From positions 62,001-126,000 of the forward strand of contig JAJUJC010000001.1 of the NCBI GenBank assembly GCA_029267335.1: 64,000 nucleotides of DNA. Reading direction: 5' to 3'. The notes below the pieces were generated by a model. The model searched no databases, had not been told where the DNA came from, and saw only the letters and a program-made list of their open reading frames with translations. The number at the start of each line of letters is the position of its first letter. The stretch's first letter is position 1. A program made the position numbers and the translations under genes. The stretch is from Intestinibacillus massiliensis. GTDB taxonomy: Bacteria; Bacillota; Clostridia; Oscillospirales; Butyricicoccaceae. Positions 1 to 64,000 of this stretch are shown here, piece by piece.

Positions 1-693
1 GCCGCTGATGAGTCCGGTGGATGCGGCGGCGCTGATATACGGCTTTGCCCACGCAGATAAGCCGGAATCATCGGCAAAATCGGTCTGCATCGTCGGGGTG
101 ACGGGAAGATCTGCGATCGCCGCCGCCATCGCGATAAATTCGCTGCGTGTTACGGTGTCGTTTGGATGGAAGAAATACGATGCCCCGATTTTTTCACCGG
201 TCAGGATACCGTGTTCGGACAGACACAGCGCTGCATAATGTGCGGAATCGGTCGACATATCCGAATAGGTCAGCTTTGCGCTGTTGCGCTGCACCTTGAT
301 TTTTACTTGTGCGGGGGAAGAGAGGTTGCCCAGGGTATCGACAGCGGCATAGGTGAACTTATCCGTGCCGGTCTTGCCCTCAGTCGGCGTGTACTGTAAT
401 GTGCCGCCATCGACCACTGCCGTACCCAAACGCGGAGATTCTACAATTTTGAAGATCACGGCGTCTCCGTCGGCATCCGTGGCGCACAGTGGCACCTCCA
501 GATAGACACCGGAGTAGGTTTCACCGGTCACATCCGCAGCGATCGGCGCATGTCCGGTCGCGGAGACCGGTTGGAGCGTTTCTGCGTGGGTACCCCAAAA
601 GGCAAAGGCCGTCGGCACCGCCATACCAAGCAGAGGAAATGCCAGCACTGCACAAAGCAGGGCGCGCAGGGAATGATATCGTTTCGTTTCCAC
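1..693 (-). CDS. S-layer homology (SLH) domain surface protein, N-terminal part
   Basis: Reading leftward from a GTG at 693 gives 231 residues without a stop, so the gene continues past the window edge. GTG is preceded by AAAGGA at a suitable distance. The start is a clear signal peptide (basic KRYHSLR, then a hydrophobic run ending near VPTAFA). Next comes a region of cadherin/Ig-like character (around 40-140, with ATDADGDAVIF and LQYTPTEGKTGTDKFTYAAVD). After it an SLH repeat is recognisable (YSDMSTDSAHYAALCLSEHGILTG, then FADDSGLSAWAKPYISAAASTGLISG). SLH repeats bind secondary cell-wall polymers, so the product is inferred to be anchored on the cell surface. Its ligand or substrate is unknown. 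It is divergent from guaA. Confidence 0.85.
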   Translation of the reverse strand, partial: METKRYHSLRALLCAVLAFPLLGMAVPTAFAFWGTHAETLQPVSATGHAPIAADVTGETYSGVYLEVPLCATDADGDAVIFKIVESPRLGTAVVDGGTLQYTPTEGKTGTDKFTYAAVDTLGNLSSPAQVKIKVQRNSAKLTYSDMSTDSAHYAALCLSEHGILTGEKIGASYFFHPNDTVTRSEFIAMAAAIADLPVTPTMQTDFADDSGLSAWAKPYISAAASTGLISG

Positions 694-838
694 AGAAAAT
701 TCCGTCCTTTCTATCGGCAATTTACCATTAGTTTGAACATGGAATCAAGGATTATTCCGAAATTCTCACATCACGGTCAGGAAATTTCAGTACATCTTTC
801 CAGAATTGCTTTTCGTGAAAATAAATGCTGTAAAACCC

Positions 839-867
839 TTGCTGTCTGTCGATTTTTGTGGCATAAT
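839..867 (+). promoter_or_regulatory. Predicted sigma-A promoter of guaA
   Basis: TTGCTG at 839-844, a 17-base spacer, then CATAAT at 862-867. It lies 43 bases upstream of the guaA start, with AGGGAAGGAG just before ATG. No riboswitch-like structure is evident between promoter and gene. Confidence 0.55.
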
Positions 868-910
868 TTTAGATAATCATATTATCGAGTAGGGAAGGAG
901 AACCGCTTTT

Positions 911-2455
911 ATGGAAAAGCATCAGCTAGTTCTCGTTTTGGACTTTGGCGGTCAGTATAATCAGTTGATCGCGCGACGAGTCCGTGAACATCATGTCTAT
1001 TGCGAGGTAAAATCGTATAAAACACCGATCGAGGAAATTCGTGCCATGAATCCGATCGGCATTATCTTTACCGGTGGTCCGAATAGCGTCTATGAGGAAA
1101 ATTCGCCGCATTGCTCGAATGAGATCTTTGAGCTGGGTGTTCCGGTGCTCGGCATCTGCTACGGCTGTCAGCTTATGGCACAGGCACTCGGCGGAGAAGT
1201 GACCGCTGCGACCGATGCTTCTGCGCGCGAGTACGGCAAGACCATGACGTACTACGATACCACGAGCAAGCTGTTTAAAGGTCTGCCCACAGAGGGTATT
1301 TCCTGGATGAGCCACGGTGATTATATGGCAAAGGTGCCGGAGGGCTTTAAGCTGACGGCACACAGCAAAATGTGCCCGAATGTCGCGATCGAGGACGAAA
1401 CACGCGGTTTTTATGGTGTGCAGTATCATCCTGAGGTCAACCATACCATTGGCGGCAGCCAGATGCTGTATAATTTCCTGTATGAAATTTGTCATGCCAA
1501 GGGCGACTGGACAATGGGGGATTATTCTAAAAATACCATTGCAGCCATTCGCGAAAAGGTGGGCAGCGGCAAGGTGCTGCTCGCGCTGTCCGGCGGTGTC
1601 GATTCCTCGGTCGCTGCTGCGCTGCTCGCGGAAGCGGTCGGCAATCAACTGACCTGCGTGTTCGTCGACCATGGTCTGATGCGTAAGGACGAGGGCGACG
1701 AGGTAGAAAACGCATTTGGCAAGTGGGACATCAACTTTGTGCGTGTAGACGCAGAAGAGCGTTTCCTTGGTAAGCTTGCGGGTGTTTCCGAACCGGAGCA
1801 TAAGCGCAAGATCATCGGTGAGGAGTTCATCCGCGTCTTTGAAGAAGAAGCAAAAAAGATCGGCCGCGTCGATTTTCTGGTGCAGGGCACGATCTATCCT
1901 GACGTCATTGAGTCCGGTTTGGGCGACAGTGCAACGATCAAGAGCCATCACAATGTAGGCGGTCTGCCCGACTTTGTTGATTTTAAGGAAATCATTGAGC
2001 CGCTGCGCCTGCTGTTTAAGGATGAAGTGCGTGAATTGGGCCGTGAGTTGGGCTTGCCCAATTATCTGGTCATGCGTCAGCCGTTCCCGGGTCCCGGTCT
2101 TGCAATTCGCATCATCGGGGATATCACAAAGGAAAAGGCAGATCTGCTCCGTGAAGCGGATTATATTTTCCGTGATGAGATCGCAAAGGCGGGTTGGGAT
2201 TCGCAGATCAGCCAGTACTTCGCGGTGCTCACCAATATGCGTTCTGTAGGTGTCATGGGTGACGGACGCACCTATGATTATACGCTTGCTCTGCGCGGCG
2301 TTACAACGACCGACTTCATGACCGCGGACTGGGCGAGAATTCCGTATGAGGTTCTTGACCGCATTAGTGTGCGCATCGTCAACGAGGTGAAGCATATCAA
2401 CCGCATCGTCTATGACATCACATCCAAGCCCCCCGCAACGATCGAGTGGGAATGA
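911..2455 (+). CDS. guaA: GMP synthase (glutamine-hydrolysing)
   Basis: 514 residues, full length for the family. It aminates XMP to GMP with glutamine and ATP in the cytoplasm. The N-terminal class I glutamine amidotransferase domain (about 1-190) shows the nucleophile motif [10 protein letters not shown] and the His-Glu pair in [10 protein letters not shown]. The ATP pyrophosphatase domain carries the P-loop LSGGVDSSV near residue 225, and the C-terminal dimerisation domain ends in KPPATIEWE. The 3' end is the insertion point of the mobile element that follows. The reading frame is intact because the element regenerates the last codons. A 519-codon open frame on the opposite strand is a shadow of this gene. 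Confidence 0.98.
2443..2455 (+). repeat. attL core: 13-bp direct repeat at the guaA 3' end
   Basis: CGAGTGGGAATGA covers the last codons and stop of guaA. It recurs exactly at 15374-15386, in the same orientation, beyond the last gene of the element. The 3' end of guaA is a known integration site for tyrosine-recombinase islands. Confidence 0.85.
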
Positions 2456-2514
2456 TTTCAGAGGCCTGAAAAAGCCCATAAACACTGGGATTTTTGAGAG
2501 CTAAGGCCGTTCGT

Positions 2515-2531
2515 GGCAACGAAATGGCAAC
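2515..2531 (+). repeat. Left arm-type sites: GGCAAC-N5-GGCAAC
   Basis: Two copies of GGCAAC separated by five bases, 60 bp inside the left core repeat. The same arrangement and orientation occurs near the right end (15257-15273). The arm-binding domain of Tn916-type integrases binds short direct repeats near each end, so these are inferred integrase arm sites. Confidence 0.55.
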
Positions 2532-2554
2532 ATTTTTTCATTATTCATAAAAAG

Positions 2555-2595
2555 AGAGCTAACTGATTTTGATTAAGTCAGTTAGCTCTTTTTTT
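2555..2595. terminator. Bidirectional intrinsic terminator
   Basis: A 12-bp perfect stem (AGAGCTAACTGA / TCAGTTAGCTCT) with an 11-base loop, followed by seven T on the plus strand and preceded by an A run. It can end guaA transcription and also the leftward regulator operon. Confidence 0.8.
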
Positions 2596-2614
2596 GTATG
2601 CATTGGATTGCAAA

Positions 2615-2902
2615 TCAAAACATTTCCGTAAACCTGTCGTAGAATGTCTCTTCTTTGCATCCAGAATCAATAAATTTTTGAAGCTCAGTTTTCATCTGCC
2701 TATATGTTTTCTGACAATCGGATTCGTTACAAAATGCAGTATGCACCATTGAACCATATATACCGCAAGTGATAGCATAGTAGGCTTTGCATTTTTCGAG
2801 GGTGATACAGCAACTGCCATTATACTCCTCGTCCTCTACTATGGTACCGCCTTCAGAACCATTTGCGCCAATTGTTGAGCCATTCAACGCTTTTGTCCAC
2901 AT
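2615..2902 (-). CDS. Cysteine-containing hypothetical protein
   Basis: 95 residues, start preceded by GGAG. It begins six bases after the stop of the XRE regulator gene and is probably co-transcribed with it from the promoter at 3485-3513. Seven cysteines are spread over residues 30-80 (SCC, KC, TC, FC, DC, GC), suggesting metal binding or disulphides. The C-terminal third (QKTYRQMKTELQKFID) looks helical. I do not recognise a family. The position next to the element's regulator suggests an accessory role in element biology, but nothing in the sequence fixes it. Confidence 0.6.
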   Translation of the reverse strand: MWTKALNGSTIGANGSEGGTIVEDEEYNGSCCITLEKCKAYYAITCGIYGSMVHTAFCNESDCQKTYRQMKTELQKFIDSGCKEETFYDRFTEMF

Positions 2903-2908
2903 CCGGAA

Positions 2909-3448
2909 TCACTCCAAACTTCCGTTTTTTGATTTTCTAATCTCGTCAGTAAGAATATCGCTCAGTCCCTGAGATGGAACAACTTTGTGCCACTGTCCAG
3001 AGGTATCAAACTCAGGATAGTGATAACGCCAGCGGTCATATTCCTCCTGCGTGATCTCTCCGGCTTTTAACATGGCAGCAACCTGACGCCACGCACACAG
3101 CATCTTGTGGAGTTCAGCGGCATCCTTGCCTTTGCGTACATTAACTTTCAGGCAAATTTCGTCATCAGCTTCGCTGATCTGTAGACCGTACCTGTCCTCA
3201 AGAGTAAACAGAGTGTGCATCAGCCCAATGTAGGAATCAATGTCCGGCACAGCCAATGCCTGCGGAGATACATCAAGTACCTGAGCAAGAGAAGCGGTCA
3301 AATCCGCTTTTGGAGCTCTTGTCCCTGTTTCGTACTGAGCCAAACGCACATCAGCAGATTTCTCCGGGAAACCCACAGACTGACCCAAATATTTCTGCGT
3401 CATACCGCGCAATATGCGGAAAAAGTGAATGCGTTCACCAATCGCCAT
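2909..3448 (-). CDS. XRE-family transcriptional regulator of the element
   Basis: The start ATG at 3448 (MAIGERIHFFR) is chosen because AGGAG lies nine bases upstream; an ATG further up has no ribosome site. About 179 residues. An N-terminal Cro/C1 helix-turn-helix (MTQKYLGQSVGF, then RLAQYETGTRAPKADLTASLAQVLDVSP) is followed by a helical C-terminal part common in regulators of Firmicutes mobile elements. It is divergent from xis-int, with a consensus promoter on its own side and a shared 9-bp inverted sequence in both promoter spacers. It probably represses itself and the xis-int operon. Confidence 0.8.
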   Translation of the reverse strand: MAIGERIHFFRILRGMTQKYLGQSVGFPEKSADVRLAQYETGTRAPKADLTASLAQVLDVSPQALAVPDIDSYIGLMHTLFTLEDRYGLQISEADDEICLKVNVRKGKDAAELHKMLCAWRQVAAMLKAGEITQEEYDRWRYHYPEFDTSGQWHKVVPSQGLSDILTDEIRKSKNGSLE

Positions 3449-3484
3449 AATCATCAACTCCTGTGTCACATGTCTTTAATAATG

Positions 3485-3513
3485 AGTATAGCTTATATGT
3501 TTAATACTGTCAA
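3485..3513 (-). promoter_or_regulatory. Consensus promoter of the XRE regulator operon, with operator-like 9-mer
   Basis: On the minus strand, TTGACA (3508-3513), a 17-base spacer and TATACT (3485-3490). The spacer holds TTAAACATA, present as TATGTTTAA on the plus strand at 3496-3504. Confidence 0.8.
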
Positions 3514-3557
3514 GAGGAATCGAAGCAAATTTGCTTAATATTGTTTTGCAAACCGCC

Positions 3558-3586
3558 TTGACTTAAACATAATAGTATAGTACAAC
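3558..3586 (+). promoter_or_regulatory. Predicted xis-int promoter with the matching 9-mer
   Basis: TTGACT (3558-3563), 17-base spacer, TACAAC (3581-3586): a good -35 with a weak -10. TTAAACATA at 3563-3571 starts on the last base of the -35 and fills the first half of the spacer, mirroring the regulator promoter. The leader down to 3733 includes a small hairpin (CACACC / GGTGTG) near 3634-3653. Confidence 0.5.
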
Positions 3587-3733
3587 AGCAATGTACTTAA
3601 CAAATAAGTTTAGTGTAAATCAAGCAACTGCCGCACACCGCAAGCTAGGTGTGTCCGCCCGGGCAAATCGGATGGCGGTCAGAAAGTATCCGATACTAAA
3701 TAAGTATTACTATGCAAAAAAGGAGGAGCGTCT

Positions 3734-3931
3734 ATGGAGAACAACAATTTTATAAGTGTCGAAGATGTAGCAAAAGAGCTGGGCATCTCAAAGTCCTATG
3801 CTTATAAGATCGTACAGAAACTCAATGCAGATCTTAGGGCAAAAGGCTTTTTGACCATCTCGGGTCGAATCAACCGCAAGTATTTTTTAGAAAAATTCTG
3901 CTACGGCGGAACGGAAAGGAGAGATTCATAA
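3734..3931 (+). CDS. xis: Excisionase-like small helix-turn-helix protein
   Basis: 65 residues, preceded by AAAGGAGGAG. The sequence ISVEDVAKELGISKSYAYKIVQKLNADLRAKG followed by a basic strand (GRINRKYFLEKF) is a small winged-helix/MerR-like DNA-binding fold of the kind found in Tn916-type excisionases. Its stop codon shares one base with the integrase start, indicating coupled translation. It probably directs the integrase toward excision. A regulatory-only role is possible. Confidence 0.75.
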   Translation: MENNNFISVEDVAKELGISKSYAYKIVQKLNADLRAKGFLTISGRINRKYFLEKFCYGGTERRDS

Positions 3932-5004
3932 TGGCAGTCTACAAAGATGAAAAAACCAACACATGGCGAGCAATTTACCGCTATGTTGACTGGACGGGTG
4001 AAAAGAAGCAGACACAGAAGCGCGGCTTCAAGACCAAGCGTGAAGCGCAGGCGTGGGAGCGCGAACAGCTAAACAAAGCGGTAAGCGATCTGGATATGAG
4101 CTTTGCAAACTTCGTAGAGCATTACACGGAAGATATGAAAACTCGAATTAAAGAAAGCACCTGGGCGACGAAAGACCATATCATCCGCACCAAGCTGCTG
4201 CCCTACTTCGGCAAGTTGAAAATCAGCAATATCACCGCCCAGCAGATTATTACATGGCAAAACGAATTATTGAATCAGAAGGACGAGAACGGTAAGCCTT
4301 ATTGGCCGATGTATCTCAAAACCGTCCACAATCAGCTCAGCTCCATTTTTAACCATGCTGTGAGGTATTACAACCTACGGGAAAATCCCTGCAAAAAGGC
4401 TGGCAGCATGGGCAAGAAGAAAAACCGCGAGATGCTGTTCTGGACAAAAGAGGAATATCTCAAGTTTGCTAATGCCATGATGGACAAGCCGTTATCATTC
4501 TACGCTTTTGAGATGCTCTATTGGTGCGGTATCCGTGAAGGTGAGCTGCTGGCACTCACTCCGGCAGACTTCGATTTCAAAAAAGGTACGGTCACAATCA
4601 ATAAATCCTATCAGCGGCTCAACCGGCAGGATGTCATTACGACACCTAAGACGGAGAAAAGCAATCGCATCATCAAAATGCCGCAGTTTCTGACGGATGA
4701 GATTCAAGACTATCTGAGAATGCTTTATGACGTCGGAGACAATGACCGGATGTTCACCGTCACAAAAAGTTATCTTCATCGGGAAATGGACAGAGGCGCA
4801 AAAGAGGCTGGTGTCAAGCGCATCAGGATACACGATATTCGTCACAGCGCGGTTTCACTCCTGATTGATATGGGATTTTCGGCAACTGCCATTGCTGACC
4901 GGGTAGGTCATGAGAGCATTGACATCACCTATAATTACGCGCACCTGTTTCCGTCCAAGCAGACGGAGATGGCAGAAAAACTCAATATGGAAAGGGGCAA
5001 TTGA
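3931..5004 (+). CDS. int: Tyrosine recombinase / integrase of the element
   Basis: 357 residues, typical of Tn916/ICE integrases. The N-terminal arm-binding domain (about 1-50: YKDEKTNTWRAIYRYVDWTGEKKQ, KRGFKTKREAQAWE) is followed by a SAM-like core-binding domain (about 55-155) and the catalytic domain. Catalytic residues visible: Arg202 in CGIREGELLAL, a Lys near 240, His301-x-x-Arg304 in HDIRHSAVSLL, His327 in VGHESI and nucleophile Tyr336 in TYNYAHLF. All are present, so the enzyme should be active. It integrates the element into the guaA 3' end. The guaA target is inferred from the flanking repeat. Confidence 0.95.
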   Translation: MAVYKDEKTNTWRAIYRYVDWTGEKKQTQKRGFKTKREAQAWEREQLNKAVSDLDMSFANFVEHYTEDMKTRIKESTWATKDHIIRTKLLPYFGKLKISNITAQQIITWQNELLNQKDENGKPYWPMYLKTVHNQLSSIFNHAVRYYNLRENPCKKAGSMGKKKNREMLFWTKEEYLKFANAMMDKPLSFYAFEMLYWCGIREGELLALTPADFDFKKGTVTINKSYQRLNRQDVITTPKTEKSNRIIKMPQFLTDEIQDYLRMLYDVGDNDRMFTVTKSYLHREMDRGAKEAGVKRIRIHDIRHSAVSLLIDMGFSATAIADRVGHESIDITYNYAHLFPSKQTEMAEKLNMERGN

Positions 5005-5006
5005 AT

Positions 5007-5342
5007 ATGTCACTGAAAAATCGAGATGAACACAACCGTTGGAGGAACAAGACGGTCGCCTTTCGGGTATCGCCGGAAGAAGATAAACAGCTTGAAGTTG
5101 CCGTGAAGCTCACGGGCCTGACCAAACAGGACTACATCACCCGGCGGCTACTGTGCAAGGATGTAGTAGTTCAGGGCAATCCAAGGGTCTACAAGGCGCT
5201 CCGCGATCAGCTCGCGGCTGTGCTGGATGAGCTGCGGCGCATTGAAGCTAGTGGCAACGTAGATGATGAGATGATGGATACGATTCAGATGATTGCTTCC
5301 ATCATGGACGGAATGAAGGAGGACAGCGCCTATGATGAATGA
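5007..5342 (+). CDS. MobC-like relaxosome accessory protein (ribbon-helix-helix)
   Basis: 111 residues. ATG at 5007 is chosen because AAAGGGG sits nine bases upstream. The N-terminal half (KTVAFRVSPEEDKQLEVAVKLTGLTKQDYITRRLL) fits a ribbon-helix-helix DNA-binding fold as in MobC-type mobilization proteins; the rest is helical (LRDQLAAVLDELRRIEA). The stop overlaps the next start, so it is in one operon with int and repA. It probably helps the MobV relaxase bind oriT. A purely regulatory role is the alternative. Confidence 0.7.
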   Translation: MSLKNRDEHNRWRNKTVAFRVSPEEDKQLEVAVKLTGLTKQDYITRRLLCKDVVVQGNPRVYKALRDQLAAVLDELRRIEASGNVDDEMMDTIQMIASIMDGMKEDSAYDE

Positions 5343-6312
5343 AACAGAAAAAACGACCGCCCTCGTACCATCTGTTGGCGCAGATGGAGGGCAGCCGCTT
5401 CACAATTCAACTGCACAAAGTATACCAGACGAAAACACTGAAATCAATCCCCCGGAGGAAGATTTACAGGAACTTTATCGTCGTATGCAGCGCATGACAG
5501 ACCCGCACTATCTGCATACAGTCTCCATGACGGAACTGTACCAGACTACTTATAAGAGCAGACCACCAATCATCGACGGCCTGCTCTACGCCGGGGCATA
5601 TATCCTCGCTGGGGCACCTAAGATCGGTAAATCATTTCTTGTGGCACAGCTCGCCTATCATGTCAGCACCGGTCAAAAGCTCTGGGAATATGATGTCCGT
5701 CAGGGTACGGTGCTATACCTTGCCCTCGAGGATGATTTCGGACGCATCCAGAACCGTATGTTCATGATGTACGGCGTGGATGACACGGACAAGCTATATT
5801 TCGCCACCGTTGCCGGAAAAATTGGCAACGGATTGGATGAGCAGCTGGAAAACTTCATGCGTGAACATCCTGACACCAAGCTCATTATCATCGACACCAT
5901 GCAGAAAATCCGTGAGGCAGGCGGCGAGGCATACAGCTACGCCAGCGATTATGAAATCATCGGGAAGCTAAAACAGTTTGCGGATAAATATTGTATTTGC
6001 GTGCTGACCGTTCACCATACCCGAAAGCAGCCTGCCGGAGATAGCTTTGAAATGATCTCCGGGACGACAGGCCTGCTTGGCTGCGCAGATGGTTCGCTGC
6101 TGATGCAGAAGAAAAAGCGTACCGATCTTGAATCCACCATCGATGTGGTAGGACGTGACCAGCAGGATCAAATTCTCTACTTAAGGAAAGACCCAGAAAC
6201 GCAAATCTGGCAGTTGGAGAAAACGGAAAATGAGCATGGCGGCAAATACGCTCACCAAATATTTGAACGTCAAGTCCGGCAGGCTTCTGGACGAATACCA
6301 TGTCAGCTATGA
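5332..6312 (+). CDS. RepA-like AAA/RecA-fold ATPase, C-terminal end altered
   Basis: The product resembles the RSF1010-RepA type of hexameric replicative ATPase/helicase. Walker A is ILAGAPKIGKSFLVAQ near residue 95, Walker B is TKLIIIDTMQ, and a conserved TVHHTRKQ follows. ATG ATG is preceded by AAGGAGGA and overlaps the previous stop. After KTENEHG the frame runs into a 23-residue tail and stops at 6312. The sequence that normally follows, a helix-rich C-terminal domain, resumes in another frame from 6236. An internal deletion with frame change is therefore inferred. The ATPase core is intact. It may support replication of the excised circle. Confidence 0.8.
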   Translation: MMNETEKTTALVPSVGADGGQPLHNSTAQSIPDENTEINPPEEDLQELYRRMQRMTDPHYLHTVSMTELYQTTYKSRPPIIDGLLYAGAYILAGAPKIGKSFLVAQLAYHVSTGQKLWEYDVRQGTVLYLALEDDFGRIQNRMFMMYGVDDTDKLYFATVAGKIGNGLDEQLENFMREHPDTKLIIIDTMQKIREAGGEAYSYASDYEIIGKLKQFADKYCICVLTVHHTRKQPAGDSFEMISGTTGLLGCADGSLLMQKKKRTDLESTIDVVGRDQQDQILYLRKDPETQIWQLEKTENEHGGKYAHQIFERQVRQASGRIPCQL

Positions 6313-6394
6313 GAACAGGGCGAAGCACACCGGGCGTCAGGTCAAGCTCACCTATATGGTGATCGATGCTGTTGACTATGAAGTAATTTCGTAA
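6236..6394 (+). pseudogene. Out-of-frame C-terminal remnant of the RepA-like gene
   Basis: A 52-codon frame (MAANTLTKYLNVKSGRLLDEYH, then VSYENRAKHTGRQVKLTYMV) ends at TAA 6392-6394. As I recall such RepA-like proteins, a similar segment forms the C-terminal end of full-length homologues. Here it starts within the last codons of the 5332-6312 gene in a different frame, with no ribosome site. Confidence 0.6.
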
Positions 6395-6403
6395 ACTTAG
6401 GCG

Positions 6404-6478
6404 CGACGGTTGCGACGGTCGCAACGGTGAAATTGATACCGCCAAAACAACTGTCGCCATCGTCGCGACCGTCGCGGA
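6404..6478. repeat. Cluster of GCGACGGT / ACCGTCGC repeats
   Basis: Within 75 bp there are several copies of GCGACGGT and its complement, including the near-perfect palindrome TTGCGACGGTCGCAA and, 40 bases on, CGTCGCGACCGTCGCG. It lies between the repA-like gene and a small gene, where an iteron-like origin would be plausible. It could equally be the degenerate, low-complexity coding tail of the old repA gene. Confidence 0.4.
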
Positions 6479-6503
6479 TAGGATAGGAAGGGAAAAGAAA
6501 CGA

Positions 6504-6758
6504 ATGAAAAATGTGCAGATACCCTATGAGCTGTTCGTGGATTTAGTGTTGTACCACTTGAGAGGCGAGGATGATTTTGACGAGGATATCCGGCAGGGCT
6601 TAGAGCAGAAAATCGACGCCATTCTTAACCGGCAGCTTTATTCGCAGTACAAGACTTCCCCCACCAATGAACAACGCGAACAGGCAAGGCAGGAATATCT
6701 TGACCGCCGTGGAGTGCCGCAGAGCTACCGATGGACTGTTTCCCCCTGGGAGCGATAA
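6504..6758 (+). CDS. Small conserved mobile-element protein, unknown function
   Basis: 84 residues, preceded by GGAAGGGAAAAG. The acidic helical N-terminal half (MKNVQIPYELFVDLVLYHLRGEDDFDEDIRQGLEQKIDAILNRQLY) and a basic, polar C-terminal half match small proteins often found beside repA/mob genes in Firmicutes elements, sometimes misnamed complexin. No motif reveals the role. It precedes the oriT-like region. Confidence 0.65.
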   Translation: MKNVQIPYELFVDLVLYHLRGEDDFDEDIRQGLEQKIDAILNRQLYSQYKTSPTNEQREQARQEYLDRRGVPQSYRWTVSPWER

Positions 6759-6780
6759 CAGGAGCGTGCCACGCTCCTGT
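6758..6780. repeat. 10-bp inverted repeat after the small gene
   Basis: CAGGAGCGTG and CACGCTCCTG flank a single C just after the stop at 6758. With no T tract it is a weak terminator candidate. Together with the hairpin at 6868-6900 it may belong to the oriT structure. Confidence 0.4.
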
Positions 6781-6867
6781 GCTTGGCAGACAAGGAAATG
6801 AAGCGGGTGTATAGCGTCCTCACTGTACCTTCGTCCCCGTCGCAAAATCCGCAGATTTAGGGACGGA

Positions 6868-6900
6868 CAGACAGGGAGATTCCGTGATTCTCCCTGTCTG
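6868..6900 (+). other. Candidate oriT region: 12-bp perfect inverted repeat upstream of the relaxase gene
   Basis: CAGACAGGGAGA and TCTCCCTGTCTG with a nine-base loop lie in the 395-base gene-free stretch (6759-7154) directly upstream of the MobV-type relaxase. Relaxase origins of transfer usually have such an inverted repeat with the nick a few bases away. The nick site cannot be placed from sequence alone. The remainder of the gap holds no convincing gene. Confidence 0.5.
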
Positions 6901-7154
6901 TGGGCGGCAGATGATTGAATAATTCCATTGTGAAAGCAGTTGGTGTCCATGCCTCGGAATTGCGATGTGGGTACAATATGCAAGCCGTGGTAGAGGCTTC
7001 CGCAGAAGCCGCACACCCCGTTCCCCCTCGGAGAGCCCACGGCACTTTGCAGCCGCAGGATGAAAGTGTCATAGTGGGTTATTACACTTCCACAGAAGTG
7101 CATCCCCGTAGCTTCCAGTGCCCATACAAATTGAAAATCGGAGGTATTTTGCTT

Positions 7155-8417
7155 ATGGCAAGAGGCGATGGTGTGAATCGTACCAACGCAAGAAATATGA
7201 ATATGACAGCCAAAGAAATCGGCAATGCACAGCGCCATAATGAGCGCGAAAAAGAATCCTACATGAACCAAGATATTGTACCTGACCGTACCGGCATGAA
7301 CGTCCACCTCAAGATGCCCACCGGAAGCTACGCGGAAATGTTTGAACAGATGGCGGCTGAAGGCGTAATCTCCACCCGTGGGTTGCAGCCAGACGCTAAT
7401 CTTTACGGTGAGTTGATCTTCGATGTAAACTCCGCCTACTTCCACAATCACGGTGGCTATGAGTTTGCAAAACAATTTTACACCGATTCCTACAAAGCCG
7501 CAATCGAAATTGTAGGCGGTGAGCAGTATGTTTTGTCGGCAGTAATGCACGCAGATGAACGCAACCGGGCAATGTCCGAAGCGCTGGGGCAGGATGTGTA
7601 CCACTACCATCTGCACGTGGTTTATATCCCTGTCGTGGAGAAGCAAATCAAGTGGTCAACAAGATGCAGGGACAAATCACTGGTCGGGACAGTCTAGGAA
7701 ACGATTATGCAGGTCAGCTCCAGCAAAAAGTGGTTATCCAAGCCGGCGGTCGATGAAACCGGAGCTCCACTACTTACGAAGAACGGAAAATCGGTCTTGA
7801 GAAAATCCTACTCCGTCCTGCAAGATGATTTCTATAATGCCATGCGTGATGCTGGATATGACGATGTGGAACGTGGTGAGCGTGGCAGTTCTGAGGAACA
7901 TTTGACCGTAACACAGTTCAAGGTGGAACAGGAACAGGCACGGCTGACTGAGTTGGTAGAACGCTCTGAGCAAAAGGAAAAGCAGGCGGAAGCCTTGGAT
8001 AAAAAGATTGCAAAAATTCAAAAGCAGCAGGTTGCGGTGAGAGCTGTCGATCAGATTGAAGCAAAGCCTGTGCCGCTGTCCTCCAAGGTTATATTGGAAC
8101 GATCAGAATATGAAAGCCTTGCGGTGGCAGCCAAAAAATATGTTGCTCAGGAAAAGAAAGAATCAATATTGCAAAAGGCTCTGGATGCAGCACACAAGAT
8201 GATCGCAGGTCTCGAAGCCAAGGTTGCAGCGCTTACCAGGGAGTTGTCCGAATATAAGTCCGTCCGAAATAGGCTCAATACAGCGGGGCTGGAACAGGAA
8301 AATGAAGCGCTCCGTGGCAAACTACGGAGCTATGAAGCGGTCATTGAACGAAATGGCCTTTGGCATTTATTTAGCAGAAATAGGGCTAAAACGCACACAA
8401 GGGACGATGCCCGGTAA
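7155..8417 (+). pseudogene. MobV/Pre-type relaxase interrupted by an in-frame TAG
   Basis: ATG at 7155 follows GGAGG. The first 180 codons carry Mob/Pre hallmarks: NAQRHNEREKESYMNQDI near residue 24 and the metal-binding HLHVVYIPV near 154. A TAG at 7695-7697 then stops translation, but the same frame continues without shift (ETIMQVSSSKKWLSKPAVDE) to TAA-free codon 8417, giving a normal C-terminal region with a long coiled coil (VEQEQARLTELVERSEQKEK, VAALTRELSEYK). The simplest reading is one AAG-to-TAG change. An ATG ten bases after the stop could restart the C-terminal half. In its present form the relaxase is predicted to be cut short after its catalytic motifs. Confidence 0.85.
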
Positions 8418-8561
8418 TTCCAGTATAGAGCCGAAAAAACAAATCTTATCCGTTGGGGGTGGTCCGAATGAACACCGCATCGTTTGGGCCCTCTCCGATG
8501 GAAAATTTATTAACTTTTACGGCTGTTGAGCCGAGAAAGAACTTCAAAATCGGAGGTATTT

Positions 8562-8855
8562 ATGAAAACAGGTCTTTCCAAGAAGCAGAAAACAACAAGC
8601 ATCTATTTTAATGAGGACAGCCCCGTCATTGAGGTCTGCACATACAACACCGATCTCAAAAACAGGCTGACCAAATATTCAACACAGTACCCCTGTGAGT
8701 GTATGTTGATTGATGATGACGAGTTGGGTTGCCTGACCTTTGAGATCAAAAAAGGGAGGTTGAGCTTCAAACTGTCTGCCCCATACAGCGAGGAACGCCG
8801 GAGGGCTGCTGGTCAGCTGGCAAAGATAGAGAATCTAAGGAGTCATGGGAAATGA
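8562..8855 (+). CDS. Small conserved mobile-element protein, unknown function
   Basis: 97 residues, ATG at 8562 preceded by the same AATCGGAGGTAT leader that precedes the relaxase. The product is polar with beta-strand character (TTSIYFNEDSPVIEVCTYNT, GCLTFEIKKGRLSFKLSAPY) and a basic helical end (SEERRRAAGQLAKIENLRSH). The stop overlaps the next start by four bases. I do not know its function; similar small genes accompany mob genes in gut Firmicutes elements. Confidence 0.65.
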   Translation: MKTGLSKKQKTTSIYFNEDSPVIEVCTYNTDLKNRLTKYSTQYPCECMLIDDDELGCLTFEIKKGRLSFKLSAPYSEERRRAAGQLAKIENLRSHGK

Positions 8856-9097
8856 AAATGATATCATGCGAGTTAAATATGGATACTGCTTGGGTGGAAC
8901 TGCGGCTGGACGATGGCACGTTGATCTCCATCGATACTATCGCCGTGGAGAACGAAGTCACGGATAATATGTATCAGCGTTCAGAACTGGATTGGCTGAT
9001 TTACAACACTCCATTAGATTATGTAGCCTTGGTATTGAACGGAGACCCGGAAAAATATCTAAAAGCAGTAACTGAATATAAACCGCTGGACAATTAA
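8852..9097 (+). CDS. DUF6061-like small protein
   Basis: 81 residues (MKMISCELNMDTAWVELRLD, GTLISIDTIAVENEV, SELDWLIYNTPLDYVALVLN). It matches my memory of the DUF6061 family of small acidic proteins from mobile elements; the family number is from memory. It overlaps the upstream gene (ATGA-type junction), so the two are translationally coupled. A terminator follows at 9106. Function unknown. Confidence 0.6.
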   Translation: MKMISCELNMDTAWVELRLDDGTLISIDTIAVENEVTDNMYQRSELDWLIYNTPLDYVALVLNGDPEKYLKAVTEYKPLDN

Positions 9098-9105
9098 TAG
9101 TACCA

Positions 9106-9144
9106 CCGCCCGTAGGAGCAATCCTATGGGCGGCATTTCTTTTT
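9106..9144 (+). terminator. Intrinsic terminator after the mobilization operon
   Basis: CCGCCCGTAGGA and TCCTATGGGCGG (one G-T pair) with a four-base loop, followed by a T-rich stretch. It separates the mob operon from the restriction-modification genes. Confidence 0.8.
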
Positions 9145-9278
9145 GCATCAACATGAGATATTTACATTTAACTCATTGAAGCGCATCTTCAAATATGCTA
9201 TACTATCTTTAAATTCAGTGAAAGCTGATTTGTAATCAATAAAGCATGAAGCTGAGACTTGCTAATGGAGTGAAATGT

Positions 9279-9491
9279 ATGGCTGTGAGTTATAAGAAAT
9301 TATGGAAGCTGCTGATTGATAAAGATATGAAAAAGAAAGACTTATGCGCGGCAGCAGGAATCAGCCATGCTTCAATGGCCAAACTCGGAAAAAGTGAAAA
9401 TGTTACCACGGATGTGCTCGTAAAGATTTGTACAGCCCTCCAATGTGATATTGGTGATATTATGGAGCTCACACAAGATAGCAATAGTTAA
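9279..9491 (+). CDS. Small XRE/HTH regulator, probable controller of the R-M system
   Basis: 70 residues; ATG at 9279 has GGAG seven bases upstream (MAVSYKKLWKLLIDKDMKKK). The helix-turn-helix is LCAAAGISHASMAKLGKSENVTTDVLVKICTALQ, ending CDIGDIMEL as in compact Cro/C1 (HTH_26-type) proteins. The stop is 14 bases before the methylase start and the gene reads in the same direction, the usual place for a C protein that times methylase and nuclease expression. No experimental target is implied. A C-box was not identified with confidence in the short leader. Confidence 0.75.
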   Translation: MAVSYKKLWKLLIDKDMKKKDLCAAAGISHASMAKLGKSENVTTDVLVKICTALQCDIGDIMELTQDSNS

Positions 9492-9505
9492 AGGAGGCGA
9501 GTACA

Positions 9506-11401
9506 GTGGCAGAACAAGCAGTAAGAAAAGCAGAGCCTATTTCAGTTAAGCCTATTTTGAAATGGGCAGGCGGCAAGACACAGATGTTAGGAGATCTTTT
9601 GCCGAAAGTACCGGCCTCTTATGGTCGATATATCGAGCCGTTTTTTGGTGGCGGAGCGATGTTTTTTGCCTTGCAGCCTGAAAATGCCATTATCGCAGAT
9701 AGCAATCCTGAACTGATTAACATGTACCGTGAGGTAGCTAATCATGTCGAGGATGTTATCGGTTTCTTAACAAAATATGAAAACACTTCTGAAAAATTTT
9801 ATGCTGTCCGTAGCCAAGAGTGGACAACACTCTCCAAAGCGGAAGCTGCAGCAAGGACGATCTTCTTGAACAGGACTTGCTTTAATGGATTGTATCGTGT
9901 TAATAAGCAAGGACAATTTAATGTTCCCTATGGCAAATACAAAAATCCGAAGATTTGTGACGTGGCCGGACTGAGAGTAGCGTCTGCCGCATTAAAGAAA
10001 GCAGAAATTATATGTGGTGACTATCTATTGGTTCTGGAGCATTATGCTCAGCCGGGAGACTTCGTTTTCCTGGACCCTCCATATTTGCCCGTTTCTGAAT
10101 ATGCAGATTTTAAGCGATATACTAAAGAGCAATTCTATGAGGAAGATCATGTTGAGCTTGCAAAAATGATTATGACCTTGCATGAACGGGGCTGCCATGT
10201 CATTTTAACAAATTCCAACCATCCGCTGGTGCATGAGTTATATGCTCCGTTCAATATTGATGTAATTCAAACAAAGCGGCATATTTCATGTAATGGGAGC
10301 ACGCGAAAAGGCGAGGATGTTATTGTTGATATTCCCCCAAAACAGCGTATTCTTATTAAGCTGCTTCCCCGACCTCTGCCAGAGCAGGTTGCAGCTTATC
10401 CATCTACTCGCTTTATGGGCTCAAAGAGCAAGTTACTCTCTGAAATATGGTCTGTTGCTTCACAATTTGAGGTAAATACCGTGGTTGATCTTTTCTCCGG
10501 CTCCGGTATAGTTGGTTATATGTTCAAGGCTCAGGGTAAAGCGGTAGTAAGTAACGACTATATGGCGATGTCTGCAACATTCACTAAGGCAATGGTCGAA
10601 AATAATTCTATTACCTTGCCATTAGCGGAAGCAAATGAACTTCTAGTAGCGCATAAAGAGTCAGATCATTTTGTCAGATCAACCTTTAAGGATTTGTACT
10701 ATACGGACGAAGAAAATGATTTGATTGACACGCTACGTACTAATATTGCAGCAATCAAAGATCAATACAAACGCGCGATTGCTATGGCTGCCTTGATTCG
10801 CGCTTGTACAAAGAAGCGCCCCCGAGGTATCTTTACCTATACAGGACAGCGGTATAATGATGGACGTAAGGATCTGCAAAAGACACTTGCGCAACAGTTT
10901 ATGGAAGCTGTTGAAGCGGTCAATAAAGCGGTATTTAATAACGGTCAGGTTAATCGCTCCAAGCGGGGGGATGCAATGGATCTGAAGGTGGAGCAGGCGG
11001 ATTTGGTTTATATCGATCCACCATATTACTCCCCCCTGTCAGACAATGAATATGTTCGAAGATACCATTTTGTAGAAGGTCTTGCCCGAGATTGGAAGGG
11101 TGTTGAAATACAGCAGCATACCCAGACAAAGAAGTTCAAGTCATATCCCACACCTTTTTCTACTCGAAAAGGAGCATCAGATGCCTTTGATCATTTGTTC
11201 AAGAAATTCGCAAATAGCATTTTGATTGTATCTTATTCCTCAAACAGCTTACCTACGCAAGATGAGATGGTCGCGATCATGGCAAAGTATAAGGAGCATG
11301 TAGAGGTTGTCCCTGTCGACTACAAATATTCGTTTGGAAACCAGAGCGAAGCAAAGACGCATAGAAATGCGGTACAAGAATACCTTTTTGTTGGATATTG
11401 A
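9506..11401 (+). CDS. Type IIS R-M adenine methyltransferase, two fused D12-class (Dam-like) domains
   Basis: 631 residues; GTG start preceded by AAAGGAGG. Two complete N6-adenine methylase domains lie in tandem. Domain 1 (about 15-285) has KWAGGKTQML near 19-28, FFGGGAMF near 46-53 and catalytic DPPY at 190-193. Domain 2 (about 298-631) has RFMGSKSKLL near 302-311, DLFSGSGIVG near 328-337 and DPPY at 504-507. M.FokI-type fusions methylate one strand each of an asymmetric site, fitting the type IIS endonuclease encoded next. Both catalytic motifs are intact. From the AlwI-type partner, the target GGATC/GATCC is inferred only. Confidence 0.9.
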   Translation: MAEQAVRKAEPISVKPILKWAGGKTQMLGDLLPKVPASYGRYIEPFFGGGAMFFALQPENAIIADSNPELINMYREVANHVEDVIGFLTKYENTSEKFYAVRSQEWTTLSKAEAAARTIFLNRTCFNGLYRVNKQGQFNVPYGKYKNPKICDVAGLRVASAALKKAEIICGDYLLVLEHYAQPGDFVFLDPPYLPVSEYADFKRYTKEQFYEEDHVELAKMIMTLHERGCHVILTNSNHPLVHELYAPFNIDVIQTKRHISCNGSTRKGEDVIVDIPPKQRILIKLLPRPLPEQVAAYPSTRFMGSKSKLLSEIWSVASQFEVNTVVDLFSGSGIVGYMFKAQGKAVVSNDYMAMSATFTKAMVENNSITLPLAEANELLVAHKESDHFVRSTFKDLYYTDEENDLIDTLRTNIAAIKDQYKRAIAMAALIRACTKKRPRGIFTYTGQRYNDGRKDLQKTLAQQFMEAVEAVNKAVFNNGQVNRSKRGDAMDLKVEQADLVYIDPPYYSPLSDNEYVRRYHFVEGLARDWKGVEIQQHTQTKKFKSYPTPFSTRKGASDAFDHLFKKFANSILIVSYSSNSLPTQDEMVAIMAKYKEHVEVVPVDYKYSFGNQSEAKTHRNAVQEYLFVGY

Positions 11402-11415
11402 TTGGAGGTTGCACG

Positions 11416-13122
11416 ATGGCTGAGCAGATAAATATATGGTTGGTAGGAAATACCGGCTTACGCAATCCCAATCGAATTCAGGAGGGATTCTCTGTTTTTG
11501 CTAACTCTGCATTTGTGGGACATCTTCATGGTCGCGGCAATGAGCTTGGATTTATGAATTTGCTGGATGAAAAGGGCATTATTCACAATGAAGAAGGCAA
11601 GGATAGTTCCGGAAGCCATGCTCGAAAATGGCGATTGATGTTTGCAAAAAACGGCTTGATTTATCCGCAGATTCAGAAGAATGATGGTCAACAGGAAGAG
11701 CTTGGAGCACTGGACGATATTACGCCTTTTGGGAGATCATTCTTAAAAGCAGATACATACCCCGCAGTGCAGGAATGCTATCTCCGGGCAATGAGCGTAG
11801 AGCAATTTGCTATGCCGGATGGAGTGCATTATTTTTCTCCGTTGAGATGGTTACTTGCAATTATGCTGGAACTTGAGAAACGTACCGGCTCTTCTGAACT
11901 AAGCAGAATAGAATTCGCACTGTGGGGACATACCACCAATCCAAGATACAACTTGGAAGAAGTGGTTGACAATATTCTTGATCTGAGACAGCGCAGATCC
12001 GTCGCTCCGGCGAAGCGTCCCTTCGACAAAAAAGAGATTGCCAAGAGAGGCGAAAACTACGATAAAAAAGCTGATAACTTCTTGGATTACAGCGATATGA
12101 ATATGAGATACCTCCGCATTTCCGGTGTGCTTCAACGCAAAGGCAGAGGCTTGATTATCGTACCCACAAAGCATGTTCTTGCAGAAAAGCTTGCCAAAGC
12201 CACCGCAAGTGCAACGCCAATTATGGAGCAGTATAAGCTGCTCTGCACAGGTGCGCCCCTGCCGACCGATAATATGGATGTCGCTAAATCACTGCTTGAT
12301 GATCTGATCAAGCAGATGAAGGAGCGTCATATCCTGTTTGATATTTCTGATCTTCCACTGGATACTCCAGCAGAAATCAATATCGCAAGACAAAGACTTG
12401 AAAATATTCTCGCTCAGACCGATGAAATCCAGTACGCCTATGACCAATGTAATCAATGGAAAGAAATCAGAGACTATATGACATTGCTCATAAAAGGTGG
12501 CGGTAAGTTAGTCTACGATGAAGATAACGCCATAGAAATACCCAAGGACGAAACCCCTGCTTATTTGGAGTGGACTCTCTGGCGTGCGGCATTGGCGATT
12601 GATCATATGGTCAATAAACCTTATGAAGTCCGGGGCTTCAAGTTGGATTCGGATTTCCTACCTGTAACGGCTGCTGGTGGCGGCAAAGGTGATCTATATT
12701 GCGAATTCAATGATTTCACCATTTTGACCGAAGTTACCATGTCCACATCTTCTCGTCAGGAAGCGATGGAAGGTGAGCCTGTCAGACGGCATGTTTCTGA
12801 TGCTGTCCTCAAATATGATAAACCCGTCTATGGGATGTTTATTGCTGTTCGCATCGACACCAACACGGCAGAGACTTTCAGACATGGTATTTGGTATGCA
12901 AAGGGCGATGTAAAACAGCGACTGGATATTGTGCCATTGACATTGGGGCAGTTCCAGAAATACTTTACTGCCATGTTTGAAGCGGACAAGGCACAACCAG
13001 AAAAGCTTAGAGATTTGATTATTAAGTGTGAGGCGCATAGAGATATCTTGGAGGCGCCTGCTTGGAAACATTATATTGAAGAAACTATTAATGAGCTTTC
13101 AAGCGATATAAAATCAGCATAA
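11416..13122 (+). CDS. AlwI-family type IIS restriction endonuclease
   Basis: 568 residues; ATG at 11416 preceded by TTGGAGG, 14 bases after the methylase stop. The N-terminal GNTGLRNPNRIQEGFSVFA and the C-terminal block (YLEWTLWRA; KGDLYCEFNDFTILTEVTMS; then MEGEPVRRHV) match the AlwI/PleI/MlyI/BstNBI group. An acidic set near E385, D426 and E439 has the spacing of the metal site of these PD-(D/E)XK-type enzymes. AlwI cuts outside GGATC, and family members differ, so the exact site is a prediction. The gene looks complete, so a working methylase should be required for viability. Confidence 0.85.
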   Translation: MAEQINIWLVGNTGLRNPNRIQEGFSVFANSAFVGHLHGRGNELGFMNLLDEKGIIHNEEGKDSSGSHARKWRLMFAKNGLIYPQIQKNDGQQEELGALDDITPFGRSFLKADTYPAVQECYLRAMSVEQFAMPDGVHYFSPLRWLLAIMLELEKRTGSSELSRIEFALWGHTTNPRYNLEEVVDNILDLRQRRSVAPAKRPFDKKEIAKRGENYDKKADNFLDYSDMNMRYLRISGVLQRKGRGLIIVPTKHVLAEKLAKATASATPIMEQYKLLCTGAPLPTDNMDVAKSLLDDLIKQMKERHILFDISDLPLDTPAEINIARQRLENILAQTDEIQYAYDQCNQWKEIRDYMTLLIKGGGKLVYDEDNAIEIPKDETPAYLEWTLWRAALAIDHMVNKPYEVRGFKLDSDFLPVTAAGGGKGDLYCEFNDFTILTEVTMSTSSRQEAMEGEPVRRHVSDAVLKYDKPVYGMFIAVRIDTNTAETFRHGIWYAKGDVKQRLDIVPLTLGQFQKYFTAMFEADKAQPEKLRDLIIKCEAHRDILEAPAWKHYIEETINELSSDIKSA

Positions 13123-13204
13123 AATCCTATTAACCCATAGGAAGAAGAAAAACTGTTTATGTATTAGTTAATAATAAAGCCATACAAAAATAGGAGACGT
13201 AATT

Positions 13205-15225
13205 ATGACAGAGAAAGAGAAAAACGGGTTTTCGGAGGTAGCTGAATCTCTGAAAAAATATAGGCGTGCGGATTTAGTTGATCAAAATGGTGAAAGCATA
13301 CTGGATGAATTATATGTAGATTTGTTAGATGGAAATATTATCTTGCAAAAATGCTTGTTAGATAATACTACTTTTTTGGTGGGAAGAAAGGGAACTGGAA
13401 AATCTACTATTTTTTTAAAACTTGAAAATGAGTACAGAAAAAAGTCGGGATATTTACCGTGTTATGTAGATGTCAAAACTGTGCTAGGAACTTTATTCAA
13501 AGTGTTTTAACACGAATTTATGTGGAAATTGATAAGCAAAGTCAAAGCCTGTTAAATAGAGTGGCAGGGAATTTATTTGGTAATAGTAAAAAGACGATAA
13601 AGGAAGAGATTCAGTCACTTAGCCGCAGGATAAATGACAACAAAGAATTTCAAAGAGTCGAACTTCCTGCCTTACAAGAAATTAAAACGATAAATGATAT
13701 ATCTCATCGTAATAGTGAGCAGGCAACGAAAAGAGGCCTCTTTAATTTTGGCAAAGCATCTAATGGACAGGAACATGAAAAACAAGCTGGTGGCGAATTG
13801 GCCTATGAACGTGCAGTCAATACTGAAATTGCAAAAAAGGCCGAAGAGTCATTAACTGATATATGTCTAAAGATTTTTGACATTAGGCAAGTCATAATCG
13901 ACATTAAAAAAATATTGGGTAAAATGAAGATCCAGCATCTTGTGATTTTACTTGATGATGTATCTGAAATTGAAAATGATGCTCTTGAACTGTTTATCGA
14001 TACAATAGTAGCACCTTTAAATAATTGGTCGGAAGAATTTATAAAATTTAAAGTTGCATTTTATCCTAACAGAATACATTATGGTAAGATCGATCCGGGT
14101 AAAATTGATGTTGTTAATCTGGACTTTTACAACTTGTATTCTGAATTCGATGCTAATCGTATGGAGGAGAATGCTATTGATTTTACCAGCAGAGTCTTAA
14201 ACAATAGATTCAATTATTATACTGATGGAATTGAAGGGTATTTTGATGAAAAACCCGAGGACATTTACGAACTGTTTTTTAAAGTATCTATGAATGTTCC
14301 GAGAATAATGGGCTATATTTTATCATATTTGTATGTGAGTACAATTATATATGGGAAAAAGATAAAGAGAGCAGATATTGAGAATGCCGCTGAACGATAT
14401 TATAATGAAAAAAATTGAGGCATTCTTTAAAGCAAGTACATACTGTTTGCTTCCTATGCAAGAAAATAGAGAAATTTATCAGTTAGAAGCACTTAGAGAT
14501 GTGTTGATTTCTCGGTCTAAAGAAATAAAAAACAAATCACTTCCGGTGACTTGAGTGGAAAGTTATATCAAAAATCTTATCCATATACTAGTCATTTTCA
14601 CATTTCTAAAGACATTGAAGGATATGTAATGTCACTGGAATTGAATCATTTCATAACAAAATATGACGAGAAATTAAATAGAGATGGCAAGGCAGTAAGT
14701 ATTTATTGCTTTAATTATGGATTGGCAAAGAAAAATAATATTCTGTGGGGGAAGCCAAAAGGGAACGAATACCGCACATATTTTATTGAACGTCCATTCA
14801 ATTATACAACTTTGATATTGGAGCAGATCAAAGAAATTAAAGTGCTGAAATGTACAAATCCAAAATGTGGGCGAGTTTTTTCTGAATCGGAGAGAGTTGG
14901 GTTAGAGTTTACCCATTATAAATGTCCTGATTGTTCAGCAACAGTAATTGAAGAGTCAGTTATAGATACTGAGATTGAGAAGAAATTGAAAGGCGTCACA
15001 TTAAGAAAAATCACGGCAGATGAAATGAATGTGTTGTTGGCGCTAAACTCACAGACGAACTCAGTTTTTGCAAAAGACATAGCTACAGATGTTGATATGA
15101 ACCCTCAACGAATTTCCAAGATCTGCAAAAGACTTGCTGAAGATAAGAAGCTAGTTATCATAGATAAAATAATTGTGCCGTATAGATATGAAATTTCAGA
15201 ACAAGGCAAACTGTATTTTGCATAA
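13205..15225 (+). pseudogene. P-loop ATPase (Sll1717/FunZ-like) gene broken by three frame changes
   Basis: ATG at 13205 follows GGAGACG. One ancestral protein of about 670 residues is spread over three frames. The first 100 codons hold Walker A (FLVGRKGTGKSTIF). After a frame change near 13480-13505 the next 300 codons hold helical segments and a Walker-B-like HLVILLDDVSE. At the seven-A run 14408-14414 and the six-A run around 14530-14535 the frame changes twice more. The end carries a zinc ribbon (CTNPKCGRVF ... YKCPDC) and a winged helix (VFAKDIATDVDMNPQRISKI). It follows the R-M genes and is AT-richer than them. It could be a former defence gene, or partly sequencing error. Confidence 0.75.
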
Positions 15226-15256
15226 TTAAATCGTTGCCCCCAAATGTCATTACATT

Positions 15257-15273
15257 GGCAACATCATGGCAAC
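15257..15273 (+). repeat. Right arm-type sites: GGCAAC-N5-GGCAAC
   Basis: Same motif pair, spacing and orientation as at 2515-2531, about 100 bp inside the right core repeat. An inverted GTTGCC lies just upstream near 15232. Probable integrase arm-binding sites. Confidence 0.55.
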
Positions 15274-15373
15274 AAAATATCAGATAGCCCAAACTATCTG
15301 AATAATGAAAACAATGTAAATACTCTGAGCTAAATCTCATAAGCAAAACTGTTTAGAACACGCTTAACAGGAG

Positions 15374-15386
15374 CGAGTGGGAATGA
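15374..15386 (+). repeat. attR core: second copy of the guaA-end 13-mer
   Basis: CGAGTGGGAATGA, identical to 2443-2455. Sequence agreement stops immediately after it (AAATAT here, TTTCAG at the left end), as expected for the crossover core. Confidence 0.85.
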
Positions 15387-15599
15387 AAATATTACTGGTG
15401 CACGATTTGTCAGTGGTGGCTTGATTTTGTTGATTCGGTCGTTTCTATCAAATTGGTATCCAAGCAAGAGATCCGGCACAAGCTGGAGGATACTTTGCAA
15501 TTTGGTGATATTTTGAAGATTGGTGAAAGTAAGCGTACAAAGCAACAAACAGCTTTGCTTAAGGAATATCGCAAAGTATATTGTATTGAAGCTAGCTAG
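15387..15599 (+). other. Open-frame remnant without a start codon
   Basis: From the attR core to TAG at 15597 one frame stays open for 70 codons and reads like protein in its second half (SVVSIKLVSKQEIRHKLED, TLQFGDILKIGESKRTKQQ, TALLKEYRKVYCIEAS). There is no start codon or ribosome site. It may be the tail of an older gene left by earlier insertions at guaA. I do not recognise it. Confidence 0.35.
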
Positions 15600-15628
15600 G
15601 CACTAACTGTTAACAAAATAGTGATAGT

Positions 15629-15726
15629 GATTTTGATGTAATTCATAGCAAAATGGAGCGGCGCGCCCGCACCGAAAAGGGGTAGGTGCGCCGTGTAATT
15701 TTGCTGACGGTAAATTCATCAAAATC
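15629..15726. repeat. 98-bp imperfect inverted repeat (MITE-like or structured RNA)
   Basis: Outer arms GATTTTGATG / CATCAAAATC, inner matches AGCAAAAT / ATTTTGCT and CGGCGC / GCGCCG, and apex GCACC / GGTGC around GAAAAGGGGTA. It sits between the element scar and ribU and has no coding potential. It resembles a small inverted-repeat element; a single copy in the window prevents confirmation. Confidence 0.5.
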
Positions 15727-15748
15727 AAAGTTTTGCTTAATTTGGGGT

Positions 15749-15794
15749 ATATAAGCACAGCGCCTTATAAATTTATAAGGCGCTGTGCTTATAT
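15749..15794. repeat. 46-bp perfect palindrome at the ribU stop codon
   Basis: A perfect palindrome (half-sites read TAAGCACAGCGCCTTATAAA outward to centre) ending on the first base of the ribU stop codon. No T tract follows on the minus strand. It is probably the ribU 3' hairpin, acting as terminator or mRNA end-stabiliser, and would form a 20+ bp stem. Confidence 0.7.
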
Positions 15795-16402
15795 TAGCCA
15801 TTCTGCAATGTGCGAAAATTCGTATTGCGAATAAACGAACCTAATCTTTGCTGCAACGCAACTGCAACAATCGATAAAATTGCACCTTTTAAAAGATTAA
15901 ACGGAAATACGCCAAAAAGCAAATATCCATTCAAACTGCCAATCAGCGGATTGACTTCAGCGCAAGCACTTATAATAGCATCAATCGGCATGAGCTGCGA
16001 ATAAAACGGAATGATGATCAATTTATTTGTAATCATTCCCACGATGGACATCGCTAACGTGCCGCTGATGCATCCAATGATCGCAAATTTCCGTTCCATA
16101 CGGCTGCGATAAAACAAATACGCGATAATAACCAGTGTGCTCGTCATCAAGAAATCTGCGAGTTCTCCAGAACCGCCGGTAGTTGTCGAAAACAGATGCA
16201 ATAAATCCTTAATGAGTGCTGCCGAGATCGCCGGTCCCAGGCCCAAAACGTACGCTGCAATCAGAATTACAGCACCGCTTAAATCCACTTTCAAAAAAGG
16301 CGGCATAAATGGGATCGGAAACTCAAAAAACATGATAATTGTTGCAATAGCAGCAAAAATTGCGGTGAAAGTGATTTTTTTAATGGTCGAAATGTTGTTC
16401 AT
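15794..16402 (-). CDS. ribU: Riboflavin ECF transporter substrate-binding (S) component
   Basis: 202 residues; ATG at 16402 (MNNISTIKKITFTAIFAA) chosen because GGAGG lies just upstream, in place of an upstream TTG. The protein is hydrophobic with five to six membrane helices (AIATIIMFFEFPIPFMPPFL, VILIAAYVLGLGPAISAALI, GMITNKLIIIPFY, FNLLKGAILSIVAVAL). The sequence FLKVDLSGAVILIAAYVLG and KLIIIPFY are characteristic of RibU. It imports riboflavin together with an energy-coupling-factor module encoded elsewhere. The FMN riboswitch upstream confirms the substrate class. Confidence 0.92.
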   Translation of the reverse strand: MNNISTIKKITFTAIFAAIATIIMFFEFPIPFMPPFLKVDLSGAVILIAAYVLGLGPAISAALIKDLLHLFSTTTGGSGELADFLMTSTLVIIAYLFYRSRMERKFAIIGCISGTLAMSIVGMITNKLIIIPFYSQLMPIDAIISACAEVNPLIGSLNGYLLFGVFPFNLLKGAILSIVAVALQQRLGSFIRNTNFRTLQNG

Positions 16403-16440
16403 AAGATTGTCCTCCAAGCAAAATTTCAGCTCTGGAGCAT

Positions 16441-16472
16441 AAAGAAAACCCGTAGAACATTTATTCTACGGG
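16441..16472 (-). terminator. FMN-riboswitch expression-platform terminator
   Basis: A 9-bp stem (CCCGTAGAA / TTCTACGGG, loop of six) followed on the minus strand by TTTTCTTT, between aptamer and ribU. It gives transcription termination when FMN is bound. Confidence 0.8.
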
Positions 16473-16489
16473 CGCAGATGTGCAAAAGT

Positions 16490-16617
16490 ACACCTGTTTC
16501 TTTCATCCGGACTATGACCGTCGGTTGGGATTCACACCCATCATGCCTTGCGGCTCGCAGACTATAAGCAAATTTGCTCTTTACTGCCGGTGGAGACTTT
16601 CACTCCGCCCTGAAACA
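16490..16617 (-). ncRNA. FMN riboswitch (RFN element)
   Basis: On the minus strand the conserved RFN blocks appear in order: CAGGGCGGAGTGAAAGTC, CACCGGCAGTAAAGAGC, GTCTGCGAGCC, then CCGACGGTCATAGTCCGGAT and GAAAGAA. It lies 88 bases upstream of ribU with a terminator between, so high FMN should shut off riboflavin uptake. Confidence 0.95.
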
Positions 16618-16645
16618 GAACTGATATAATATTGTTTACACTGTG

Positions 16646-16674
16646 ATTATAGGGCATTCTTTGAAGAATGTCAA
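16646..16674 (-). promoter_or_regulatory. Perfect consensus promoter of ribU
   Basis: On the minus strand, TTGACA (16669-16674), 17-base spacer, TATAAT (16646-16651). The -35 overlaps the last codon and stop of rnmV. Transcription starts about 25 bases before the FMN aptamer. Confidence 0.9.
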
Positions 16675-17276
16675 CTGTCTTCTTCGGGAATTTTCGATAA
16701 GATTTTTTGAATTTCTTCCGCATCCGATACGGCGTTCAGAAAGTCGATCAGCGCATTCGCGGACATATGCGCCGGAAGTGCAAGCTCCTGGAGCAAAAGC
16801 TGTCGACGCTTTGCACTATGCGGTCCACCGGATAGACCGAGCGCATAAAAGTCTGCTTTGGTAATACCGAGAGAAGTTTCTGCGTCTACCCTATCGTCTA
16901 ATAGAGTCGCACCCGCACGGCGGAGCACTTCACGCAAAACCTCGGGACGCATTCCTTCGACACCGAGCTTCCCCTCTTTGGATGCGTGTGCTTTTCGCGA
17001 CTCCTTTCCAATGATATCGGGGATATACGCGTGTTTCACTTGCGATGTGGGGAGCGCCCCTTTTAAAAAATTACGAATGACAAAACCCGCACCGTCACTG
17101 TCGGTTAAAATCAGAATGCCCCGTTTTGCAGCAATTCTGCGAATCATTTGAAGGCGTTCTTTGTCATTGAAAATGCGAAATCCCCCTGTTTCCAACACAA
17201 CGGTATCGACGATCTGGCGCAGGGTATTGACATCATATTTGCCCTCGACAAGAATTGCCTCTTTGATTTTAATCAT
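16671..17276 (-). CDS. rnmV: Ribonuclease M5 (5S rRNA maturation)
   Basis: About 201 residues; ATG at 17276 (MIKIKEAILVEGKYD) preceded by GGAGAGAAC and overlapping the holA stop by ATGA. The Toprim domain shows ILVEGKYD with its catalytic Glu, and LILTDSDGAGF with the DxD metal site; the C-terminal domain starts near residue 110. It cleaves the 5S rRNA precursor in low-GC Gram-positives. It is the last gene of comEC-holA-rnmV, and the strong ribU promoter overlaps its end. Confidence 0.92.
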   Translation of the reverse strand: MIKIKEAILVEGKYDVNTLRQIVDTVVLETGGFRIFNDKERLQMIRRIAAKRGILILTDSDGAGFVIRNFLKGALPTSQVKHAYIPDIIGKESRKAHASKEGKLGVEGMRPEVLREVLRRAGATLLDDRVDAETSLGITKADFYALGLSGGPHSAKRRQLLLQELALPAHMSANALIDFLNAVSDAEEIQKILSKIPEEDS

Positions 17277-18316
17277 GTTCTCTCCTTGAAAGACGCTGCC
17301 AACTGTAACAGCGCTAATTCGACCTGCTTTTGACGGTCTGCTGTACTGCTTTTTAGGGATGCATCCGTTTCCGCACAAAGCAATACGGTGCGACGCAGCC
17401 ATGGCAGCGATAGTCGGCGCGCAGATGTGGCAAGTTTTCGCACATAATAGGGAGACCGTGATCCTACGAGATCCATAAGCAGCCTTTCCCCCGCACGCGA
17501 CTGCTCCGCCAATTTCGACGCATACAGGCGCTGCATATATCGGAGAATGGAGGAAAAAATCTGTATCGCATCGTTTTTTTGTGCAATCAGCTCTTGAAAA
17601 ATACCGATTGCACGCTCAAAGCGTCCCTCAGTGACCGCATCTGTCAGGTCAAAAATAACCGCATCGAGCACAGGTGTACACACTTGGTCGATATGATAGG
17701 CGGTAATATGATCGAGTGTGGAAAATGCACATGCCTTTTCAATTTCCGTCAGCAAATTGGTCATAGAATTACCGCATAGAAACAGCAGGTGTTCACAGGT
17801 CTCGTCGTCGATCTCCTTGTGCAGCGCATTGACATGCCGCCTCACCCAATCCGTGAGCTCGCGACCTTCCAAATGCGAAAAATCCGCAAAGCAGGCGTTT
17901 TTCTCTAATATTCCGTGTAGCTTCATGCGTTTATCCGGTTTCAACTCTACCATGTCAAAATAGAAGATCAAGCACAGATAATCCGGCAGATCGGATATGA
18001 TATCGGTCAAAACTGTCTGAAACGCAGCCGGCGGCTTATAGGGATCTAAATCATTGACTACAACCACGCGGCGCTCCGCCATAGCCGGATAGCTTTCGAT
18101 CGCATTCACAAGCTGCTCTGGGGATACACTTTTGCCATCAAATATTTGCAAATTAAATTCACGGAATGTCTCATCTAACACGGCATTCATCAGTGCATCG
18201 CGATAGTATTCTTTGAGATAGGTTTCATCCCCATATATAAAATACAGCTTGCCGATTTTTTTTGATTGAATGTCCCGTTTTAGCTGCCCCGCCTGATTAC
18301 TTGTTACGGCTGCCAT
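17273..18316 (-). CDS. holA: DNA polymerase III delta subunit
   Basis: 347 residues, the usual size. It is the wrench subunit of the clamp loader that opens the beta clamp. Visible features: KLYFIYGDETYLKEYYRDAL at the N-terminus, VVVVNDLD near residue 85, a HolA-type middle domain (FYFDMVELKPDKRMKL) and the C-terminal collar domain (FDLTDAVTEGRFERAIGIFQ). ATG is preceded by GGGGAGGAGG. The gene lies one base after comEC and overlaps rnmV, the usual Clostridia order. Confidence 0.93.
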   Translation of the reverse strand: MAAVTSNQAGQLKRDIQSKKIGKLYFIYGDETYLKEYYRDALMNAVLDETFREFNLQIFDGKSVSPEQLVNAIESYPAMAERRVVVVNDLDPYKPPAAFQTVLTDIISDLPDYLCLIFYFDMVELKPDKRMKLHGILEKNACFADFSHLEGRELTDWVRRHVNALHKEIDDETCEHLLFLCGNSMTNLLTEIEKACAFSTLDHITAYHIDQVCTPVLDAVIFDLTDAVTEGRFERAIGIFQELIAQKNDAIQIFSSILRYMQRLYASKLAEQSRAGERLLMDLVGSRSPYYVRKLATSARRLSLPWLRRTVLLCAETDASLKSSTADRQKQVELALLQLAASFKERT

Positions 18317-18317
18317 A

Positions 18318-20615
18318 TCACGAACCTCCTCCCCTTTCTGTCAGTCTGCCTTTTTGGATAATTTCTCCTTTCAAAAGTGTATTTTGTACAGGATATGTTC
18401 CAAAAAGAGTATCGGTCGTCGCATATCCGGACTCCAAAATGATTTGCTGCGGTTTGATGCCGGATAGCTGACGCTGCAACATCTGCTCATCCTTGAGCAT
18501 GCCCTCAGAAATCACGAGCGTTTCTCCGTGCAGTGATTGCTGCTGTAGCAGTTGCTCCAACATTTTCTGTGTCAGACTATGTACCACGAGCACATCGTTT
18601 CGCTGTTCCCCGTTGTGCAGCGCGATGCGCACCACCAGTTTTCGGGGAATCACATTATTGAGAGATAGATAGGCTGTGCCTTGCAGAGGTGTCTCCCCTA
18701 TTTTTCTCCAGACGATTACAGGGATATGATGTTGCTCCGCCGCAGTAAACAGCGCAACCGCGGTATCACTGGAGCGTATATCCGGAGGAATAATGATTTG
18801 TCGGATAGGGATCCGCCCCAGCAGCTCCGCTACATTGCGTGCATGTGTTTTATCAACGGATGTCAGAATCAGTGTGTCAATACGTTCAAAATTATTCCAT
18901 GAAAGATATTCTTCAACATTTTGCGCCGCATTGCGAAAACCGCTCGCACTGCAATCAATGAGCGTGAGCTTTCTATCTCCCTGCGCCACAAGAATTGCTT
19001 GTCCGCTTCCGCTCGGCATATACGATACGGACAGCGTATTTCGTTGTTCATGCACACTGAGCATGCTCAGCACGAGAATGGAAACTCCGGCGAGTGGAAT
19101 GAGCATGCTCAGCTTTATATGCGGTGGACGCAGCAGGTATACGAGCAGCACACCATAGACGACAAACAATGCTGCCAACCCATATCCATCATTCCACGAC
19201 AGTATGCCATATGGCAGTGCCGCGACCCATGCAGAAACCCATAAGATCCAGTGAGAAAGCAGTTTTAAAACGGGAAAACACAGAACGTGCGCCGCAGGTA
19301 AAAGCGATGTCAGGATATGACTGACATGTCCCGCAATAAACAGAATGCCGACGACAGGGACTGCCAACAAATTGGCAAGCGGTGCAAAGACAGACACATA
19401 GCCAAAGCTTGCGAAGAGAATGGGTGTCGTAAAAAACATTGCGCTGCAAGAGCATGCCAAACTGGTTGTCAGCGGAGAAGTGATACGCTGCATCCATTTA
19501 GGCTTGTGCTCAAAGGGACGGAAAAATTGATGCTGAAAACGCATGCTGAAAAGCAGCATGCCAAGCGTAGCCGCAAAGGAGAGCTGTAGACTCAAACTCT
19601 GTGCCGCGTATGGATTAGCGAGCAGCAACACCAGCAGCGCCAATGAAAGCGAATTGAGGCTGTCCTTTTCGCGGTCGATGCAGAAACCGATACACGCGAT
19701 CATGTACATCAGACCGGCGCGGATCACAGAGGGCGATGCGCCCGCCATGGGAATAAAGAACAGGATAGCAAGGACGGAGCAAACCGATCCCCATTTTCGT
19801 CCCATGACTGCAAAAAAGAAACTGACCAGAAAACCGACATGCATACCGGAGACCGCGGTCACATGGGAAAGTCCCGCCTTGCGCATCGCCAACTGATCCT
19901 GTCTTGCAAATCCGGATTTATCTCCTATGAGAATCGCGGTTGTAACGCCTGCAAGCCGGTCAGGCAGCACTGCAGCAATCTTGGTTTTAAGATGTTGTGC
20001 CATGCGAAGCGGAGCGGTCCACATCGGTGGCTTGTCCGGATGGCGAATCGTGACAGCGCGCAGCTTGCCCTCGTCGTCTTTTCCACTGTGCGCCATGATG
20101 AAAATGCCGTTGCCTTCATAGTAGGTGCGTCGCTCAAAGCCGTCCAACGTATTGGGACGGTAACAAGTAAGGTCGGCTTCCAGGACGTCCCCCGGCATGA
20201 CCGCATTCGTCGTGAGCGGGATCGAAACCATTGCGCGCACGCGTGGGTGATGTACATCCAGGCCCAACGATGCAGCATCTATTTTGACCTGCACGCGCTG
20301 ATATTCCTCGTAAATATCCGGATAACCGCATATAACGGCGGATGCTCCTGTAAGATGCTTGCCGCTGAGCTGTGTGATCGGTGTTACGATGAGCGCCGTG
20401 TATGACAGCATATACCCAATACCGCAGAGCAGTGCGCAGCATGCGATACCGATTTGACGTGTCTTTGACCAACATAGCAAAGCACCTGCCAAAATCATGC
20501 AGAGTGGGAGAAGTACGGATGTATTTGTAACAGCAAGCTCCAGTCGGTTCATCTGCACCATGCATTCGATTCCCAACGCAAAGAAAACGGTAAAATAAAT
20601 CAGCGGTCGTTTCAT
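18318..20615 (-). CDS. comEC: ComEC/Rec2 DNA-internalisation channel, with a degenerate metallo-hydrolase motif
   Basis: 765 residues. The N-terminal DUF4131 region and central Competence domain span the membrane with many helices (e.g. LLPLCMILAGALLCW, CSVLAILFFIPMAGASPSVI, and AVSGMHVGFLVSF). The extracellular C-terminal beta-lactamase-like domain starts near residue 520 (LSVSYMPSGSGQAILVAQGD, LTLIDCSASG). Its metal motif, normally LTHxHxDHIGG, reads LTSVDKTHARN, so most ligands are missing. The fold is kept but nuclease activity is doubtful. It carries incoming single-stranded DNA across the membrane. It heads the comEC-holA-rnmV operon, preceded by the terminator of the alaS unit. Confidence 0.92.
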   Translation of the reverse strand: MKRPLIYFTVFFALGIECMVQMNRLELAVTNTSVLLPLCMILAGALLCWSKTRQIGIACCALLCGIGYMLSYTALIVTPITQLSGKHLTGASAVICGYPDIYEEYQRVQVKIDAASLGLDVHHPRVRAMVSIPLTTNAVMPGDVLEADLTCYRPNTLDGFERRTYYEGNGIFIMAHSGKDDEGKLRAVTIRHPDKPPMWTAPLRMAQHLKTKIAAVLPDRLAGVTTAILIGDKSGFARQDQLAMRKAGLSHVTAVSGMHVGFLVSFFFAVMGRKWGSVCSVLAILFFIPMAGASPSVIRAGLMYMIACIGFCIDREKDSLNSLSLALLVLLLANPYAAQSLSLQLSFAATLGMLLFSMRFQHQFFRPFEHKPKWMQRITSPLTTSLACSCSAMFFTTPILFASFGYVSVFAPLANLLAVPVVGILFIAGHVSHILTSLLPAAHVLCFPVLKLLSHWILWVSAWVAALPYGILSWNDGYGLAALFVVYGVLLVYLLRPPHIKLSMLIPLAGVSILVLSMLSVHEQRNTLSVSYMPSGSGQAILVAQGDRKLTLIDCSASGFRNAAQNVEEYLSWNNFERIDTLILTSVDKTHARNVAELLGRIPIRQIIIPPDIRSSDTAVALFTAAEQHHIPVIVWRKIGETPLQGTAYLSLNNVIPRKLVVRIALHNGEQRNDVLVVHSLTQKMLEQLLQQQSLHGETLVISEGMLKDEQMLQRQLSGIKPQQIILESGYATTDTLFGTYPVQNTLLKGEIIQKGRLTERGGGS

Positions 20616-20630
20616 GCATCCCCTACCTCC

Positions 20631-20664
20631 GTTTAAAAAGAGAGCGGCGCATCAAGCGCCGCTC
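20631..20664 (-). terminator. Terminator of the alaS-HIT transcription unit
   Basis: A 9-bp GC stem (GAGCGGCGC / GCGCCGCTC, five-base loop) followed on the minus strand by CTCTTTTTAAAC. It sits between the HIT gene and comEC. Confidence 0.85.
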
Positions 20665-20675
20665 CATGGAAATCA

Positions 20676-21014
20676 TCAGCCGGGCGGCCATGCCATATCG
20701 CGACCTGCCAGCACATGAAAATGCAAATGAAAAACCGACTGTCCTGCGCTTTCGCCGCAGTTCGTGACCACACGATAACTGTCAAATCCCAGTTGTCGTG
20801 CGATCTGTGCAATCACGGCATAAATATGTCCCACCAGAGCCGCGTGCTCGTCGGTTAAGTCGAGCGCGCTGGCAATATGCTGCTTGGAAATGACCAGAAA
20901 ATGGGTCGGCGCCTGCGGGTCAAGATCATAAAAGGCATATACGAGCTCATCTTCATACACCGGCCTCGACGGAATTTCCTTTGCTGCGATTTTGCAAAAG
21001 ATACAATCTTCCAT
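20676..21014 (-). CDS. HIT-family (histidine triad) nucleotide hydrolase
   Basis: 112 residues, the compact HinT-like form. The N-terminus (MEDCIFCKIAAKEIPSRPVY) has the CxxC often seen in bacterial HIT proteins. The triad HLHFHVLAGRDM is near residue 98. It hydrolyses nucleoside phosphoramidates and similar adducts; the physiological substrate is unknown. It follows alaS by 37 bases, so the two are probably co-transcribed. HIT hydrolases acting on aminoacyl-adenylates would fit beside an aminoacyl-tRNA synthetase, but this is inference. Confidence 0.92.
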   Translation of the reverse strand: MEDCIFCKIAAKEIPSRPVYEDELVYAFYDLDPQAPTHFLVISKQHIASALDLTDEHAALVGHIYAVIAQIARQLGFDSYRVVTNCGESAGQSVFHLHFHVLAGRDMAWPPG

Positions 21015-21051
21015 GCTGTTTCAACTCCTTCCCTGTTCTGCTGTTATCTTC

Positions 21052-23697
21052 TTAAAGCTGCGCTTCTACGATATTGTTGACAGCTTCGAGTGCTTCTTCC
21101 AGACGGCTGACATCCTTGCCGCCCGCGGTTGCATTGTCGGGACGACCGCCGCCGCCGCCGCCACACAACTTGGCAACTTCCTTGACGATCTTACCCGCAT
21201 GTGCGCCCGCCTTGACTGCTTCCGCGCCACATACACACAGGAATGTGATCTTGCCGTCGTCACCGACGGTGGAAAGCACGGCGACCATTTTCGGTGCGCG
21301 ATCCTTAATGCTGTCGCCCATTGCACGCATGGTCTCAAGCGTCGTGTCCTCAAGCTTAGCTGCAACGACATTGACGCCCTTAATATTACGCGATACGTTG
21401 AGCAGGTCAACGATCTGCATGTTTGCAAGACGCGTGCTCAAGCGGTCGACGTTTTTCGACATATCACGCAGCTCTCCCATGACCTGATCCGCCTTTTGCA
21501 GCAGTTCGTTCGGAGATGCCTTCAGTGCCTTGGAGATTTCGTTGAGCACGGTCTGACGATCGCTCAGCATTTTCAGCACACCGCGACCCGTGATCGCTTC
21601 GACACGACGTACACCGGCAGCCACAGAGTTTTCACCGATAATTTTGAATACGCCCGCCTTTGCGGTGTTGTCGAGGTGTGTACCGCCGCAGAACTCGATC
21701 GAGAAATCGCCTGCGCGAACCACACGGACAATATTGCCGTATTTTTCACCAAACAGTGCCATAGCGCCGAGCTGCTTTGCCTCTTCGATAGGCATTTCAC
21801 GCGTTTCTACCTCAATGCCGGAAAGGATCGCATCGTTTACGATATCCTCAACCTTCTGAATTTCTTCCGGCGTCATTGCTGCAAAATGGGTGAAGTCAAA
21901 GCGAATATGATCCGCATCGGTATACGAACCTGCCTGCTCAACATGGCTGCCGAGTACCATACGCAGTGCCTTTTGCAGCAGATGCGTCGAGGTGTGCGCA
22001 CGACGAATCGCCTGACGGCGTTCCTCATCGACCTGCGCAGTCACAGTCTCGCCAACGGCAAGCTCACCGGATACCAGAATACCGCGGTGCATGAATTTGC
22101 CGTCCTTAGTCTTTTGTACGTCGGTGATATTGACCTGTGCACCCGACTGCGTCGTCAGTGTGCCGTGGTCGGGCACCTGTCCGCCGCTTTCCGCATAAAA
22201 CGGCGTGCGATCAAGCACGATCGTGACATCGTTTCCGATGGTTGCCGCGGCGGAAATCTCACCGTCTGCGATGAGCGCCAGAATTTTACCCTCTTCGTGC
22301 AGTGTTTCGTAGCCGTCAAAAATGGTCTTGATCGTTTTGTCCAAGCCCAGATTGTCCGATGCCCAACCCAGATCACCGAGCTTTTTGCGGGCTTCGCGCG
22401 CACGCTCACGCTGCTCGTTCATGAGTACATCGAAACCCGCGCGATCGGTCGTCATGCCCTGCTCTTCAAGCAGTTCGAGCGTTAGGTCGATCGGGAAACC
22501 ATAGGTATCATACAGCTTGAAAGCGTCCGCAGCATCGAGTACATTCTTGCCCCCCGTCTTGACCGCAGCGATCATATCATTCAGAATGGACAAACCGCTG
22601 TCGATTGTCTTATCGAAGCTGCTCTCCTCCATGGTGATGACCTTGTGGATGAAATCCTGTTTTTCGACCAACGCCGGATAAGCGCCGCCAGACTCATGAA
22701 TGACCGTACCCGCAACCTCGGAAAGGAACGGACGGTCGATGCCGAGCAGCTTGCCGTGACGCGCTGCACGGCGCAGCAGACGGCGCAGGACATAGCCGCG
22801 TCCTTCGTTTGAAGGCAACACGCCGTCGCATACCATCATAACGGTAGAGCGGATGTGGTCGGTAATGACACGCAGCGAAATATCGGTCTTTTCGCTGTCA
22901 CCGTAGTGAATCTTTGCGATATCGGAGATATGCTTCATGATGTTGCGCACGGTATCGACTTCAAACAAAGAGCCAACATCCTGCACTACGACCGCCAGAC
23001 GCTCCAGACCCATGCCGGTGTCGATGTTCTTCTGCGCAAGCTCGGTGTAGTTGCCCTGACCGTCGTTGTTGAACTGCGAGAATACGTTGTTCCACACTTC
23101 CATATAGCGGTCACAGTCGCAGCCGACCGTACAGGTGGGCTTGCCGCAGCCAAAGCGCTCGCCGCGGTCATAATAGATCTCCGAGCACGGACCGCACGGA
23201 CCCGCGCCATGCTCCCAGAAGTTGTCAGCCTTCCCGAAGCGGAAAATACGCTCGGGGGCAATGCCGATTTCATCGCGCCAAATCGCGAATGCTTCGTCAT
23301 CATCTTCGTAAACCGAGGGATACAGACGGTTGGGATCCAGTGCCATCCACTCCGGAGCCGTCAGAAACTCCCAGCTCCAAGCGATCGCCTCGTGCTTAAA
23401 ATAATCGCCAAAGGAGAAGTTGCCGAGCATTTCAAAGAAAGTACCGTGGCGAGCCGTCTTACCAACGTTTTCAATGTCGCCGGTACGAATGCACTTCTGG
23501 CAGGTCGTCACACGGTGACGGGGCGGTTCCTGTTCTCCTGTGAAAAACGGCTTCATCGGCGCCATGCCGGAATTGATCAGCAGCAGCGACGCATCGCCCT
23601 GCGGGATGAGCGAAAAGCTCGGCAGTCGCAGGTGTCCCTTGGACTCCATAAACGACAGGAATTTTTCGCGGATCTCATTCAAGCCCATATACTGCAT
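21052..23697 (-). CDS. alaS: Alanyl-tRNA synthetase
   Basis: 881 residues from ATG 23697 (MQYMGLNEIREKFL), preceded by TTGGAGGAAATC. The N-terminal class II catalytic domain shows GHLRLPSFSLIP, then RHGTFFEMLGNFSFGDYFK. The tRNA-recognition region follows. The editing domain has HTSTHLLQKALR and CGGTHLDNT metal-binding motifs, and the C-terminal C-Ala domain ends VNNIVEAQL. It charges tRNA-Ala and clears mischarged Ser/Gly. It is controlled by the T-box leader directly upstream. Confidence 0.98.
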   Translation of the reverse strand: MQYMGLNEIREKFLSFMESKGHLRLPSFSLIPQGDASLLLINSGMAPMKPFFTGEQEPPRHRVTTCQKCIRTGDIENVGKTARHGTFFEMLGNFSFGDYFKHEAIAWSWEFLTAPEWMALDPNRLYPSVYEDDDEAFAIWRDEIGIAPERIFRFGKADNFWEHGAGPCGPCSEIYYDRGERFGCGKPTCTVGCDCDRYMEVWNNVFSQFNNDGQGNYTELAQKNIDTGMGLERLAVVVQDVGSLFEVDTVRNIMKHISDIAKIHYGDSEKTDISLRVITDHIRSTVMMVCDGVLPSNEGRGYVLRRLLRRAARHGKLLGIDRPFLSEVAGTVIHESGGAYPALVEKQDFIHKVITMEESSFDKTIDSGLSILNDMIAAVKTGGKNVLDAADAFKLYDTYGFPIDLTLELLEEQGMTTDRAGFDVLMNEQRERAREARKKLGDLGWASDNLGLDKTIKTIFDGYETLHEEGKILALIADGEISAAATIGNDVTIVLDRTPFYAESGGQVPDHGTLTTQSGAQVNITDVQKTKDGKFMHRGILVSGELAVGETVTAQVDEERRQAIRRAHTSTHLLQKALRMVLGSHVEQAGSYTDADHIRFDFTHFAAMTPEEIQKVEDIVNDAILSGIEVETREMPIEEAKQLGAMALFGEKYGNIVRVVRAGDFSIEFCGGTHLDNTAKAGVFKIIGENSVAAGVRRVEAITGRGVLKMLSDRQTVLNEISKALKASPNELLQKADQVMGELRDMSKNVDRLSTRLANMQIVDLLNVSRNIKGVNVVAAKLEDTTLETMRAMGDSIKDRAPKMVAVLSTVGDDGKITFLCVCGAEAVKAGAHAGKIVKEVAKLCGGGGGGRPDNATAGGKDVSRLEEALEAVNNIVEAQL

Positions 23698-23736
23698 AAT
23701 GATGATTTCCTCCAAAATACATTTTTTTGCATTTAC

Positions 23737-23970
23737 GAAAAAATTCCGCCCCCAACACAATGTCAGGGGCGGAATAGGATTCCACGGTACCACCCTGATC
23801 TGCCCGATCGGGCATCTCAGCGATCCTTAACGGGGATCAAACGTTCCGGTTTGCCGGACCGCTCAGAAATGGCTGTTCTGCGCGCTGACCAAGGGCTTTC
23901 ACTATCCCCTCTCGCTTTGGGCTGCGTCTGCAAAACTCGTTTCTTCATCGCATTTGCAAATTACTTTTCT
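23737..23970 (-). ncRNA. T-box leader of alaS
   Basis: The minus strand has the T-box core GGTGGTACCGTGGAA (plus-strand 23780-23794), followed by a terminator stem CCGCCCC / GGGGCGG (23746-23772) and a TTTTTT run (23738-23743). Upstream sequence folds into several stems, including GGTCCGGCAAACCGG. Uncharged tRNA-Ala is expected to stabilise the antiterminator. I did not assign the specifier codon; it should be a GCN triplet in stem I. Confidence 0.92.
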
Positions 23971-23971
23971 A

Positions 23972-23999
23972 TTGTACCATATTTGCAGCGTTTGTCAAT
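23972..23999 (-). promoter_or_regulatory. Promoter of the T-box/alaS unit
   Basis: On the minus strand, TTGACA (23994-23999), 16-base spacer, TACAAT (23972-23977). The -35 overlaps the end of the U32 gene, an arrangement also seen for ribU. Confidence 0.8.
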
Positions 24000-25233
24000 C
24001 TCTCGGCAGCGTTTCCCGTCGTAAAATCGAGAACGGCTTGGCGGCAAACGGAAGCTGCAAATGAAAACGCATTTCGGGATGCTGCGCAACGTCGATGGCT
24101 GTCCCCTTATCGTCGGTCATCGCGTTGACGGTGAAACGGTACGGTGGCTCACCGGGCTGAATCAGTTCGAGCGTTTCGCCTACGAAAAAGCGATTTTTGA
24201 GTGTGAATACCGCATCCCCTGCCTGCGTGCAATCTTGCATCAGACCGGTGACTTCCCAATCGCGGATATAGTGGCTGTCCTCATAAAACTGCCCGTTTCG
24301 TTCTCCAAAATAAAAGCCGGTATAGTAATTGCGGTGGCTGACTTTACTGATTTCCTGGCGGATCTCGTCCGGCAGCACAAAACCATCCGGCTGTGCAGCA
24401 TAAGCATCGACCGCGCGGCGATACGCGCTTGTGATCCCCGCGGCATAGTATGCGGTCTTCGCACGGCCCTCAATCTTGAAAGAGTCGATGCCGGCACGCA
24501 CCAGTTCCGGAATGTGTTCGATCATGCACAGATCCTTGGAATTATACAGATAAGTACCGCGCGTATCCTCTTCGACCGGAAAATACTCCCCCGGTCGTTT
24601 TTCCTCGACAAGGCTATATTGCCAGCGACACGGCTGCGAGCAGGCGCCGTGATTTGCGTCGCGGTCCGTCAGATACTGCGAGATCAGGCACCGACCGGAA
24701 TAGGAAATGCACATTGCGCCGTGTACAAACGCCTCAATTTCCAGGTCTTTCGGCGTTTTCGCACGAATTTCCGTGATCTCCTCCAACGAAAGCTCACGTG
24801 CAAGCACAATGCGTTCTGCACCGAGATCTGCCCAAAAATTTGCGGCTTCGTAGTTGAGAATACTGGTTTGTGTGCTGATATGCACCGGAACGCGCGGTGC
24901 ATATCGCCGCGCCATCGCAAGCACACCAACATCTGCCAGAATCAGCGCATCCGCACCTGCATCCTGCAGCAGCTCGAGATAGGCAGGCAGAGCCTCCAAA
25001 TCCCGATTGGAGGGCATAATATTGACCGTGATATAGCACTTGACATTGCGCGCATGCGCATATGCAATCGCTTCGCGCAGCTGTGCATCGTCAAAGTTAC
25101 CCGCAGCCGCACGCATGCCAAACAAGCGCCCTGCCAGATAGACGGCATCCGCGCCATACGCGATGGCATAGCGTAGTTTTTCATAATCGCCCGCAGGCGC
25201 GAGGATCTCGGGCTTTTTGATAGGTGTCGTCAT
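23995..25233 (-). CDS. Peptidase U32 family protein (TrhP/YdcP-like, tRNA U34 hydroxylation)
   Basis: 412 residues with the U32 core: EILAPAGDYEKLRYAIAYGA, GADAVYLAGRLFGMRA, and the signature EAFVHGAMCISYSGRCLISQYLTDRDANHGACSQPCRW with conserved cysteines, then YNSKDLCMIEHIPELVRAGIDSFKIEGR. Members of this subfamily take part in 5-hydroxyuridine formation at tRNA position 34 with prephenate-derived chemistry; others are annotated as collagenase-like proteases. The tRNA role is more likely from overall architecture. ATGA overlap with mltG shows translational coupling. Confidence 0.88.
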   Translation of the reverse strand: MTTPIKKPEILAPAGDYEKLRYAIAYGADAVYLAGRLFGMRAAAGNFDDAQLREAIAYAHARNVKCYITVNIMPSNRDLEALPAYLELLQDAGADALILADVGVLAMARRYAPRVPVHISTQTSILNYEAANFWADLGAERIVLARELSLEEITEIRAKTPKDLEIEAFVHGAMCISYSGRCLISQYLTDRDANHGACSQPCRWQYSLVEEKRPGEYFPVEEDTRGTYLYNSKDLCMIEHIPELVRAGIDSFKIEGRAKTAYYAAGITSAYRRAVDAYAAQPDGFVLPDEIRQEISKVSHRNYYTGFYFGERNGQFYEDSHYIRDWEVTGLMQDCTQAGDAVFTLKNRFFVGETLELIQPGEPPYRFTVNAMTDDKGTAIDVAQHPEMRFHLQLPFAAKPFSILRRETLPRD

Positions 25234-26321
25234 GATTTTCCTGCCTTTGCGAATGCTTCTTCGGAAATTTGTACATTCCGATTATGCTGGGTCAAGGTAC
25301 GCGCAAAGAGATGCGAGCCATCCGGCATTGCCACATAATAATAGTAGTTATGCGATTCCGGATGCGATGCCGCATAGAGTGCGCCATATCCCGGGTTCGC
25401 GATCGGTCCGGGCGGAAGACCCTTATGCAGATAGGTGTTGTATGGGCTGTCGACCTCGAGATCTGCGGTGGTGAGCTTTTCCTTATGCCCAACTGCGTAT
25501 TGGATCGTAGCATCAATTTGCAGCGGCATATCACTCTGCAAACGATTATAGATGACACCCGCGATGGTAGCAAGTTCGTCCTGTTTCTGCGCTTCACGCT
25601 CCAACATAGACGCGATGATCGTAATCTCCGTTTGCGTGCGATCGAGCTGCTTTGCGCCGTCTACGATCGAAGCGTCATACTTGGACTCATAATTGAGCAG
25701 CATTTTATTGAGCGCCATGACCGGATCTTCGCCCTTATAAAATTCGTAGGTGTCCGGGAACAGGTAGCCTTCCAACCAGTTATTGCCCGGCGTCAGTGAT
25801 TTCAGACAATCGTGTTTAAACGGATAGGTGGTCAGCGCCTTATCAAGGTCTGCCTCCGTGCAAACATGGCGGTCAATCAGGAGCGTGCGAATCTGTTGCA
25901 GCGTATAGCCCTCAGGGATCGTGATCTTGACCTGAGAGGAATCTCCCGGCAATTTCAGATTACGCACGATGGCATTGTAATCCATCGCAGGGTTGAGGGT
26001 ATAGTCGCCTGCCGGAACGGCATCATCCTTTCCGGTGACTTTAGCGAACAGCTTAAACAACATGCCATAGTGCACAATTCCTTCGTTGTTTAAACGACCG
26101 CTCATCGCCGCGACTGTAGTTGGCTTCTCCACTGTAATCGTGACAGGACGATTTTCCTTGACAAATGCAAAAACATCATTTGCGGAAAAAAGAAGCACCA
26201 TTGACAAAATGACAGAAATACCAAAAATAATAATCAAATAAAGTAAGGTACCGCCGCAACCTTCGTTATTTTGTTTGGAGGTACGACGTTGGGGAGTTGA
26301 CTGTCTCGTCTCATTATCCAC
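25230..26321 (-). CDS. mltG: Endolytic murein transglycosylase MltG
   Basis: 363 residues from GTG 26321, which has GAGGTG six bases upstream; an upstream GTG overlaps the ribosome site. One N-terminal transmembrane helix (LLYLIIIFGISVILSMVLLF) after a polar tail, a LysM-like region (VTITVEKPTTVAAMSGRLNN), then the YceG domain with NWLEGYLFPDTYEF, the catalytic Glu in IASMLEREAQK and LPPGPIANPGYGAL. It cuts nascent peptidoglycan strands outside the membrane and sets glycan length. It is coupled to the downstream U32 gene and upstream CPBP gene. Confidence 0.95.
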   Translation of the reverse strand: MDNETRQSTPQRRTSKQNNEGCGGTLLYLIIIFGISVILSMVLLFSANDVFAFVKENRPVTITVEKPTTVAAMSGRLNNEGIVHYGMLFKLFAKVTGKDDAVPAGDYTLNPAMDYNAIVRNLKLPGDSSQVKITIPEGYTLQQIRTLLIDRHVCTEADLDKALTTYPFKHDCLKSLTPGNNWLEGYLFPDTYEFYKGEDPVMALNKMLLNYESKYDASIVDGAKQLDRTQTEITIIASMLEREAQKQDELATIAGVIYNRLQSDMPLQIDATIQYAVGHKEKLTTADLEVDSPYNTYLHKGLPPGPIANPGYGALYAASHPESHNYYYYVAMPDGSHLFARTLTQHNRNVQISEEAFAKAGKS

Positions 26322-26351
26322 GAAATTCACCTCGGTAAATAGAATAGTCTC

Positions 26352-27251
26352 TTAGTACAGCTTGAAAATTGCTTTTGCCGCAAAAGCAAGCACAAATACG
26401 GTAAAACCCGGGTTGATGGTAATCGCGAGCAACCCGTGCTCTACGCTTCCCGGCTTGGAAAAGCGACGAATATGACCGCTTGCAAGCAGATTTTCCAGCA
26501 TGCAAAACGCCAAGTAGGCACAAATCAGAAAAAGGATTCCACTGACCGCAGGGAAGTATTTCCAAATGCCGAATACGTTATATGTATTGGTAAGCCAGAG
26601 AATCAGCACATAGTAAAGGTTGTTGATGCAGTGTGCTGCGACCGCCGGCCAAATGCAGTCAAACGAATAAGTCATGTATGCATAGAGCAATCCGGCAAGC
26701 AGCGGTCCGATAAAATTGCTCAACGTGCCATGCAGCATTGCAAAGCACAATGCAGAGATGACAATACAGGGACCGGTAGCTATATATTGCTCATATGCGG
26801 AAAACAATGCACCTCGTACAAACAATTCTTCCAAAATTGCAGGCAGAAAGATAAATACGCCCGCAAGCAATACTGCTGTGCGTCCATCTGCAATCGGCAC
26901 ATCCCGTACGATATCCGTCATGGAAGCAGGAGCAACCGCGCCGGTGCGCAAAAACACATAATCAATTAAAAACGTCAAGATAGATACTGCAAGCGCTGCG
27001 AAAAAGGTAAAGCCGATGACAGACGGTCTGCTGATTTTGAGAAAGGATCGCATACAAACCGGATGTTCGCGCGTGCATCCAAGACGCAGCAGCAGAATCG
27101 GAATCGCAAATGCCAGAATCTCTGCGCCGGTCATCGCGAGTAGTAGAGTGCGTCCGGTGAGTCGTCCTGCCAGCCAGCTCATTCCGGACAGCAGGCAAAA
27201 ACATAAGAATAAGGATAGTCCGGAGAAAAGTGCCGTTCTATTCTGGTGCAA
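26352..27251 (-). CDS. CPBP-family intramembrane glutamic protease (CAAX/Abi type)
   Basis: 299 residues with a TTG start at 27251, chosen because GGGAGG lies nine bases upstream; it overlaps the previous gene by 14 bases. About eight membrane helices. The ABI/CAAX motifs are present: EELFVRGALFSAYEQY (Glu-Glu and Arg), then FAMLHGTLSNFIGPLLAGLL (His), and AAHCINN (His/Asn). The substrate is unknown; relatives process peptides or bacteriocin-immunity targets. A position between 5-FCL and mltG does not indicate a pathway. Confidence 0.88.
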   Translation of the reverse strand: MHQNRTALFSGLSLFLCFCLLSGMSWLAGRLTGRTLLLAMTGAEILAFAIPILLLRLGCTREHPVCMRSFLKISRPSVIGFTFFAALAVSILTFLIDYVFLRTGAVAPASMTDIVRDVPIADGRTAVLLAGVFIFLPAILEELFVRGALFSAYEQYIATGPCIVISALCFAMLHGTLSNFIGPLLAGLLYAYMTYSFDCIWPAVAAHCINNLYYVLILWLTNTYNVFGIWKYFPAVSGILFLICAYLAFCMLENLLASGHIRRFSKPGSVEHGLLAITINPGFTVFVLAFAAKAIFKLY

Positions 27252-27816
27252 CCGGCAGCACCTCCCTTTCAGTCACAATTTTGGTGCATTTTTGATCATA
27301 TGGTTGGGGATACACCGTCGGTACGATCGCAATTTCCGGGCACAGCGCACATACCGCTGCATGCTGCGTCTGCGCGAGAAAACGATCGTAATACCCTCCG
27401 CCATAGCCCAAACGGTATCCCGCACGTTCGGCACACACACACGGCGCGACAATAAGATCGATGGCGTCGGGCATGATTTCCGGACAACCGTCGCGTGGTT
27501 CTGGAATTCCGTATTTTCCCTCTTGCAAATCACCCATTGATCGGATGCGATGCGCGGTCATGATGCCCTTAGCGATACATCGGGGCACGCATACGGTCTT
27601 ATGCAAGCGCAGTGCCTCCTGCAAAATCTTTCGCGTGCCGATCTCGTCCGCGACAGAAACATACAGAAAAACGCAATGGCAGTCCTGCAACAGACCGCTG
27701 CGCAAAAACTGTGTTTGAATGGCATCGCTCAGCGCTGCTTGCTCTGCGCCGCTGCGTGCGCGACGCAGAGCAAGCATATGCTCACGCAGAGCGTGCTTGT
27801 CCGCTCTAACCGGCAT
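27238..27816 (-). CDS. 5-formyltetrahydrofolate cyclo-ligase
   Basis: 192 residues from ATG 27816 (MPVRADKHALREHMLALRRA), which overlaps the upstream stop by 11 bases and gives the family's normal length; upstream start codons add an unsupported extension. The enzyme converts 5-formyl-THF to 5,10-methenyl-THF with ATP. Visible motifs: RKILQEALRLHKTVCVPRC and the nucleotide-binding GYRLGYGGGYYDRFLAQ near residue 140. The start lacks a good ribosome site, so translational coupling with the PfpI gene is likely. Confidence 0.92.
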   Translation of the reverse strand: MPVRADKHALREHMLALRRARSGAEQAALSDAIQTQFLRSGLLQDCHCVFLYVSVADEIGTRKILQEALRLHKTVCVPRCIAKGIMTAHRIRSMGDLQEGKYGIPEPRDGCPEIMPDAIDLIVAPCVCAERAGYRLGYGGGYYDRFLAQTQHAAVCALCPEIAIVPTVYPQPYDQKCTKIVTEREVLPVAPE

Positions 27817-28351
27817 AGTGGATATCATGACGCACTTTATCCGCTGTTTCCTGTCCACGCAGCGCAGTACAAAGCGCAAGCCCAAAATCAAATGCTGCAC
27901 CTGCTGCGCGACCGGTGATGATCTTACCGTCTACGCATACGGGCAGATCCTGTGCATGCGCACCGGTCATGCCGGATTCCATACCGGGATAGCAGGTTGC
28001 TTTTCTGCCCTCAAGCAGACCCATGCCACCCAGAACGATCGACGGTGCGGCGCAAATCGCCGCAACATAGCGTGAATGCTCGATGCAAAAAGTGACTGCG
28101 CCGCGCACGAATTCAGACGCATACAGATTCTTTGTGCCCGGCATACCACCCGGCAGGATCACCATATCCGCTTGTGTAAGATCTACCTGTGCAGGGGTCA
28201 CATCTGCGGCAACCGGAATTCCATGCGAGCTGGTGACCTGTGCGCCTGTGATCCCAACTGTGCGCACTTCGACGCCAGCACGGCGTAGTATGTCAAGCGG
28301 CGCAAAGGCTTCCGTTTCCTCAAAGCCATCTGCCAACATCAGAAATACCAT
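27806..28351 (-). CDS. DJ-1/PfpI family protein
   Basis: 181 residues, preceded by AAGGAG. The fold is marked by MVFLMLADGFEETEAFAPLDILRRAG (conserved Glu near 15), MVILPGGMPGTKNL, and the nucleophile elbow VAAICAAPSIVLGGMGLL with the reactive Cys near residue 99. This matches the YajL/DJ-1 branch, proposed to handle glyoxal damage or act as chaperone; the biological activity is debated. It lies 12 bases after the GNAT gene and overlaps 5-FCL. Confidence 0.9.
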   Translation of the reverse strand: MVFLMLADGFEETEAFAPLDILRRAGVEVRTVGITGAQVTSSHGIPVAADVTPAQVDLTQADMVILPGGMPGTKNLYASEFVRGAVTFCIEHSRYVAAICAAPSIVLGGMGLLEGRKATCYPGMESGMTGAHAQDLPVCVDGKIITGRAAGAAFDFGLALCTALRGQETADKVRHDIHYAG

Positions 28352-28363
28352 AGTAATCGCTCC

Positions 28364-29197
28364 TTAATTCCACATTAAGTTCATATATCCGGTCGACGGG
28401 ACTGTCGCATCATAAAATTTCGCGACACCGAGCGCGCGATCGCATCCCGGTGCTACCAGACGCAACGCATCACATTTTAGTCTGCGGCAGATACCGTTCA
28501 ACAGTACGCATGCATCGTCGTCATGACGCGATACGACCTCCTGTGCCCACGGCGACTGTGCATCATTCCACACGAATGCATAGGCACGCAAATCATCGGC
28601 ATTAAATGCACCATACAGCACCCCGCCCAGTGCGGCAAACAACGCAAACTGCTCTTGCCACTGTGCCGCGCTTCTGCGAACATACGGTGAAATGCCCCGC
28701 ATCTGTTGCTCGTACAGGGCCTGCACAGCAATGATATCCCGCTCTCCGCACACGCGCACAGACAGTGTCTCGTCCACACATGTTTGCGTAAAGACTGATT
28801 CTGCAACATAAAAGCAAGGCTCATATCCGTATTTCGCATAGAAATCAAACAGCCATGCTTCCTGAGGAATCAAAATCGACGCTGCACGTCCGTGCGCCTT
28901 GTCCCATGCAAAGGATGCGCATAACAACTGCGCCATCAGCCCGCGACGACGCGCTTCGGGTGCAGTACATGCGCCGTAAATATAAGTCGCAGTCACGTCA
29001 CGTTCCGCAAGACGCATGTCATACGGAAGCATTTGCACCATCGCGAGCAGGGATTCTCCCTCCAAAAGCAGCAGTGTTTGTGTAGGATCATAGCGATGCG
29101 CAAAAAAATACGGATTAAAGCCGCTGTCATCCGGAAAGCAGGTATCCCACAGGGCACGCACAGCGGGTGTATCTGCTTCTGTCGCAAAGCGAATCAT
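28364..29197 (-). CDS. GNAT-family N-acetyltransferase (Eis-like)
   Basis: 277 residues. The N-terminal GNAT domain has MIRFATEADTPAVRALWDTC and the acetyl-CoA loop TYIYGACTAPEARRRGLMAQLL around residues 68-90. A second, C-terminal GNAT-like half follows (residues 130-277), as in Eis-type two-domain enzymes. The substrate is unknown. It overlaps the DUF2156 gene by ATGA, suggesting a shared function in amine or lipid modification, which is only a guess. Confidence 0.88.
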   Translation of the reverse strand: MIRFATEADTPAVRALWDTCFPDDSGFNPYFFAHRYDPTQTLLLLEGESLLAMVQMLPYDMRLAERDVTATYIYGACTAPEARRRGLMAQLLCASFAWDKAHGRAASILIPQEAWLFDFYAKYGYEPCFYVAESVFTQTCVDETLSVRVCGERDIIAVQALYEQQMRGISPYVRRSAAQWQEQFALFAALGGVLYGAFNADDLRAYAFVWNDAQSPWAQEVVSRHDDDACVLLNGICRRLKCDALRLVAPGCDRALGVAKFYDATVPSTGYMNLMWN

Positions 29198-30108
29198 TTT
29201 TTTTCCTCCGCGCGCGGAACTGTAAAAAATTTTTTTCCAAGAATTTCAGGATGATAGGATTGCTTTGCCTTTCTCAATCCGGGCAGCCCTAAATCCTCCT
29301 CGCGATTGACATAGCGTACCTCCTGGCAGTTCGCCAGCACAAATTGCTGATTAATCATCTGATATGCGCCGTCAATCTCTGATTCTGCTTTTTCGATTTG
29401 AACAACATAGACATCGTCCCATGCACGGCATCCCAAAGTGTAGGCGATGACTGCTCCATCGAGATACAAAAGTCCACCGCGCAGGTTGAGTTCCTCGAAG
29501 TGATCCAATGCACGACGCACCGCGCAGGCTTCTCCGAGGAAGGAATGATCGCGTGCACATCCATGTGCACGACACCACTTTTCATGGTATGCACGCGCGA
29601 CATCAACATTGTCAGGGGAAATGTCGCGATACTCCCAACGACCGTCATGGGCAGCGCGAAATCGATTGATCATATTGCGTTTGGATTGCAGTTTTTTCCC
29701 CGATAGGGTGGACAGCTTTTCGCTGAGATAAATATAATCTGCGCTGTCCTCAGACCAATCAAATGTATATTCGTCGCCAATGGCTTGCTCGAACTCTGGC
29801 AAAAGCGCTTCGGGAATAGAAATCATCTGGAACGGCACGCGACGAGATGCAGCATCTTGACGCAGCGCATCAATCGCTGCCTTTAAATTACCGTGTCCGA
29901 TGGGCGCGAGATAAACGGGTTTTTTTTCAGGAAAGGTTACGCATCGGATGAGCAAAAAACCGTTGTATTCACACATTTCGGTGTTGTAATGATCCTCCCA
30001 AATGTAAAGATCGGTAAAACAATGCTCGCAGAGCATGGTAGAGACACTTGAGGTATAGCGTTCTACTGTTTCTTTATCTGCGGGTGTGATTCGATGAAAA
30101 GATAACAT
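29194..30108 (-). CDS. DUF2156 (MprF/LPG-synthase C-terminal-like) acyltransferase-fold protein
   Basis: 304 residues, preceded by AAGGAAAC. It shows the DUF2156 features of soluble Clostridia members: DLYIWEDHYNTEMCEYNGFL near residue 37, DYIYLSEKLSTLSGKKLQSK near 130, NRFRAAHDGRWEYRDISP, and DGAVIAYTLGCRAWDDVYVV. The fold resembles two GNAT domains and the catalytic domain of phosphatidylglycerol lysyltransferase, but there are no membrane helices. An aminoacyl-transfer role is possible; the substrate is unknown. Confidence 0.85.
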   Translation of the reverse strand: MLSFHRITPADKETVERYTSSVSTMLCEHCFTDLYIWEDHYNTEMCEYNGFLLIRCVTFPEKKPVYLAPIGHGNLKAAIDALRQDAASRRVPFQMISIPEALLPEFEQAIGDEYTFDWSEDSADYIYLSEKLSTLSGKKLQSKRNMINRFRAAHDGRWEYRDISPDNVDVARAYHEKWCRAHGCARDHSFLGEACAVRRALDHFEELNLRGGLLYLDGAVIAYTLGCRAWDDVYVVQIEKAESEIDGAYQMINQQFVLANCQEVRYVNREEDLGLPGLRKAKQSYHPEILGKKFFTVPRAEEKK

Positions 30109-30159
30109 ATAAGTTTCCTTTGCAAGACTGTTTGGTTAGTATGCGCAATATTGTACAAA

Positions 30160-30933
30160 TTATTCCGGCTGACGAAGCGCCTCATAGTGCGCACGGATTT
30201 CTTGGGCACGACCACAGTTCATCTTCCCCTCGGTGCACGGACCCGCCACACACGGCGGTCCGCTTTTGCGGAAAAGTGTGGGGGCGACCGCATAAACAAG
30301 CTTGTACATTTCTTCCGCAAGCGCGCGAATCTCCCACTGTGCGCGTTCACAGCAGCGAAGGCGGAAGAAATTTTGCAAAGAGCGTGCATTGGCGGTCATC
30401 ACGATGCGCGTTGCGCATGCATTCGGCAATACATAACGCGCATCCTCGATGGCTTGCTTCTCCGCTTGGCTGCGCGCTTTTTTCTCCGGCACGCCCTGTT
30501 CGAGCAGCGTTTGTAAATGCTTCTCGAGCAGAACCGTTGTCAGCGCTTCGTAGGTCTTTTGGTCATCATCCATTGCTTTATCGAAGATGGCTTTTGCCTC
30601 GGGCAGCTTCTCGATTTCCGGTGGCGCTACATACTCAAAGCCGCGTTCACGCACATAGCGCTGCGACTGTACCGAAAAAGAAGCAATGCGATGCCTTGTG
30701 ATCTGTGCAAGCAGCGAACGGGACACGCCTTCGATCGCAAACGAAAAGCTTGCATGTTCGATGGGGCTCTCGTGTCCCAAATCAGTGAGCATCTCCAAAA
30801 ACTGGTTGGTTTTTTCTTCTGTCAAGCCGTCTAAAATCCCATCCACATTGCTCGCGGAATAGCAGTTTTTTGCCGCTGCGGCAATCAGTCGTTCCGGATC
30901 GGGCGTATATGCCAACAAACGTACTTTCATCAT
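30160..30933 (-). CDS. thyX: FAD-dependent thymidylate synthase
   Basis: 257 residues from ATG 30933 (MMKVRLLAYTPDPERL), overlapping the wecG stop in an ATGA junction, with AAAGGAAA upstream. It makes dTMP from dUMP with methylene-THF and FAD. The signature RHRIASFSVQSQRY near residue 80 contains the ThyX RHRxxxxxxxS pattern with FAD and dUMP contacts. EHASFSFAIEGVSR precedes it. The C-terminal part (ITMTANARSLQNFFRLRCC-like region) binds dUMP. No thyA is seen in the window. Confidence 0.96.
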   Translation of the reverse strand: MMKVRLLAYTPDPERLIAAAAKNCYSASNVDGILDGLTEEKTNQFLEMLTDLGHESPIEHASFSFAIEGVSRSLLAQITRHRIASFSVQSQRYVRERGFEYVAPPEIEKLPEAKAIFDKAMDDDQKTYEALTTVLLEKHLQTLLEQGVPEKKARSQAEKQAIEDARYVLPNACATRIVMTANARSLQNFFRLRCCERAQWEIRALAEEMYKLVYAVAPTLFRKSGPPCVAGPCTEGKMNCGRAQEIRAHYEALRQPE

Positions 30934-31679
30934 GGGGTATTTCCTTTCTTTTGCGAGCCTGAAAGGCGTGTGCCGAGCACCGTCAACATAAACTTCGGCA
31001 AACTCATCATACGACCAATGCGCTTGGGTTCTTTGAGCAAGCGATAGAACCATTCCAGACCGAGCCGAATAAAAATATCCGGCGCACGCTGTACGGTTCC
31101 CGCGAAAACATCCAAAGAGCCACCCAATCCGCACAGCAACGTCGCGTCGATACGCTCCGCATAGGCAGACATGAAGCGCTCCTGTTTGGGCGCACCCAAA
31201 CACACGAACGCGACATCCACGCCGCCTACTGCATTGATTGCGGCGATCGCTTCATCATCCGTGCGGAAATATCCGTCGCTCCATCCCTTCACGATGAGAC
31301 CCGGATGCTTTTTCTGTAGCACAGTGGCTGCCTGTTCTGCCACGCCGGGCTTTGCACCAAGCAGGAAAATGCTCTTTCCCTCCTTCGCCATACGCGCCAT
31401 CAGCGCATCTGCGAAGTCGATACCGGCAACCTTTCCATAAAGCGTTTCGTGGAGAATTTTTGCCGCATAAATGATGCCGATACCGTCCGGCAGCACCAGA
31501 CACGCGTCATTCAGCAATTTGGTTAAATCGGGTTCGCTGCGACATAGGTATACAATTTCAGCGTTTGGTGTCACAACATATCCTTTTTGATGTGCATCAA
31601 TGCGCGCGATTGCAGCATCCACGGCTTGCGCGAGCGTGACCGCATGAAATTGCACGCCCAAAATATTTGCAGTTTTCAC
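30930..31679 (-). CDS. WecG/TagA/CpsF-family glycosyltransferase
   Basis: 249 residues from GTG 31679 (MKTANILGVQFHAV), with GGGGAGAAAA just upstream; open sequence further upstream is unsupported. Family motifs: VVTPNAEIVYLCR, LPDGIGIIYAAK, VAGIDFADALM, IFLLGAKPGVAEQAA and VAFVCLGAPKQERFM. TagA members transfer ManNAc to lipid-linked GlcNAc in the first committed step of wall teichoic acid or related polymer synthesis; the exact sugar here is unknown. The overlap with thyX is only transcriptional convenience as far as can be seen. Confidence 0.93.
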   Translation of the reverse strand: MKTANILGVQFHAVTLAQAVDAAIARIDAHQKGYVVTPNAEIVYLCRSEPDLTKLLNDACLVLPDGIGIIYAAKILHETLYGKVAGIDFADALMARMAKEGKSIFLLGAKPGVAEQAATVLQKKHPGLIVKGWSDGYFRTDDEAIAAINAVGGVDVAFVCLGAPKQERFMSAYAERIDATLLCGLGGSLDVFAGTVQRAPDIFIRLGLEWFYRLLKEPKRIGRMMSLPKFMLTVLGTRLSGSQKKGNTP

Positions 31680-31720
31680 AGTTTTCTCCCCAATATCCAA
31701 TGTGATTTTCAATCTCTTAT

Positions 31721-31749
31721 ATTTTATACCATTCCTATCAAAACCACAA
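31721..31749 (-). promoter_or_regulatory. Predicted promoter of wecG-thyX
   Basis: On the minus strand, TTGTGG (31744-31749), 17-base spacer, TAAAAT (31721-31726), 42 bases before the GTG start. Confidence 0.55.
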
Positions 31750-31759
31750 GCATTTCCGT

Positions 31760-32047
31760 TTATTTGTTCGCACGGTATTGCTTTACCAACTGGTTGACGT
31801 AAACGGACATACCTGCACACAGGCTTCCCTGCACGACCGCATCGAATGCGGCAGCGGCAAAGTTCGCATAGGACCAGAAACGCCCTGCGATGGAAAGTGC
31901 GGCAAGCCCGATCCCGCAGGCTGTAAGCAACAGCGGAATCCAGTGATCCGGAATCGACTCAGAGTGTTTAAACGCGACACCCAAGCAGTATAATGCCGCG
32001 ACCAATGCGGCAAATTCCGGCTTGACCAACGATAATAGATCATCCAC
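31760..32047 (-). CDS. Phage-holin-family small membrane protein
   Basis: 95 residues from GTG 32047, which has GGGGGGCG upstream (an ATG-less extension upstream is unsupported). Three hydrophobic segments (EFAALVAALYCLGVAFK, IPLLLTACGIGLAALSIAG, and FDAVVQGSLCAGMSVYVNQLV) and a short basic tail fit a small holin-like family found singly in many Clostridia chromosomes and prophages. No phage genes lie nearby, so it may have a chromosomal role such as in sporulation or autolysis. The function is not proven. Confidence 0.65.
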   Translation of the reverse strand: MDDLLSLVKPEFAALVAALYCLGVAFKHSESIPDHWIPLLLTACGIGLAALSIAGRFWSYANFAAAAFDAVVQGSLCAGMSVYVNQLVKQYRANK

Positions 32048-32113
32048 GAGATCGCCCCCCTTGTTTCTAGGGTATGCGACCGCAGATGGATAGCAGACCA
32101 AAGATGCACGGTA

Positions 32114-32149
32114 CAAAAAACGGCGGCAGGACAAAAATCCTGCCGCCGG
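32114..32149 (-). terminator. Terminator of the efp / zinc-ribbon gene unit
   Basis: An 11-bp stem (CGGCGGCAGGA / TCCTGCCGCCG) followed on the minus strand by TTTTTT. Confidence 0.85.
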
Positions 32150-32160
32150 TCTGATTCAGG

Positions 32161-32598
32161 TTATTCGGTTACGCTGCTGTCTTCCTCGGTCCCCTCTAAC
32201 TCTTCGTCATAGAGTGCCGAAAGATCGAACTCCAACTCTTCACCGCATGCAGGGCACTGGATACTTCCTTCATCCAACGTTCCTTCATCAATGAACAGGC
32301 TCTCGCCGCAGGTGGGACAAATGACCTGATAAAGATCCTCTTCCGGATCAAAATCGAGATCGTCCTCTGCTTCATGGTCCGGATGCAACTCATCGGCGAC
32401 AGAGGACAATTCCTCGTACACATCATCGAGCTCATCCAGTAGGTCTGCGTTCTGACGTTCCAAATCAGAAACGACGTTTGCGAGCTCTTCCATTGCTTCG
32501 AGCATTCCCTTTAAGAGCTTGCCTTCCTTTTTGGCGCCATCGATTTCCAGACCCTCGTACAGTCCTTTCAAATAGGCTACATGTTCGGTCACTGTCAT
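32161..32598 (-). CDS. CD1247-type zinc-ribbon protein
   Basis: 145 residues, preceded by AAGGAGGAT. The N-terminal helical part (VTEHVAYLKGLYEGLEIDGA, then a heptad-like region ELANVVSDLERQNADLLDEL) is typical of the CD1247 N-terminal domain seen in Clostridia. An acidic linker leads to a zinc ribbon with two CxxC pairs (CPTCGESL and CPACGEEL, about residues 95-125). It is a conserved small protein of unknown role. It follows efp by 93 bases and likely shares its promoter. Confidence 0.8.
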   Translation of the reverse strand: MTVTEHVAYLKGLYEGLEIDGAKKEGKLLKGMLEAMEELANVVSDLERQNADLLDELDDVYEELSSVADELHPDHEAEDDLDFDPEEDLYQVICPTCGESLFIDEGTLDEGSIQCPACGEELEFDLSALYDEELEGTEEDSSVTE

Positions 32599-32691
32599 TT
32601 CAGTATCCTCCTTCGCAAAAATGAAGACATCGTCTTAAATTGTATCTCCGAAAAGCGCGGCTTATTGTATGCAGCGCATGCGGATCGTAAA

Positions 32692-33255
32692 TCAGCCCTT
32701 TGCGCGCTCCAGATATTCACCCGTACGCGTATCGATCTTGATGCGATCGCCGGTCTCGAGGAACAGCGGCACCTGTACCGATGCGCCGGTCTCTACGATT
32801 GCAGGCTTGAGGGTGTTCGTCGCCGTATTGCCCTTGAAGCCCGGATCGGTCTCGGTGATCTCCAGCTCAACGAAGAGCGGCGGCTCAACAGCAAAGATGC
32901 TGCCCTTGTAGGATGCGATCTTGCAAACCATATTTTCGGTCACAAAACGGAAATCATCGCCCAGAGTAGACTTGTTGATCGGAACCTGATCGTAGGTCTC
33001 CGTATCCATGAAGTAGTACAGATCACCGTCGGCATACAGATACTGCATATCCTTGCGCTCTACATAGGCCGGCTCATACTTGTCGGTCGGGTTGAAGCTG
33101 CGCTCGGTAACGGCACCCGTGATCACGTTCTTCATCTTAACGCGAACGAATGCGGCACCCTTGCCGGGCTTTACATGCTGAAATTCGACAACCTGGAGCA
33201 CTTGACCGTCCATTTCAAAAGTTGTACCGTTTCTGAACTCACCTGCGGATATCAT
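32692..33255 (-). CDS. efp: Elongation factor P
   Basis: 187 residues, full three-domain length. It helps the ribosome translate polyproline stretches. The N-terminal KOW-like domain contains the tip loop [16 protein letters not shown] with the Lys that is often modified, followed by two OB domains ([35 protein letters not shown]). It is preceded by TTGGAGGAGAC. Confidence 0.97.
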
Positions 33256-33323
33256 AAAAAGTCTCCTCCAAAACTATAATAGAATACGAAGCTTAAATTG
33301 ACAACTTATGTCGATGCCTATTT

Positions 33324-33352
33324 ATTCTACCCTATAATTGCAGTTTTGGCAA
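33324..33352 (-). promoter_or_regulatory. Predicted efp promoter
   Basis: On the minus strand, TTGCCA (33347-33352), 17-base spacer, TAGAAT (33324-33329). A second possible promoter lies closer to the gene (TTGTCA, 17 bases, TATTAT, about 33270-33298). Confidence 0.6.
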
Positions 33353-33408
33353 GTGAATTTTAGCTGAAAGTAATTTTTTTGCAGTTTTATCTATCTCCAC
33401 ACATAGGG

Positions 33409-33443
33409 AGCGGGCGGTGGAAGATTTTCTTCCACCGCCCGCT
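33409..33443. repeat. 16-bp perfect hairpin downstream of the cysteine-rich gene
   Basis: AGCGGGCGGTGGAAGA and its exact complement around a three-base loop. It has no T tract on the minus strand and a moderately T-rich one on the plus strand. It is probably the 3' end structure of the small cysteine-rich gene. Confidence 0.7.
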
Positions 33444-33467
33444 TCACTTTGTTTCTCTTATGGACGC

Positions 33468-33623
33468 TTATCTGCAGCAGCCGCCGCAGCCGCAGTGATC
33501 ATCGCAGTCACAGCCGCAGCCACCGAAGAAGCTGTTGCCGCAGCAGCACCAGATCAGCACGATAACCAGAATGATGATCCACCAGTAGTTCTCGCTGCCC
33601 ATAGTAGAATTTCCGTTACACAT
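33468..33623 (-). CDS. Small cysteine-rich membrane-anchored protein
   Basis: 51 residues from ATG 33623 (MCNGNSTMGSENYWW), with AGGAGG eight bases upstream; open sequence further upstream lacks a ribosome site. A single hydrophobic helix (YWWIIILVIVLIW) is followed by CCC and a tail of repeated GC, DC and CGG units: 11 Cys in 51 residues plus a His. The tail should lie outside or at the membrane and could bind metal or form disulphides. I do not recognise a named family, though it resembles tiny YjcZ-like or spore-associated proteins in layout. Confidence 0.65.
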   Translation of the reverse strand: MCNGNSTMGSENYWWIIILVIVLIWCCCGNSFFGGCGCDCDDHCGCGGCCR

Positions 33624-33704
33624 AAGATATTTCCTCCTATCAGTGATTTCATCACATCCTATGGAGGCACAAGGTAATGGGTACCTGTCCGGCAAAAAAA
33701 GTTT

Positions 33705-35000
33705 TTATGTTTCGGAAATGGGCACTTCTTCTCCAAACAGTCCGGCGGCATCGCGACCTGTGACACGCACCGTGACAAGGGTGTTCTTCCCGCCTTGCGT
33801 GTGTACTCGTACAGGAAAATCATAAGGGGCATGTCCGGACCACACGCTCTCTCGGACTGAATGCTCCAATAAAACCTCGAGCGTCTCCCCGATAAAACCA
33901 TCCAGAAAATTCTTGCGCATTGTGCGTGCGAGCGTCTTCACCTGCTCAGCACGCTGCGCTTTCACGCCGGGTGAAAGCTGCCCCGTCATCGCTGCGGCAA
34001 CCGTACCGCTGCGGGGTGAATACGGAAACACATGCATGTCTGCGAAATCGCACCGCCGGATAAATGCCATCGTTTCGCAAAACTCCTGTTCGGTCTCTCC
34101 CGGAAACCCCACGATCAAATCGGTCGTAAGTGAGCAGCGCGGAAAAAACGTACGCAAGCGTGTAATGATCTCGCCATACTGTTCGGTCGTATATTTACGC
34201 TTCATGCGCTGCAGCACGCTGTCCGAGCCGCTCTGCAGCGATAGGTGAAAATGCCGCATCAGATTGGGAAAAACGGACAATCTGCGGCAAAATGCTTCGT
34301 CTACCGTGCGCGGCTCCAAAGAGGACAAACGAATACGCACGCAAGGCGCTTCGTGGCACACCCGCTCGATCAGCGTAACAAGATCCACATCCTCCCGCAA
34401 ATCGTGCCCGTAGGAGGAAATCTCAATACCAGTCAGTACGATTTCATGGATACCGGCATAGACGAGCTGCCGCACCTGTGACAACACTTCATCCGGATGC
34501 ATGGAACGCACATGCCCTCTGGCATACGGAATGATACAATAGGTGCAATAATTGTCGCAGCCGTCTTGTATTTTAAGCAACGCGCGTGTTCTTCCCGCAG
34601 GTACACCGGCAGGTAGCGGTTCAAAGGCAGTCGGCGGCGCAGAATGGGAAGCCGTATCGGCTTCCCCTCGGGCCATACGTTCACAGCGTTCCAAAATGGC
34701 GGCACGATCGGCAGTGCCGCACACCAAATCGATTTCAGGCTGTGCCTGTACCTTTTCCGGGTCGGTCTGCGCAAAGCAGCCGCATGCCGCAATGATCGCG
34801 TGCGGATTTTCCCGACGCAGCTTATGAAATGCGCGTATATTTTTGTGATCGCTCGCGGAAGTCACGGTGCAGGTATTGATAATACAGACATCTGCGTCTT
34901 GCGTTACAATTTCGTGTCCTCGGCTCTGAGCCAACTGCGACAACGCCTGCGATTCAAAACGGTTGACCTTGCAACCCAGCGTATAGAAAGCAAATTTCAT
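33705..35000 (-). CDS. mtaB: tRNA t6A37 methylthiotransferase MtaB
   Basis: 431 residues. It is a radical-SAM methylthiotransferase that makes ms2t6A at tRNA position 37. N-terminal UPF0004 domain with three cluster Cys (FYTLGCKVNRFESQ; INTCTVTSASDHK; AACGCFAQ), then the radical-SAM motif CDNYCTYCIIPYARG near residue 150, GYPR-like GFPGETEQEF, and a C-terminal TRAM domain ending near the stop. LGCKVN rather than LGCxKN supports MtaB over MiaB. It is divergent from the HPr-like gene. Confidence 0.95.
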   Translation of the reverse strand: MKFAFYTLGCKVNRFESQALSQLAQSRGHEIVTQDADVCIINTCTVTSASDHKNIRAFHKLRRENPHAIIAACGCFAQTDPEKVQAQPEIDLVCGTADRAAILERCERMARGEADTASHSAPPTAFEPLPAGVPAGRTRALLKIQDGCDNYCTYCIIPYARGHVRSMHPDEVLSQVRQLVYAGIHEIVLTGIEISSYGHDLREDVDLVTLIERVCHEAPCVRIRLSSLEPRTVDEAFCRRLSVFPNLMRHFHLSLQSGSDSVLQRMKRKYTTEQYGEIITRLRTFFPRCSLTTDLIVGFPGETEQEFCETMAFIRRCDFADMHVFPYSPRSGTVAAAMTGQLSPGVKAQRAEQVKTLARTMRKNFLDGFIGETLEVLLEHSVRESVWSGHAPYDFPVRVHTQGGKNTLVTVRVTGRDAAGLFGEEVPISET

Positions 35001-35023
35001 GAAAAAAATAGTCCTTTTTTATC

Positions 35024-35052
35024 TGGTCAAATGCAACGTATTATATTATAAT
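35024..35052 (+). promoter_or_regulatory. Predicted promoter of the HPr-like gene
   Basis: TGGTCA (35024-35029), 17-base spacer, TATAAT (35047-35052). The -10 is perfect, the -35 is weak (4/6). Confidence 0.5.
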
Positions 35053-35095
35053 AGATACGGTCATAACATACAACAACAAAGAGGTGAATTTTCAT

Positions 35096-35329
35096 ATGGT
35101 CAAAAGAAGCATCCGGCTTGAAAATACAGAGGATATCAAAACCTTATGTAACGCCGCAGTCGAGTGCCCTTTCGAAATTGATATTCTATCGGGCAACTAT
35201 ATTATTGATGCGAAGTCGATCATGGGCATTTTTGCGCTCGATCGCAGTCAGCCTTTAGAGATCTGTGCGCATACGGATGCGGCACAGGCAGAACAGCTTT
35301 TTCAGAAAGTCACATCTCTTTTGGTTTGA
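35096..35329 (+). CDS. HPr-fold protein lacking the phosphorylatable histidine
   Basis: 77 residues from ATG 35096, with GAGGTG nine bases upstream. The second half matches HPr well (NYIIDAKSIMGIFALD with the Ser-46 region), followed by EICAHTDAAQAEQLFQKVTS. The segment that should read LHARPA is TEDIKTLCNAA, so active-site His15 is absent and it cannot act as a PTS phosphocarrier. It is probably a regulatory or structural relative, as seen in several Clostridia. The Ser region could still be recognised by an HPr-kinase-type enzyme; this is inference. Confidence 0.85.
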   Translation: MVKRSIRLENTEDIKTLCNAAVECPFEIDILSGNYIIDAKSIMGIFALDRSQPLEICAHTDAAQAEQLFQKVTSLLV

Positions 35330-35342
35330 TCCGATACTGTGA

Positions 35343-35397
35343 AACGCCCTCCGCACCCGCCTGAATAGGACGAGTGCGGAGGGCGTTTTTGTTTTTT
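35343..35397. terminator. Strong bidirectional terminator between the HPr-like and YcdB/SLH genes
   Basis: A 14-bp stem (AACGCCCTCCGCAC / GTGCGGAGGGCGTT) with a run of T on the plus strand. The convergent minus-strand gene ends at 35396. Confidence 0.85.
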
Positions 35398-37510
35398 ATT
35401 TGCGGCTCATAAACTGATAGAGCACCAAGATCGCTTGCTCTCGTGTCGCGGCTGCATTGGGAAGAAATCTCCCCTTCTCATCGCCGCGGATCAGTCCCAT
35501 CCCCTGCGCGGTTGCAACATAACCGTAGTAGGCTTCGGGGATGTGCGCCGCATCGGCGAACGAGCAGCGATAAATACCGGGCAGACCGGCGGTCTTTCCA
35601 TAGCCGGTGCAGGTGATAAGTAGCTTGACCAACTCTGCACGGGTCATGATCTTCTGTGGCGCCGCTTCTGCACGGGTGAGGATGCCTCGCTGATAAGCGG
35701 ACTCATACAGCGCATCCTGCGCGCCGTCGCTTGTGGGGTCATAGGAATATCCATCCGCGCTCAGGAGCAGCGCTACAAGGGCTTCCTGTGTCAGCGAACG
35801 TTCCGGCTGTAACAGCCCCTCCGCATACCCAATGCCGAACTGTGCCAGCGCAGCTGCCTGCGGGTGCTTTGTCATATCCACATCGGTGTAAGTCAAGATG
35901 GGACTCTTCGCATCCTCTGCGAATACGGCATTGCCGGTACTTGCGTCGATGCCGTAGCAATAATGGTTCGTCTCAGCCGTATAAGTGAGCTTCCATTGTG
36001 TCAGATAACGATAACCATATTCCAGATATTTTGCATAGATGGGATTGGTGGGGTCGAGTGCAACCGGAACCGCAGTATATCCAAGCTCCATCGTATGTGT
36101 ATTCCAATACTGATCGAGTGCCTGCGCAGCAGTGACCGGCTTTTGTACCGTTTCAAATACGACATCTTCATTCCAGATCTTAGAAAAATCATCAATCGTG
36201 CCGTCAGACGGTGAAACACGCACATGCAGGCGATTTTCCGGGAAGGGATAGCCGTTCACCTGCTGCTCCCACACAAATTCGGTATCACCGGCGGCAAGCT
36301 CACTCTGCGCCAATGCCTTTGCCTGATAGCGCTGCAAAAACGCCAATGCCTTGCTCTGTCCCGCACTGCCTTGATATGCCGTGCTTTTATTTTCCTGCGC
36401 ACGATAGGTGGAAATCGACCACAATTCGCCGGTCTTTGCATCTACTGTTGCACTTTTGTAAATGCTGCGTTCCTGTCCTGCACCTTGACTGTAGAATAAG
36501 TACGCCTGCACCCGAGTACTCTTCGGGTCAACGGAATAAACAATCTGATTCGTGGTGAAACCGGACAGACCTAGCTCCGGCATGGCGCGCAGTTTTCCGT
36601 CCAATGCAGTTTTGTCCAGAACATCTTTCAGCAGCGCACTCCCCTGCTGTTCCGCCTCCGTGAGTGTCGTATCCGCTGTATCCGCTTTCGACTCAGCTTC
36701 GCCGGTGGCATTTGCAGAGAAGTCTACCAGCTTGCGCTCCAATTCAGACAAATTGACAAGCTGCCCGCTTTGCGCGTCTACATAGTAGCGGTCAATGCTT
36801 TCCGGCACATAGCGTAAAACCGCCTCATTCGGCTTACTTTGCTGCGTTGTATATTGCAAGCGCAGCGATAATGTGCCCTTCAGTTTCTGTACAGCATCCG
36901 CTCGTTGCACGGAGGGTGTTTTCACAGGGATATCCCCGATGCGTTTGCTTTCGTTGCGCGTATAACCGATAACACTCAGGTCAGAATTACGCATCCGCAC
37001 CGCAATAGAGGTCGGTGTCGGAAGTCCGTCGTAATAGAGTGTGCCATAGCACCCGGTTTCCCGCGTGCTAACCGGAAGAATTTCCGCTGTTCCCGCGTGA
37101 AATCGAACGGTTTCACGCGCAGACAGCACCTGTTTTAGAAAACGCTGCGCCGCGTTTTCAATCGTGCTGCGATCGTTTTTCGGCAATTTCGGTTCAAACG
37201 TGCCGCCAATATCCTGACGTTCGGTGTCTCGGATATGCTGATAATTGGTAATGACACCCCCTTCGCGCACCGTGACCTCTAACGTATCCCCCGGCATGGA
37301 CCAATGAAGCTGCCAACTTGGCTCAAGACCGTCGTCGTTTTTCTCTCCATAGAACGAGGTATAGGTATCTGGGATCGCAAGCTGCGCTTTCACTGTTTTC
37401 GTGATGGATTGCAGCTGTGCATCCTGTGCAGCGGTCGCATCCGCGGCATGCGCGCCCCACATCGACGAGAGCATGCAGACAGCCATCATAGCGGATAACC
37501 ATCTTTTCAT
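35396..37510 (-). CDS. YcdB/YcdC-domain protein with C-terminal S-layer homology repeats
   Basis: 704 residues, preceded by GGAGGG. Signal peptide MKRWLSAMMAVCMLSSMWGA with cleavage near AHA-AD. Two YcdB/YcdC-type (PepSY-like) repeats around residues 40-500, recognisable in SWQLHWSMPGDTLEVTV and QLVNLSELERKLVDFSA. The C-terminal 160 residues carry two to three SLH units, the last containing CSFADAAHIPEAYYGYVATA and NAAATREQAILVLYQF. It should be exported and attached to the wall. The PepSY-type repeats suggest protease inhibition or sensing, without direct evidence. It is one of two SLH proteins in the window. Confidence 0.85.
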   Translation of the reverse strand: MKRWLSAMMAVCMLSSMWGAHAADATAAQDAQLQSITKTVKAQLAIPDTYTSFYGEKNDDGLEPSWQLHWSMPGDTLEVTVREGGVITNYQHIRDTERQDIGGTFEPKLPKNDRSTIENAAQRFLKQVLSARETVRFHAGTAEILPVSTRETGCYGTLYYDGLPTPTSIAVRMRNSDLSVIGYTRNESKRIGDIPVKTPSVQRADAVQKLKGTLSLRLQYTTQQSKPNEAVLRYVPESIDRYYVDAQSGQLVNLSELERKLVDFSANATGEAESKADTADTTLTEAEQQGSALLKDVLDKTALDGKLRAMPELGLSGFTTNQIVYSVDPKSTRVQAYLFYSQGAGQERSIYKSATVDAKTGELWSISTYRAQENKSTAYQGSAGQSKALAFLQRYQAKALAQSELAAGDTEFVWEQQVNGYPFPENRLHVRVSPSDGTIDDFSKIWNEDVVFETVQKPVTAAQALDQYWNTHTMELGYTAVPVALDPTNPIYAKYLEYGYRYLTQWKLTYTAETNHYCYGIDASTGNAVFAEDAKSPILTYTDVDMTKHPQAAALAQFGIGYAEGLLQPERSLTQEALVALLLSADGYSYDPTSDGAQDALYESAYQRGILTRAEAAPQKIMTRAELVKLLITCTGYGKTAGLPGIYRCSFADAAHIPEAYYGYVATAQGMGLIRGDEKGRFLPNAAATREQAILVLYQFMSRK

Positions 37511-37677
37511 AGAAATCCCTCCGTTTTTTTACCCGTTATTCAACCGGTTTTACTTCTATAGACGAGGAAAGGTTTTCCTTTGTTCCGTCGTTTTTTAAAA
37601 TGTTTACAGTTTCGTGATAACCCCATTCTCTTTGTGTGCTATACTCAGGCTATCAAGTTGCGGAGGCGACCGATACT

Positions 37678-38154
37678 ATGAAACACTTCTTCACAATTTT
37701 GCTTGCCGGATTGTTGACTGTTCCTGCTAGCGGCTGCGCGATCACACCCGCTTCCGCCGCCGCCAAAGCAGAACGTGCTGCGGCGCAGGCGGAGACCACT
37801 GACCAGCTTGTCACCCAGTATGAGCAGGCGATACAAACGACAGAGCAGTCCATTGCTGCGCTTTCCGAGGCAATCACGCCTTTGCCGGTTCAGGCACAGC
37901 CGGTCAGCCACGACCAAAAGGAGCAGTGTGGCACTTATAGCGAGCAACTCAACGAAATCGACCGGACGATTAATTCCTACAGCAAGGACTTGGAGGAAAA
38001 ATACGGCGATCATGCATTGACTGCGCAAGGCTATGACTCGCTCTCCTTTCAGTTAAGCCAACTCAAAGCACGGGCGGAGAAACTGCGCGACACCCTATGT
38101 GTGGTATACGGTGTCTCATCCCCCTCAAACGCTGCATCCAATCAGCCAAAATAA
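37678..38154 (+). CDS. Small lipoprotein with coiled-coil tendency
   Basis: 158 residues from ATG 37678 (MKHFFTILLAGLLTVPASGC), with GGAGGC eleven bases upstream. The signal ends in a lipobox PASGC, so the Cys near residue 20 is expected to be lipidated. The mature part is Ala/Gln/Glu-rich and helical (AAAKAERAAAQAETTDQLVT, YEQAIQTTEQSIAALSEAIT, LKARAEKLRDTLC), probably a coiled coil, with a low-complexity tail. Function unknown. It ends before a bidirectional terminator. Confidence 0.75.
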   Translation: MKHFFTILLAGLLTVPASGCAITPASAAAKAERAAAQAETTDQLVTQYEQAIQTTEQSIAALSEAITPLPVQAQPVSHDQKEQCGTYSEQLNEIDRTINSYSKDLEEKYGDHALTAQGYDSLSFQLSQLKARAEKLRDTLCVVYGVSSPSNAASNQPK

Positions 38155-38183
38155 ACGACCAATCCTAATCAATCTAGAAACAC

Positions 38184-38220
38184 AAAAGCACCCGCAAAAT
38201 CGCGGGTGCTTTTGTGTTTT
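38184..38220. terminator. Bidirectional terminator between the lipoprotein and hydrogenase genes
   Basis: AAAGCACCCGC / GCGGGTGCTTT with a short loop; A run on one side and TTTTGTGTTTT on the other. It serves both convergent genes. Confidence 0.85.
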
Positions 38221-38221
38221 C

Positions 38222-39733
38222 TTATTTATGAAGCTCGTCCAAATATTCTTTGTACTGGCTGCCGCTGACGCACTGGTATGCAGCGGCATTTTTATTTTTG
38301 GTAACTGCCGCTGTCGCTTTGTTGATCGCTTGTATCGTGCCTGCGCCGCCAACGCATCCACCGGGGCATGCCATGCCCTCAAGCAGATAGCCGTCATATA
38401 TGCCGCGTTTCGCCATCATCAGCATCTTTTTGCATTCACGCAGACCTTCCGCACTTGCAACCTTTACTTCGCGCGTAGGATCGCTGTCGTGAATGCAGTT
38501 TACGACAGCCTGTGCGACGCCGCCGCTGACGGCAAAATTACGACCGTCGCCGCTTGCATCGGAATAACCTTCGTCCTCTTCGATTGCTGTGAAGTCGACG
38601 TTTTTCGCTTGAAACATACCTGCAAGCTCTTCAAACGTCAGCACAAAATCCACATCGCTGCGGATGGTCCGACGGCTTGCCTCGAGCTTTTTCGCTGCGC
38701 ACGGCCCCACAAAGACGACCTTGCAGCCGGGGTGCTGCCGCTTGATCAAGCGACCTGTGAGTACCATCGGAGTCATTGCCATGGAAATATAGGAAGCGAA
38801 CTCCGGGAATTGCTTCTTGGCCATGACAGACCATGCTGGACAGCACGAGGTCGCCATAAACGGCTGCTTTTCAGGCACTTCCGCCAAGAAGTCCTTCGCC
38901 TCCTCGATCGAGCACAGATCTGCGCCGATCGACACGTCGTAAATATCCGTAAATCCAAGCGCCTGCATTGCCTTCCGCAGCTTGCCGGGGGTCATGCCCG
39001 GATCAAATTGACCGACCACAGCGGGCGCGATCGCCGCATAAACCGGTGTGCCGCTCTTCAGCGCCAAAATGGTCTGGAAAATCTGTCCCTTATCTGCGAT
39101 CGCACCGAACGGGCAATTCACAAGGCACATGCCGCAGGATACGCACTTATCGTGATCGATCTCGGCACGACCGTATTCATCGGAATGGATCGCATCAACG
39201 CCGCACGCGCTTGCGCACGGACGCTCCATGCGCAAAATAGCATGATACGGGCACACGTTAATGCATTTTCCGCACTTGATGCACTTTTCCTGATCGATCA
39301 CAGAGCGTCCGTTGACGATGGAAACCGCATCCTTGGGGCAAACTTCGACGCAGGGGTTTGCCAGACATCCCTGACAGGAGTCGGTGACCCGCACGACATT
39401 ATCCGGGCAGGAATGGCATGCGAATTTGATAATATTGATCAGCGGCGGCTCATAGTACTTTTCCGCAATCGCGCTTTCGTTGATGCCCTCGGCTACAGGC
39501 TCGTGCTGCTTTACAGAGCGCAGCGGCAGACCAATCTCTAAACGCAGACGTTCGCCGATGATTGCGCGTTCCAGAAAGATGCTCTCTCGGAGCGCGGCGA
39601 CTTCGCCGGGAATGATCTGGTAAGGAAGCTTCTCAATGCGGGAGTAGTCGCCGCCCTCATAAGCCAGGCGTGCGACTTCAGTAAAAATTTTCCGTCGGAT
39701 TTCGGTAATGTTGGTTTCAATGCCTCTCATCAT
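38222..39733 (-). CDS. Monomeric [FeFe] hydrogenase
   Basis: 503 residues. Ferredoxin-like N-terminal part with four-Cys sets at 120-132 (CQGCLANPCVEVCP), 151-161 (CIKCGKCINVCP) and 197-207 (CVSCGMCLVNCP). H-cluster motifs: L1 TSCCPAWSVMAKKQFPE at 296-312, L2 FVGPCAAKKLEA around 341-352, and L3 EGMACPGGCVGGAG near the C-terminus. All cluster Cys are present. L2 as GPCxAKK rather than MPCxxK suggests a group B-like enzyme. It probably reoxidises ferredoxin by making H2, fitting a strict anaerobe. No maturases are in the window. Confidence 0.92.
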   Translation of the reverse strand: MMRGIETNITEIRRKIFTEVARLAYEGGDYSRIEKLPYQIIPGEVAALRESIFLERAIIGERLRLEIGLPLRSVKQHEPVAEGINESAIAEKYYEPPLINIIKFACHSCPDNVVRVTDSCQGCLANPCVEVCPKDAVSIVNGRSVIDQEKCIKCGKCINVCPYHAILRMERPCASACGVDAIHSDEYGRAEIDHDKCVSCGMCLVNCPFGAIADKGQIFQTILALKSGTPVYAAIAPAVVGQFDPGMTPGKLRKAMQALGFTDIYDVSIGADLCSIEEAKDFLAEVPEKQPFMATSCCPAWSVMAKKQFPEFASYISMAMTPMVLTGRLIKRQHPGCKVVFVGPCAAKKLEASRRTIRSDVDFVLTFEELAGMFQAKNVDFTAIEEDEGYSDASGDGRNFAVSGGVAQAVVNCIHDSDPTREVKVASAEGLRECKKMLMMAKRGIYDGYLLEGMACPGGCVGGAGTIQAINKATAAVTKNKNAAAYQCVSGSQYKEYLDELHK

Positions 39734-39870
39734 AGTTGGTATTCCTCATTCATAGCTATCTTAGTATCGCGTGCAAGATTGTTTGATAATTAACTAACTA
39801 TTATTATAAAGCAAGTCTGCCGGAAAGTAAAGCGATTGCATGCAGCAAAATTGATTTTTCGGGGCAGTGA

Positions 39871-40626
39871 TTATTCGATTTCCAGAAGGACCGGGCAATG
39901 GTCGCTGCCCATGACCTCGTTCAAAATTGCGGCACGCTTCAAACGAGCCGTAAAACGCTCGGAAACCAGAAAATAATCAATACGCCATCCTGCATTTTTT
40001 TCACGCGCCTTAAAGCGATAACTCCACCAGGAGTATGCACCCTCAACGGTTGGATAGTAATACCGGAATGTATCCACAAAGCCCGCGGACAGCAGCTCGG
40101 TCATCTTCTCGCGTTCTTCATCGGAGAATCCCGCATTTTTACGATTGGTCTTCGGGTTTTTCAGGTCAATTTCTTCATGTGCAACGTTCATATCGCCACA
40201 TGCGATCACCGGTTTGACAGCATCCAGACGCTGCATGTATGCGCGAAAAGCGTCATCCCACTCCATGCGATACGGAAGCCTCTTAAGCTCGTCCTGCGAA
40301 TTAGGCGTATAGACCGTGATCAAATAAAAATCCGGATATTCCGCAGTAATGACCCTGCCCTCATGGTCGTGCTCGTCGATTCCCAGTCCATAGGTGACCG
40401 AAATCGGTTCGGACTTGCTGAAAAGAGCCGTGCCCGAATACCCTTTTTTCTCCGCAGAGCACCAATACTCATGATAAGTTTCCGCAAGCGGCACTTCCGC
40501 CTGCCCCTGCTGCATTTTCGTCTCCTGCAAGCACAGCATATCCGGCTGTTCAGCCGTAACAAAATCCAAAAAGCCCTTGCCCATGCAAGCGCGCAGACCA
40601 TTTACATTCCATGAAATGAGCTTCAT
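39871..40626 (-). CDS. xth: Exodeoxyribonuclease III
   Basis: 251 residues, standard size for the AP-endonuclease family. Motifs: [26 protein letters not shown] (metal Glu), [30 protein letters not shown] and the C-terminal [12 protein letters not shown]. It removes abasic sites and 3' blocks in base-excision repair. It follows the aminotransferase gene by four bases and is preceded by GGATGAAAG. Confidence 0.95.
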
Positions 40627-40630
40627 TCTT

Positions 40631-41797
40631 TCATCCTTTCAAAATCCCGCTTTCCGCGATACGTCGTACCGCTTCCTGCATGCGTGCAGGCGGTACGACG
40701 AGTGCAAAGCGCACATAGCCCTGCCCCAGAGCGCCAAAGCTTTCACCAGGCACGCAAATCACGGCTGTTTTTTCCATGAGATCCATCACGAACTGTACGG
40801 AAGATGTATAATGCGCGGGAATTTTCGCCCACACGAACATCGTTGCCTGTGCATCCGGCACTTCCCAGCCGATCGAGCGCAATCCACCGCAGAGCGCGTC
40901 CCGTCGTGCCGTATAGCCCGCACGGTTACGCTGTACGATATCCTGCGAACCGGTCAAAGCCGCGACCGCGCCATACTGTATGGGATAAAACATCCCATAA
41001 TCAATTTGAGAGCGAAAATCACGAAATTTCGTAATGACATCCCGATTTCCCAAGGCAAAGGAAATACGCATACCGGTCAGATTATACGTCTTTGACAGCG
41101 AGTTAAACTCGATGCCGACCTCCTTTGCTCCCGGGATCGAGAGAAAAGAGATGCCGTCGCTGCCATTGAGCATCAAATCCGAATAAGCATTGTCATGAAT
41201 CACGATGATGTCATGCTTTTTCGCGAACCAAACGAGCCGCTCATAAAATGCGGCATCCGCAACCGCTGTAGTCGGGTTGTTCGGATAGGATACGACCATT
41301 GCCTTTGCACGGTCGGCAACCGCAGGGTCGATCGCATCAAAGTCGATGAGATACTGGTGCTCCGCCCGCAATGGCATAAGACCGATTTCCGCGCCTGCCA
41401 TCATCGGACCAAATGTAAAAATCGGATACCCGGGATCGGGTGCCAGCATCAGTTCCCCCGCTCCGGCAATGGGAAACGCGACGTGCGCGATGCCTTCCTG
41501 CGAGCCGCAAACACTCATCAGTTCCTCACGTTCCAATGCAACGTGATAGCGGTGCTGATACCAATTCACCACTGCGTCCTGCAAAGCGGGCATATCACCC
41601 AAGGAATATCGGTAATTCGCGGGATCGCATGCAGCGTGGCTGACCGCTTCAAGGACATGCGCATCCGGTTCAAAATCCGGCGTACCGATGGATAAATTGA
41701 TAACGTCCTTGCCGGCAGATAATATTTGCTGTTTTTTTTCGTCCAACTGGTTAAAAATATTAGAGGTCACTTCTTGACCGCGTGCGATAAATTTCAT
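40631..41797 (-). CDS. Class I/II PLP-dependent aminotransferase
   Basis: 388 residues. PLP-binding and fold markers: [52 protein letters not shown], the PLP-lysine block [20 protein letters not shown] and RFALVVP near the end. It belongs to the DapL/MalY-adjacent branch that includes LL-diaminopimelate and aromatic/aspartate-type enzymes; the substrate cannot be fixed from the sequence. It forms an operon with xth. Confidence 0.9.
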
Positions 41798-41832
41798 ATA
41801 TTCACTTCCGAATTCTTCTTTTTTTCTGTATT

Positions 41833-41861
41833 ATTATACGGCAATTTACGCACAATCGCAA
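41833..41861 (-). promoter_or_regulatory. Promoter of the aminotransferase-xth operon
   Basis: On the minus strand, TTGCGA (41856-41861), 17-base spacer, TATAAT (41833-41838). Confidence 0.65.
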
Positions 41862-41917
41862 TGCCTATCGCATTTTTCATACAAACGTGGTATACTATGT
41901 GCAAGAGGTGATTTTGT

Positions 41918-42193
41918 ATGCAGCTAACCCACGAAAAATATCGTATCTACGCCAGATCCGCAGAGGGAAAAGTACTCGCCGAAGTCACTTTTCCGCTGGT
42001 GTCCTCCGGCGTTGTCAATATCAATCACACCTTCGTCGATGATGCCCTGCGCGGACAAGGCATTGCAGACGAGCTGCTGCGTGCGGTCGTTGCGCAGCTG
42101 CACGAGCAGAATCTTCATGCGCGTGCAAGCTGCCCCTATGCCAAAGCGTGGTTTGATCGCCATCCGGAGCAGGAGGAACTGCTGATACCCTAA
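41918..42193 (+). CDS. Small GNAT-like N-acetyltransferase (YidJ/YjdJ type)
   Basis: 91 residues, preceded by AAGAGGTG. This is the minimal acetyltransferase fold: strand VLAEVTFPLVSSGVVNINHT, then VDDALRGQGIADELLRAVVAQLHE with the acetyl-CoA loop RGQGIA, and a conserved C-terminal CPYAKAWFDRHPE as in the YidJ/YjdJ family. Substrate unknown. It is divergent from the aminotransferase operon; the 73 bases after it hold no gene. Confidence 0.85.
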   Translation: MQLTHEKYRIYARSAEGKVLAEVTFPLVSSGVVNINHTFVDDALRGQGIADELLRAVVAQLHEQNLHARASCPYAKAWFDRHPEQEELLIP

Positions 42194-42266
42194 GGCAACA
42201 CCGTACAATGAATGCATCGGCCTTTGCGAAAGCTTCACGCGCCCCACTATGCGGTATTACCCTAGT

Positions 42267-42307
42267 AAAAAAGACAAGCGACATTTTCTTTGTCGCTTGT
42301 CTTTTTT
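42267..42307. terminator. Bidirectional terminator between the GNAT gene and the his operon
   Basis: A 17-bp stem with A5-6/T6 ends (AGACAAGCGACA / TGTCGCTTGTCT inside), serving the plus-strand GNAT gene and hisE on the minus strand. Confidence 0.88.
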
Positions 42308-42309
42308 CA

Positions 42310-42633
42310 TCAGGAGTTGTGGTCCGAGGTGTGAAACTGCTTGAGATTACCGATTTTTGCAGCGCGTGCATCCATTTCGTCGCACACTTCCTGCATCGTG
42401 ACACCGCAGGTGTTCATCATCACCATCAGGTGGTAAAAAACATCGTTGATCTCACCGATCAGCTCCGCTTTATCGCCGTTTTTTGCAGCAATAATCGTTT
42501 CTGCGCACTCCTCACCGACTTTTTTCAGAATTTTATCCAAACCCTTGTCAAAAAGATAGCAGGTATAGGAGCCTTCCATCGGCTCGCAGCGGCGTTGCGC
42601 GATCACCGCTTCCATTTGTTCAAACGAATTCAC
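42310..42633 (-). CDS. hisE: Phosphoribosyl-ATP diphosphatase
   Basis: 107 residues, the normal size of separate HisE. It hydrolyses PR-ATP to PR-AMP in histidine step 2. Motifs: SYTCYLFDKGLDKILKKVGE with EECAETIIAAKN (metal Glu residues) and the helix GEINDVFYHLMVMM. It overlaps hisI by four bases (ATGA) and is the last gene of the operon, just before a terminator. Confidence 0.95.
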   Translation of the reverse strand: MNSFEQMEAVIAQRRCEPMEGSYTCYLFDKGLDKILKKVGEECAETIIAAKNGDKAELIGEINDVFYHLMVMMNTCGVTMQEVCDEMDARAAKIGNLKQFHTSDHNS

Positions 42634-43085
42634 TTTGCATCCTCCTTATGCCAAAGCTCTGTAAAAAAGCAGGTCTGATTTCCGGTGTGGCAAACCGGAC
42701 CCTTGGGAATTCCCCGATAAATCAGGGTGTCATCATCGCAATCCGACAAAATACGAGAAACCATAATGAAATTGCCCGATGTCTCGCCCTTGTTCCATAG
42801 TTTTTCGCGAGAACGCGAGAAAAACCATGCGGTGCCGGTCTCCATGGTCAGACGCAGCGCCTGCTCATTGGCATAGCCGAGCATGAGCACTTCCCCGTTG
42901 CGCTCATCCTGACAAATGACCGGAATCAATTCTGCTTTTACGAAAAAATGTGTCAGATCCATTGTGTGTTCTCTTTCTTCCTTGATCGTAATATCGTCCT
43001 TACGCAGACCGGATCGCAAAAAGGATTCCAGCATGCGTTCCACCTGCGGATCAAGCGTGGCAATCACGCTTCCTGCCGTACTCAT
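42630..43085 (-). CDS. hisI: Phosphoribosyl-AMP cyclohydrolase
   Basis: From ATG 43085, which overlaps the hisF stop as ATGA, the product is 151 residues; from ATG 42962 ([20 protein letters not shown]) it is 110, the family norm. No strong ribosome site marks either. The catalytic core starts at the second [57 protein letters not shown] and HTGNQTCFF with zinc/metal ligands. The extra 41 residues are helical and open in frame, and tight operon spacing favours the longer form. It makes ProFAR from PR-AMP. Confidence 0.85.
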
Positions 43086-43846
43086 AGGCGCACCGGAATG
43101 CTGCATGCAGCCAGATGCCGCTTGACCTGTTCGACAGTCAGTTCCCCATAATGGAACAGACTTGCAGCGAGCGCTGCATCAGCGTCGGTTTTCTCAAAAA
43201 CTTCAGAAAAATGCTCAAGTGAACCGCAGCCGCCGGAGGCGATGACGGGAATGCCGACCGCATTTGCGACTGCGCCAGTGAGTTCCAAATCAAAACCAGA
43301 TTTTGTCCCGTCGCGATCCATCGAGGTCAGGAGAATCTCCCCTGCACCGCGCTCATAAACCTCTTTTGCCCATGCGACCGCATCAATGCCGGTCGGCGTG
43401 CGACCGCCTGCGACATAGACCTCAAAACCGGATGGCGTTTTAGACGTGTGTCTCCCGTCGATTGCGACCACAACGCACTGTGACCCAAACTTCTCCGCCG
43501 CGGAATTGACCAGATTTGGTGTTTTGACCGCGGAGGAGTTGATGGAAATTTTGTCCGCTCCTGCACGCAGGATTTCTCTGAAATCCTCGACTGTGCGGAT
43601 ACCGCCGCCCACTGTCAGCGGCACAAAGACCTCGCGGCAGGTGCGGCGCACCACATCCGCGATCGTATCGCGATTTTCATAGGTCGCGGTGATATCAAGA
43701 AATACAATCTCATCCGCTCCCTGCAAAGAATAGAACTTTGCAAGCTCTACAGGATCGCCTGCGTCACGCAGCCCGACAAAGTTGACGCCTTTGACAACCC
43801 GTCCATCCTTAACATCCAGACAAGGGATGATCCGTTTTGCCAGCAT
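43082..43846 (-). CDS. hisF: Imidazole glycerol phosphate synthase, cyclase subunit
   Basis: 254 residues, full (beta/alpha)8 barrel. Begins [20 protein letters not shown] with the catalytic Asp, then [55 protein letters not shown], and catalytic [18 protein letters not shown], ending with [16 protein letters not shown]. It pairs with HisH to make imidazole glycerol phosphate and AICAR. Its start shares one base with the hisA stop. Confidence 0.97.
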
Positions 43847-44559
43847 TACTTTGCCTCCCTGATCGCAGCTTCCAAATCCAGTGCGCCTGTGTAGACCGCC
43901 TTGCCTGCGATGACCGCATCAATCCCGTCCACGCGCAGCTGACGAATATCATCGAGCGAAGAAACGCCGCCGGATGCCACGATCTCGCACTTGACGGCTG
44001 CACGCAATGCCCGCAACTGCTCGAAATTCGGTCCGGACAGCATGCCGTCGCGCCCGATATCCGTGAAAATGATCGTATGAACGCCATAGCTTTCCATGCG
44101 GCGCGCAAATGCAAGATATTCATAGCCGCTGTCCTTGAGCCAACCGTCCGTGCGTACCGTGCCCTCGAGCGCGTCGATGCCGACCGCAATGCGGTCGCCA
44201 TATTCACGGCAGGCATCTTCGACAAGCTGCGGGTCGCGCACCGCTGCCGAACCGATGATGACACGACGCACACCAAGTGCAAGCACATGGCGCACATCAT
44301 CCATTGAGCGGATGCCGCCGCCGAGTTCGACCGCCGCGCCCGCTTCCGAAATCACGCGACGTACAACGTCATAGTTTGCACGAGAGCCGTCCTTCGCGCC
44401 ATCGAGGTCGACCATATGGATGAGCGGCGCACCTGCCGCGAGAAAGCGCTGTGCGGTCTCGACCGCATCCTCCGCCACCTGATGAGCGGTCGCGTAATCT
44501 CCTCGTGTCAATCGGACGCACTTACCGTCCTTAAGATCGATCGCCGGCAATATTTTCAT
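43846..44559 (-). CDS. hisA: Phosphoribosylformimino-AICAR ribotide isomerase
   Basis: 237 residues. Barrel with [20 protein letters not shown] (catalytic Asp), [56 protein letters not shown] (second Asp) and [16 protein letters not shown]. It isomerises ProFAR to PRFAR. It starts six bases after hisH. Confidence 0.97.
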
Positions 44560-44565
44560 GTGTAC

Positions 44566-45177
44566 TCACCCTTTCGTCAGCTTTGCAAAATTCTTTAAGA
44601 TACGCAAACCGGCATCTCCGCTCTTCTCGGGATGGAATTGGCAGCCGAATACATTGCCCCGCGCGACCATCGCCGGTACACGCGTTCCATAGTCGGCTGC
44701 ACAGCTCAAATCGGACTCCTCCGCCGGAAACGCCATATAGCTATGCACAAAATAAACGTAATCGCCGTCCTGTAAGCCTTCGGTCAACGCATTGGGACGC
44801 AGAATAGACAGTGCGTTCCAACCGATCTGCGGCAACTTCAGTGCGGTCGGGATGCGGTGGATACAGCCCGGCAGCAGATCGAGTCCCGCGCACGGGCGAA
44901 CCTCGTCAGACTGGGTAAACAGCATTTGCATCCCGAGGCAGATACCGAGAAACGGCTTGCTCTGTGCGGCAGTCAATACCGCATCATACAGACCGGATGC
45001 ATGCAATGCCTGCATCGCATCCGGAAATGCGCCGACGCCGGGCAGGATGATGGCCGCCGCATTCTCGATCGACTCACTCGTATCCGCGATCCGGTTGTCA
45101 AACCCCAAATAATCCAGAGAATTGTGCACGCTCATCAGATTGCCCGCGCCGTAATCTACAATCGCTATATAACTCAT
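44566..45177 (-). CDS. hisH: Imidazole glycerol phosphate synthase, glutamine amidotransferase subunit
   Basis: 203 residues from ATG 45177, preceded by GGGGAGAAC. Class I amidotransferase: YIAIVDYGAGNLMSVHNSL, oxyanion region LPGVGAFPDAM, nucleophile KPFLGICLGMQMLF and the catalytic His/Glu in VFGCQFHPEKSG. It supplies ammonia to HisF. A promoter-like sequence lies between hisB and this gene. Confidence 0.96.
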   Translation of the reverse strand: MSYIAIVDYGAGNLMSVHNSLDYLGFDNRIADTSESIENAAAIILPGVGAFPDAMQALHASGLYDAVLTAAQSKPFLGICLGMQMLFTQSDEVRPCAGLDLLPGCIHRIPTALKLPQIGWNALSILRPNALTEGLQDGDYVYFVHSYMAFPAEESDLSCAADYGTRVPAMVARGNVFGCQFHPEKSGDAGLRILKNFAKLTKG

Positions 45178-45246
45178 ACGTTCTCCCCTGCGCAGCTGCC
45201 GCTCACGGCGGCATTGTCCAAAACTGCGCAATCTTTGTTTATGCTT

Positions 45247-45275
45247 ATTGTCCGCCTTTGATGAGCGCTTGTCAA
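45247..45275 (-). promoter_or_regulatory. Predicted internal promoter between hisB and hisH
   Basis: On the minus strand, TTGACA (45270-45275), 17-base spacer, GACAAT (45247-45252), in the only large gap (118 bases, 45178-45295) of the his operon. It could drive hisHAFIE separately. Confidence 0.55.
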
Positions 45276-45295
45276 TCCAAAGTTTTACTGTGCAG

Positions 45296-45871
45296 TCAGA
45301 GCACGCCCTTCGCGCTCAGCACGCCACCGCCTGTAACCGTCGCAGCCTGCCGCAGCGCGCGCGCTGCCGCCTTAAACAGTGCCTCCGTGATGTGATGCGC
45401 ATTTTGTCCATACATGGATTTCAGATGCAGTGTCAGACCGCCATGCATCGCAAAGGCACGCATAAATTCCACCGTCAGGCAAGTATCGTAATCGCCGCAC
45501 ATCGGCTGCGGCATGGGTGCGTCAAAGACCAGAAACGGTCTGCCCGAAATATCGAGCGTGCAAAAGCCGAGTGCCTCATCCATCGGTACAAAGGATGAGC
45601 CGAAGCGTGCAATGCCCGCCTTATCGCCCAGTGCCCGACTGAGCGCCTGTCCAAGCACGATGCCGATGTCCTCGACCGTGTGATGTCCGTCAACCTGTAG
45701 GTCGCCCTTGCAGCGCACAGTCAGTCCGAAGCCACTGTGCACGGCAAAAGAGTTCAGCATGTGGTCAAAAAAGCCGATGCCGCTCTCGATCGAAACGTCA
45801 CCGCCATCCAGATCGAGCGCAAGCGCGATATCCGTTTCGCGGGTTTTACGTGTAATTTGTGCATTTCGCAT
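45296..45871 (-). CDS. hisB: Imidazoleglycerol-phosphate dehydratase
   Basis: 191 residues from ATG 45871 (MRNAQITRKTRETDI), with GGGAGGG upstream; this is the monofunctional bacterial form without the phosphatase domain. Metal-ligand motifs: FFDHMLNSFAVHSGF, GDLQVDGHHTVEDIG, ALSRALGDKAG, and a C-terminal YGQNAHHITEALFKAAARAL. The histidinol-phosphate phosphatase is not in this operon. Confidence 0.97.
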   Translation of the reverse strand: MRNAQITRKTRETDIALALDLDGGDVSIESGIGFFDHMLNSFAVHSGFGLTVRCKGDLQVDGHHTVEDIGIVLGQALSRALGDKAGIARFGSSFVPMDEALGFCTLDISGRPFLVFDAPMPQPMCGDYDTCLTVEFMRAFAMHGGLTLHLKSMYGQNAHHITEALFKAAARALRQAATVTGGGVLSAKGVL

Positions 45872-45875
45872 GGCG

Positions 45876-47159
45876 TTATCCCTCCCGAAAACGTACTTTG
45901 ATGGAATTGGCGTGTGCGTCCAGATGCTCGCTTTCGGCAAGCGCTACAATATCGTCTGCAAGCGCCGCAAGCGCATCCTTGCTGTATTCGATGATACTGG
46001 TCTTTTTGAGGAACGTATCCGTCGACAGCGGCGAGAAAAACCGCGCCGTACCCGAGGTCGGCAGAACGTGACACGGACCCGCCATATAATCGCCAAGCGG
46101 CTCGGGCGCATACGCGCCGAGGAAGATCGCGCCTGCGTTGTGCAGCAGCGGCAGCAACTCGCGCGGCTGCGCCGTGACAATTTCGAGGTGCTCGGGTGCA
46201 ACCAGATCCGCGACCTTGCACGCGTCTGCAAAGTCCTCAAAAACGATCGCGCAGCCGTAATTCTCGACCGATTCGCGAATGATGTCCCAACGCGGCAGTA
46301 GCTTTGCCTGACGCTCCATTTCCGCAGAGATGGCCTGCGCCTGCGGCATGGAATCGGTAAGCAGCACTGCCGACGCGAGGCGGTCGTGCTCTGCCTGACT
46401 GAGCAGATCCGCCGCAACGCAGGTCGGGTCTGCGGTACTGTCCGCGATGACGAGTACTTCGGACGGTCCTGCGATCATGTCAATATCCACGACGCCGAAG
46501 GCGAGTTTTTTTGCTGCCGCGACAAATGCGTTGCCAGGTCCGACGATTTTATCGACCTGCGGGATAAAGTCCGCGCCATAGGTCAGAGCCGCGACTGCCT
46601 GCACGCCGCCGCATGCAATGACAGTGTCAATTCCCGCAATTTTTGCTGCTGCGAGTACAGCGTTGTTGAGGTTTTCAGTCGGCGGCGTGACCATGATGAT
46701 CTCTCCGACCCCCGCGACCTTGGCAGGGATGGCATTCATGAGCACGCTCGACGGATACGCTGCCGTACCCCCCGGCACATAAATACCGACGCGCGATAGT
46801 CCGCGCACGGTCTGACCGAGCACCTGACCCTCTCCGCGGCGATACTCCCAGCTCTTGACGAGCATTTGCTCATGATAGTCACGAATATTTGCCGCCGCGT
46901 TTTCGAGCGCGGCGATCAACTTGGGATCGCAATCCGCGTAGGCACGGTCGAGCACCTCCTGCTTGATGACATAGGGGGCGCAGCCGTCGAATTTACAGGA
47001 ATACGCCTCAACTGCCGCCATGCCGCGCGCACACACGTCGTCCATGATGGCGCGTACCGTCGTTTCAATATCACCGCGCGCACTGTCGGCACGCGCTTTC
47101 ATTTCACGGATCACGCGCTGCTCGGCAGCGCCGTCCGCAAGTACGGTTTTCAAAAACAT
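45876..47159 (-). CDS. hisD: Histidinol dehydrogenase
   Basis: 427 residues, normal length. Motifs: VGIYVPGGTAAYPSSVLMNA, VDKIVGPGNAFVAAAK, the zinc-related DMIAGPSEVLVIAD and SQAEHDRLASAVLLT, ending with LDAHANSIKVRF. It oxidises histidinol to histidine in the last two steps. It is preceded by AAAGGAAC. Confidence 0.97.
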   Translation of the reverse strand: MFLKTVLADGAAEQRVIREMKARADSARGDIETTVRAIMDDVCARGMAAVEAYSCKFDGCAPYVIKQEVLDRAYADCDPKLIAALENAAANIRDYHEQMLVKSWEYRRGEGQVLGQTVRGLSRVGIYVPGGTAAYPSSVLMNAIPAKVAGVGEIIMVTPPTENLNNAVLAAAKIAGIDTVIACGGVQAVAALTYGADFIPQVDKIVGPGNAFVAAAKKLAFGVVDIDMIAGPSEVLVIADSTADPTCVAADLLSQAEHDRLASAVLLTDSMPQAQAISAEMERQAKLLPRWDIIRESVENYGCAIVFEDFADACKVADLVAPEHLEIVTAQPRELLPLLHNAGAIFLGAYAPEPLGDYMAGPCHVLPTSGTARFFSPLSTDTFLKKTSIIEYSKDALAALADDIVALAESEHLDAHANSIKVRFREG

Positions 47160-47176
47160 ACCGTGTTCCTTTCCTG

Positions 47177-48814
47177 TCAGCGCGGCTCGAGTCCGGCTTC
47201 CATCTCTCCGATGATTTTCTGAATCGCTGCTTTTTTCATCTTAGCGCTTGCCAGATTGACGATAATGCGCGCAGAAACGGGCGCGACATCCTCTATGACC
47301 TCCAGACCGTTTTCACGCAGCGTCGTGCCGGTCTCTACAATATCGACGATTGCATCCGCAAGTTCGAGCAGCGGCGCCAATTCAACAGAACCTTCGATTT
47401 TGATCGTTTCGACATCCATATTTTTGCGTGCAAAGAACGCTTTGGTCACCGCGGGGTATTTGGTCGCGATGATCGGCGTCTTGTAGTCGCGGTAGACGTC
47501 CTTCCCTTTCTTGGTGGCAAGTGCAAAGCGGCATTTGCCGAAGCCAAGGTCGACCATCTCGTAAAAACTGCCGCCCTTTTCCATGATCGTGTCCTTACCG
47601 ACTACGCCCATGTCGCACACACCGTGCTCGACATAGGTGATGACGTCTGCCGCTTTGGCAAGCACGATTTCGATGTCGGTCTCCGGCAGCGTGAAAATCA
47701 GCTTGCGTGAACCGCTTTCCAGTTCGGCAATGTCATACCCCGAGGCTTTGAGCAGCGACAGAGTCTTTTTTTCCAGACGCCCCTTGGTCAGTGCAATGCG
47801 CACGGTATCCCGACGCGCCGCCGCTGCCGGACGGTCTGCGCCCGAAATGGACTCCGCAACCATTTCCACGTCAATGCCGAAGCCGCCTGCCGGCATATCG
47901 CGTCCGAATTTGGCACACAGTGCATTGTATCGCCCGCCGGCAAGGATCGCCGCACCTGCGCCGCCGATATAGCCGCGGAACATGACGCCGGTGTAGTAAT
48001 CCATTTCGTGCACCAGTCCGAGGTCGATCATGACCGCATCGCCGTATCCTGCCTTATCGAGTGCGGCCCAAAGCTGTCGCAGATAGGCAACTGCACCGAG
48101 CACCCGCACGTTTCCGGTCATACCCTCGACCGCATTGAGCACTTCGATCCCGCCGAAAAGCTGCGGCATGGCGCGCAGCGCGGCGGCGGCAGGACGGTCA
48201 CGATACGGCTCAAGTGCATCGCCGAGTGCTGCAAAGGATTTATTCTCGATTAGGCGGCGGATCTGCTCCGCGGTTTCCTTGTCCACGTCCAATGCTTCGA
48301 TCAGTGCCTTGTAAAGCTCTGCATGACCCAGTTCAATGCGGAAATTACTTGTGCCGGTTGCACGCAGCGCTTCAAACGCAGCGGATAAAATATCAAGATC
48401 TGCCTGTAAGCCGTCTGCGCCCATCAGCTCCGCGCCGATTTGCAGGAACTCTGCCTTGTGCCCATGATCGCCGGATACCGAACGAAAGACCTTTTGACTG
48501 TAATACAGCCGCACGGGAAGCGCCGCGCTGTCCAAGCGGGTCGCGGCAATGCGCGCGATCGGCGTCGTATTATCCGGACGGGCAACGCAGATACGACCGG
48601 AACGGTCGATGATTTTGAGCATCATCTCCTGATCGAGCTCCGGATTTGCCTGCGCAAATACGTCATAATACTCGACCGAAGGAGTTACGATCTCACTGTA
48701 GCCGCGCTCCTCCAGTTTTTCACGAATGCGGTTCTCGGTCTGGCGCAGCGCACGGCACGACGCAAACAGCAGATCGCGCGTGCCCTCCGGCGTGGAAATA
48801 CAAAAACGGTTCAT
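47177..48814 (-). CDS. hisZG: Fused ATP phosphoribosyltransferase: HisZ regulatory domain + HisG catalytic domain
   Basis: 545 residues from ATG 48814, with AAGGAG nine bases upstream. Residues 1 to about 324 are HisZ, the HisRS-like regulatory subunit (CISTPEGTRDLLFASCRAL, RLYYSQKVFRS, GHKAEFLQIGAELMG, EMDYYTGVMFRGYI, AAILAGGRYNALCAKFG). After a short Ala-rich linker (GADRPAAAARR), residues 337-545 are short-form HisG (VRIALTKGRLEKKTLSLL, ADVITYVEHGVCDMGVVGKD, AIVDIVETGTTLRENGLEV). The two are normally separate genes forming a hetero-octamer. No stop or frame break lies between them. It catalyses the first, feedback-regulated step of histidine synthesis. Confidence 0.94.
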   Translation of the reverse strand: MNRFCISTPEGTRDLLFASCRALRQTENRIREKLEERGYSEIVTPSVEYYDVFAQANPELDQEMMLKIIDRSGRICVARPDNTTPIARIAATRLDSAALPVRLYYSQKVFRSVSGDHGHKAEFLQIGAELMGADGLQADLDILSAAFEALRATGTSNFRIELGHAELYKALIEALDVDKETAEQIRRLIENKSFAALGDALEPYRDRPAAAALRAMPQLFGGIEVLNAVEGMTGNVRVLGAVAYLRQLWAALDKAGYGDAVMIDLGLVHEMDYYTGVMFRGYIGGAGAAILAGGRYNALCAKFGRDMPAGGFGIDVEMVAESISGADRPAAAARRDTVRIALTKGRLEKKTLSLLKASGYDIAELESGSRKLIFTLPETDIEIVLAKAADVITYVEHGVCDMGVVGKDTIMEKGGSFYEMVDLGFGKCRFALATKKGKDVYRDYKTPIIATKYPAVTKAFFARKNMDVETIKIEGSVELAPLLELADAIVDIVETGTTLRENGLEVIEDVAPVSARIIVNLASAKMKKAAIQKIIGEMEAGLEPR

Positions 48815-48849
48815 GCTCCGCAGCTCCTTCATTACTTCATTATGCTAAA

Positions 48850-48878
48850 ATGATAACATACGAAATTTGTATTGTCAA
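48850..48878 (-). promoter_or_regulatory. Main promoter of the histidine operon
   Basis: On the minus strand, TTGACA (48873-48878), 17-base spacer, TATCAT (48850-48855), 35 bases before the hisZG start. The short leader leaves no room for a T-box or attenuator. Confidence 0.8.
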
Positions 48879-48893
48879 CCTCTTTTTGCAGAT

Positions 48894-48922
48894 GGGAAAA
48901 AGCCGCCGCATCAGCGGCGGCT
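48894..48922 (-). terminator. Terminator after polC
   Basis: A 9-bp stem (AGCCGCCGC / GCGGCGGCT, four-base loop) followed on the minus strand by TTTTT. It ends the pyrH-polC operon just before the his promoter. Confidence 0.85.
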
Positions 48923-48926
48923 TCAG

Positions 48927-51900
48927 CTAAAACAAAGAAACCTGCGTTGTTTTTGGCATTGCGCCCAGCGCGCCAATGTCGCACAGCGCTTCTACGACCG
49001 ATTTGCCGACCTTAGGGCAGCGAATGGTCAGCTCTTCCGCAGACAGGAACGGGCCGTTTTCGCGCTCGCGGACAATATCCAATGCTGCCTGTTCTCCTAC
49101 GCCAGGCATAGAGGTGAACGGCGGGATCAGCCCCTTTTCCGTCACCAGAAAATTCGTCGCATCGGACCGGTAAATATCCATCGGTTCAAAGATGAACCCC
49201 CGCTTATAAAACTCGTGACAGACTTCAAGCGTGGTTGCGGTTTCTTTTTCAGCAGCCGAAATCGTCTTGTCACGGTCTTTTTCCGCAAGTTCTGTGATCT
49301 TTGCCACGCAGACCGTATCACCACGCACCATACACGAGGCGTCAAAACCCTTTGCACGAATGGAAAAATACGCGGAATAGAATGCAAGCGGGCGGTGCAC
49401 CTTGAACCATGCAATGCGGAATGCCATCATCACATACGCGACCGCATGCGCTTTGGGGAACATGTACTTGATTTTGTTGCAGGAGTCAATATACCATTCG
49501 GGTACATTCTGCGCGCGCATCGCCTCTTCCCACTCCGGCTTGAGTCCCTTGCCCTTACGCACCGCCTCCATAATGGTAAACGACAGCTTAGGTTCGACAC
49601 CCTGCAAAATGAGATAGTTCATAATATCATCGCGGCAGCAAATACAGCCCGAAAGCGGGATGCCTTGCTTGACCAGTTCCTGTGCGTTGCCCAACCAAAC
49701 GTCGGTTCCGTGCGACAGACCGGAAATCGAGACCAAATCTGCGAACGTACGCGGCTGTGTGTCGCGCAGCATGCCGCGCACAAATTTGGTGCCGAACTCG
49801 GGTACGGCAATACTACCCATTTCACCTAGAATCTTGTCCGTGCCGTCGATATAACGCAGCGCTTCGCACGAGGTGAATAGGCTCATGGTTTCAGGGTCAT
49901 CCAGCGGAATTTCACGTGCATTTAGCCCGGTCAACTCCTCCAGATGCTTGATCATCGTCGGATCGTCATGTCCGAGCTCATCTAGCTTGAGCAAATTCGC
50001 ATCGATCGAGTGATACTCAAAGTGTGTCGTGATAATATCCGAGGTCGGGTCGTCCGCCGGATGCTGCACCGGACAAAAATCGTAGATTTCGACTTCCTTT
50101 GGCACGACGACGATACCGCCTGGATGCTGTCCCGTGGTGCGTTTGATACCGGTGCAGCCTGCCGTCAGGCGGTTTTCTTCGGCATGAGAGCACTCGAGCC
50201 CGCGCTCATCCATATATTTTTTGACGAAACCGTAGGCGGTTTTTTCCGCGACTGTGCCCAGTGTGCCCGCGCGGAACACATGGTCGTGCCCAAAAAGCTC
50301 ACCGGTGTACCAGTGTATTTTGGATTGATATTCTCCAGAAAAATTCAAGTCAATATCAGGCACCTTATCGCCGTTAAAGCCCAAAAAGGTTTCAAACGGA
50401 ATGGAAAATCCTTCTTTGCTGAGTATTTGTCCGCAGTTCGGACAAATTTTGTCTGGAAGATCGACACCGCAGGACATTTCCTCGTGCCACTCGATGTACT
50501 TACAGTCCGGACACAGATAATGCGGTGCAAGCGAGTTTACCTCGGTAATATCCGACATAAACGCCACGAGAGACGAACCGACCGACCCACGCGAGCCGAC
50601 CAGATACCCGTCCTCGATCGATTTACACACCAACTTTTGTGCGATAATGTACATCACGTCATAGCCGTTGCCGATAATCGACCCAAGTTCACGGTCAAGC
50701 CGCTTTTGGACAAGCTCGGGCAGCGGGTCGCCGTAAATGCGTCGCGCTTTCGCGCGGCACATGTTCTCAAGGTCTTGCGCACTGCCCTCGATCTTCGGTG
50801 GATAGTTTTCCCGCGGCACGGGACGCACATCCTCACATTGCTCCGCAATGAGATTGGTGTTTGTCACGACAACCTCATACGCACGGTCGCGACCCAAGTA
50901 GGAAAATTCCTCCAGCATTTCATCGGTCGTACGCAGATAAAGCGGCGGCTGGTCGTCCGCATCCGGAAAACCCTGCCCCGCCATCAGAATGCGGCGGAAC
51001 GCCTCGTCCTCCGGTTCCAAAAAATGCACGTCGCCTGTTGCACAGCACGGCTTGCCCAACTCATCTGCCAGCTTCAGAATTTTACGGTTGTAGTCGCGCA
51101 GTTCTTCCTCATTGCGTGCCGTGCCCTTGCGCAGCATAAAAGCATTATTGGGGATTGGCTGAATTTCCAGATAGTCATAAAAGGACGCAATGTGCTTGAG
51201 CTCGTCCCATTCTGCACCGTCTACCATCGCACGAAACAGCTCACCCGCCTCGCATGCCGAGCCAAAAATCAGCCCCTCACGATGACGCAGAAGTTCGGAA
51301 CGCGGAATGATCGGACGCTTATTAAAGTATTGCAAGTAGGACTTGGAAATGAGCTGATAAAGATTGCGCAATCCGGTCTTATTTTTGACCAGAATGATAA
51401 AATGATACCGATTTAAGTTCTTAAGGTTGCGGGTTTTCGCCTTTTTGCCTGCGAGCGCCGAATTGATGTCTGAAGCATGCTGCACGCCCAGTTCGTCGTG
51501 CAGCATCGCAAGCAGTTTGACAAAAATACGGCTGAGCACCGCGGCATCTTCACTTGCGCGGTGATGCTCAAACGGTCCGACCGCCAATTCTTTTGCGAGC
51601 ACATTTAGCTTGTAGCGTCCCAGATCGGGCAGTAAAAGCCGCGCCATTTCCAAGGTGTCGATTGCGGTAAAGCTGCGCTCGATCCCCAGTCGTTTGCACG
51701 CGGCGTTCAGGAACGACAGGTCAAATCCCGCATTGTGCGCCACGAGAATACGATCTCCGGCAAACTCCAAAAAGGCGCGCAGCGCATCTGCCAATTCGGG
51801 TGCGTTTGCGACGGTTTCATCCGAAATACCCGTGAGGTCGGTGATCTCGGGCGGAATGGGTTTGTGTGGATTTACGTAGGTCTGAAATGCCTGCACCGGC

Positions 51901-53279
51901 TCACCGCCGCGCACCAGTGTTGCGGCAATTTCTGTGATTTCTTCTCTATCCGGACGCAAACCGGTCGTTTCCAAGTCGAAGCAAACGTATTCTCCGTCAA
52001 AGGGAGCGTCCGTCGCGCCGCGCACGACCGATACCGCTGCGCCGTCGTTGACATAATACGCTTCCACACCATAAATAACCTTAAAATTCTCGATTTTCCC
52101 CCATTCGACAGCATGCATCGCATCCGGAAATGCCTGCGCCACACCGTGATCGGTAATCGCCATCGCAGTATGTCCCCAGTAAACCGCACGCTCAATGAGT
52201 TTCTTCGTTGGCGTTACACCATCCATTGCACTCATATTGGTGTGCAAATGCAACTCAACACGCTTTTTCTCGCTCTTATCCTGACGAATGATCTTTTTGG
52301 ATTTCACGATCGCGGTCGGTTCAACAGTGGTTTCCTTTTCCCACTGGTCATAGGTCATCTTGCCCTGCACGATGAGATGCATTCCGGTTTTGATGGAGCC
52401 TGCCAGTTCCCCCGCTTGATCTTTCGCGAGAAATTTGCACACGCGCACCGAATTGGTGTTATCCGTAATGTCGAACGACAGCTTGACCCATTCCTTGCCC
52501 GTTTTCTTGCTTTTAATCTCACGATGATCGATAAAAAACACGTCGCCCTTGATGGTCACGCGGTCAAGCTCGTGTACCGCGTCGCGAATCGGGATCGGCT
52601 CGTCCTGATAAAGCTTGCCAAACAGCAAATTCTCGTCCTTGACCTCCGCGACTTTGGGGCGACGATAACCGCCCTCACCGGAAGGCGTGCTCTTGGGTCG
52701 CGGCTTGGGTGCGCGCTCGGTCTGTGCCGCCTCTGCCGCCTGCTGAACACTCGCCGTACGCAAGCACTCCGCACGCGTCTCAGCGGCTTCACGCTGCGCG
52801 CTCTCCAAGTGCTTCTGATCCATGCTGACCGGTACGACCGGACAATGTAATCCGGTCTCTGTACGGATCTGCTCTGTAAGCTGGCGCAGCGCGAGCTGCA
52901 AGTATTCCGCGGCTGTTTCGGTCATTGGTACACGCACCTCACCGCCTTCATACTGCCACGCACAGCCGGCAAGCAGACCGCACGCCGAGGGCATGCGGTC
53001 ATAAAGTCCGTCGCGCAAAGCGGACAGATAATCGTCGCTTAAACGATGACAGGTATACCGTGGCGAAATGCGCATACGGGTCAGATGGTAGCACTTAGCA
53101 ATGCCCTGCTCGAGCGCTTTCAAGATGCCATACGGAACGATCTCATCAAAAGCGACATGGCACAGCATCGTATGCTTATCGCGGCTGACCGCCAGAGAAC
53201 AAACCTGTCCGCATGCTAAGTACGCGTCTAGCTTTTCACTTTTAAAATGGTTGAATACCTCACATAACGAACTGGACAT
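48927..53279 (-). CDS. polC: DNA polymerase III alpha subunit, PolC type
   Basis: 1450 residues, preceded by AAGGAG. An N-terminal domain and low-complexity linker (about 155-215) lead to an OB domain ([18 protein letters not shown]) and the PHP domain from 341 ([34 protein letters not shown]). An inserted DEDD 3'-5' exonuclease spans about 430-595 ([36 protein letters not shown]). The polymerase domain follows with zinc-binding CPDCKY ... CPNCGQ, then [20 protein letters not shown]. It is the main replicative polymerase of low-GC Gram-positives. Last gene of the operon, the usual Clostridia position. Confidence 0.98.
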   Translation of the reverse strand: [1450 protein letters not shown]

Positions 53280-53319
53280 AGCTGCTCCTTCGCAGAAAAT
53301 AGTGTAATTGCAAAATACT

Positions 53320-54366
53320 TTACAGCTTCTCTATTTCTTCCATCAAAGAATCAACAAGCCGTTCTTCTGGCACTTTTCGCAGAATCTCACCCTTGCGAAA
53401 AACCAAACCCACGCCATCGCCGCCTGCGATGCCGACGTCTGCTTCGCGCGCTTCGCCGGGACCGTTTACAGCGCAGCCCATGACCGCGACCTTGATCTTT
53501 TTCCCGTGGATCGCCGCCACACGCTGCTCTACTTCCTTCGCGATCCCGATCAAGTCGATGCGCGTACGGCCGCAGGTCGGGCAGGATACGACATTGATCC
53601 CATCGTCATTCAGACCAACGGCTTTCAGGATTGCCTGCGCCGCATAGATCTCCTTGACCGGATCATCTGTCAGCGATACACGAATCGTATCGCCGACCCC
53701 AAGCGCGAGCAGTCCGCCGATACCGGCGGCTGATTTGATTGTGCCCATGTACTCTGTCCCGGCTTCGGTCACACCGAGATGCAACGGATAATCACATTTT
53801 TGCTGCGCCAACTGATAGGCGCGCATCGTGTACGGTACGGACGATGATTTCATGGATAGGCAGATATCATCAAAGTCAAATTTTTCAAGCAGTGCTGCAT
53901 GATAGAGCGCGCTTTCTACGAGTGCTTCCGGCGTGGGTCCACCGTGCTTTGCCAAAATCTCGCGCTCTACCGAACCGGAGTTGACGCCAATACGAATCGG
54001 AATATGCTTCGCGCGTGCAGCGCCGACGACTGCCTTTACGCGGTCGTCCGAGCCGATATTACCCGGATTGATACGCACTTTGTGCACACCTGCCTCGATC
54101 GACTCGAGCGCGAGCTTATAGTCAAAATGGATGTCTGCCACAACAGGAATTGGGGATTTTTCACAAATCTCACCGAGCGCATGCGCTGCCTGTGCATCCG
54201 GCACTGCGCAGCGCACAATGTCGCAGCCGGCCGTCGCAAGCGCTGCGATTTGGCGCAAGGTCGCCTGTGCATCGCGCGTATCTGTGTTTGTCATGGACTG
54301 GACGACAATCGGCGCGTTTCCGCCGATCTTAACGCCCCCCACATCAATTTGCTTCTTGCTATTCAT
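53320..54366 (-). CDS. ispG: (E)-4-hydroxy-3-methylbut-2-enyl-diphosphate synthase (flavodoxin)
   Basis: 348 residues. TIM-barrel part with VGGVKIGGNAPIVVQSMTNT and PVVADIHFDYKLALESIEAG, then the [4Fe-4S] domain with VVSCPTCGRTRIDL and AVMGCAVNGPGEAREADVGI. It makes HMBPP in the MEP isoprenoid pathway. It sits with dxr and uppS in the same operon; polC follows 40 bases on. Confidence 0.97.
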   Translation of the reverse strand: MNSKKQIDVGGVKIGGNAPIVVQSMTNTDTRDAQATLRQIAALATAGCDIVRCAVPDAQAAHALGEICEKSPIPVVADIHFDYKLALESIEAGVHKVRINPGNIGSDDRVKAVVGAARAKHIPIRIGVNSGSVEREILAKHGGPTPEALVESALYHAALLEKFDFDDICLSMKSSSVPYTMRAYQLAQQKCDYPLHLGVTEAGTEYMGTIKSAAGIGGLLALGVGDTIRVSLTDDPVKEIYAAQAILKAVGLNDDGINVVSCPTCGRTRIDLIGIAKEVEQRVAAIHGKKIKVAVMGCAVNGPGEAREADVGIAGGDGVGLVFRKGEILRKVPEERLVDSLMEEIEKL

Positions 54367-54397
54367 ATTCCCATTCCTTCTTTTCCGTAATGATTGC

Positions 54398-55423
54398 TTA
54401 CGCGCCTGTAATCAGGCGAAAAATGTCCTGTCCCGTTACGTAGAGCATGAGCAGCATGAGCAGCGCAAGCCCCGCCGCATGCACATAGCCCTCGTATTTC
54501 GGCGGCACTGGCTTGCGGCGGATCGCTTCAATGATGAGAAACAACAGACGACCGCCATCGAGCGCGGGCAGCGGCAGCAGGTTCATGACGCCGAGGTTGA
54601 TCGAGATAAACGACACGAGCAGGATAAAATCCTCCCAACTATGGCGCACGGTCTGCGCCATCACGCCTGCCACACCGACCGGACCGGAGAGCTGATCGAC
54701 CCCGACCTGACCGCGAACCAGCATGCCGAGACTATCCCACACCAGACGTCCAAAATCGACCGCCATATACAGTGTGTGCTTGAGCAGCACAAGCGGCGTT
54801 TTTTTTTCGATTGTAAAGTTAATGCCGTATTTTGTGCCATTGTCAAAGAGCGGTTTGAGCGGTACATCCGTCAACATCTTAACCGCTCCGTTACGGCGTA
54901 CCACAATGTCATACCCGTCTGCTCCGCCGCGGCTGAGCCCGGTGCGCACATCATTGTTGAGCAGCACGCGGTATCCGTCAATTTTCAGGATCTCGTCGCC
55001 GGGCATGAGCATGGTTTCGCCCTGTGCCGTGAAGCCGTCAAAAAAGCTGTCGATCGTTGTAGAGCTGAAGCCCTGATACTTTGCGGGGGTGTACAACAGC
55101 AAAAGCAGCAAAAAACCTGCCAAAAAATTCATCAGTGCACCCGCGACAACCACCAGCATACGGTGGGGCAGCGGCGCATGCCCAAAGCTGTGCGGATTAT
55201 CGGACTCGCCGTCTTCCCCCTCCATGACACAGGCGCCGCCAAACGGCAACAGCTTCAGGCAATAGCGTGTGCCATGCCATTCTTTGGCGAGCAGCGTCGG
55301 CCCCATCCCGACCCAAAACTCGTTTACCTGTACCCCACTTTTTTTCGCGGTGATAAAGTGCCCAAATTCATGCACGATCACCAAAAAACCGAATGCCAGA
55401 ATTGCTAAAATGATTTGCAGCAC
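54398..55423 (-). CDS. rseP: Site-2 metalloprotease RseP
   Basis: 341 residues from GTG 55423, with AAAGGAGC upstream. Four membrane helices; zinc motif HExxH in FLVIVHEFGHFITAKKSG, a PDZ domain in the middle (MLMPGDEILKIDGYRVLLNN), and the third-helix motif NLGVMNLLPLPALDGGRLLF with the metal Asp. It cuts membrane anti-sigma factors or signal-peptide remnants; the client here is unknown. Its place between dxr and ispG is conserved in Firmicutes. Confidence 0.96.
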   Translation of the reverse strand: MLQIILAILAFGFLVIVHEFGHFITAKKSGVQVNEFWVGMGPTLLAKEWHGTRYCLKLLPFGGACVMEGEDGESDNPHSFGHAPLPHRMLVVVAGALMNFLAGFLLLLLLYTPAKYQGFSSTTIDSFFDGFTAQGETMLMPGDEILKIDGYRVLLNNDVRTGLSRGGADGYDIVVRRNGAVKMLTDVPLKPLFDNGTKYGINFTIEKKTPLVLLKHTLYMAVDFGRLVWDSLGMLVRGQVGVDQLSGPVGVAGVMAQTVRHSWEDFILLVSFISINLGVMNLLPLPALDGGRLLFLIIEAIRRKPVPPKYEGYVHAAGLALLMLLMLYVTGQDIFRLITGA

Positions 55424-55459
55424 AATAGGCTCCTTTCCGGGTCAGAGGGAAGTCAAAAT

Positions 55460-56593
55460 TCAGCGGCTCGCGACCTCGCGTGCGAGACGGTCGCTCTCCA
55501 GAATATCCTCCAGTGAGGGATTTTGCAGGAATGGTACACGCTCCATCGCCTGTGTGATACGCTCCCCGATTTCGAGGAATCCGATTTCGTCCGCAAGGAA
55601 ACGTGCGACGGCAGCTTCGTTCGCGCCGTTCAGGATCGCCCCCGCATTTCCGCGCTGTGCACCCGCGCGGCGTGCCAGATCAAGCACGGGCATCGCCCAT
55701 GTATCCGGTGTGAAGAAGGTCATCTTCCCGACATCCGCAAGAGACAACCGCGGGATCTTGCAGGGCACACGCGCCGGGTAAGTTAACGCGTACTGAATGG
55801 GCAATCGCATATCCGGCACGCCCAACTGCGCGAGCACCGCACCGTCGCAAAACTCGATGAGAGAGTGTACGATGCTCTCGCGATGTACTACGATCTCGAT
55901 ATCCTCAGGCGGCATATCATATAGCCACATTGCCTCGATGAGTTCCAGTCCTTTGTTCACCATTGAAGCAGAATCAATCGTAATCTTCGCGCCCATCGAC
56001 CAATTCGGGTGCTGTAAAGCTTTTTGCCTTGTCGCTGTTTTAAGCTGTTCAATGCTGTAGTGAAAGAACGGCCCGCCCGATGCTGTGAGAATGATTTTGG
56101 AAAGTGCATTTCCCTGCCGCGCCTGCACGCACTGAAAAATCGCAGAGTGTTCAGAATCGACGGGGAGGATCGCAACTCCCTTTTCTTTCGCGCGCGCCAT
56201 GACGAGTTGACCGCCGCAAACCAGTGTTTCTTTGTTCGCTAGCGCAATGTCTTTACCCGCGTCGATCGCCGCAAGCGTAGGCAGCAGACCCACCATACCG
56301 ACCACTGCCGTTACCACGACATCCGCCTCTTGCAGCGTTGCAGCAGCGAGCAAGCCTTCCCTGCCGCCCAGTACTTCGATAGATGTGTCTGCCAGTGCGA
56401 TTTTCAGTGCACGCGCCGCCTCCATATCGTATGCCGCAACCAGTTTGGGATGCAGCATACGCGCTTGCTCTTCCAACAGCTTGATGTTGCGATTGGTCGT
56501 CAGTGCAACGACTTCGGCATCTATCGAGGGTAAAATATCAATGGTCTGTGTGCCGATCGAGCCGGTCGACCCCAAAATAGAAAGTTTCTTCAT
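55460..56593 (-). CDS. dxr: 1-deoxy-D-xylulose 5-phosphate reductoisomerase
   Basis: 377 residues. NADPH-binding start KKLSILGSTGSIGTQTIDIL, then ALANKETLVCGGQLVM, LPVDSEHSAIFQCVQ, LTASGGPFFHY, TIDSASMVNKGLELIEA with metal and substrate residues, and a C-terminal helical domain (GNAGAILNGANEAAVARFL). It is the second step of the MEP pathway, making MEP from DXP. Confidence 0.98.
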   Translation of the reverse strand: MKKLSILGSTGSIGTQTIDILPSIDAEVVALTTNRNIKLLEEQARMLHPKLVAAYDMEAARALKIALADTSIEVLGGREGLLAAATLQEADVVVTAVVGMVGLLPTLAAIDAGKDIALANKETLVCGGQLVMARAKEKGVAILPVDSEHSAIFQCVQARQGNALSKIILTASGGPFFHYSIEQLKTATRQKALQHPNWSMGAKITIDSASMVNKGLELIEAMWLYDMPPEDIEIVVHRESIVHSLIEFCDGAVLAQLGVPDMRLPIQYALTYPARVPCKIPRLSLADVGKMTFFTPDTWAMPVLDLARRAGAQRGNAGAILNGANEAAVARFLADEIGFLEIGERITQAMERVPFLQNPSLEDILESDRLAREVASR

Positions 56594-56662
56594 AATGTTA
56601 TCTTATACCTTTCACAGAGGAATTATATCCTGTTTTTTGGCTCCTCTTTTCGGCAGATGGTT

Positions 56663-57487
56663 TTAGGAAACGCCTGCTGCTCTGAGCACCAGTTCTACAA
56701 CCGGCGCGACAAAAATGACGCTGTCAAAGCGATCGAGCACACCGCCGTGCCCAGGGAAAATATTCCCATAGTCCTTGATTCCTGTTTGCCGCTTGATGAC
56801 CGAAAACGACAGATCGCCGATTTGTCCGATCGCAGCGCCGACCGCACCCAACACAGCGGCGGCCCAATATGGAAGAGCAAAACCAAGCGTCATGTCCAAA
56901 ATCACTGTAAAAATCAGGACGCAGACAACGCCGCCGAGCACACCCCCAACCGCGCCTTCCACCGTCTTTTTTGGGCTGATGACCGGTGCGAGTTTATGCT
57001 TGCCAAAGAAACGACCGGCAAAATATGCGAACGTGTCGGAACCCCATGCGGCAAGCAGGGGCAGCAGTACCAAATACTGCCCCTTTTCCATTTGAAAAAT
57101 ACGCATCAATGCGAGCAATAGATATGGTAGCAATACTGCGCTAAACAGACCGCAAACGACCTGATGGAAGTGCATGACATCGTGTCGGCGCAGTAAAACC
57201 GCAAATAGCCCCACCACTGCAATGAGCAGCAGCCCGAGTGCAAATACATCGCGATAAGCGCTCAGCTGCATGCCGCTTGTTGCATTCCAACCGAAGCCCA
57301 CAGCAACAAGCATGCACAGCACCGCAACATCCCGATCACGTACCAGACCGGTAGGCACCGTGATCTCCCATGCAGCAAGTCCGCAGAGCAGTACCAGTGC
57401 GACTTCAAGTACGATGGGTGGGAAGAGGAACAACGCACACAGTACAAACGCAAATCCAATGATGCCGAATGCAATTCTAGATCTCAT
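56663..57487 (-). CDS. cdsA: Phosphatidate cytidylyltransferase
   Basis: 274 residues from ATG 57487, with GGAGGG seven bases upstream inside the uppS end; the two genes are one base apart. About seven membrane helices (AFGIIGFAFVLCALFLFPPI, VVGLFAVLL, YLVLLPLLAAWGSDTFAYFA). The C-terminal CDP-alcohol signature SVIKRQTGIKDYGNIFPGHG-GVLDRFDS is intact. It makes CDP-diacylglycerol, the precursor of membrane phospholipids. Confidence 0.95.
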   Translation of the reverse strand: MRSRIAFGIIGFAFVLCALFLFPPIVLEVALVLLCGLAAWEITVPTGLVRDRDVAVLCMLVAVGFGWNATSGMQLSAYRDVFALGLLLIAVVGLFAVLLRRHDVMHFHQVVCGLFSAVLLPYLLLALMRIFQMEKGQYLVLLPLLAAWGSDTFAYFAGRFFGKHKLAPVISPKKTVEGAVGGVLGGVVCVLIFTVILDMTLGFALPYWAAAVLGAVGAAIGQIGDLSFSVIKRQTGIKDYGNIFPGHGGVLDRFDSVIFVAPVVELVLRAAGVS

Positions 57488-57488
57488 C

Positions 57489-58265
57489 TCATATCCCTCC
57501 GTACCGCCGCTGCCGATGATTGAAGTCGTCGAGCGCGGCATCCATATCCGCCGTAGTGAAATCCGGCCAGAGCACATCTGTAAAATAATATTCACTATAG
57601 GCGGACTGCCACAGCAGGAAATTTGATGTGCGCATTTCGCCGGAGGGACGGATGATCAGATCGGGATCCGGCATATGAGCGGTGTAAAGGTGTTTTGCTA
57701 TACACCCCTCTGTAATATCCTCCACGCGCAGTTTTCCTACCTGAATTTCGCGACAAATAGCTTGTACGGCATTTTTAATTTCGTCACGTGCGCCGTAATT
57801 GATACAAAGGTTTGCAACAGCGGCATCCGGTCCAAGCTGATCTGCAATCGTATCATTTTCTGCAATCTGTGCCTTGAGATCATCCGGCAAACCGGACAGA
57901 TCCCCAATCACACGAACGGCAACGCCCCGCTGCGACATAGTATCCGCCGCCTCCCGCAAATACTTGCGGAACAAGTTCATGAGTGCATCGACTTCATCCT
58001 GCGGCCGCTTCCAATTCTCGGTGGAAAACGCATAGACTGTAAAATACTTGATGCCGATATCGGCGCAGTAGGTCGCAATTGTGCGAAAGGTCTCCGCCCC
58101 GGCGCGATGCCCCATTTGGCGCGGCATACCACGTTTTTTTGCCCATCGTCCATTGCCGTCCATAATGACCGCCACATGCTGCGGAACAGGTCTATCCGCA
58201 CTTGCGGATGTTGTGGCCGGCTCAGTCTTGCGGCGTGCGTCCTTGATTTTTTGGATGATTCCCAC
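57489..58265 (-). CDS. uppS: Isoprenyl transferase (undecaprenyl diphosphate synthase)
   Basis: 258 residues, GTG start preceded by GGGGGAAAAG. Motifs: HVAVIMDGNGRWAKKRGMPR with catalytic Asp, GHRAGAETFRTI, FTVYAFSTENWKRP, LCINYGARDEI and PDPDLIIRPSGEMRTSNFLL, ending in QSAYSEYYFTDVLWPDF. It makes the C55 lipid carrier for cell-wall synthesis from MEP-pathway units. Confidence 0.97.
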   Translation of the reverse strand: MGIIQKIKDARRKTEPATTSASADRPVPQHVAVIMDGNGRWAKKRGMPRQMGHRAGAETFRTIATYCADIGIKYFTVYAFSTENWKRPQDEVDALMNLFRKYLREAADTMSQRGVAVRVIGDLSGLPDDLKAQIAENDTIADQLGPDAAVANLCINYGARDEIKNAVQAICREIQVGKLRVEDITEGCIAKHLYTAHMPDPDLIIRPSGEMRTSNFLLWQSAYSEYYFTDVLWPDFTTADMDAALDDFNHRQRRYGGI

Positions 58266-58286
58266 TGGTCTTTTCCCCCATGGAAA

Positions 58287-58309
58287 GGGGCGGCGTAACT
58301 CGCCGCCCC
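58287..58309 (-). terminator. GC-rich hairpin between frr and uppS
   Basis: GGGGCGGCG / CGCCGCCCC with a five-base loop in the 121-base gap. The following minus-strand bases (CTTTCC) are a poor T tract, so partial termination or mRNA processing is more likely than a full stop. The rest of the gap shows no gene. Confidence 0.5.
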
Positions 58310-58386
58310 CTCTGTCTTATTTCGGAATATTACGCGTGGTCCGGAAACAACTCGTGTGCCCCCACGCCGAGAATGTCACGAACGGA

Positions 58387-58941
58387 TCAAACTTCCGCGA
58401 GTTCCTTCGCTTTCTTCGCTGCCATGCCGTCGATATCCTTGATATACTTATCAGTCTTCTTCTGGATGCCCTCTTCCGCATCGGCAAGCTCGTCTTCGGT
58501 CATTTCATTCTTCTTATGCGCCGCCTTGAACTTGTCGATCGCATCACGGCGAATATTGCGCACAGCGACCTTGCTTTCCTCGCTGATCTTGGATACCTGC
58601 TTGATCAGCTCCTTACGGCGCTCTTCTGTCAGCGGCGGGAAAGTCAGACGCAGCAGCTTGCCGTCGTTTTGCGGATTGATGCCAATATCAGATGCCTGGA
58701 TCGCCTTTTCGATCTGCTTCAGAATTGAGCCGTCCCACGGCTGTACCGACAGCGTACGCGGATCGGGGGTTGCGATTGCCGCGACCTGATTGAGCGGTGT
58801 CGGTGCGCCGTAATATTCCACGGTAATCTTGTCGAGAACCGCCGGATTGGCGCGACCTGCGCGGATCGCAGCGAGATCATGTGACAGCACCTCAAGGGTT
58901 TTCGTCATTTTGCTCTCATAGGGCGTAAAATCAGCCTTCAT
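58387..58941 (-). CDS. frr: Ribosome recycling factor
   Basis: 184 residues, preceded by AGGAGG and two bases after pyrH. Helical hairpin features: [78 protein letters not shown]. It splits post-termination ribosomes together with EF-G. Confidence 0.98.
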
Positions 58942-58943
58942 AG

Positions 58944-59666
58944 TTACTTTTCCTCCTGCACAATCGTACCGATTTTTTCACCGCGTACCGCACGGCAGAT
59001 ATTTTCCGGATCTGCAAGCGCAAAAACCAGAATCGGGATATGGTTGTCCATAGAAAGCGACGTTGCCGTCGTATCCATAACGCCAAGACCCTGGTTCAGC
59101 ACATCCATATAGGTCAGATGGTCATACTTCTTTGCATTCGGATTGATCGCGGGGTCGGAATCATATACACCGTCCACGTTTTTCGCAAGCAAAATGACCT
59201 CTGCGTTGATCTCGGCTGCGCGCAGTACCGCGGCAGTATCCGTTGAGAAATAGGGGTTGCCCGTGCCGCAGCCAAAAATCACAACACGACCCTTCTCCAG
59301 ATGACGGGTTGCTTTATTGCGAATGTATGGTTCGGCAATTTTATTCATCTCGATTGCAGTCTGCACGCGCACATCGACGCCGCGCTGCTCCAGTGCATCC
59401 GCAAGCGCAAGCGCATTGATCGTTGTCGCCAGCATACCCATATGATCGGCGCGCGTACGCTCCATCTTGCCGCCGCCATCCTTGACGCCACGCCAAAAAT
59501 TACCGCCGCCAACAACGACACCGATCTGTGTGCCCTGCTCATTACACTTCTTGATCACATCACACACTGGTCCGATGACATCAAAGTTTAAACCAAACTT
59601 TTTATCGCCGGCAAGCGCTTCGCCGCTGATCTTAATGAGCACACGTTTATACCCTGGGTTCTCCAT
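58944..59666 (-). CDS. pyrH: UMP kinase
   Basis: 240 residues. Amino-acid-kinase fold: [78 protein letters not shown] and [20 protein letters not shown]. It phosphorylates UMP to UDP and is allosterically regulated in bacteria. It is the first gene of the pyrH-frr-uppS-cdsA-dxr-rseP-ispG-polC operon as seen here. Confidence 0.97.
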
Positions 59667-59704
59667 ACTGCTTTTCCCTCTTTCTCATGATACTTTCATA
59701 TCTT

Positions 59705-59733
59705 ATTTTACCGTATTCCGCATTGCTTTGCAA
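59705..59733 (-). promoter_or_regulatory. Predicted promoter of the pyrH operon
   Basis: On the minus strand, TTGCAA (59728-59733), 17-base spacer, TAAAAT (59705-59710), 38 bases before the pyrH start. The IS remnant begins about 50 bases further upstream. Confidence 0.6.
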
Positions 59734-59782
59734 ACCCTTTCCCCTCTTTTTTTATGAACGATTTGCAAAAACACGGTGTTTA

Positions 59783-60011
59783 CGCTTTCCGGCAGATGTA
59801 TGTGTGGATGGGATATATCTGCGTCGTAACTGGGGCGGAGCGTATGAAAACGTAGCAATTCTCCTGTGCCCGGCTGCGGTATGTGGCAGGCACGCAAGAA
59901 ATACATGAATATGAAGCATCTGGAGGCCATCTGCGAGGATGGCTCTGCTGCCATTTGAATTTACTTGCTCAGAGACTGCAAACCAATTTGCGCATAATTC
60001 TTGACACTACC
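59783..60011 (+). pseudogene. IS256-family transposase remnant with right terminal repeat
   Basis: Plus-strand codons from about 59794 read VDGIYLRRNWGGAYENVA, a conserved Mutator/IS256 transposase block (normally VDGIYLKRxWGG). Straight after, LRYVAGTQ and, one frame over, KKYMNMKHLEAICEDGSAAI with stop at 59958 match the C-terminal end (normally WGxKxYMNMKHLE). Most of the protein is deleted and the frame shifted. The sequence GGTAGTGTCAAGAATTATGC on the minus strand, ending at 60011, looks like the IS right inverted repeat. No left end is visible. Confidence 0.75.
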
Positions 60012-60171
60012 AGCACTTGATACCCTTGTAGTGCTCGCTTATCATCAAATCCTTTACTATAAATCAAATCGACACGCTCTAGCTTACTTTTAGTCCATGT
60101 TTTTATTGTGTTAAGAAAAACTAGACTCCTGCAGCGGTGAAAGCATCTTTAAATTGTTTATCTGTTATCAT
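60012..60171 (-). pseudogene. Minus-strand gene fragment cut off by the IS remnant
   Basis: ATG at 60171 has GGAAG upstream and reads MITDKQFKDAFTAAG, then the frame breaks and a second open frame continues (FLNTIKTWTKSKLERVDLIY, SKGFDDKRALQGYQVL) until the IS end at 60011. It is the next gene in the hsdR / DUF262 direction. I do not recognise it; it is short, polar and probably dead. Confidence 0.4.
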
Positions 60172-60195
60172 AATCAATTATCTTCCATGCAGGTA

Positions 60196-61950
60196 TTATA
60201 TTAATATTTTAATTAGCTGATCCTTGAGTAGCTTTCTGCGTCTTTTAATAAAATCAGAATAATTTTCATATGTATAATCCATGTCCGGCATATAATTGAT
60301 CGTCCGATATTGGATCTTATCGCTCTCAGTCAAATATTGCTCATTGAACCATTTGGAAAAATCAGTAGCGAGTTTTTCCTCATTAAGCTGAGCCGCAAGT
60401 AACTGCAAATTACTGATATCATTTACTGAGTCAATGTATTCATCAAGTTTATCCTCAGCAACATTCATCTTCCGAAGATAGGATTTTGTGAATTTGCTCT
60501 TCGGATAGATATGGTCCTCGTGGAACTTGTTGCTGAAATCAAGCGAAGGGTAAAGAAGCATAAGTGTGGAAAGAGTCTCGCTTTTTCCGTATTTCAATTT
60601 GAGAAGATATTCGTCTATGTCGTCATCGGTAAACTGAATTGATTTGTTTGTGCCCTTAAATTTGTCCATGATTTGATCTGTCGGAAAATCGTTTGTTCCA
60701 TTGACTCTCAAAATGTCGCGGATTGGCCGGAGCACATTGTCCGGCTGGCCGCTAAACACTTTTTTCAACATTGACCGTATCAGCCACTTTTTGATTTTCT
60801 CTCTATTTGCCTTTGTAGTCCCCGAATCCACGAAATTATCAGGCATTCCGATTTTCATCAGATAATATGCAATGGGTATTAAGGCGTTGTTTGAAGTGAG
60901 AGTCTCTCCTGAATATCCATATGATGAGACAAGCAGGACAGCTTGTTTTATTGCTTTTTTTATATCGTCCCATCGCGACTCGATCTTCATCATGTTCTGT
61001 TTGTTAAAGTTGTCGACCTTGAATGCAATATTTGAGAAATCGCTAAGGACAAGCGCTGTCTTAAGGACAAAATCCTTATTGATTCTGAATCCGTCGCCTA
61101 TTGCGTTGACATCATCCACAAAGTCTGTGATTTCCTCCCTTGCATCGTGGGTTTCCCACTGTGCGGATGCTATGGACAGAAGCAGGTCCGAATAGCTAAG
61201 TTTTGTGCCGCCGCTGTTGACTCTGATAAAGATATTTAGTACTTTATCAAGTGCAACGGTTCTTTCCCTGTAGTAACTGATCATTCCCGCCTTGTTGATG
61301 ACGTTGTAGAGCTTTGAAAGCGCATTTATGGCGAAGCGGGATTGTTCCCTCGTGTAATGAAATTCTTCGGAATAACTGATATTGTCACTCACGAAAATAG
61401 AAACGTCGCCATCCTCCTGCATATCAAGAATTTTTCCCACTTCAAACCAGTACGTGTTCTGATCGTTCTGCACTTCCTTCTCCGAAAGGAATTTGAAATC
61501 ATACTCATTGTTGCTGTCTTCCGGGGAAGACAGCAGGTTGAGATGTAGCTTTCTGACCGGATAGGCGTTTTCGTTATTTCTCGCCAAGTATTTCAGCTTA
61601 TATGCGTATGTGCCTTTTAGTCCCAAATATATCGAAGTGAGTCTTTGCTGTCCATCGAGTACAGCAGTCACACCATCGGACCCCTTGAGATTGATTTTTT
61701 TATTGTGCACAAACTTCTTTTCGTGGTAATTACGGATAAATCCATAGAAATCGTAGTCGTTCACATGCTCCTTATTTATTTCCCAAAACAGAAAGGTCCC
61801 TATTGGGTAGTCTCGCATAAGAGAGTCGAATAAGGTTTCAATCTGATCCGTATCCCATACGTATTCTCTTTGAATAGAGGGAAGGACATATTTGTCCGCG
61901 GATATATTTTTCATCACCTCTGCAATAGTAATCGGCGTTTCATAGGCCAT
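60196..61950 (-). CDS. DUF262 (GmrSD-like) protein with C-terminal HNH-type domain
   Basis: 584 residues from ATG 61950 (MAYETPITIAEVMKNI), with AGGAGG eight bases upstream; an ATG two codons earlier sits too close. The N-terminal DUF262 domain has PSIQREYVWDTDQIETLFDS and the ParB-like VLDGQQRLTSIYLGL at 98-112. Near residues 477-495 HEDHIYPKSKFTKSYL and NDISNLQLL form the HxxP-type DUF1524/HNH nuclease motif. The same pairing occurs in GmrSD, BrxU and SspE-type enzymes that attack modified DNA or sense DNA modification. It neighbours hsdR, so it lies in a defence context. Confidence 0.82.
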   Translation of the reverse strand: MAYETPITIAEVMKNISADKYVLPSIQREYVWDTDQIETLFDSLMRDYPIGTFLFWEINKEHVNDYDFYGFIRNYHEKKFVHNKKINLKGSDGVTAVLDGQQRLTSIYLGLKGTYAYKLKYLARNNENAYPVRKLHLNLLSSPEDSNNEYDFKFLSEKEVQNDQNTYWFEVGKILDMQEDGDVSIFVSDNISYSEEFHYTREQSRFAINALSKLYNVINKAGMISYYRERTVALDKVLNIFIRVNSGGTKLSYSDLLLSIASAQWETHDAREEITDFVDDVNAIGDGFRINKDFVLKTALVLSDFSNIAFKVDNFNKQNMMKIESRWDDIKKAIKQAVLLVSSYGYSGETLTSNNALIPIAYYLMKIGMPDNFVDSGTTKANREKIKKWLIRSMLKKVFSGQPDNVLRPIRDILRVNGTNDFPTDQIMDKFKGTNKSIQFTDDDIDEYLLKLKYGKSETLSTLMLLYPSLDFSNKFHEDHIYPKSKFTKSYLRKMNVAEDKLDEYIDSVNDISNLQLLAAQLNEEKLATDFSKWFNEQYLTESDKIQYRTINYMPDMDYTYENYSDFIKRRRKLLKDQLIKILI

Positions 61951-62019
61951 TTTCATGTCCTCCTATATATTTTTTCTCTTTACATTAAGAGGCAAGAACA
62001 AATTGAGTAAATGGCGGTC

Positions 62020-62256
62020 TTATTGGCGTTTCTCAAGGTCAAATTGTTTTGCCCATGCTACAAAGGCGATTCTGTTCCGCTCATACCACTGACTGGTCAC
62101 AAAATACTTCTCTACGTTAAAGGCAAATAAGTCTCTCCGGCAATGCGGATATTCGCTGATGGTAATCTGTGTAGTAATGTCCAGCTCGGCGTTATATTTT
62201 TTGATCAGTGCCTCGTAAAGGCACAGTGTATCCTTGCTCCACTGTGCCGACTGCAT
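62020..62256 (-). CDS. Small protein between hsdR and the DUF262 gene, unknown function
   Basis: 78 residues from ATG 62256. The upstream frame is open for about ten further codons and no good ribosome site fits this ATG, so the start is uncertain (GGAGGAG lies further upstream near 62284). Helical, aromatic-rich sequence (SKDTLCLYEALIKKYNAELD, AFNVEKYFVTSQWYERNRIA, FVAWAKQFDLEKRQ). It starts 57 bases after the hsdR stop and reads the same way. I do not recognise it. Confidence 0.5.
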   Translation of the reverse strand: MQSAQWSKDTLCLYEALIKKYNAELDITTQITISEYPHCRRDLFAFNVEKYFVTSQWYERNRIAFVAWAKQFDLEKRQ

Positions 62257-62312
62257 AGCGAGCAGTTCATTGTAATGACTGCTCCTCCCAAATCATCCCA
62301 TAGCTACTGAAT

Positions 62313-64000
62313 CTAATCGCGATTAAAGCGAGTTCCACCAATTCCAAAATACTTCTCAAAGAATGCTTTCAGCTTATCAATGATACTCTGTTTCTTTTTC
62401 TCCCTATTCCCGCCCCCAAAGCGGCTCACAGGTGGCATAATTCTATCAATATCCGTACCAACAGTCTTTATCTCGCCTTCTCGGAACGAGTTTTCCAAGA
62501 AAATACGAGTTTCTGCCGGCTTCAATTTTTCGTCTTGAATCAGTGCAGCAAGATCCTGCTCGCGCTGCTGGGCAACAAACTCATGCCATTCGCTCATAAC
62601 ATCATCCGCATCATTGACACCCGCGATAAAGGTTTCAATTAGCTGTTTTTTACTGCGTAGTTCAGGGCTGGCATCGATTGCCTTTTTAATGGTAACAAGC
62701 ACCTCTTTATCCTCGCAGTGCGTGTCGTGGTACTTCTTCACCAGCATGAGGATGTAGTCAATATTAATCTCGATTTGCTTGATCAGTTCAATCTCGAATA
62801 CGATATCGTCAATAATATTGGTGCTTTCCCCGTTTTCACGCTTGCGCTTCCATTCATCGCGCAAGTCCTGGTATCTGCCCAGATAATCCTGCAAGTCCCG
62901 TTCAGCAATCATCTCTTTCCCCTTAAACTCATCGAAGGAGGCAAGAAGATTACGCATGCGTAGGATAGCACCAAACAACGAAATAAAGTCTTTCTGATTC
63001 TGCTCACCAATAATCTGCGGCTCTGATAGCGGGAACTGGTTTGACAAGTGCTCGATCATATCAATATAACCCGGTTTGGGAGTGCCATCGACAGATTCGT
63101 ACCCGTAATAATAATCTTTGAAGCTTTGCAACAAAACGATACCGCCGGCATTTTTATCTCCGAACAGCGAGATTGCCCCATCCACTCTCTTTTGCAAATT
63201 GCGGAAGCAAACAATATTACCGAAAGTCTTGATCGAATTGAGAATGCGATTGGTGCGGCTGAATGCCTGGATCAAGCCGTGCATCTTGAGGTTTTTATCG
63301 ACCCACAAGGTATTAAGCGTGGTAGCGTCAAAGCCGGTAAGGAACATATTGACCACAATTAAAAGGTCCAGCTCCTTGTTCTTCATCCGCAGAGATACAT
63401 CCTTGTAGTAATTCTGGAACTTGTCAGAAGATGTGTCATAGGTGGTATGGAACATCCCGTTATAATCATCTATTGCGCTCTCTAAAAAATCGCGGGAGCT
63501 CTTGTCCAGTGCGGAAGTATCCTCCGGGTTTTCCTCATCAAGGATGCCGTCGGTCTCTTCTTCATTTTGGGTGTAGCTGTAGATGACTGCGATTTTCAAC
63601 TGCTTGGTCGGATCTGCCTGCATCTGCCTGCGGAATTCCTCATAATACAGCTTCGCCATGTCCACAGAGGCCACCGCAAAGATGGAGTTAAATCCGCTGA
63701 TCCGCTGTTTTTGCTTGATTTCCTCAACCGCACCTCTTTCAGCCGAAGCCACATCTGAAATATTTGTCAGCTGATTAAAGATGTACGACTTATCGCCACG
63801 ATAGGTTTTCTGATCGAAGTGGCCCAGAATGTATTTGGCAACCAATGCAATGCGCTGCGGAGCCATGAACGCCTTTTCTCGGTCGATGTCCCAAACCTGC
63901 TCGTCGTCGATGTCCCGGTCGCTATCCATGGTTTTGATATAGTCCACACGGAAGGGCAGCACGTTTTTATCGTTGATGGCATCCACAATCGTATAGGTGT
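62313..64000 (-). CDS. hsdR: Type I restriction enzyme R subunit, C-terminal part
   Basis: Open to the window edge: before the codon at 63986 the frame continues (TYTIVDAINDKNVLPFRVDY), so at least 562 residues belong to a larger protein whose N-terminal nuclease and DEAD-box motor start outside. Visible motor motifs: LLIVVNMFLTGFDATTLNTL (motif V) and HGLIQAFSRTNRILNS (motif VI). A C-terminal helical domain ends with GIGGTRFNRD. HsdR translocates and cuts DNA in complex with HsdM and HsdS, which are not in the window. It leads the hsdR / small gene / DUF262 run. Confidence 0.92.
   Translation of the reverse strand, partial: TYTIVDAINDKNVLPFRVDYIKTMDSDRDIDDEQVWDIDREKAFMAPQRIALVAKYILGHFDQKTYRGDKSYIFNQLTNISDVASAERGAVEEIKQKQRISGFNSIFAVASVDMAKLYYEEFRRQMQADPTKQLKIAVIYSYTQNEEETDGILDEENPEDTSALDKSSRDFLESAIDDYNGMFHTTYDTSSDKFQNYYKDVSLRMKNKELDLLIVVNMFLTGFDATTLNTLWVDKNLKMHGLIQAFSRTNRILNSIKTFGNIVCFRNLQKRVDGAISLFGDKNAGGIVLLQSFKDYYYGYESVDGTPKPGYIDMIEHLSNQFPLSEPQIIGEQNQKDFISLFGAILRMRNLLASFDEFKGKEMIAERDLQDYLGRYQDLRDEWKRKRENGESTNIIDDIVFEIELIKQIEINIDYILMLVKKYHDTHCEDKEVLVTIKKAIDASPELRSKKQLIETFIAGVNDADDVMSEWHEFVAQQREQDLAALIQDEKLKPAETRIFLENSFREGEIKTVGTDIDRIMPPVSRFGGGNREKKKQSIIDKLKAFFEKYFGIGGTRFNRD

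Follow-up and report, generated by a model that had tools for sequence, protein, structure and literature searches.

The guaA 3' end of Intestinibacillus massiliensis holds a partly decayed integrative mobilizable element that carries an AlwI-type restriction-modification pair

Results

We analyzed a 64,000-nucleotide stretch of the I. massiliensis genome (contig JAJUJC010000001.1), referred to here as the window, whose coordinates are used throughout. The host gene guaA, which codes for GMP synthase, an essential enzyme of purine synthesis, lies at 911-2455 on the + strand as a 514-aa ORF and is the sole full-length guaA match in its own genome. Its last 13 bases, CGAGTGGGAATGA (left core or attL, 2443-2455), recur on the same strand at 15374-15386 (right core or attR) in a pattern search of the window. 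The DNA between them is an element of about 12.9 kb inserted at the extreme 3' end of guaA. The insertion falls in the final guaA codons and keeps the gene whole, as is characteristic of guaA-specific elements.

The element opens with two genes on the - strand, one for a hypothetical protein with no Pfam or NCBIfam match (2615-2902) and one for a backbone regulator (Pfam HTH_3, 2909-3469). A homologue of this regulator occupies the same place in 20 of 21 related loci (none was detected in L097). The genes that follow are on the + strand. An excisionase-like gene (xis, 3734-3931) matches the NCBIfam ICEBs1 Xis model at 56 bits, under the cut-off of 100, and its homologue precedes int in 21 of 21 related loci. 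The tyrosine integrase gene (3931-5004) has an open frame with Pfam Phage_integrase, SAM-like and arm-binding domains. It is followed by genes for a MobC/NikA-like mobilization accessory protein (Pfam NikA-like, 5001-5342) and a RepA-like ATPase (Pfam AAA_25, 5332-6312). Comparison with the related locus L096 indicates that a deletion with a frameshift has removed the RepA C-terminus. Two small conserved backbone proteins (6504-6758 and 8526-8855) have L096 homologues at 91.6% and 69.9% identity, respectively, and a DUF6061 gene (8852-9097, Pfam 131 bits) follows the second. The last cargo gene (13205-15225) is a pseudogene for a P-loop ATPase of about 700 aa with a zinc-ribbon/winged-helix C-terminal part. 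Its three separate open pieces match consecutive parts of single ~700-aa frames. Open frames of at least 150 aa, in any reading frame, cover 78% of the element versus 93% of the window downstream.

The relaxase gene (7155-8417, +) is also interrupted. Its product scores above the cut-off for Pfam Mob_Pre, and the NCBIfam MobV model gives 40 bits, below a cut-off of 100. An in-frame TAG at 7695-7697 halts the reading frame of this MobV-type relaxase after 180 residues, whereas in relatives none of the 19 relaxase matches contains a stop within the stretch that matched. Upstream of the gene, AAAGTGTCATAGTGGGTTATTACACTT and the short inverted repeat that follows it (7063-7100, +) form a probable oriT/nic region. 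Where Mob is at least 57% identical, all 14 matches have the motif ahead of the relaxase gene; where Mob is at most 45% identical, none of the five matches has it (two of the five are the same DNA). This pattern of conservation makes 7063-7100 the likely oriT of the element. The preliminary description had mentioned an oriT-like hairpin without giving coordinates. This is possibly the strong hairpin at 6758-6780 (fold of 6755-6795: -20.2 kcal/mol, z -3.9), which is indeed present, but the motif conserved in relatives is instead the one at 7063-7100.

The genes named in that description (xis, int, mobC-like, repA-like and relaxase) were all found, but repA and the relaxase gene are broken, and its label "mobilizable" is true of the ancestry of the element rather than of this copy. 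The reported lack of conjugation genes agrees with our Pfam scan of the 17 element ORFs, in which no conjugation-pore or coupling-protein family was matched. An integrative mobilizable element (IME) is expected to have its own integrase, matched attachment sites, relaxase and oriT but no conjugation pore. The window element has the integrase, the matched sites and no pore-family match, along with a recognizable but interrupted relaxase gene and a conserved oriT-like motif. The Pfam matches of its ORFs do not include the type IV secretion system that a Tn5801/Tn916-type integrative conjugative element (ICE) would carry.

With a stop inside the relaxase frame, a truncated repA and a last cargo gene reduced to a pseudogene, it is doubtful that the element is mobile at present. 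Errors in the assembly may account for part of this damage. We considered whether this is nonetheless a fully working IME that still moves, either by read-through of the relaxase stop or with a second relaxase acting in trans. The integrase, xis-like and MobC frames are open, the oriT-like motif is present, and another part of the genome contains a match to VirD4-type coupling proteins, so a helper may exist. Weighed against the three damaged genes and the uninterrupted relaxase matches in relatives, this explanation is unlikely.

We also weighed a phage-derived identity, as a prophage remnant or a satellite, against that of an element moved by conjugation, given that broadly similar tyrosine integrases occur in 2319 phage records (2317 of them below 60% identity). 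The Pfam matches of the element ORFs do not include structural or packaging families, however, and a MobV-type relaxase, MobC and an oriT-like motif are present. Seven IMG/VR stretches match the integrase in a pattern scan, the best at 64% and partial. We regard a phage origin as barely credible.

Two adjacent cargo genes are open. The first (9506-11401, +) codes for a fused two-domain adenine methyltransferase, which belongs to the Pfam D12 class and scores 1176 bits against the PADLOC type II MTase model across positions 13-631, and the second (11398-13122, +) codes for an AlwI-type (type IIS) restriction endonuclease (Pfam RE_AlwI, 330 bits; PADLOC REase_II, 511 bits). A two-domain methyltransferase is expected for an asymmetric site. 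A related methyltransferase/endonuclease pair, also adjacent, was found in two other genomes. These family matches support the earlier assignment of a type IIS restriction-modification (R-M) system as cargo. Its recognition site is presumably GGATC, the specificity of the family. GGATC occurs 59 times in the window versus about 75 expected, a deficit too weak to show long-standing restriction.

A Cro/C1-type HTH protein (Pfam HTH_26) is encoded just upstream of the pair (9246-9491, +). It is probably not an R-M controller because it is also present on relatives in which R-M genes were not detected; the loci with this HTH include L091, L107, L114, L126 and others. We also rejected the idea that R-M genes are inherited along with the integrase type at L122, since the R-M system there is a different one (23-25% identity).

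The R-M pair might hold the decayed IME in place by post-segregational killing. Its two genes remain open while others are broken, and a review lists R-M systems among the cargo of such islands (PMC5704250). Against the proposal, the GGATC deficit is slight, and we offer it only tentatively.

We next consider the ends of the element. CGAGTGGGAATGA was found only at the two core positions in the whole assembly (2,205,012 bases, 10 contigs), and a reversed control pattern had no occurrences in the same assembly. Base composition predicts about 0.0008 further exact copies for the window (+ strand) and 0.055 for the genome (both strands). A search allowing 2 mismatches was uninformative (3 matches versus a shuffle mean of 1.63). 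Inward of each core, within the element, lies a pair of arm-type sites, TGGCAAC-N4-TGGCAAC, with 11-bp spacing. The left pair (2514-2532, +) is 70 bp from the left core, and the right pair (15256-15274, +) is 119 bp before the right core. A GGCAAC pair with the same 11-bp spacing sits 69-71 bp inside the left core in 44 sequences of related elements and 119 bp inside the right core in 10, with exceptions of 121 bp on the left in 3 sequences and on the right in 1. One relative (G006, locus L034), whose integrase is 87% identical, has left and right ends homologous to those of the window at the same core, and the likeness fades just past the core at both ends. These homologous junctions suggest that crossover occurs within GTGGGAAT.

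A coincidental 13-bp pair, with the element ending elsewhere, is the obvious alternative. Thirteen base pairs is short, and the right flank at 15387-15600, an orphan stretch with a low G+C content of 38.8%, could be element DNA. The low expected number of chance recurrences argues against this reading, as do the 119-bp spacing and the homologous right ends of several relatives, which stop at the same core. This very improbable alternative is largely refuted. The 13-bp direct repeat proposed in the preliminary description is thus real, with exactly two copies in the 2.2-Mb assembly. Its use as the element boundary is supported independently of the repeat by the G006 ends, by the fixed arm-to-core spacings and by the guaA address of the integrase family.

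This shared address is evident across the integrase family. A guaA 3' end lies at most 3 kb upstream in 43 of the 59 evaluable named loci; 14 others have only core-like sequence at that place and 2 have neither. The initial proposal, in which a mobilizable element of the integrase type sits where guaA ends and is bounded by the 13-bp repeat, is supported. It is well known that guaA 3' ends serve as landing sites for ICEs and IMEs, and the element as such is ordinary.

We searched for related genomes with an empty site. In the set searched, the genus is represented by one further genome, G001. Its guaA is followed by a different sequence than in the window, and the 17.5 kb read there contains no integrase match. 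A search of the 87 family genomes with the right flank (15387-15793) gave no match in the 86 others. The 70-aa open frame of this flank is matched once, weakly (E 6e-4, G022), in the 98 others of 99 genomes. The genomes searched thus yielded no empty-site relative that shares this flank. The gene flanking the G006 element on the right is present in 8 of 24 other genomes of its genus. No guaA match or core-like sequence lies within 1.5 kb of it in these 8, a weak test, as the core pattern also misses the variant core of G006. As neither was found near this gene in the 8 relatives, the neighborhood is too unstable for an empty-site test. The ECF transporter downstream of the element is not beside guaA in G001, G005, G006, G019 or G022.

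Among 30 guaA loci, including that of the window, L005 (G006) and L010 (G011) closely match the sequence from 2456 onward, and L006 (G028) and L015 (G045) match it less closely. An empty guaA followed by 2456-like sequence was seen neither in G006, where a related element fills the site, nor in G028, where the regulator gene of the element is present; the G011 contig ends too soon after guaA to judge occupancy. Patterns for the circle/tandem junction and for the right junction had 0 matches in viral contigs.

Both ends of the element carry terminator-like hairpins. The left one (2547-2597) is preceded by an A-run and followed by a T-run (-29.4 kcal/mol, z -7.7). A similar hairpin is present in 44 of 44 related junctions versus 22 of 440 mononucleotide-shuffled regions, and its stem is 99.8% paired across junctions versus 19-43% in slid controls. 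Five of the 11 stem pairs have changed on both sides, and the stem is read as covarying. One covariation measure does not support this: the count of further pair types is 8, the mean of shuffles is 7.3, and 203 of 500 shuffles reach 8. The first hairpin after guaA (within 2441-2520) was rejected as the terminator since it folds no better than shuffles (z -0.55). The right-end hairpin, TCAGATAG...CTATCTGA (15280-15301, fold z -9.8), is terminator-like on the - strand. Judged by eye, it is clear in 8 of 11 right ends, weak in L126 and absent in L150 and L101. The left hairpin is probably an insulator of the element and a replacement terminator for guaA.

We compared the element to known systems. 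The guaA element of Merdimmobilis hominis (NZ_LT629939.1; L114) shares its arm spacings and core, and its proteins are close to those of the window, at identities of 88% (integrase), 78% (MobC), 78% (RepA) and 73% over 280 aligned positions (relaxase). Two elements follow guaA in tandem there, of which this is the second; no R-M pair was detected on it, and the matched stretch of its relaxase has no stop, unlike the window copy.

By its description, ATE-1 of Trueperella pyogenes is likewise an IME with a tyrosine integrase at the guaA 3' end and a MobV relaxase (review table, PMC5704250), but it differs in its Actinomycetota host and tet(W) cargo (PMC12904643). GIsul2 is a guaA 3'-end IME whose excision and integration have been shown and whose proposed core, GAGTGGGA, overlaps that of the window (PMC9376610). 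It differs in its gammaproteobacterial hosts and in carrying sul2 and other genes (PMC5704250, PMC9376610). Tn5801 and its relatives in the Tn916 family occupy the guaA 3' end with 11-bp direct repeats (PMC4844618) and have a predicted left-end terminator (PMC11658703), but Tn5801 carries tet(M) and conjugation genes of its own and is putatively conjugative (PMC4844618). Streptococcal Tyr_3 IMEs and ICE_SmiB6_guaA have guaA-specific tyrosine integrases and direct repeats that contain exactly the 3' end of the gene (PMC5357655, PMC4701971). In that streptococcal collection, tyrosine-integrase IMEs had MobV solely together with MobT, unlike the window element.

Discussion

The element is a tyrosine-integrase/MobV IME with an AlwI-type R-M pair, partly decayed. 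Its ends, gene content, damage and family address can be read directly from the DNA. We assign a probability of about 0.92 to the reading of a decayed guaA IME bounded by the 13-bp repeat, with the proposed integration, insulation and ancestral transfer.

We infer excision, the crossover point, insulation, restriction activity and the transfer history. In our model, the integrase probably binds the arm-type sites at each end, and strands would be exchanged inside GTGGGAAT, part of the codons for the last GuaA residues. Crossover at this point would leave guaA whole. The bases just past it, among them the final two stop-codon bases, would come from the element, which would also bring a new terminator about 100 bp further on. 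By analogy with T1 in Tn916, this terminator probably blocks guaA transcription from entering the element. The ancestral excised circle would have been nicked near 7063-7100 by the MobV relaxase with MobC as a helper, and would have been transferred through the conjugation pore of another element. With the integrase, xis and R-M genes open, this copy perhaps still excises, but without help in trans it probably stays where it is.

For Tn916, experiments have demonstrated that the element is insulated from its target gene, the sole such case in the literature surveyed. Our results suggest that elements located behind active genes need such insulation in general. What we add is a description of the attachment regions of a large gut-clostridia integrase family, with base-level spacing and a terminator-like hairpin upheld by compensatory changes.

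The cores of a nearly identical 8.8-kb sister element may point to a further feature of this family. Left and right cores differ in 7 of its 9 copies, with the penultimate guaA codon occurring as TGG, TTT, TTA, TTC or ATG. One tentative explanation, which we consider somewhat less probable than its negation, is that the gut-clostridia guaA integrases tolerate mismatches at the crossover, such that each element ferries a bit of the guaA of its previous host onward. Under this reading, the identical cores of the window would imply a donor with the same codons. If it is true, the donor lineage would be recorded in the right-hand core, and integration could occasionally change the next-to-last codon of an essential enzyme. 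A few bases in the mismatched sister cores might then be enough to tell which lineages donated a gut element whose cargo is resistance-like.

Core repeats and ends of the element

The preliminary description held that the last 13 bases of guaA recur 12.9 kb downstream, and we located this core, CGAGTGGGAATGA, at 2443-2455 and 15374-15386. These are the only two copies in the whole 2,205,012-base assembly, where base composition predicts 0.055 extra copies per genome by chance. Only one match to guaA in this genome is full-length; two others are partial, at 29-31% identity, and probably represent different proteins.

A related element in another genome of the family (G006) helped define the ends. 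There, the window's left-end sequence likewise follows guaA. A homologue of window 15215-15386 lies 9.4 kb past the left end and terminates in CAGGAGCGGGTGGGAATAA, and similarity to the window's right end fades past the core. The position left of GTGGGAAT is A in the guaA-side copy and G in the far copy; to the right, TGA stands in the guaA-side copy (the window has TGA too) and TAA in the far copy. These small differences suggest where crossover would occur. Assuming that the element contributed the left part of the far copy and the right part of the guaA-side copy, strand exchange would fall within GTGGGAAT; the 13 identical bases in the window would then comprise this segment plus flanking agreement. 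The putative exchange segment overlaps GAGTGGGA, the core proposed for GIsul2. Passages of the GIsul2 study (PMC9376610) describe demonstrated excision and integration of that island by its integrase.

Past the right core, 15387-15599 holds a 70-aa open frame of low G+C in register with the core. It has one weak match in the other 98 of 99 genomes and may be left over from an earlier element. A self-complementary stretch of about 45 bases (15749-15794) precedes the convergent end of an ECF transporter gene and is probably its terminator.

Unequal cores in a sister element

A near-identical 8.8-kb guaA element (99.7-99.9%) occurs at nine named loci in several clostridial lineages, with hosts including Levyella, two Blautia, Ruminococcus bromii, Butyribacter, Pseudoramibacter and Hominisplanchenecus. 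Its cargo includes ABC-F-like and lincosamide-nucleotidyltransferase-like genes, both below NCBIfam cut-offs. The left and right cores are unequal in seven of the nine copies (L181, L182, L184, L185, L188, L189, L190) and equal in two (L186, L191). Cores also apparently differ in L142, which has the window's arm type; a junction search in L192, 94% identical to the 8.8-kb element, yielded none. Tn916 and CTnDOT, with their coupling sequences, are examples of a mismatch accepted in the overlap and carried along. The unequal cores fit an integrase that would likewise accept an overlap mismatch and carry it along, as if bringing guaA codons from a previous host. A literature search joining guaA with terms of this kind found no paper.

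Arm-type sites and the guaA address

Two GGCAAC sites with 11-bp spacing lie inside each end of the element. We surveyed 85 sequences (80 named loci, the window, L034, L092, L094 and L101) and found the pair in 58 and the reversed pattern in none. The core-to-left-pair distance was 70 bp in 36 sequences, 71 in six, 69 in two and 121 in three; the right-pair-to-core distance was 119 bp in ten and 121 in one. The window has 70 bp on the left and 119 bp on the right. This count demands a TGG-type core, which 11 of the 58 pair-bearing sequences lack at such distances; nine of the 11 have an alternative codon at the core position, the exceptions being L139 and L180. A further 20 guaA-adjacent junctions without a GGCAAC pair, nine of them near-identical copies of one element, all carry another pair (GATAAC, GATAAG or GACAAC types), also 11-bp spaced and 57-60 bp past the gene, in a search without shuffled control. 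All 20 also have a terminator-like hairpin, compared with 15/200 shuffles.

The integrase was matched at E 1e-60 or better in 49 of 295 genomes of the order, own included. We examined the best 80 of 487 named loci for their address. Where more than 3 kb of DNA was available upstream of int (59/80), the guaA 3' end lay at most 3 kb upstream in 43, core-like sequence only in 14, and neither in two. The 21 loci with shorter upstream DNA gave guaA in seven, core in two and neither in 12. At L114 (Merdimmobilis hominis), L115, L126, L092 and L109, guaA elements apparently stand in tandem, and the junction between them carries a new core; at the first three, which are core-only loci, the core is apparently that junction. 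Some relatives (L042, L095, L036, L037, L039) have a second guaA-like gene at their guaA site or close to it, often matching over the C-terminal part only. At L042 and L095 the second gene is followed by an element-type end.

Gene content and mobilization functions

The element encodes a regulator, an xis-like protein, the integrase, a MobC/NikA-like protein, an AAA_25 RepA-like protein, a MobV-type relaxase, DUF6061 and HTH proteins, a two-domain methyltransferase and an AlwI-type endonuclease. No conjugation pore family was matched among the element's genes. Elsewhere in the same genome, a VirD4-type coupling-protein match (G000:C1:453976-455274) may point to a conjugative element that could act as helper.

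The motif TAGTGGGTTAT lies at 7072-7082, within AAAGTGTCATAGTGGGTTATTACACTT, 83 bp ahead of the relaxase start. The motif precedes the relaxase by 77-98 bp in 14/14 matches with a relaxase at least 57% identical, some closely related, and in 0/5 with a relaxase at most 45% identical, two of which (L096 and L121) are the same DNA. It resembles the nick regions of MobV plasmids. We regard it as the likely oriT, and we set aside a hairpin at 6758-6780 in its favour.

The proposed type IIS restriction-modification cargo is supported by family matches for both enzymes, the endonuclease covering AlwI model positions 4-439 of 441. Across 291 class genomes, own included, it has relatives in two other genomes, 74% and 47% identical at E 1e-20 or better, both adjoining a related methyltransferase. 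A 43% relative in Erysipelothrix phage phi1605 is annotated type IIs. The window enzyme presumably cuts at GGATC. That word occurs 59 times in the window, where shorter words predict about 75; the deficit is slight and no proof of anything.

Decay of the present copy

Several element genes are broken. The relaxase frame from 7155 meets a TAG at 7695-7697; none of 19 relaxase matches in relatives has a stop inside the matched stretch. Relative to L096, RepA is out of frame and lacks some of its C-terminal region. We read 13205-15225 as one pseudogene because its pieces (13205-13510, 13459-14418 and 14551-15225) align one after another along single ~700-aa frames, namely a 718-aa protein of an Enterobacter plasmid and two frames from clostridia. 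Each broken gene type has intact relatives. Open frames cover 78% of the element versus 93-99% elsewhere in the window, which argues against a general assembly error; local errors may have occurred.

The ~700-aa protein at L199:2635-4791, L201 and L202 is a P-loop ATPase with a C-terminal winged helix. It is found on the Enterobacter plasmid and in clostridia and matches the NCBIfam Sll1717 family below cut-off.

Relation to described elements

Passages of published accounts give the guaA 3' end as the target of Tn5801 (PMC4844618), streptococcal ICEs and IMEs (PMC4701971, PMC5357655), GIsul2 (PMC9376610) and ATE-1, which has MobV (PMC5704250). Among the matches listed for guaA mobilizable elements or islands and gut clostridia, judged mostly by titles and abstract openings, none was recognizably on the present family; searches pairing guaA with lincosamide nucleotidyltransferase or host names, judged likewise, gave the same result. 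The evidence supports the preliminary description's guaA-integrated mobilizable element, of an already described sort, with its repeat confirmed and one correction: the present copy is decaying.

A terminator-like hairpin at the left junction

A hairpin at 2547-2597 has a folding energy of -29.4 kcal/mol (z -7.7). Terminator-like hairpins stand about 100 bp past the gene at all 44 junctions whose spacing is 69-71 bp, against 22 of 440 mononucleotide-shuffled regions. The 11-bp stem, defined from the window's own sequence, is 99.8% paired across 41 distinct sequences, and slid versions are 19-43% paired. Changes on both sides of the stem involve five pairs and 42 cells, counts inflated by relatedness (shuffled means 2.8 and 12.7; reached in 0/500 shuffles). 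Further pair types were no more frequent than in shuffles (8 versus 7.3). Still, pairs in which both partners changed, giving another type of pair, speak for a structure under selection. At the right end, 15280-15301 forms another hairpin after the arm pair, with terminator-like features on the opposite strand.

Passages of one Tn916 study (PMC11658703) report that a left-end terminator insulates that element and predict left-end terminators in its relatives, including Tn5801. The insulation principle is thus already known. What we add is the occurrence of a left-end terminator-like hairpin in this guaA IME family.
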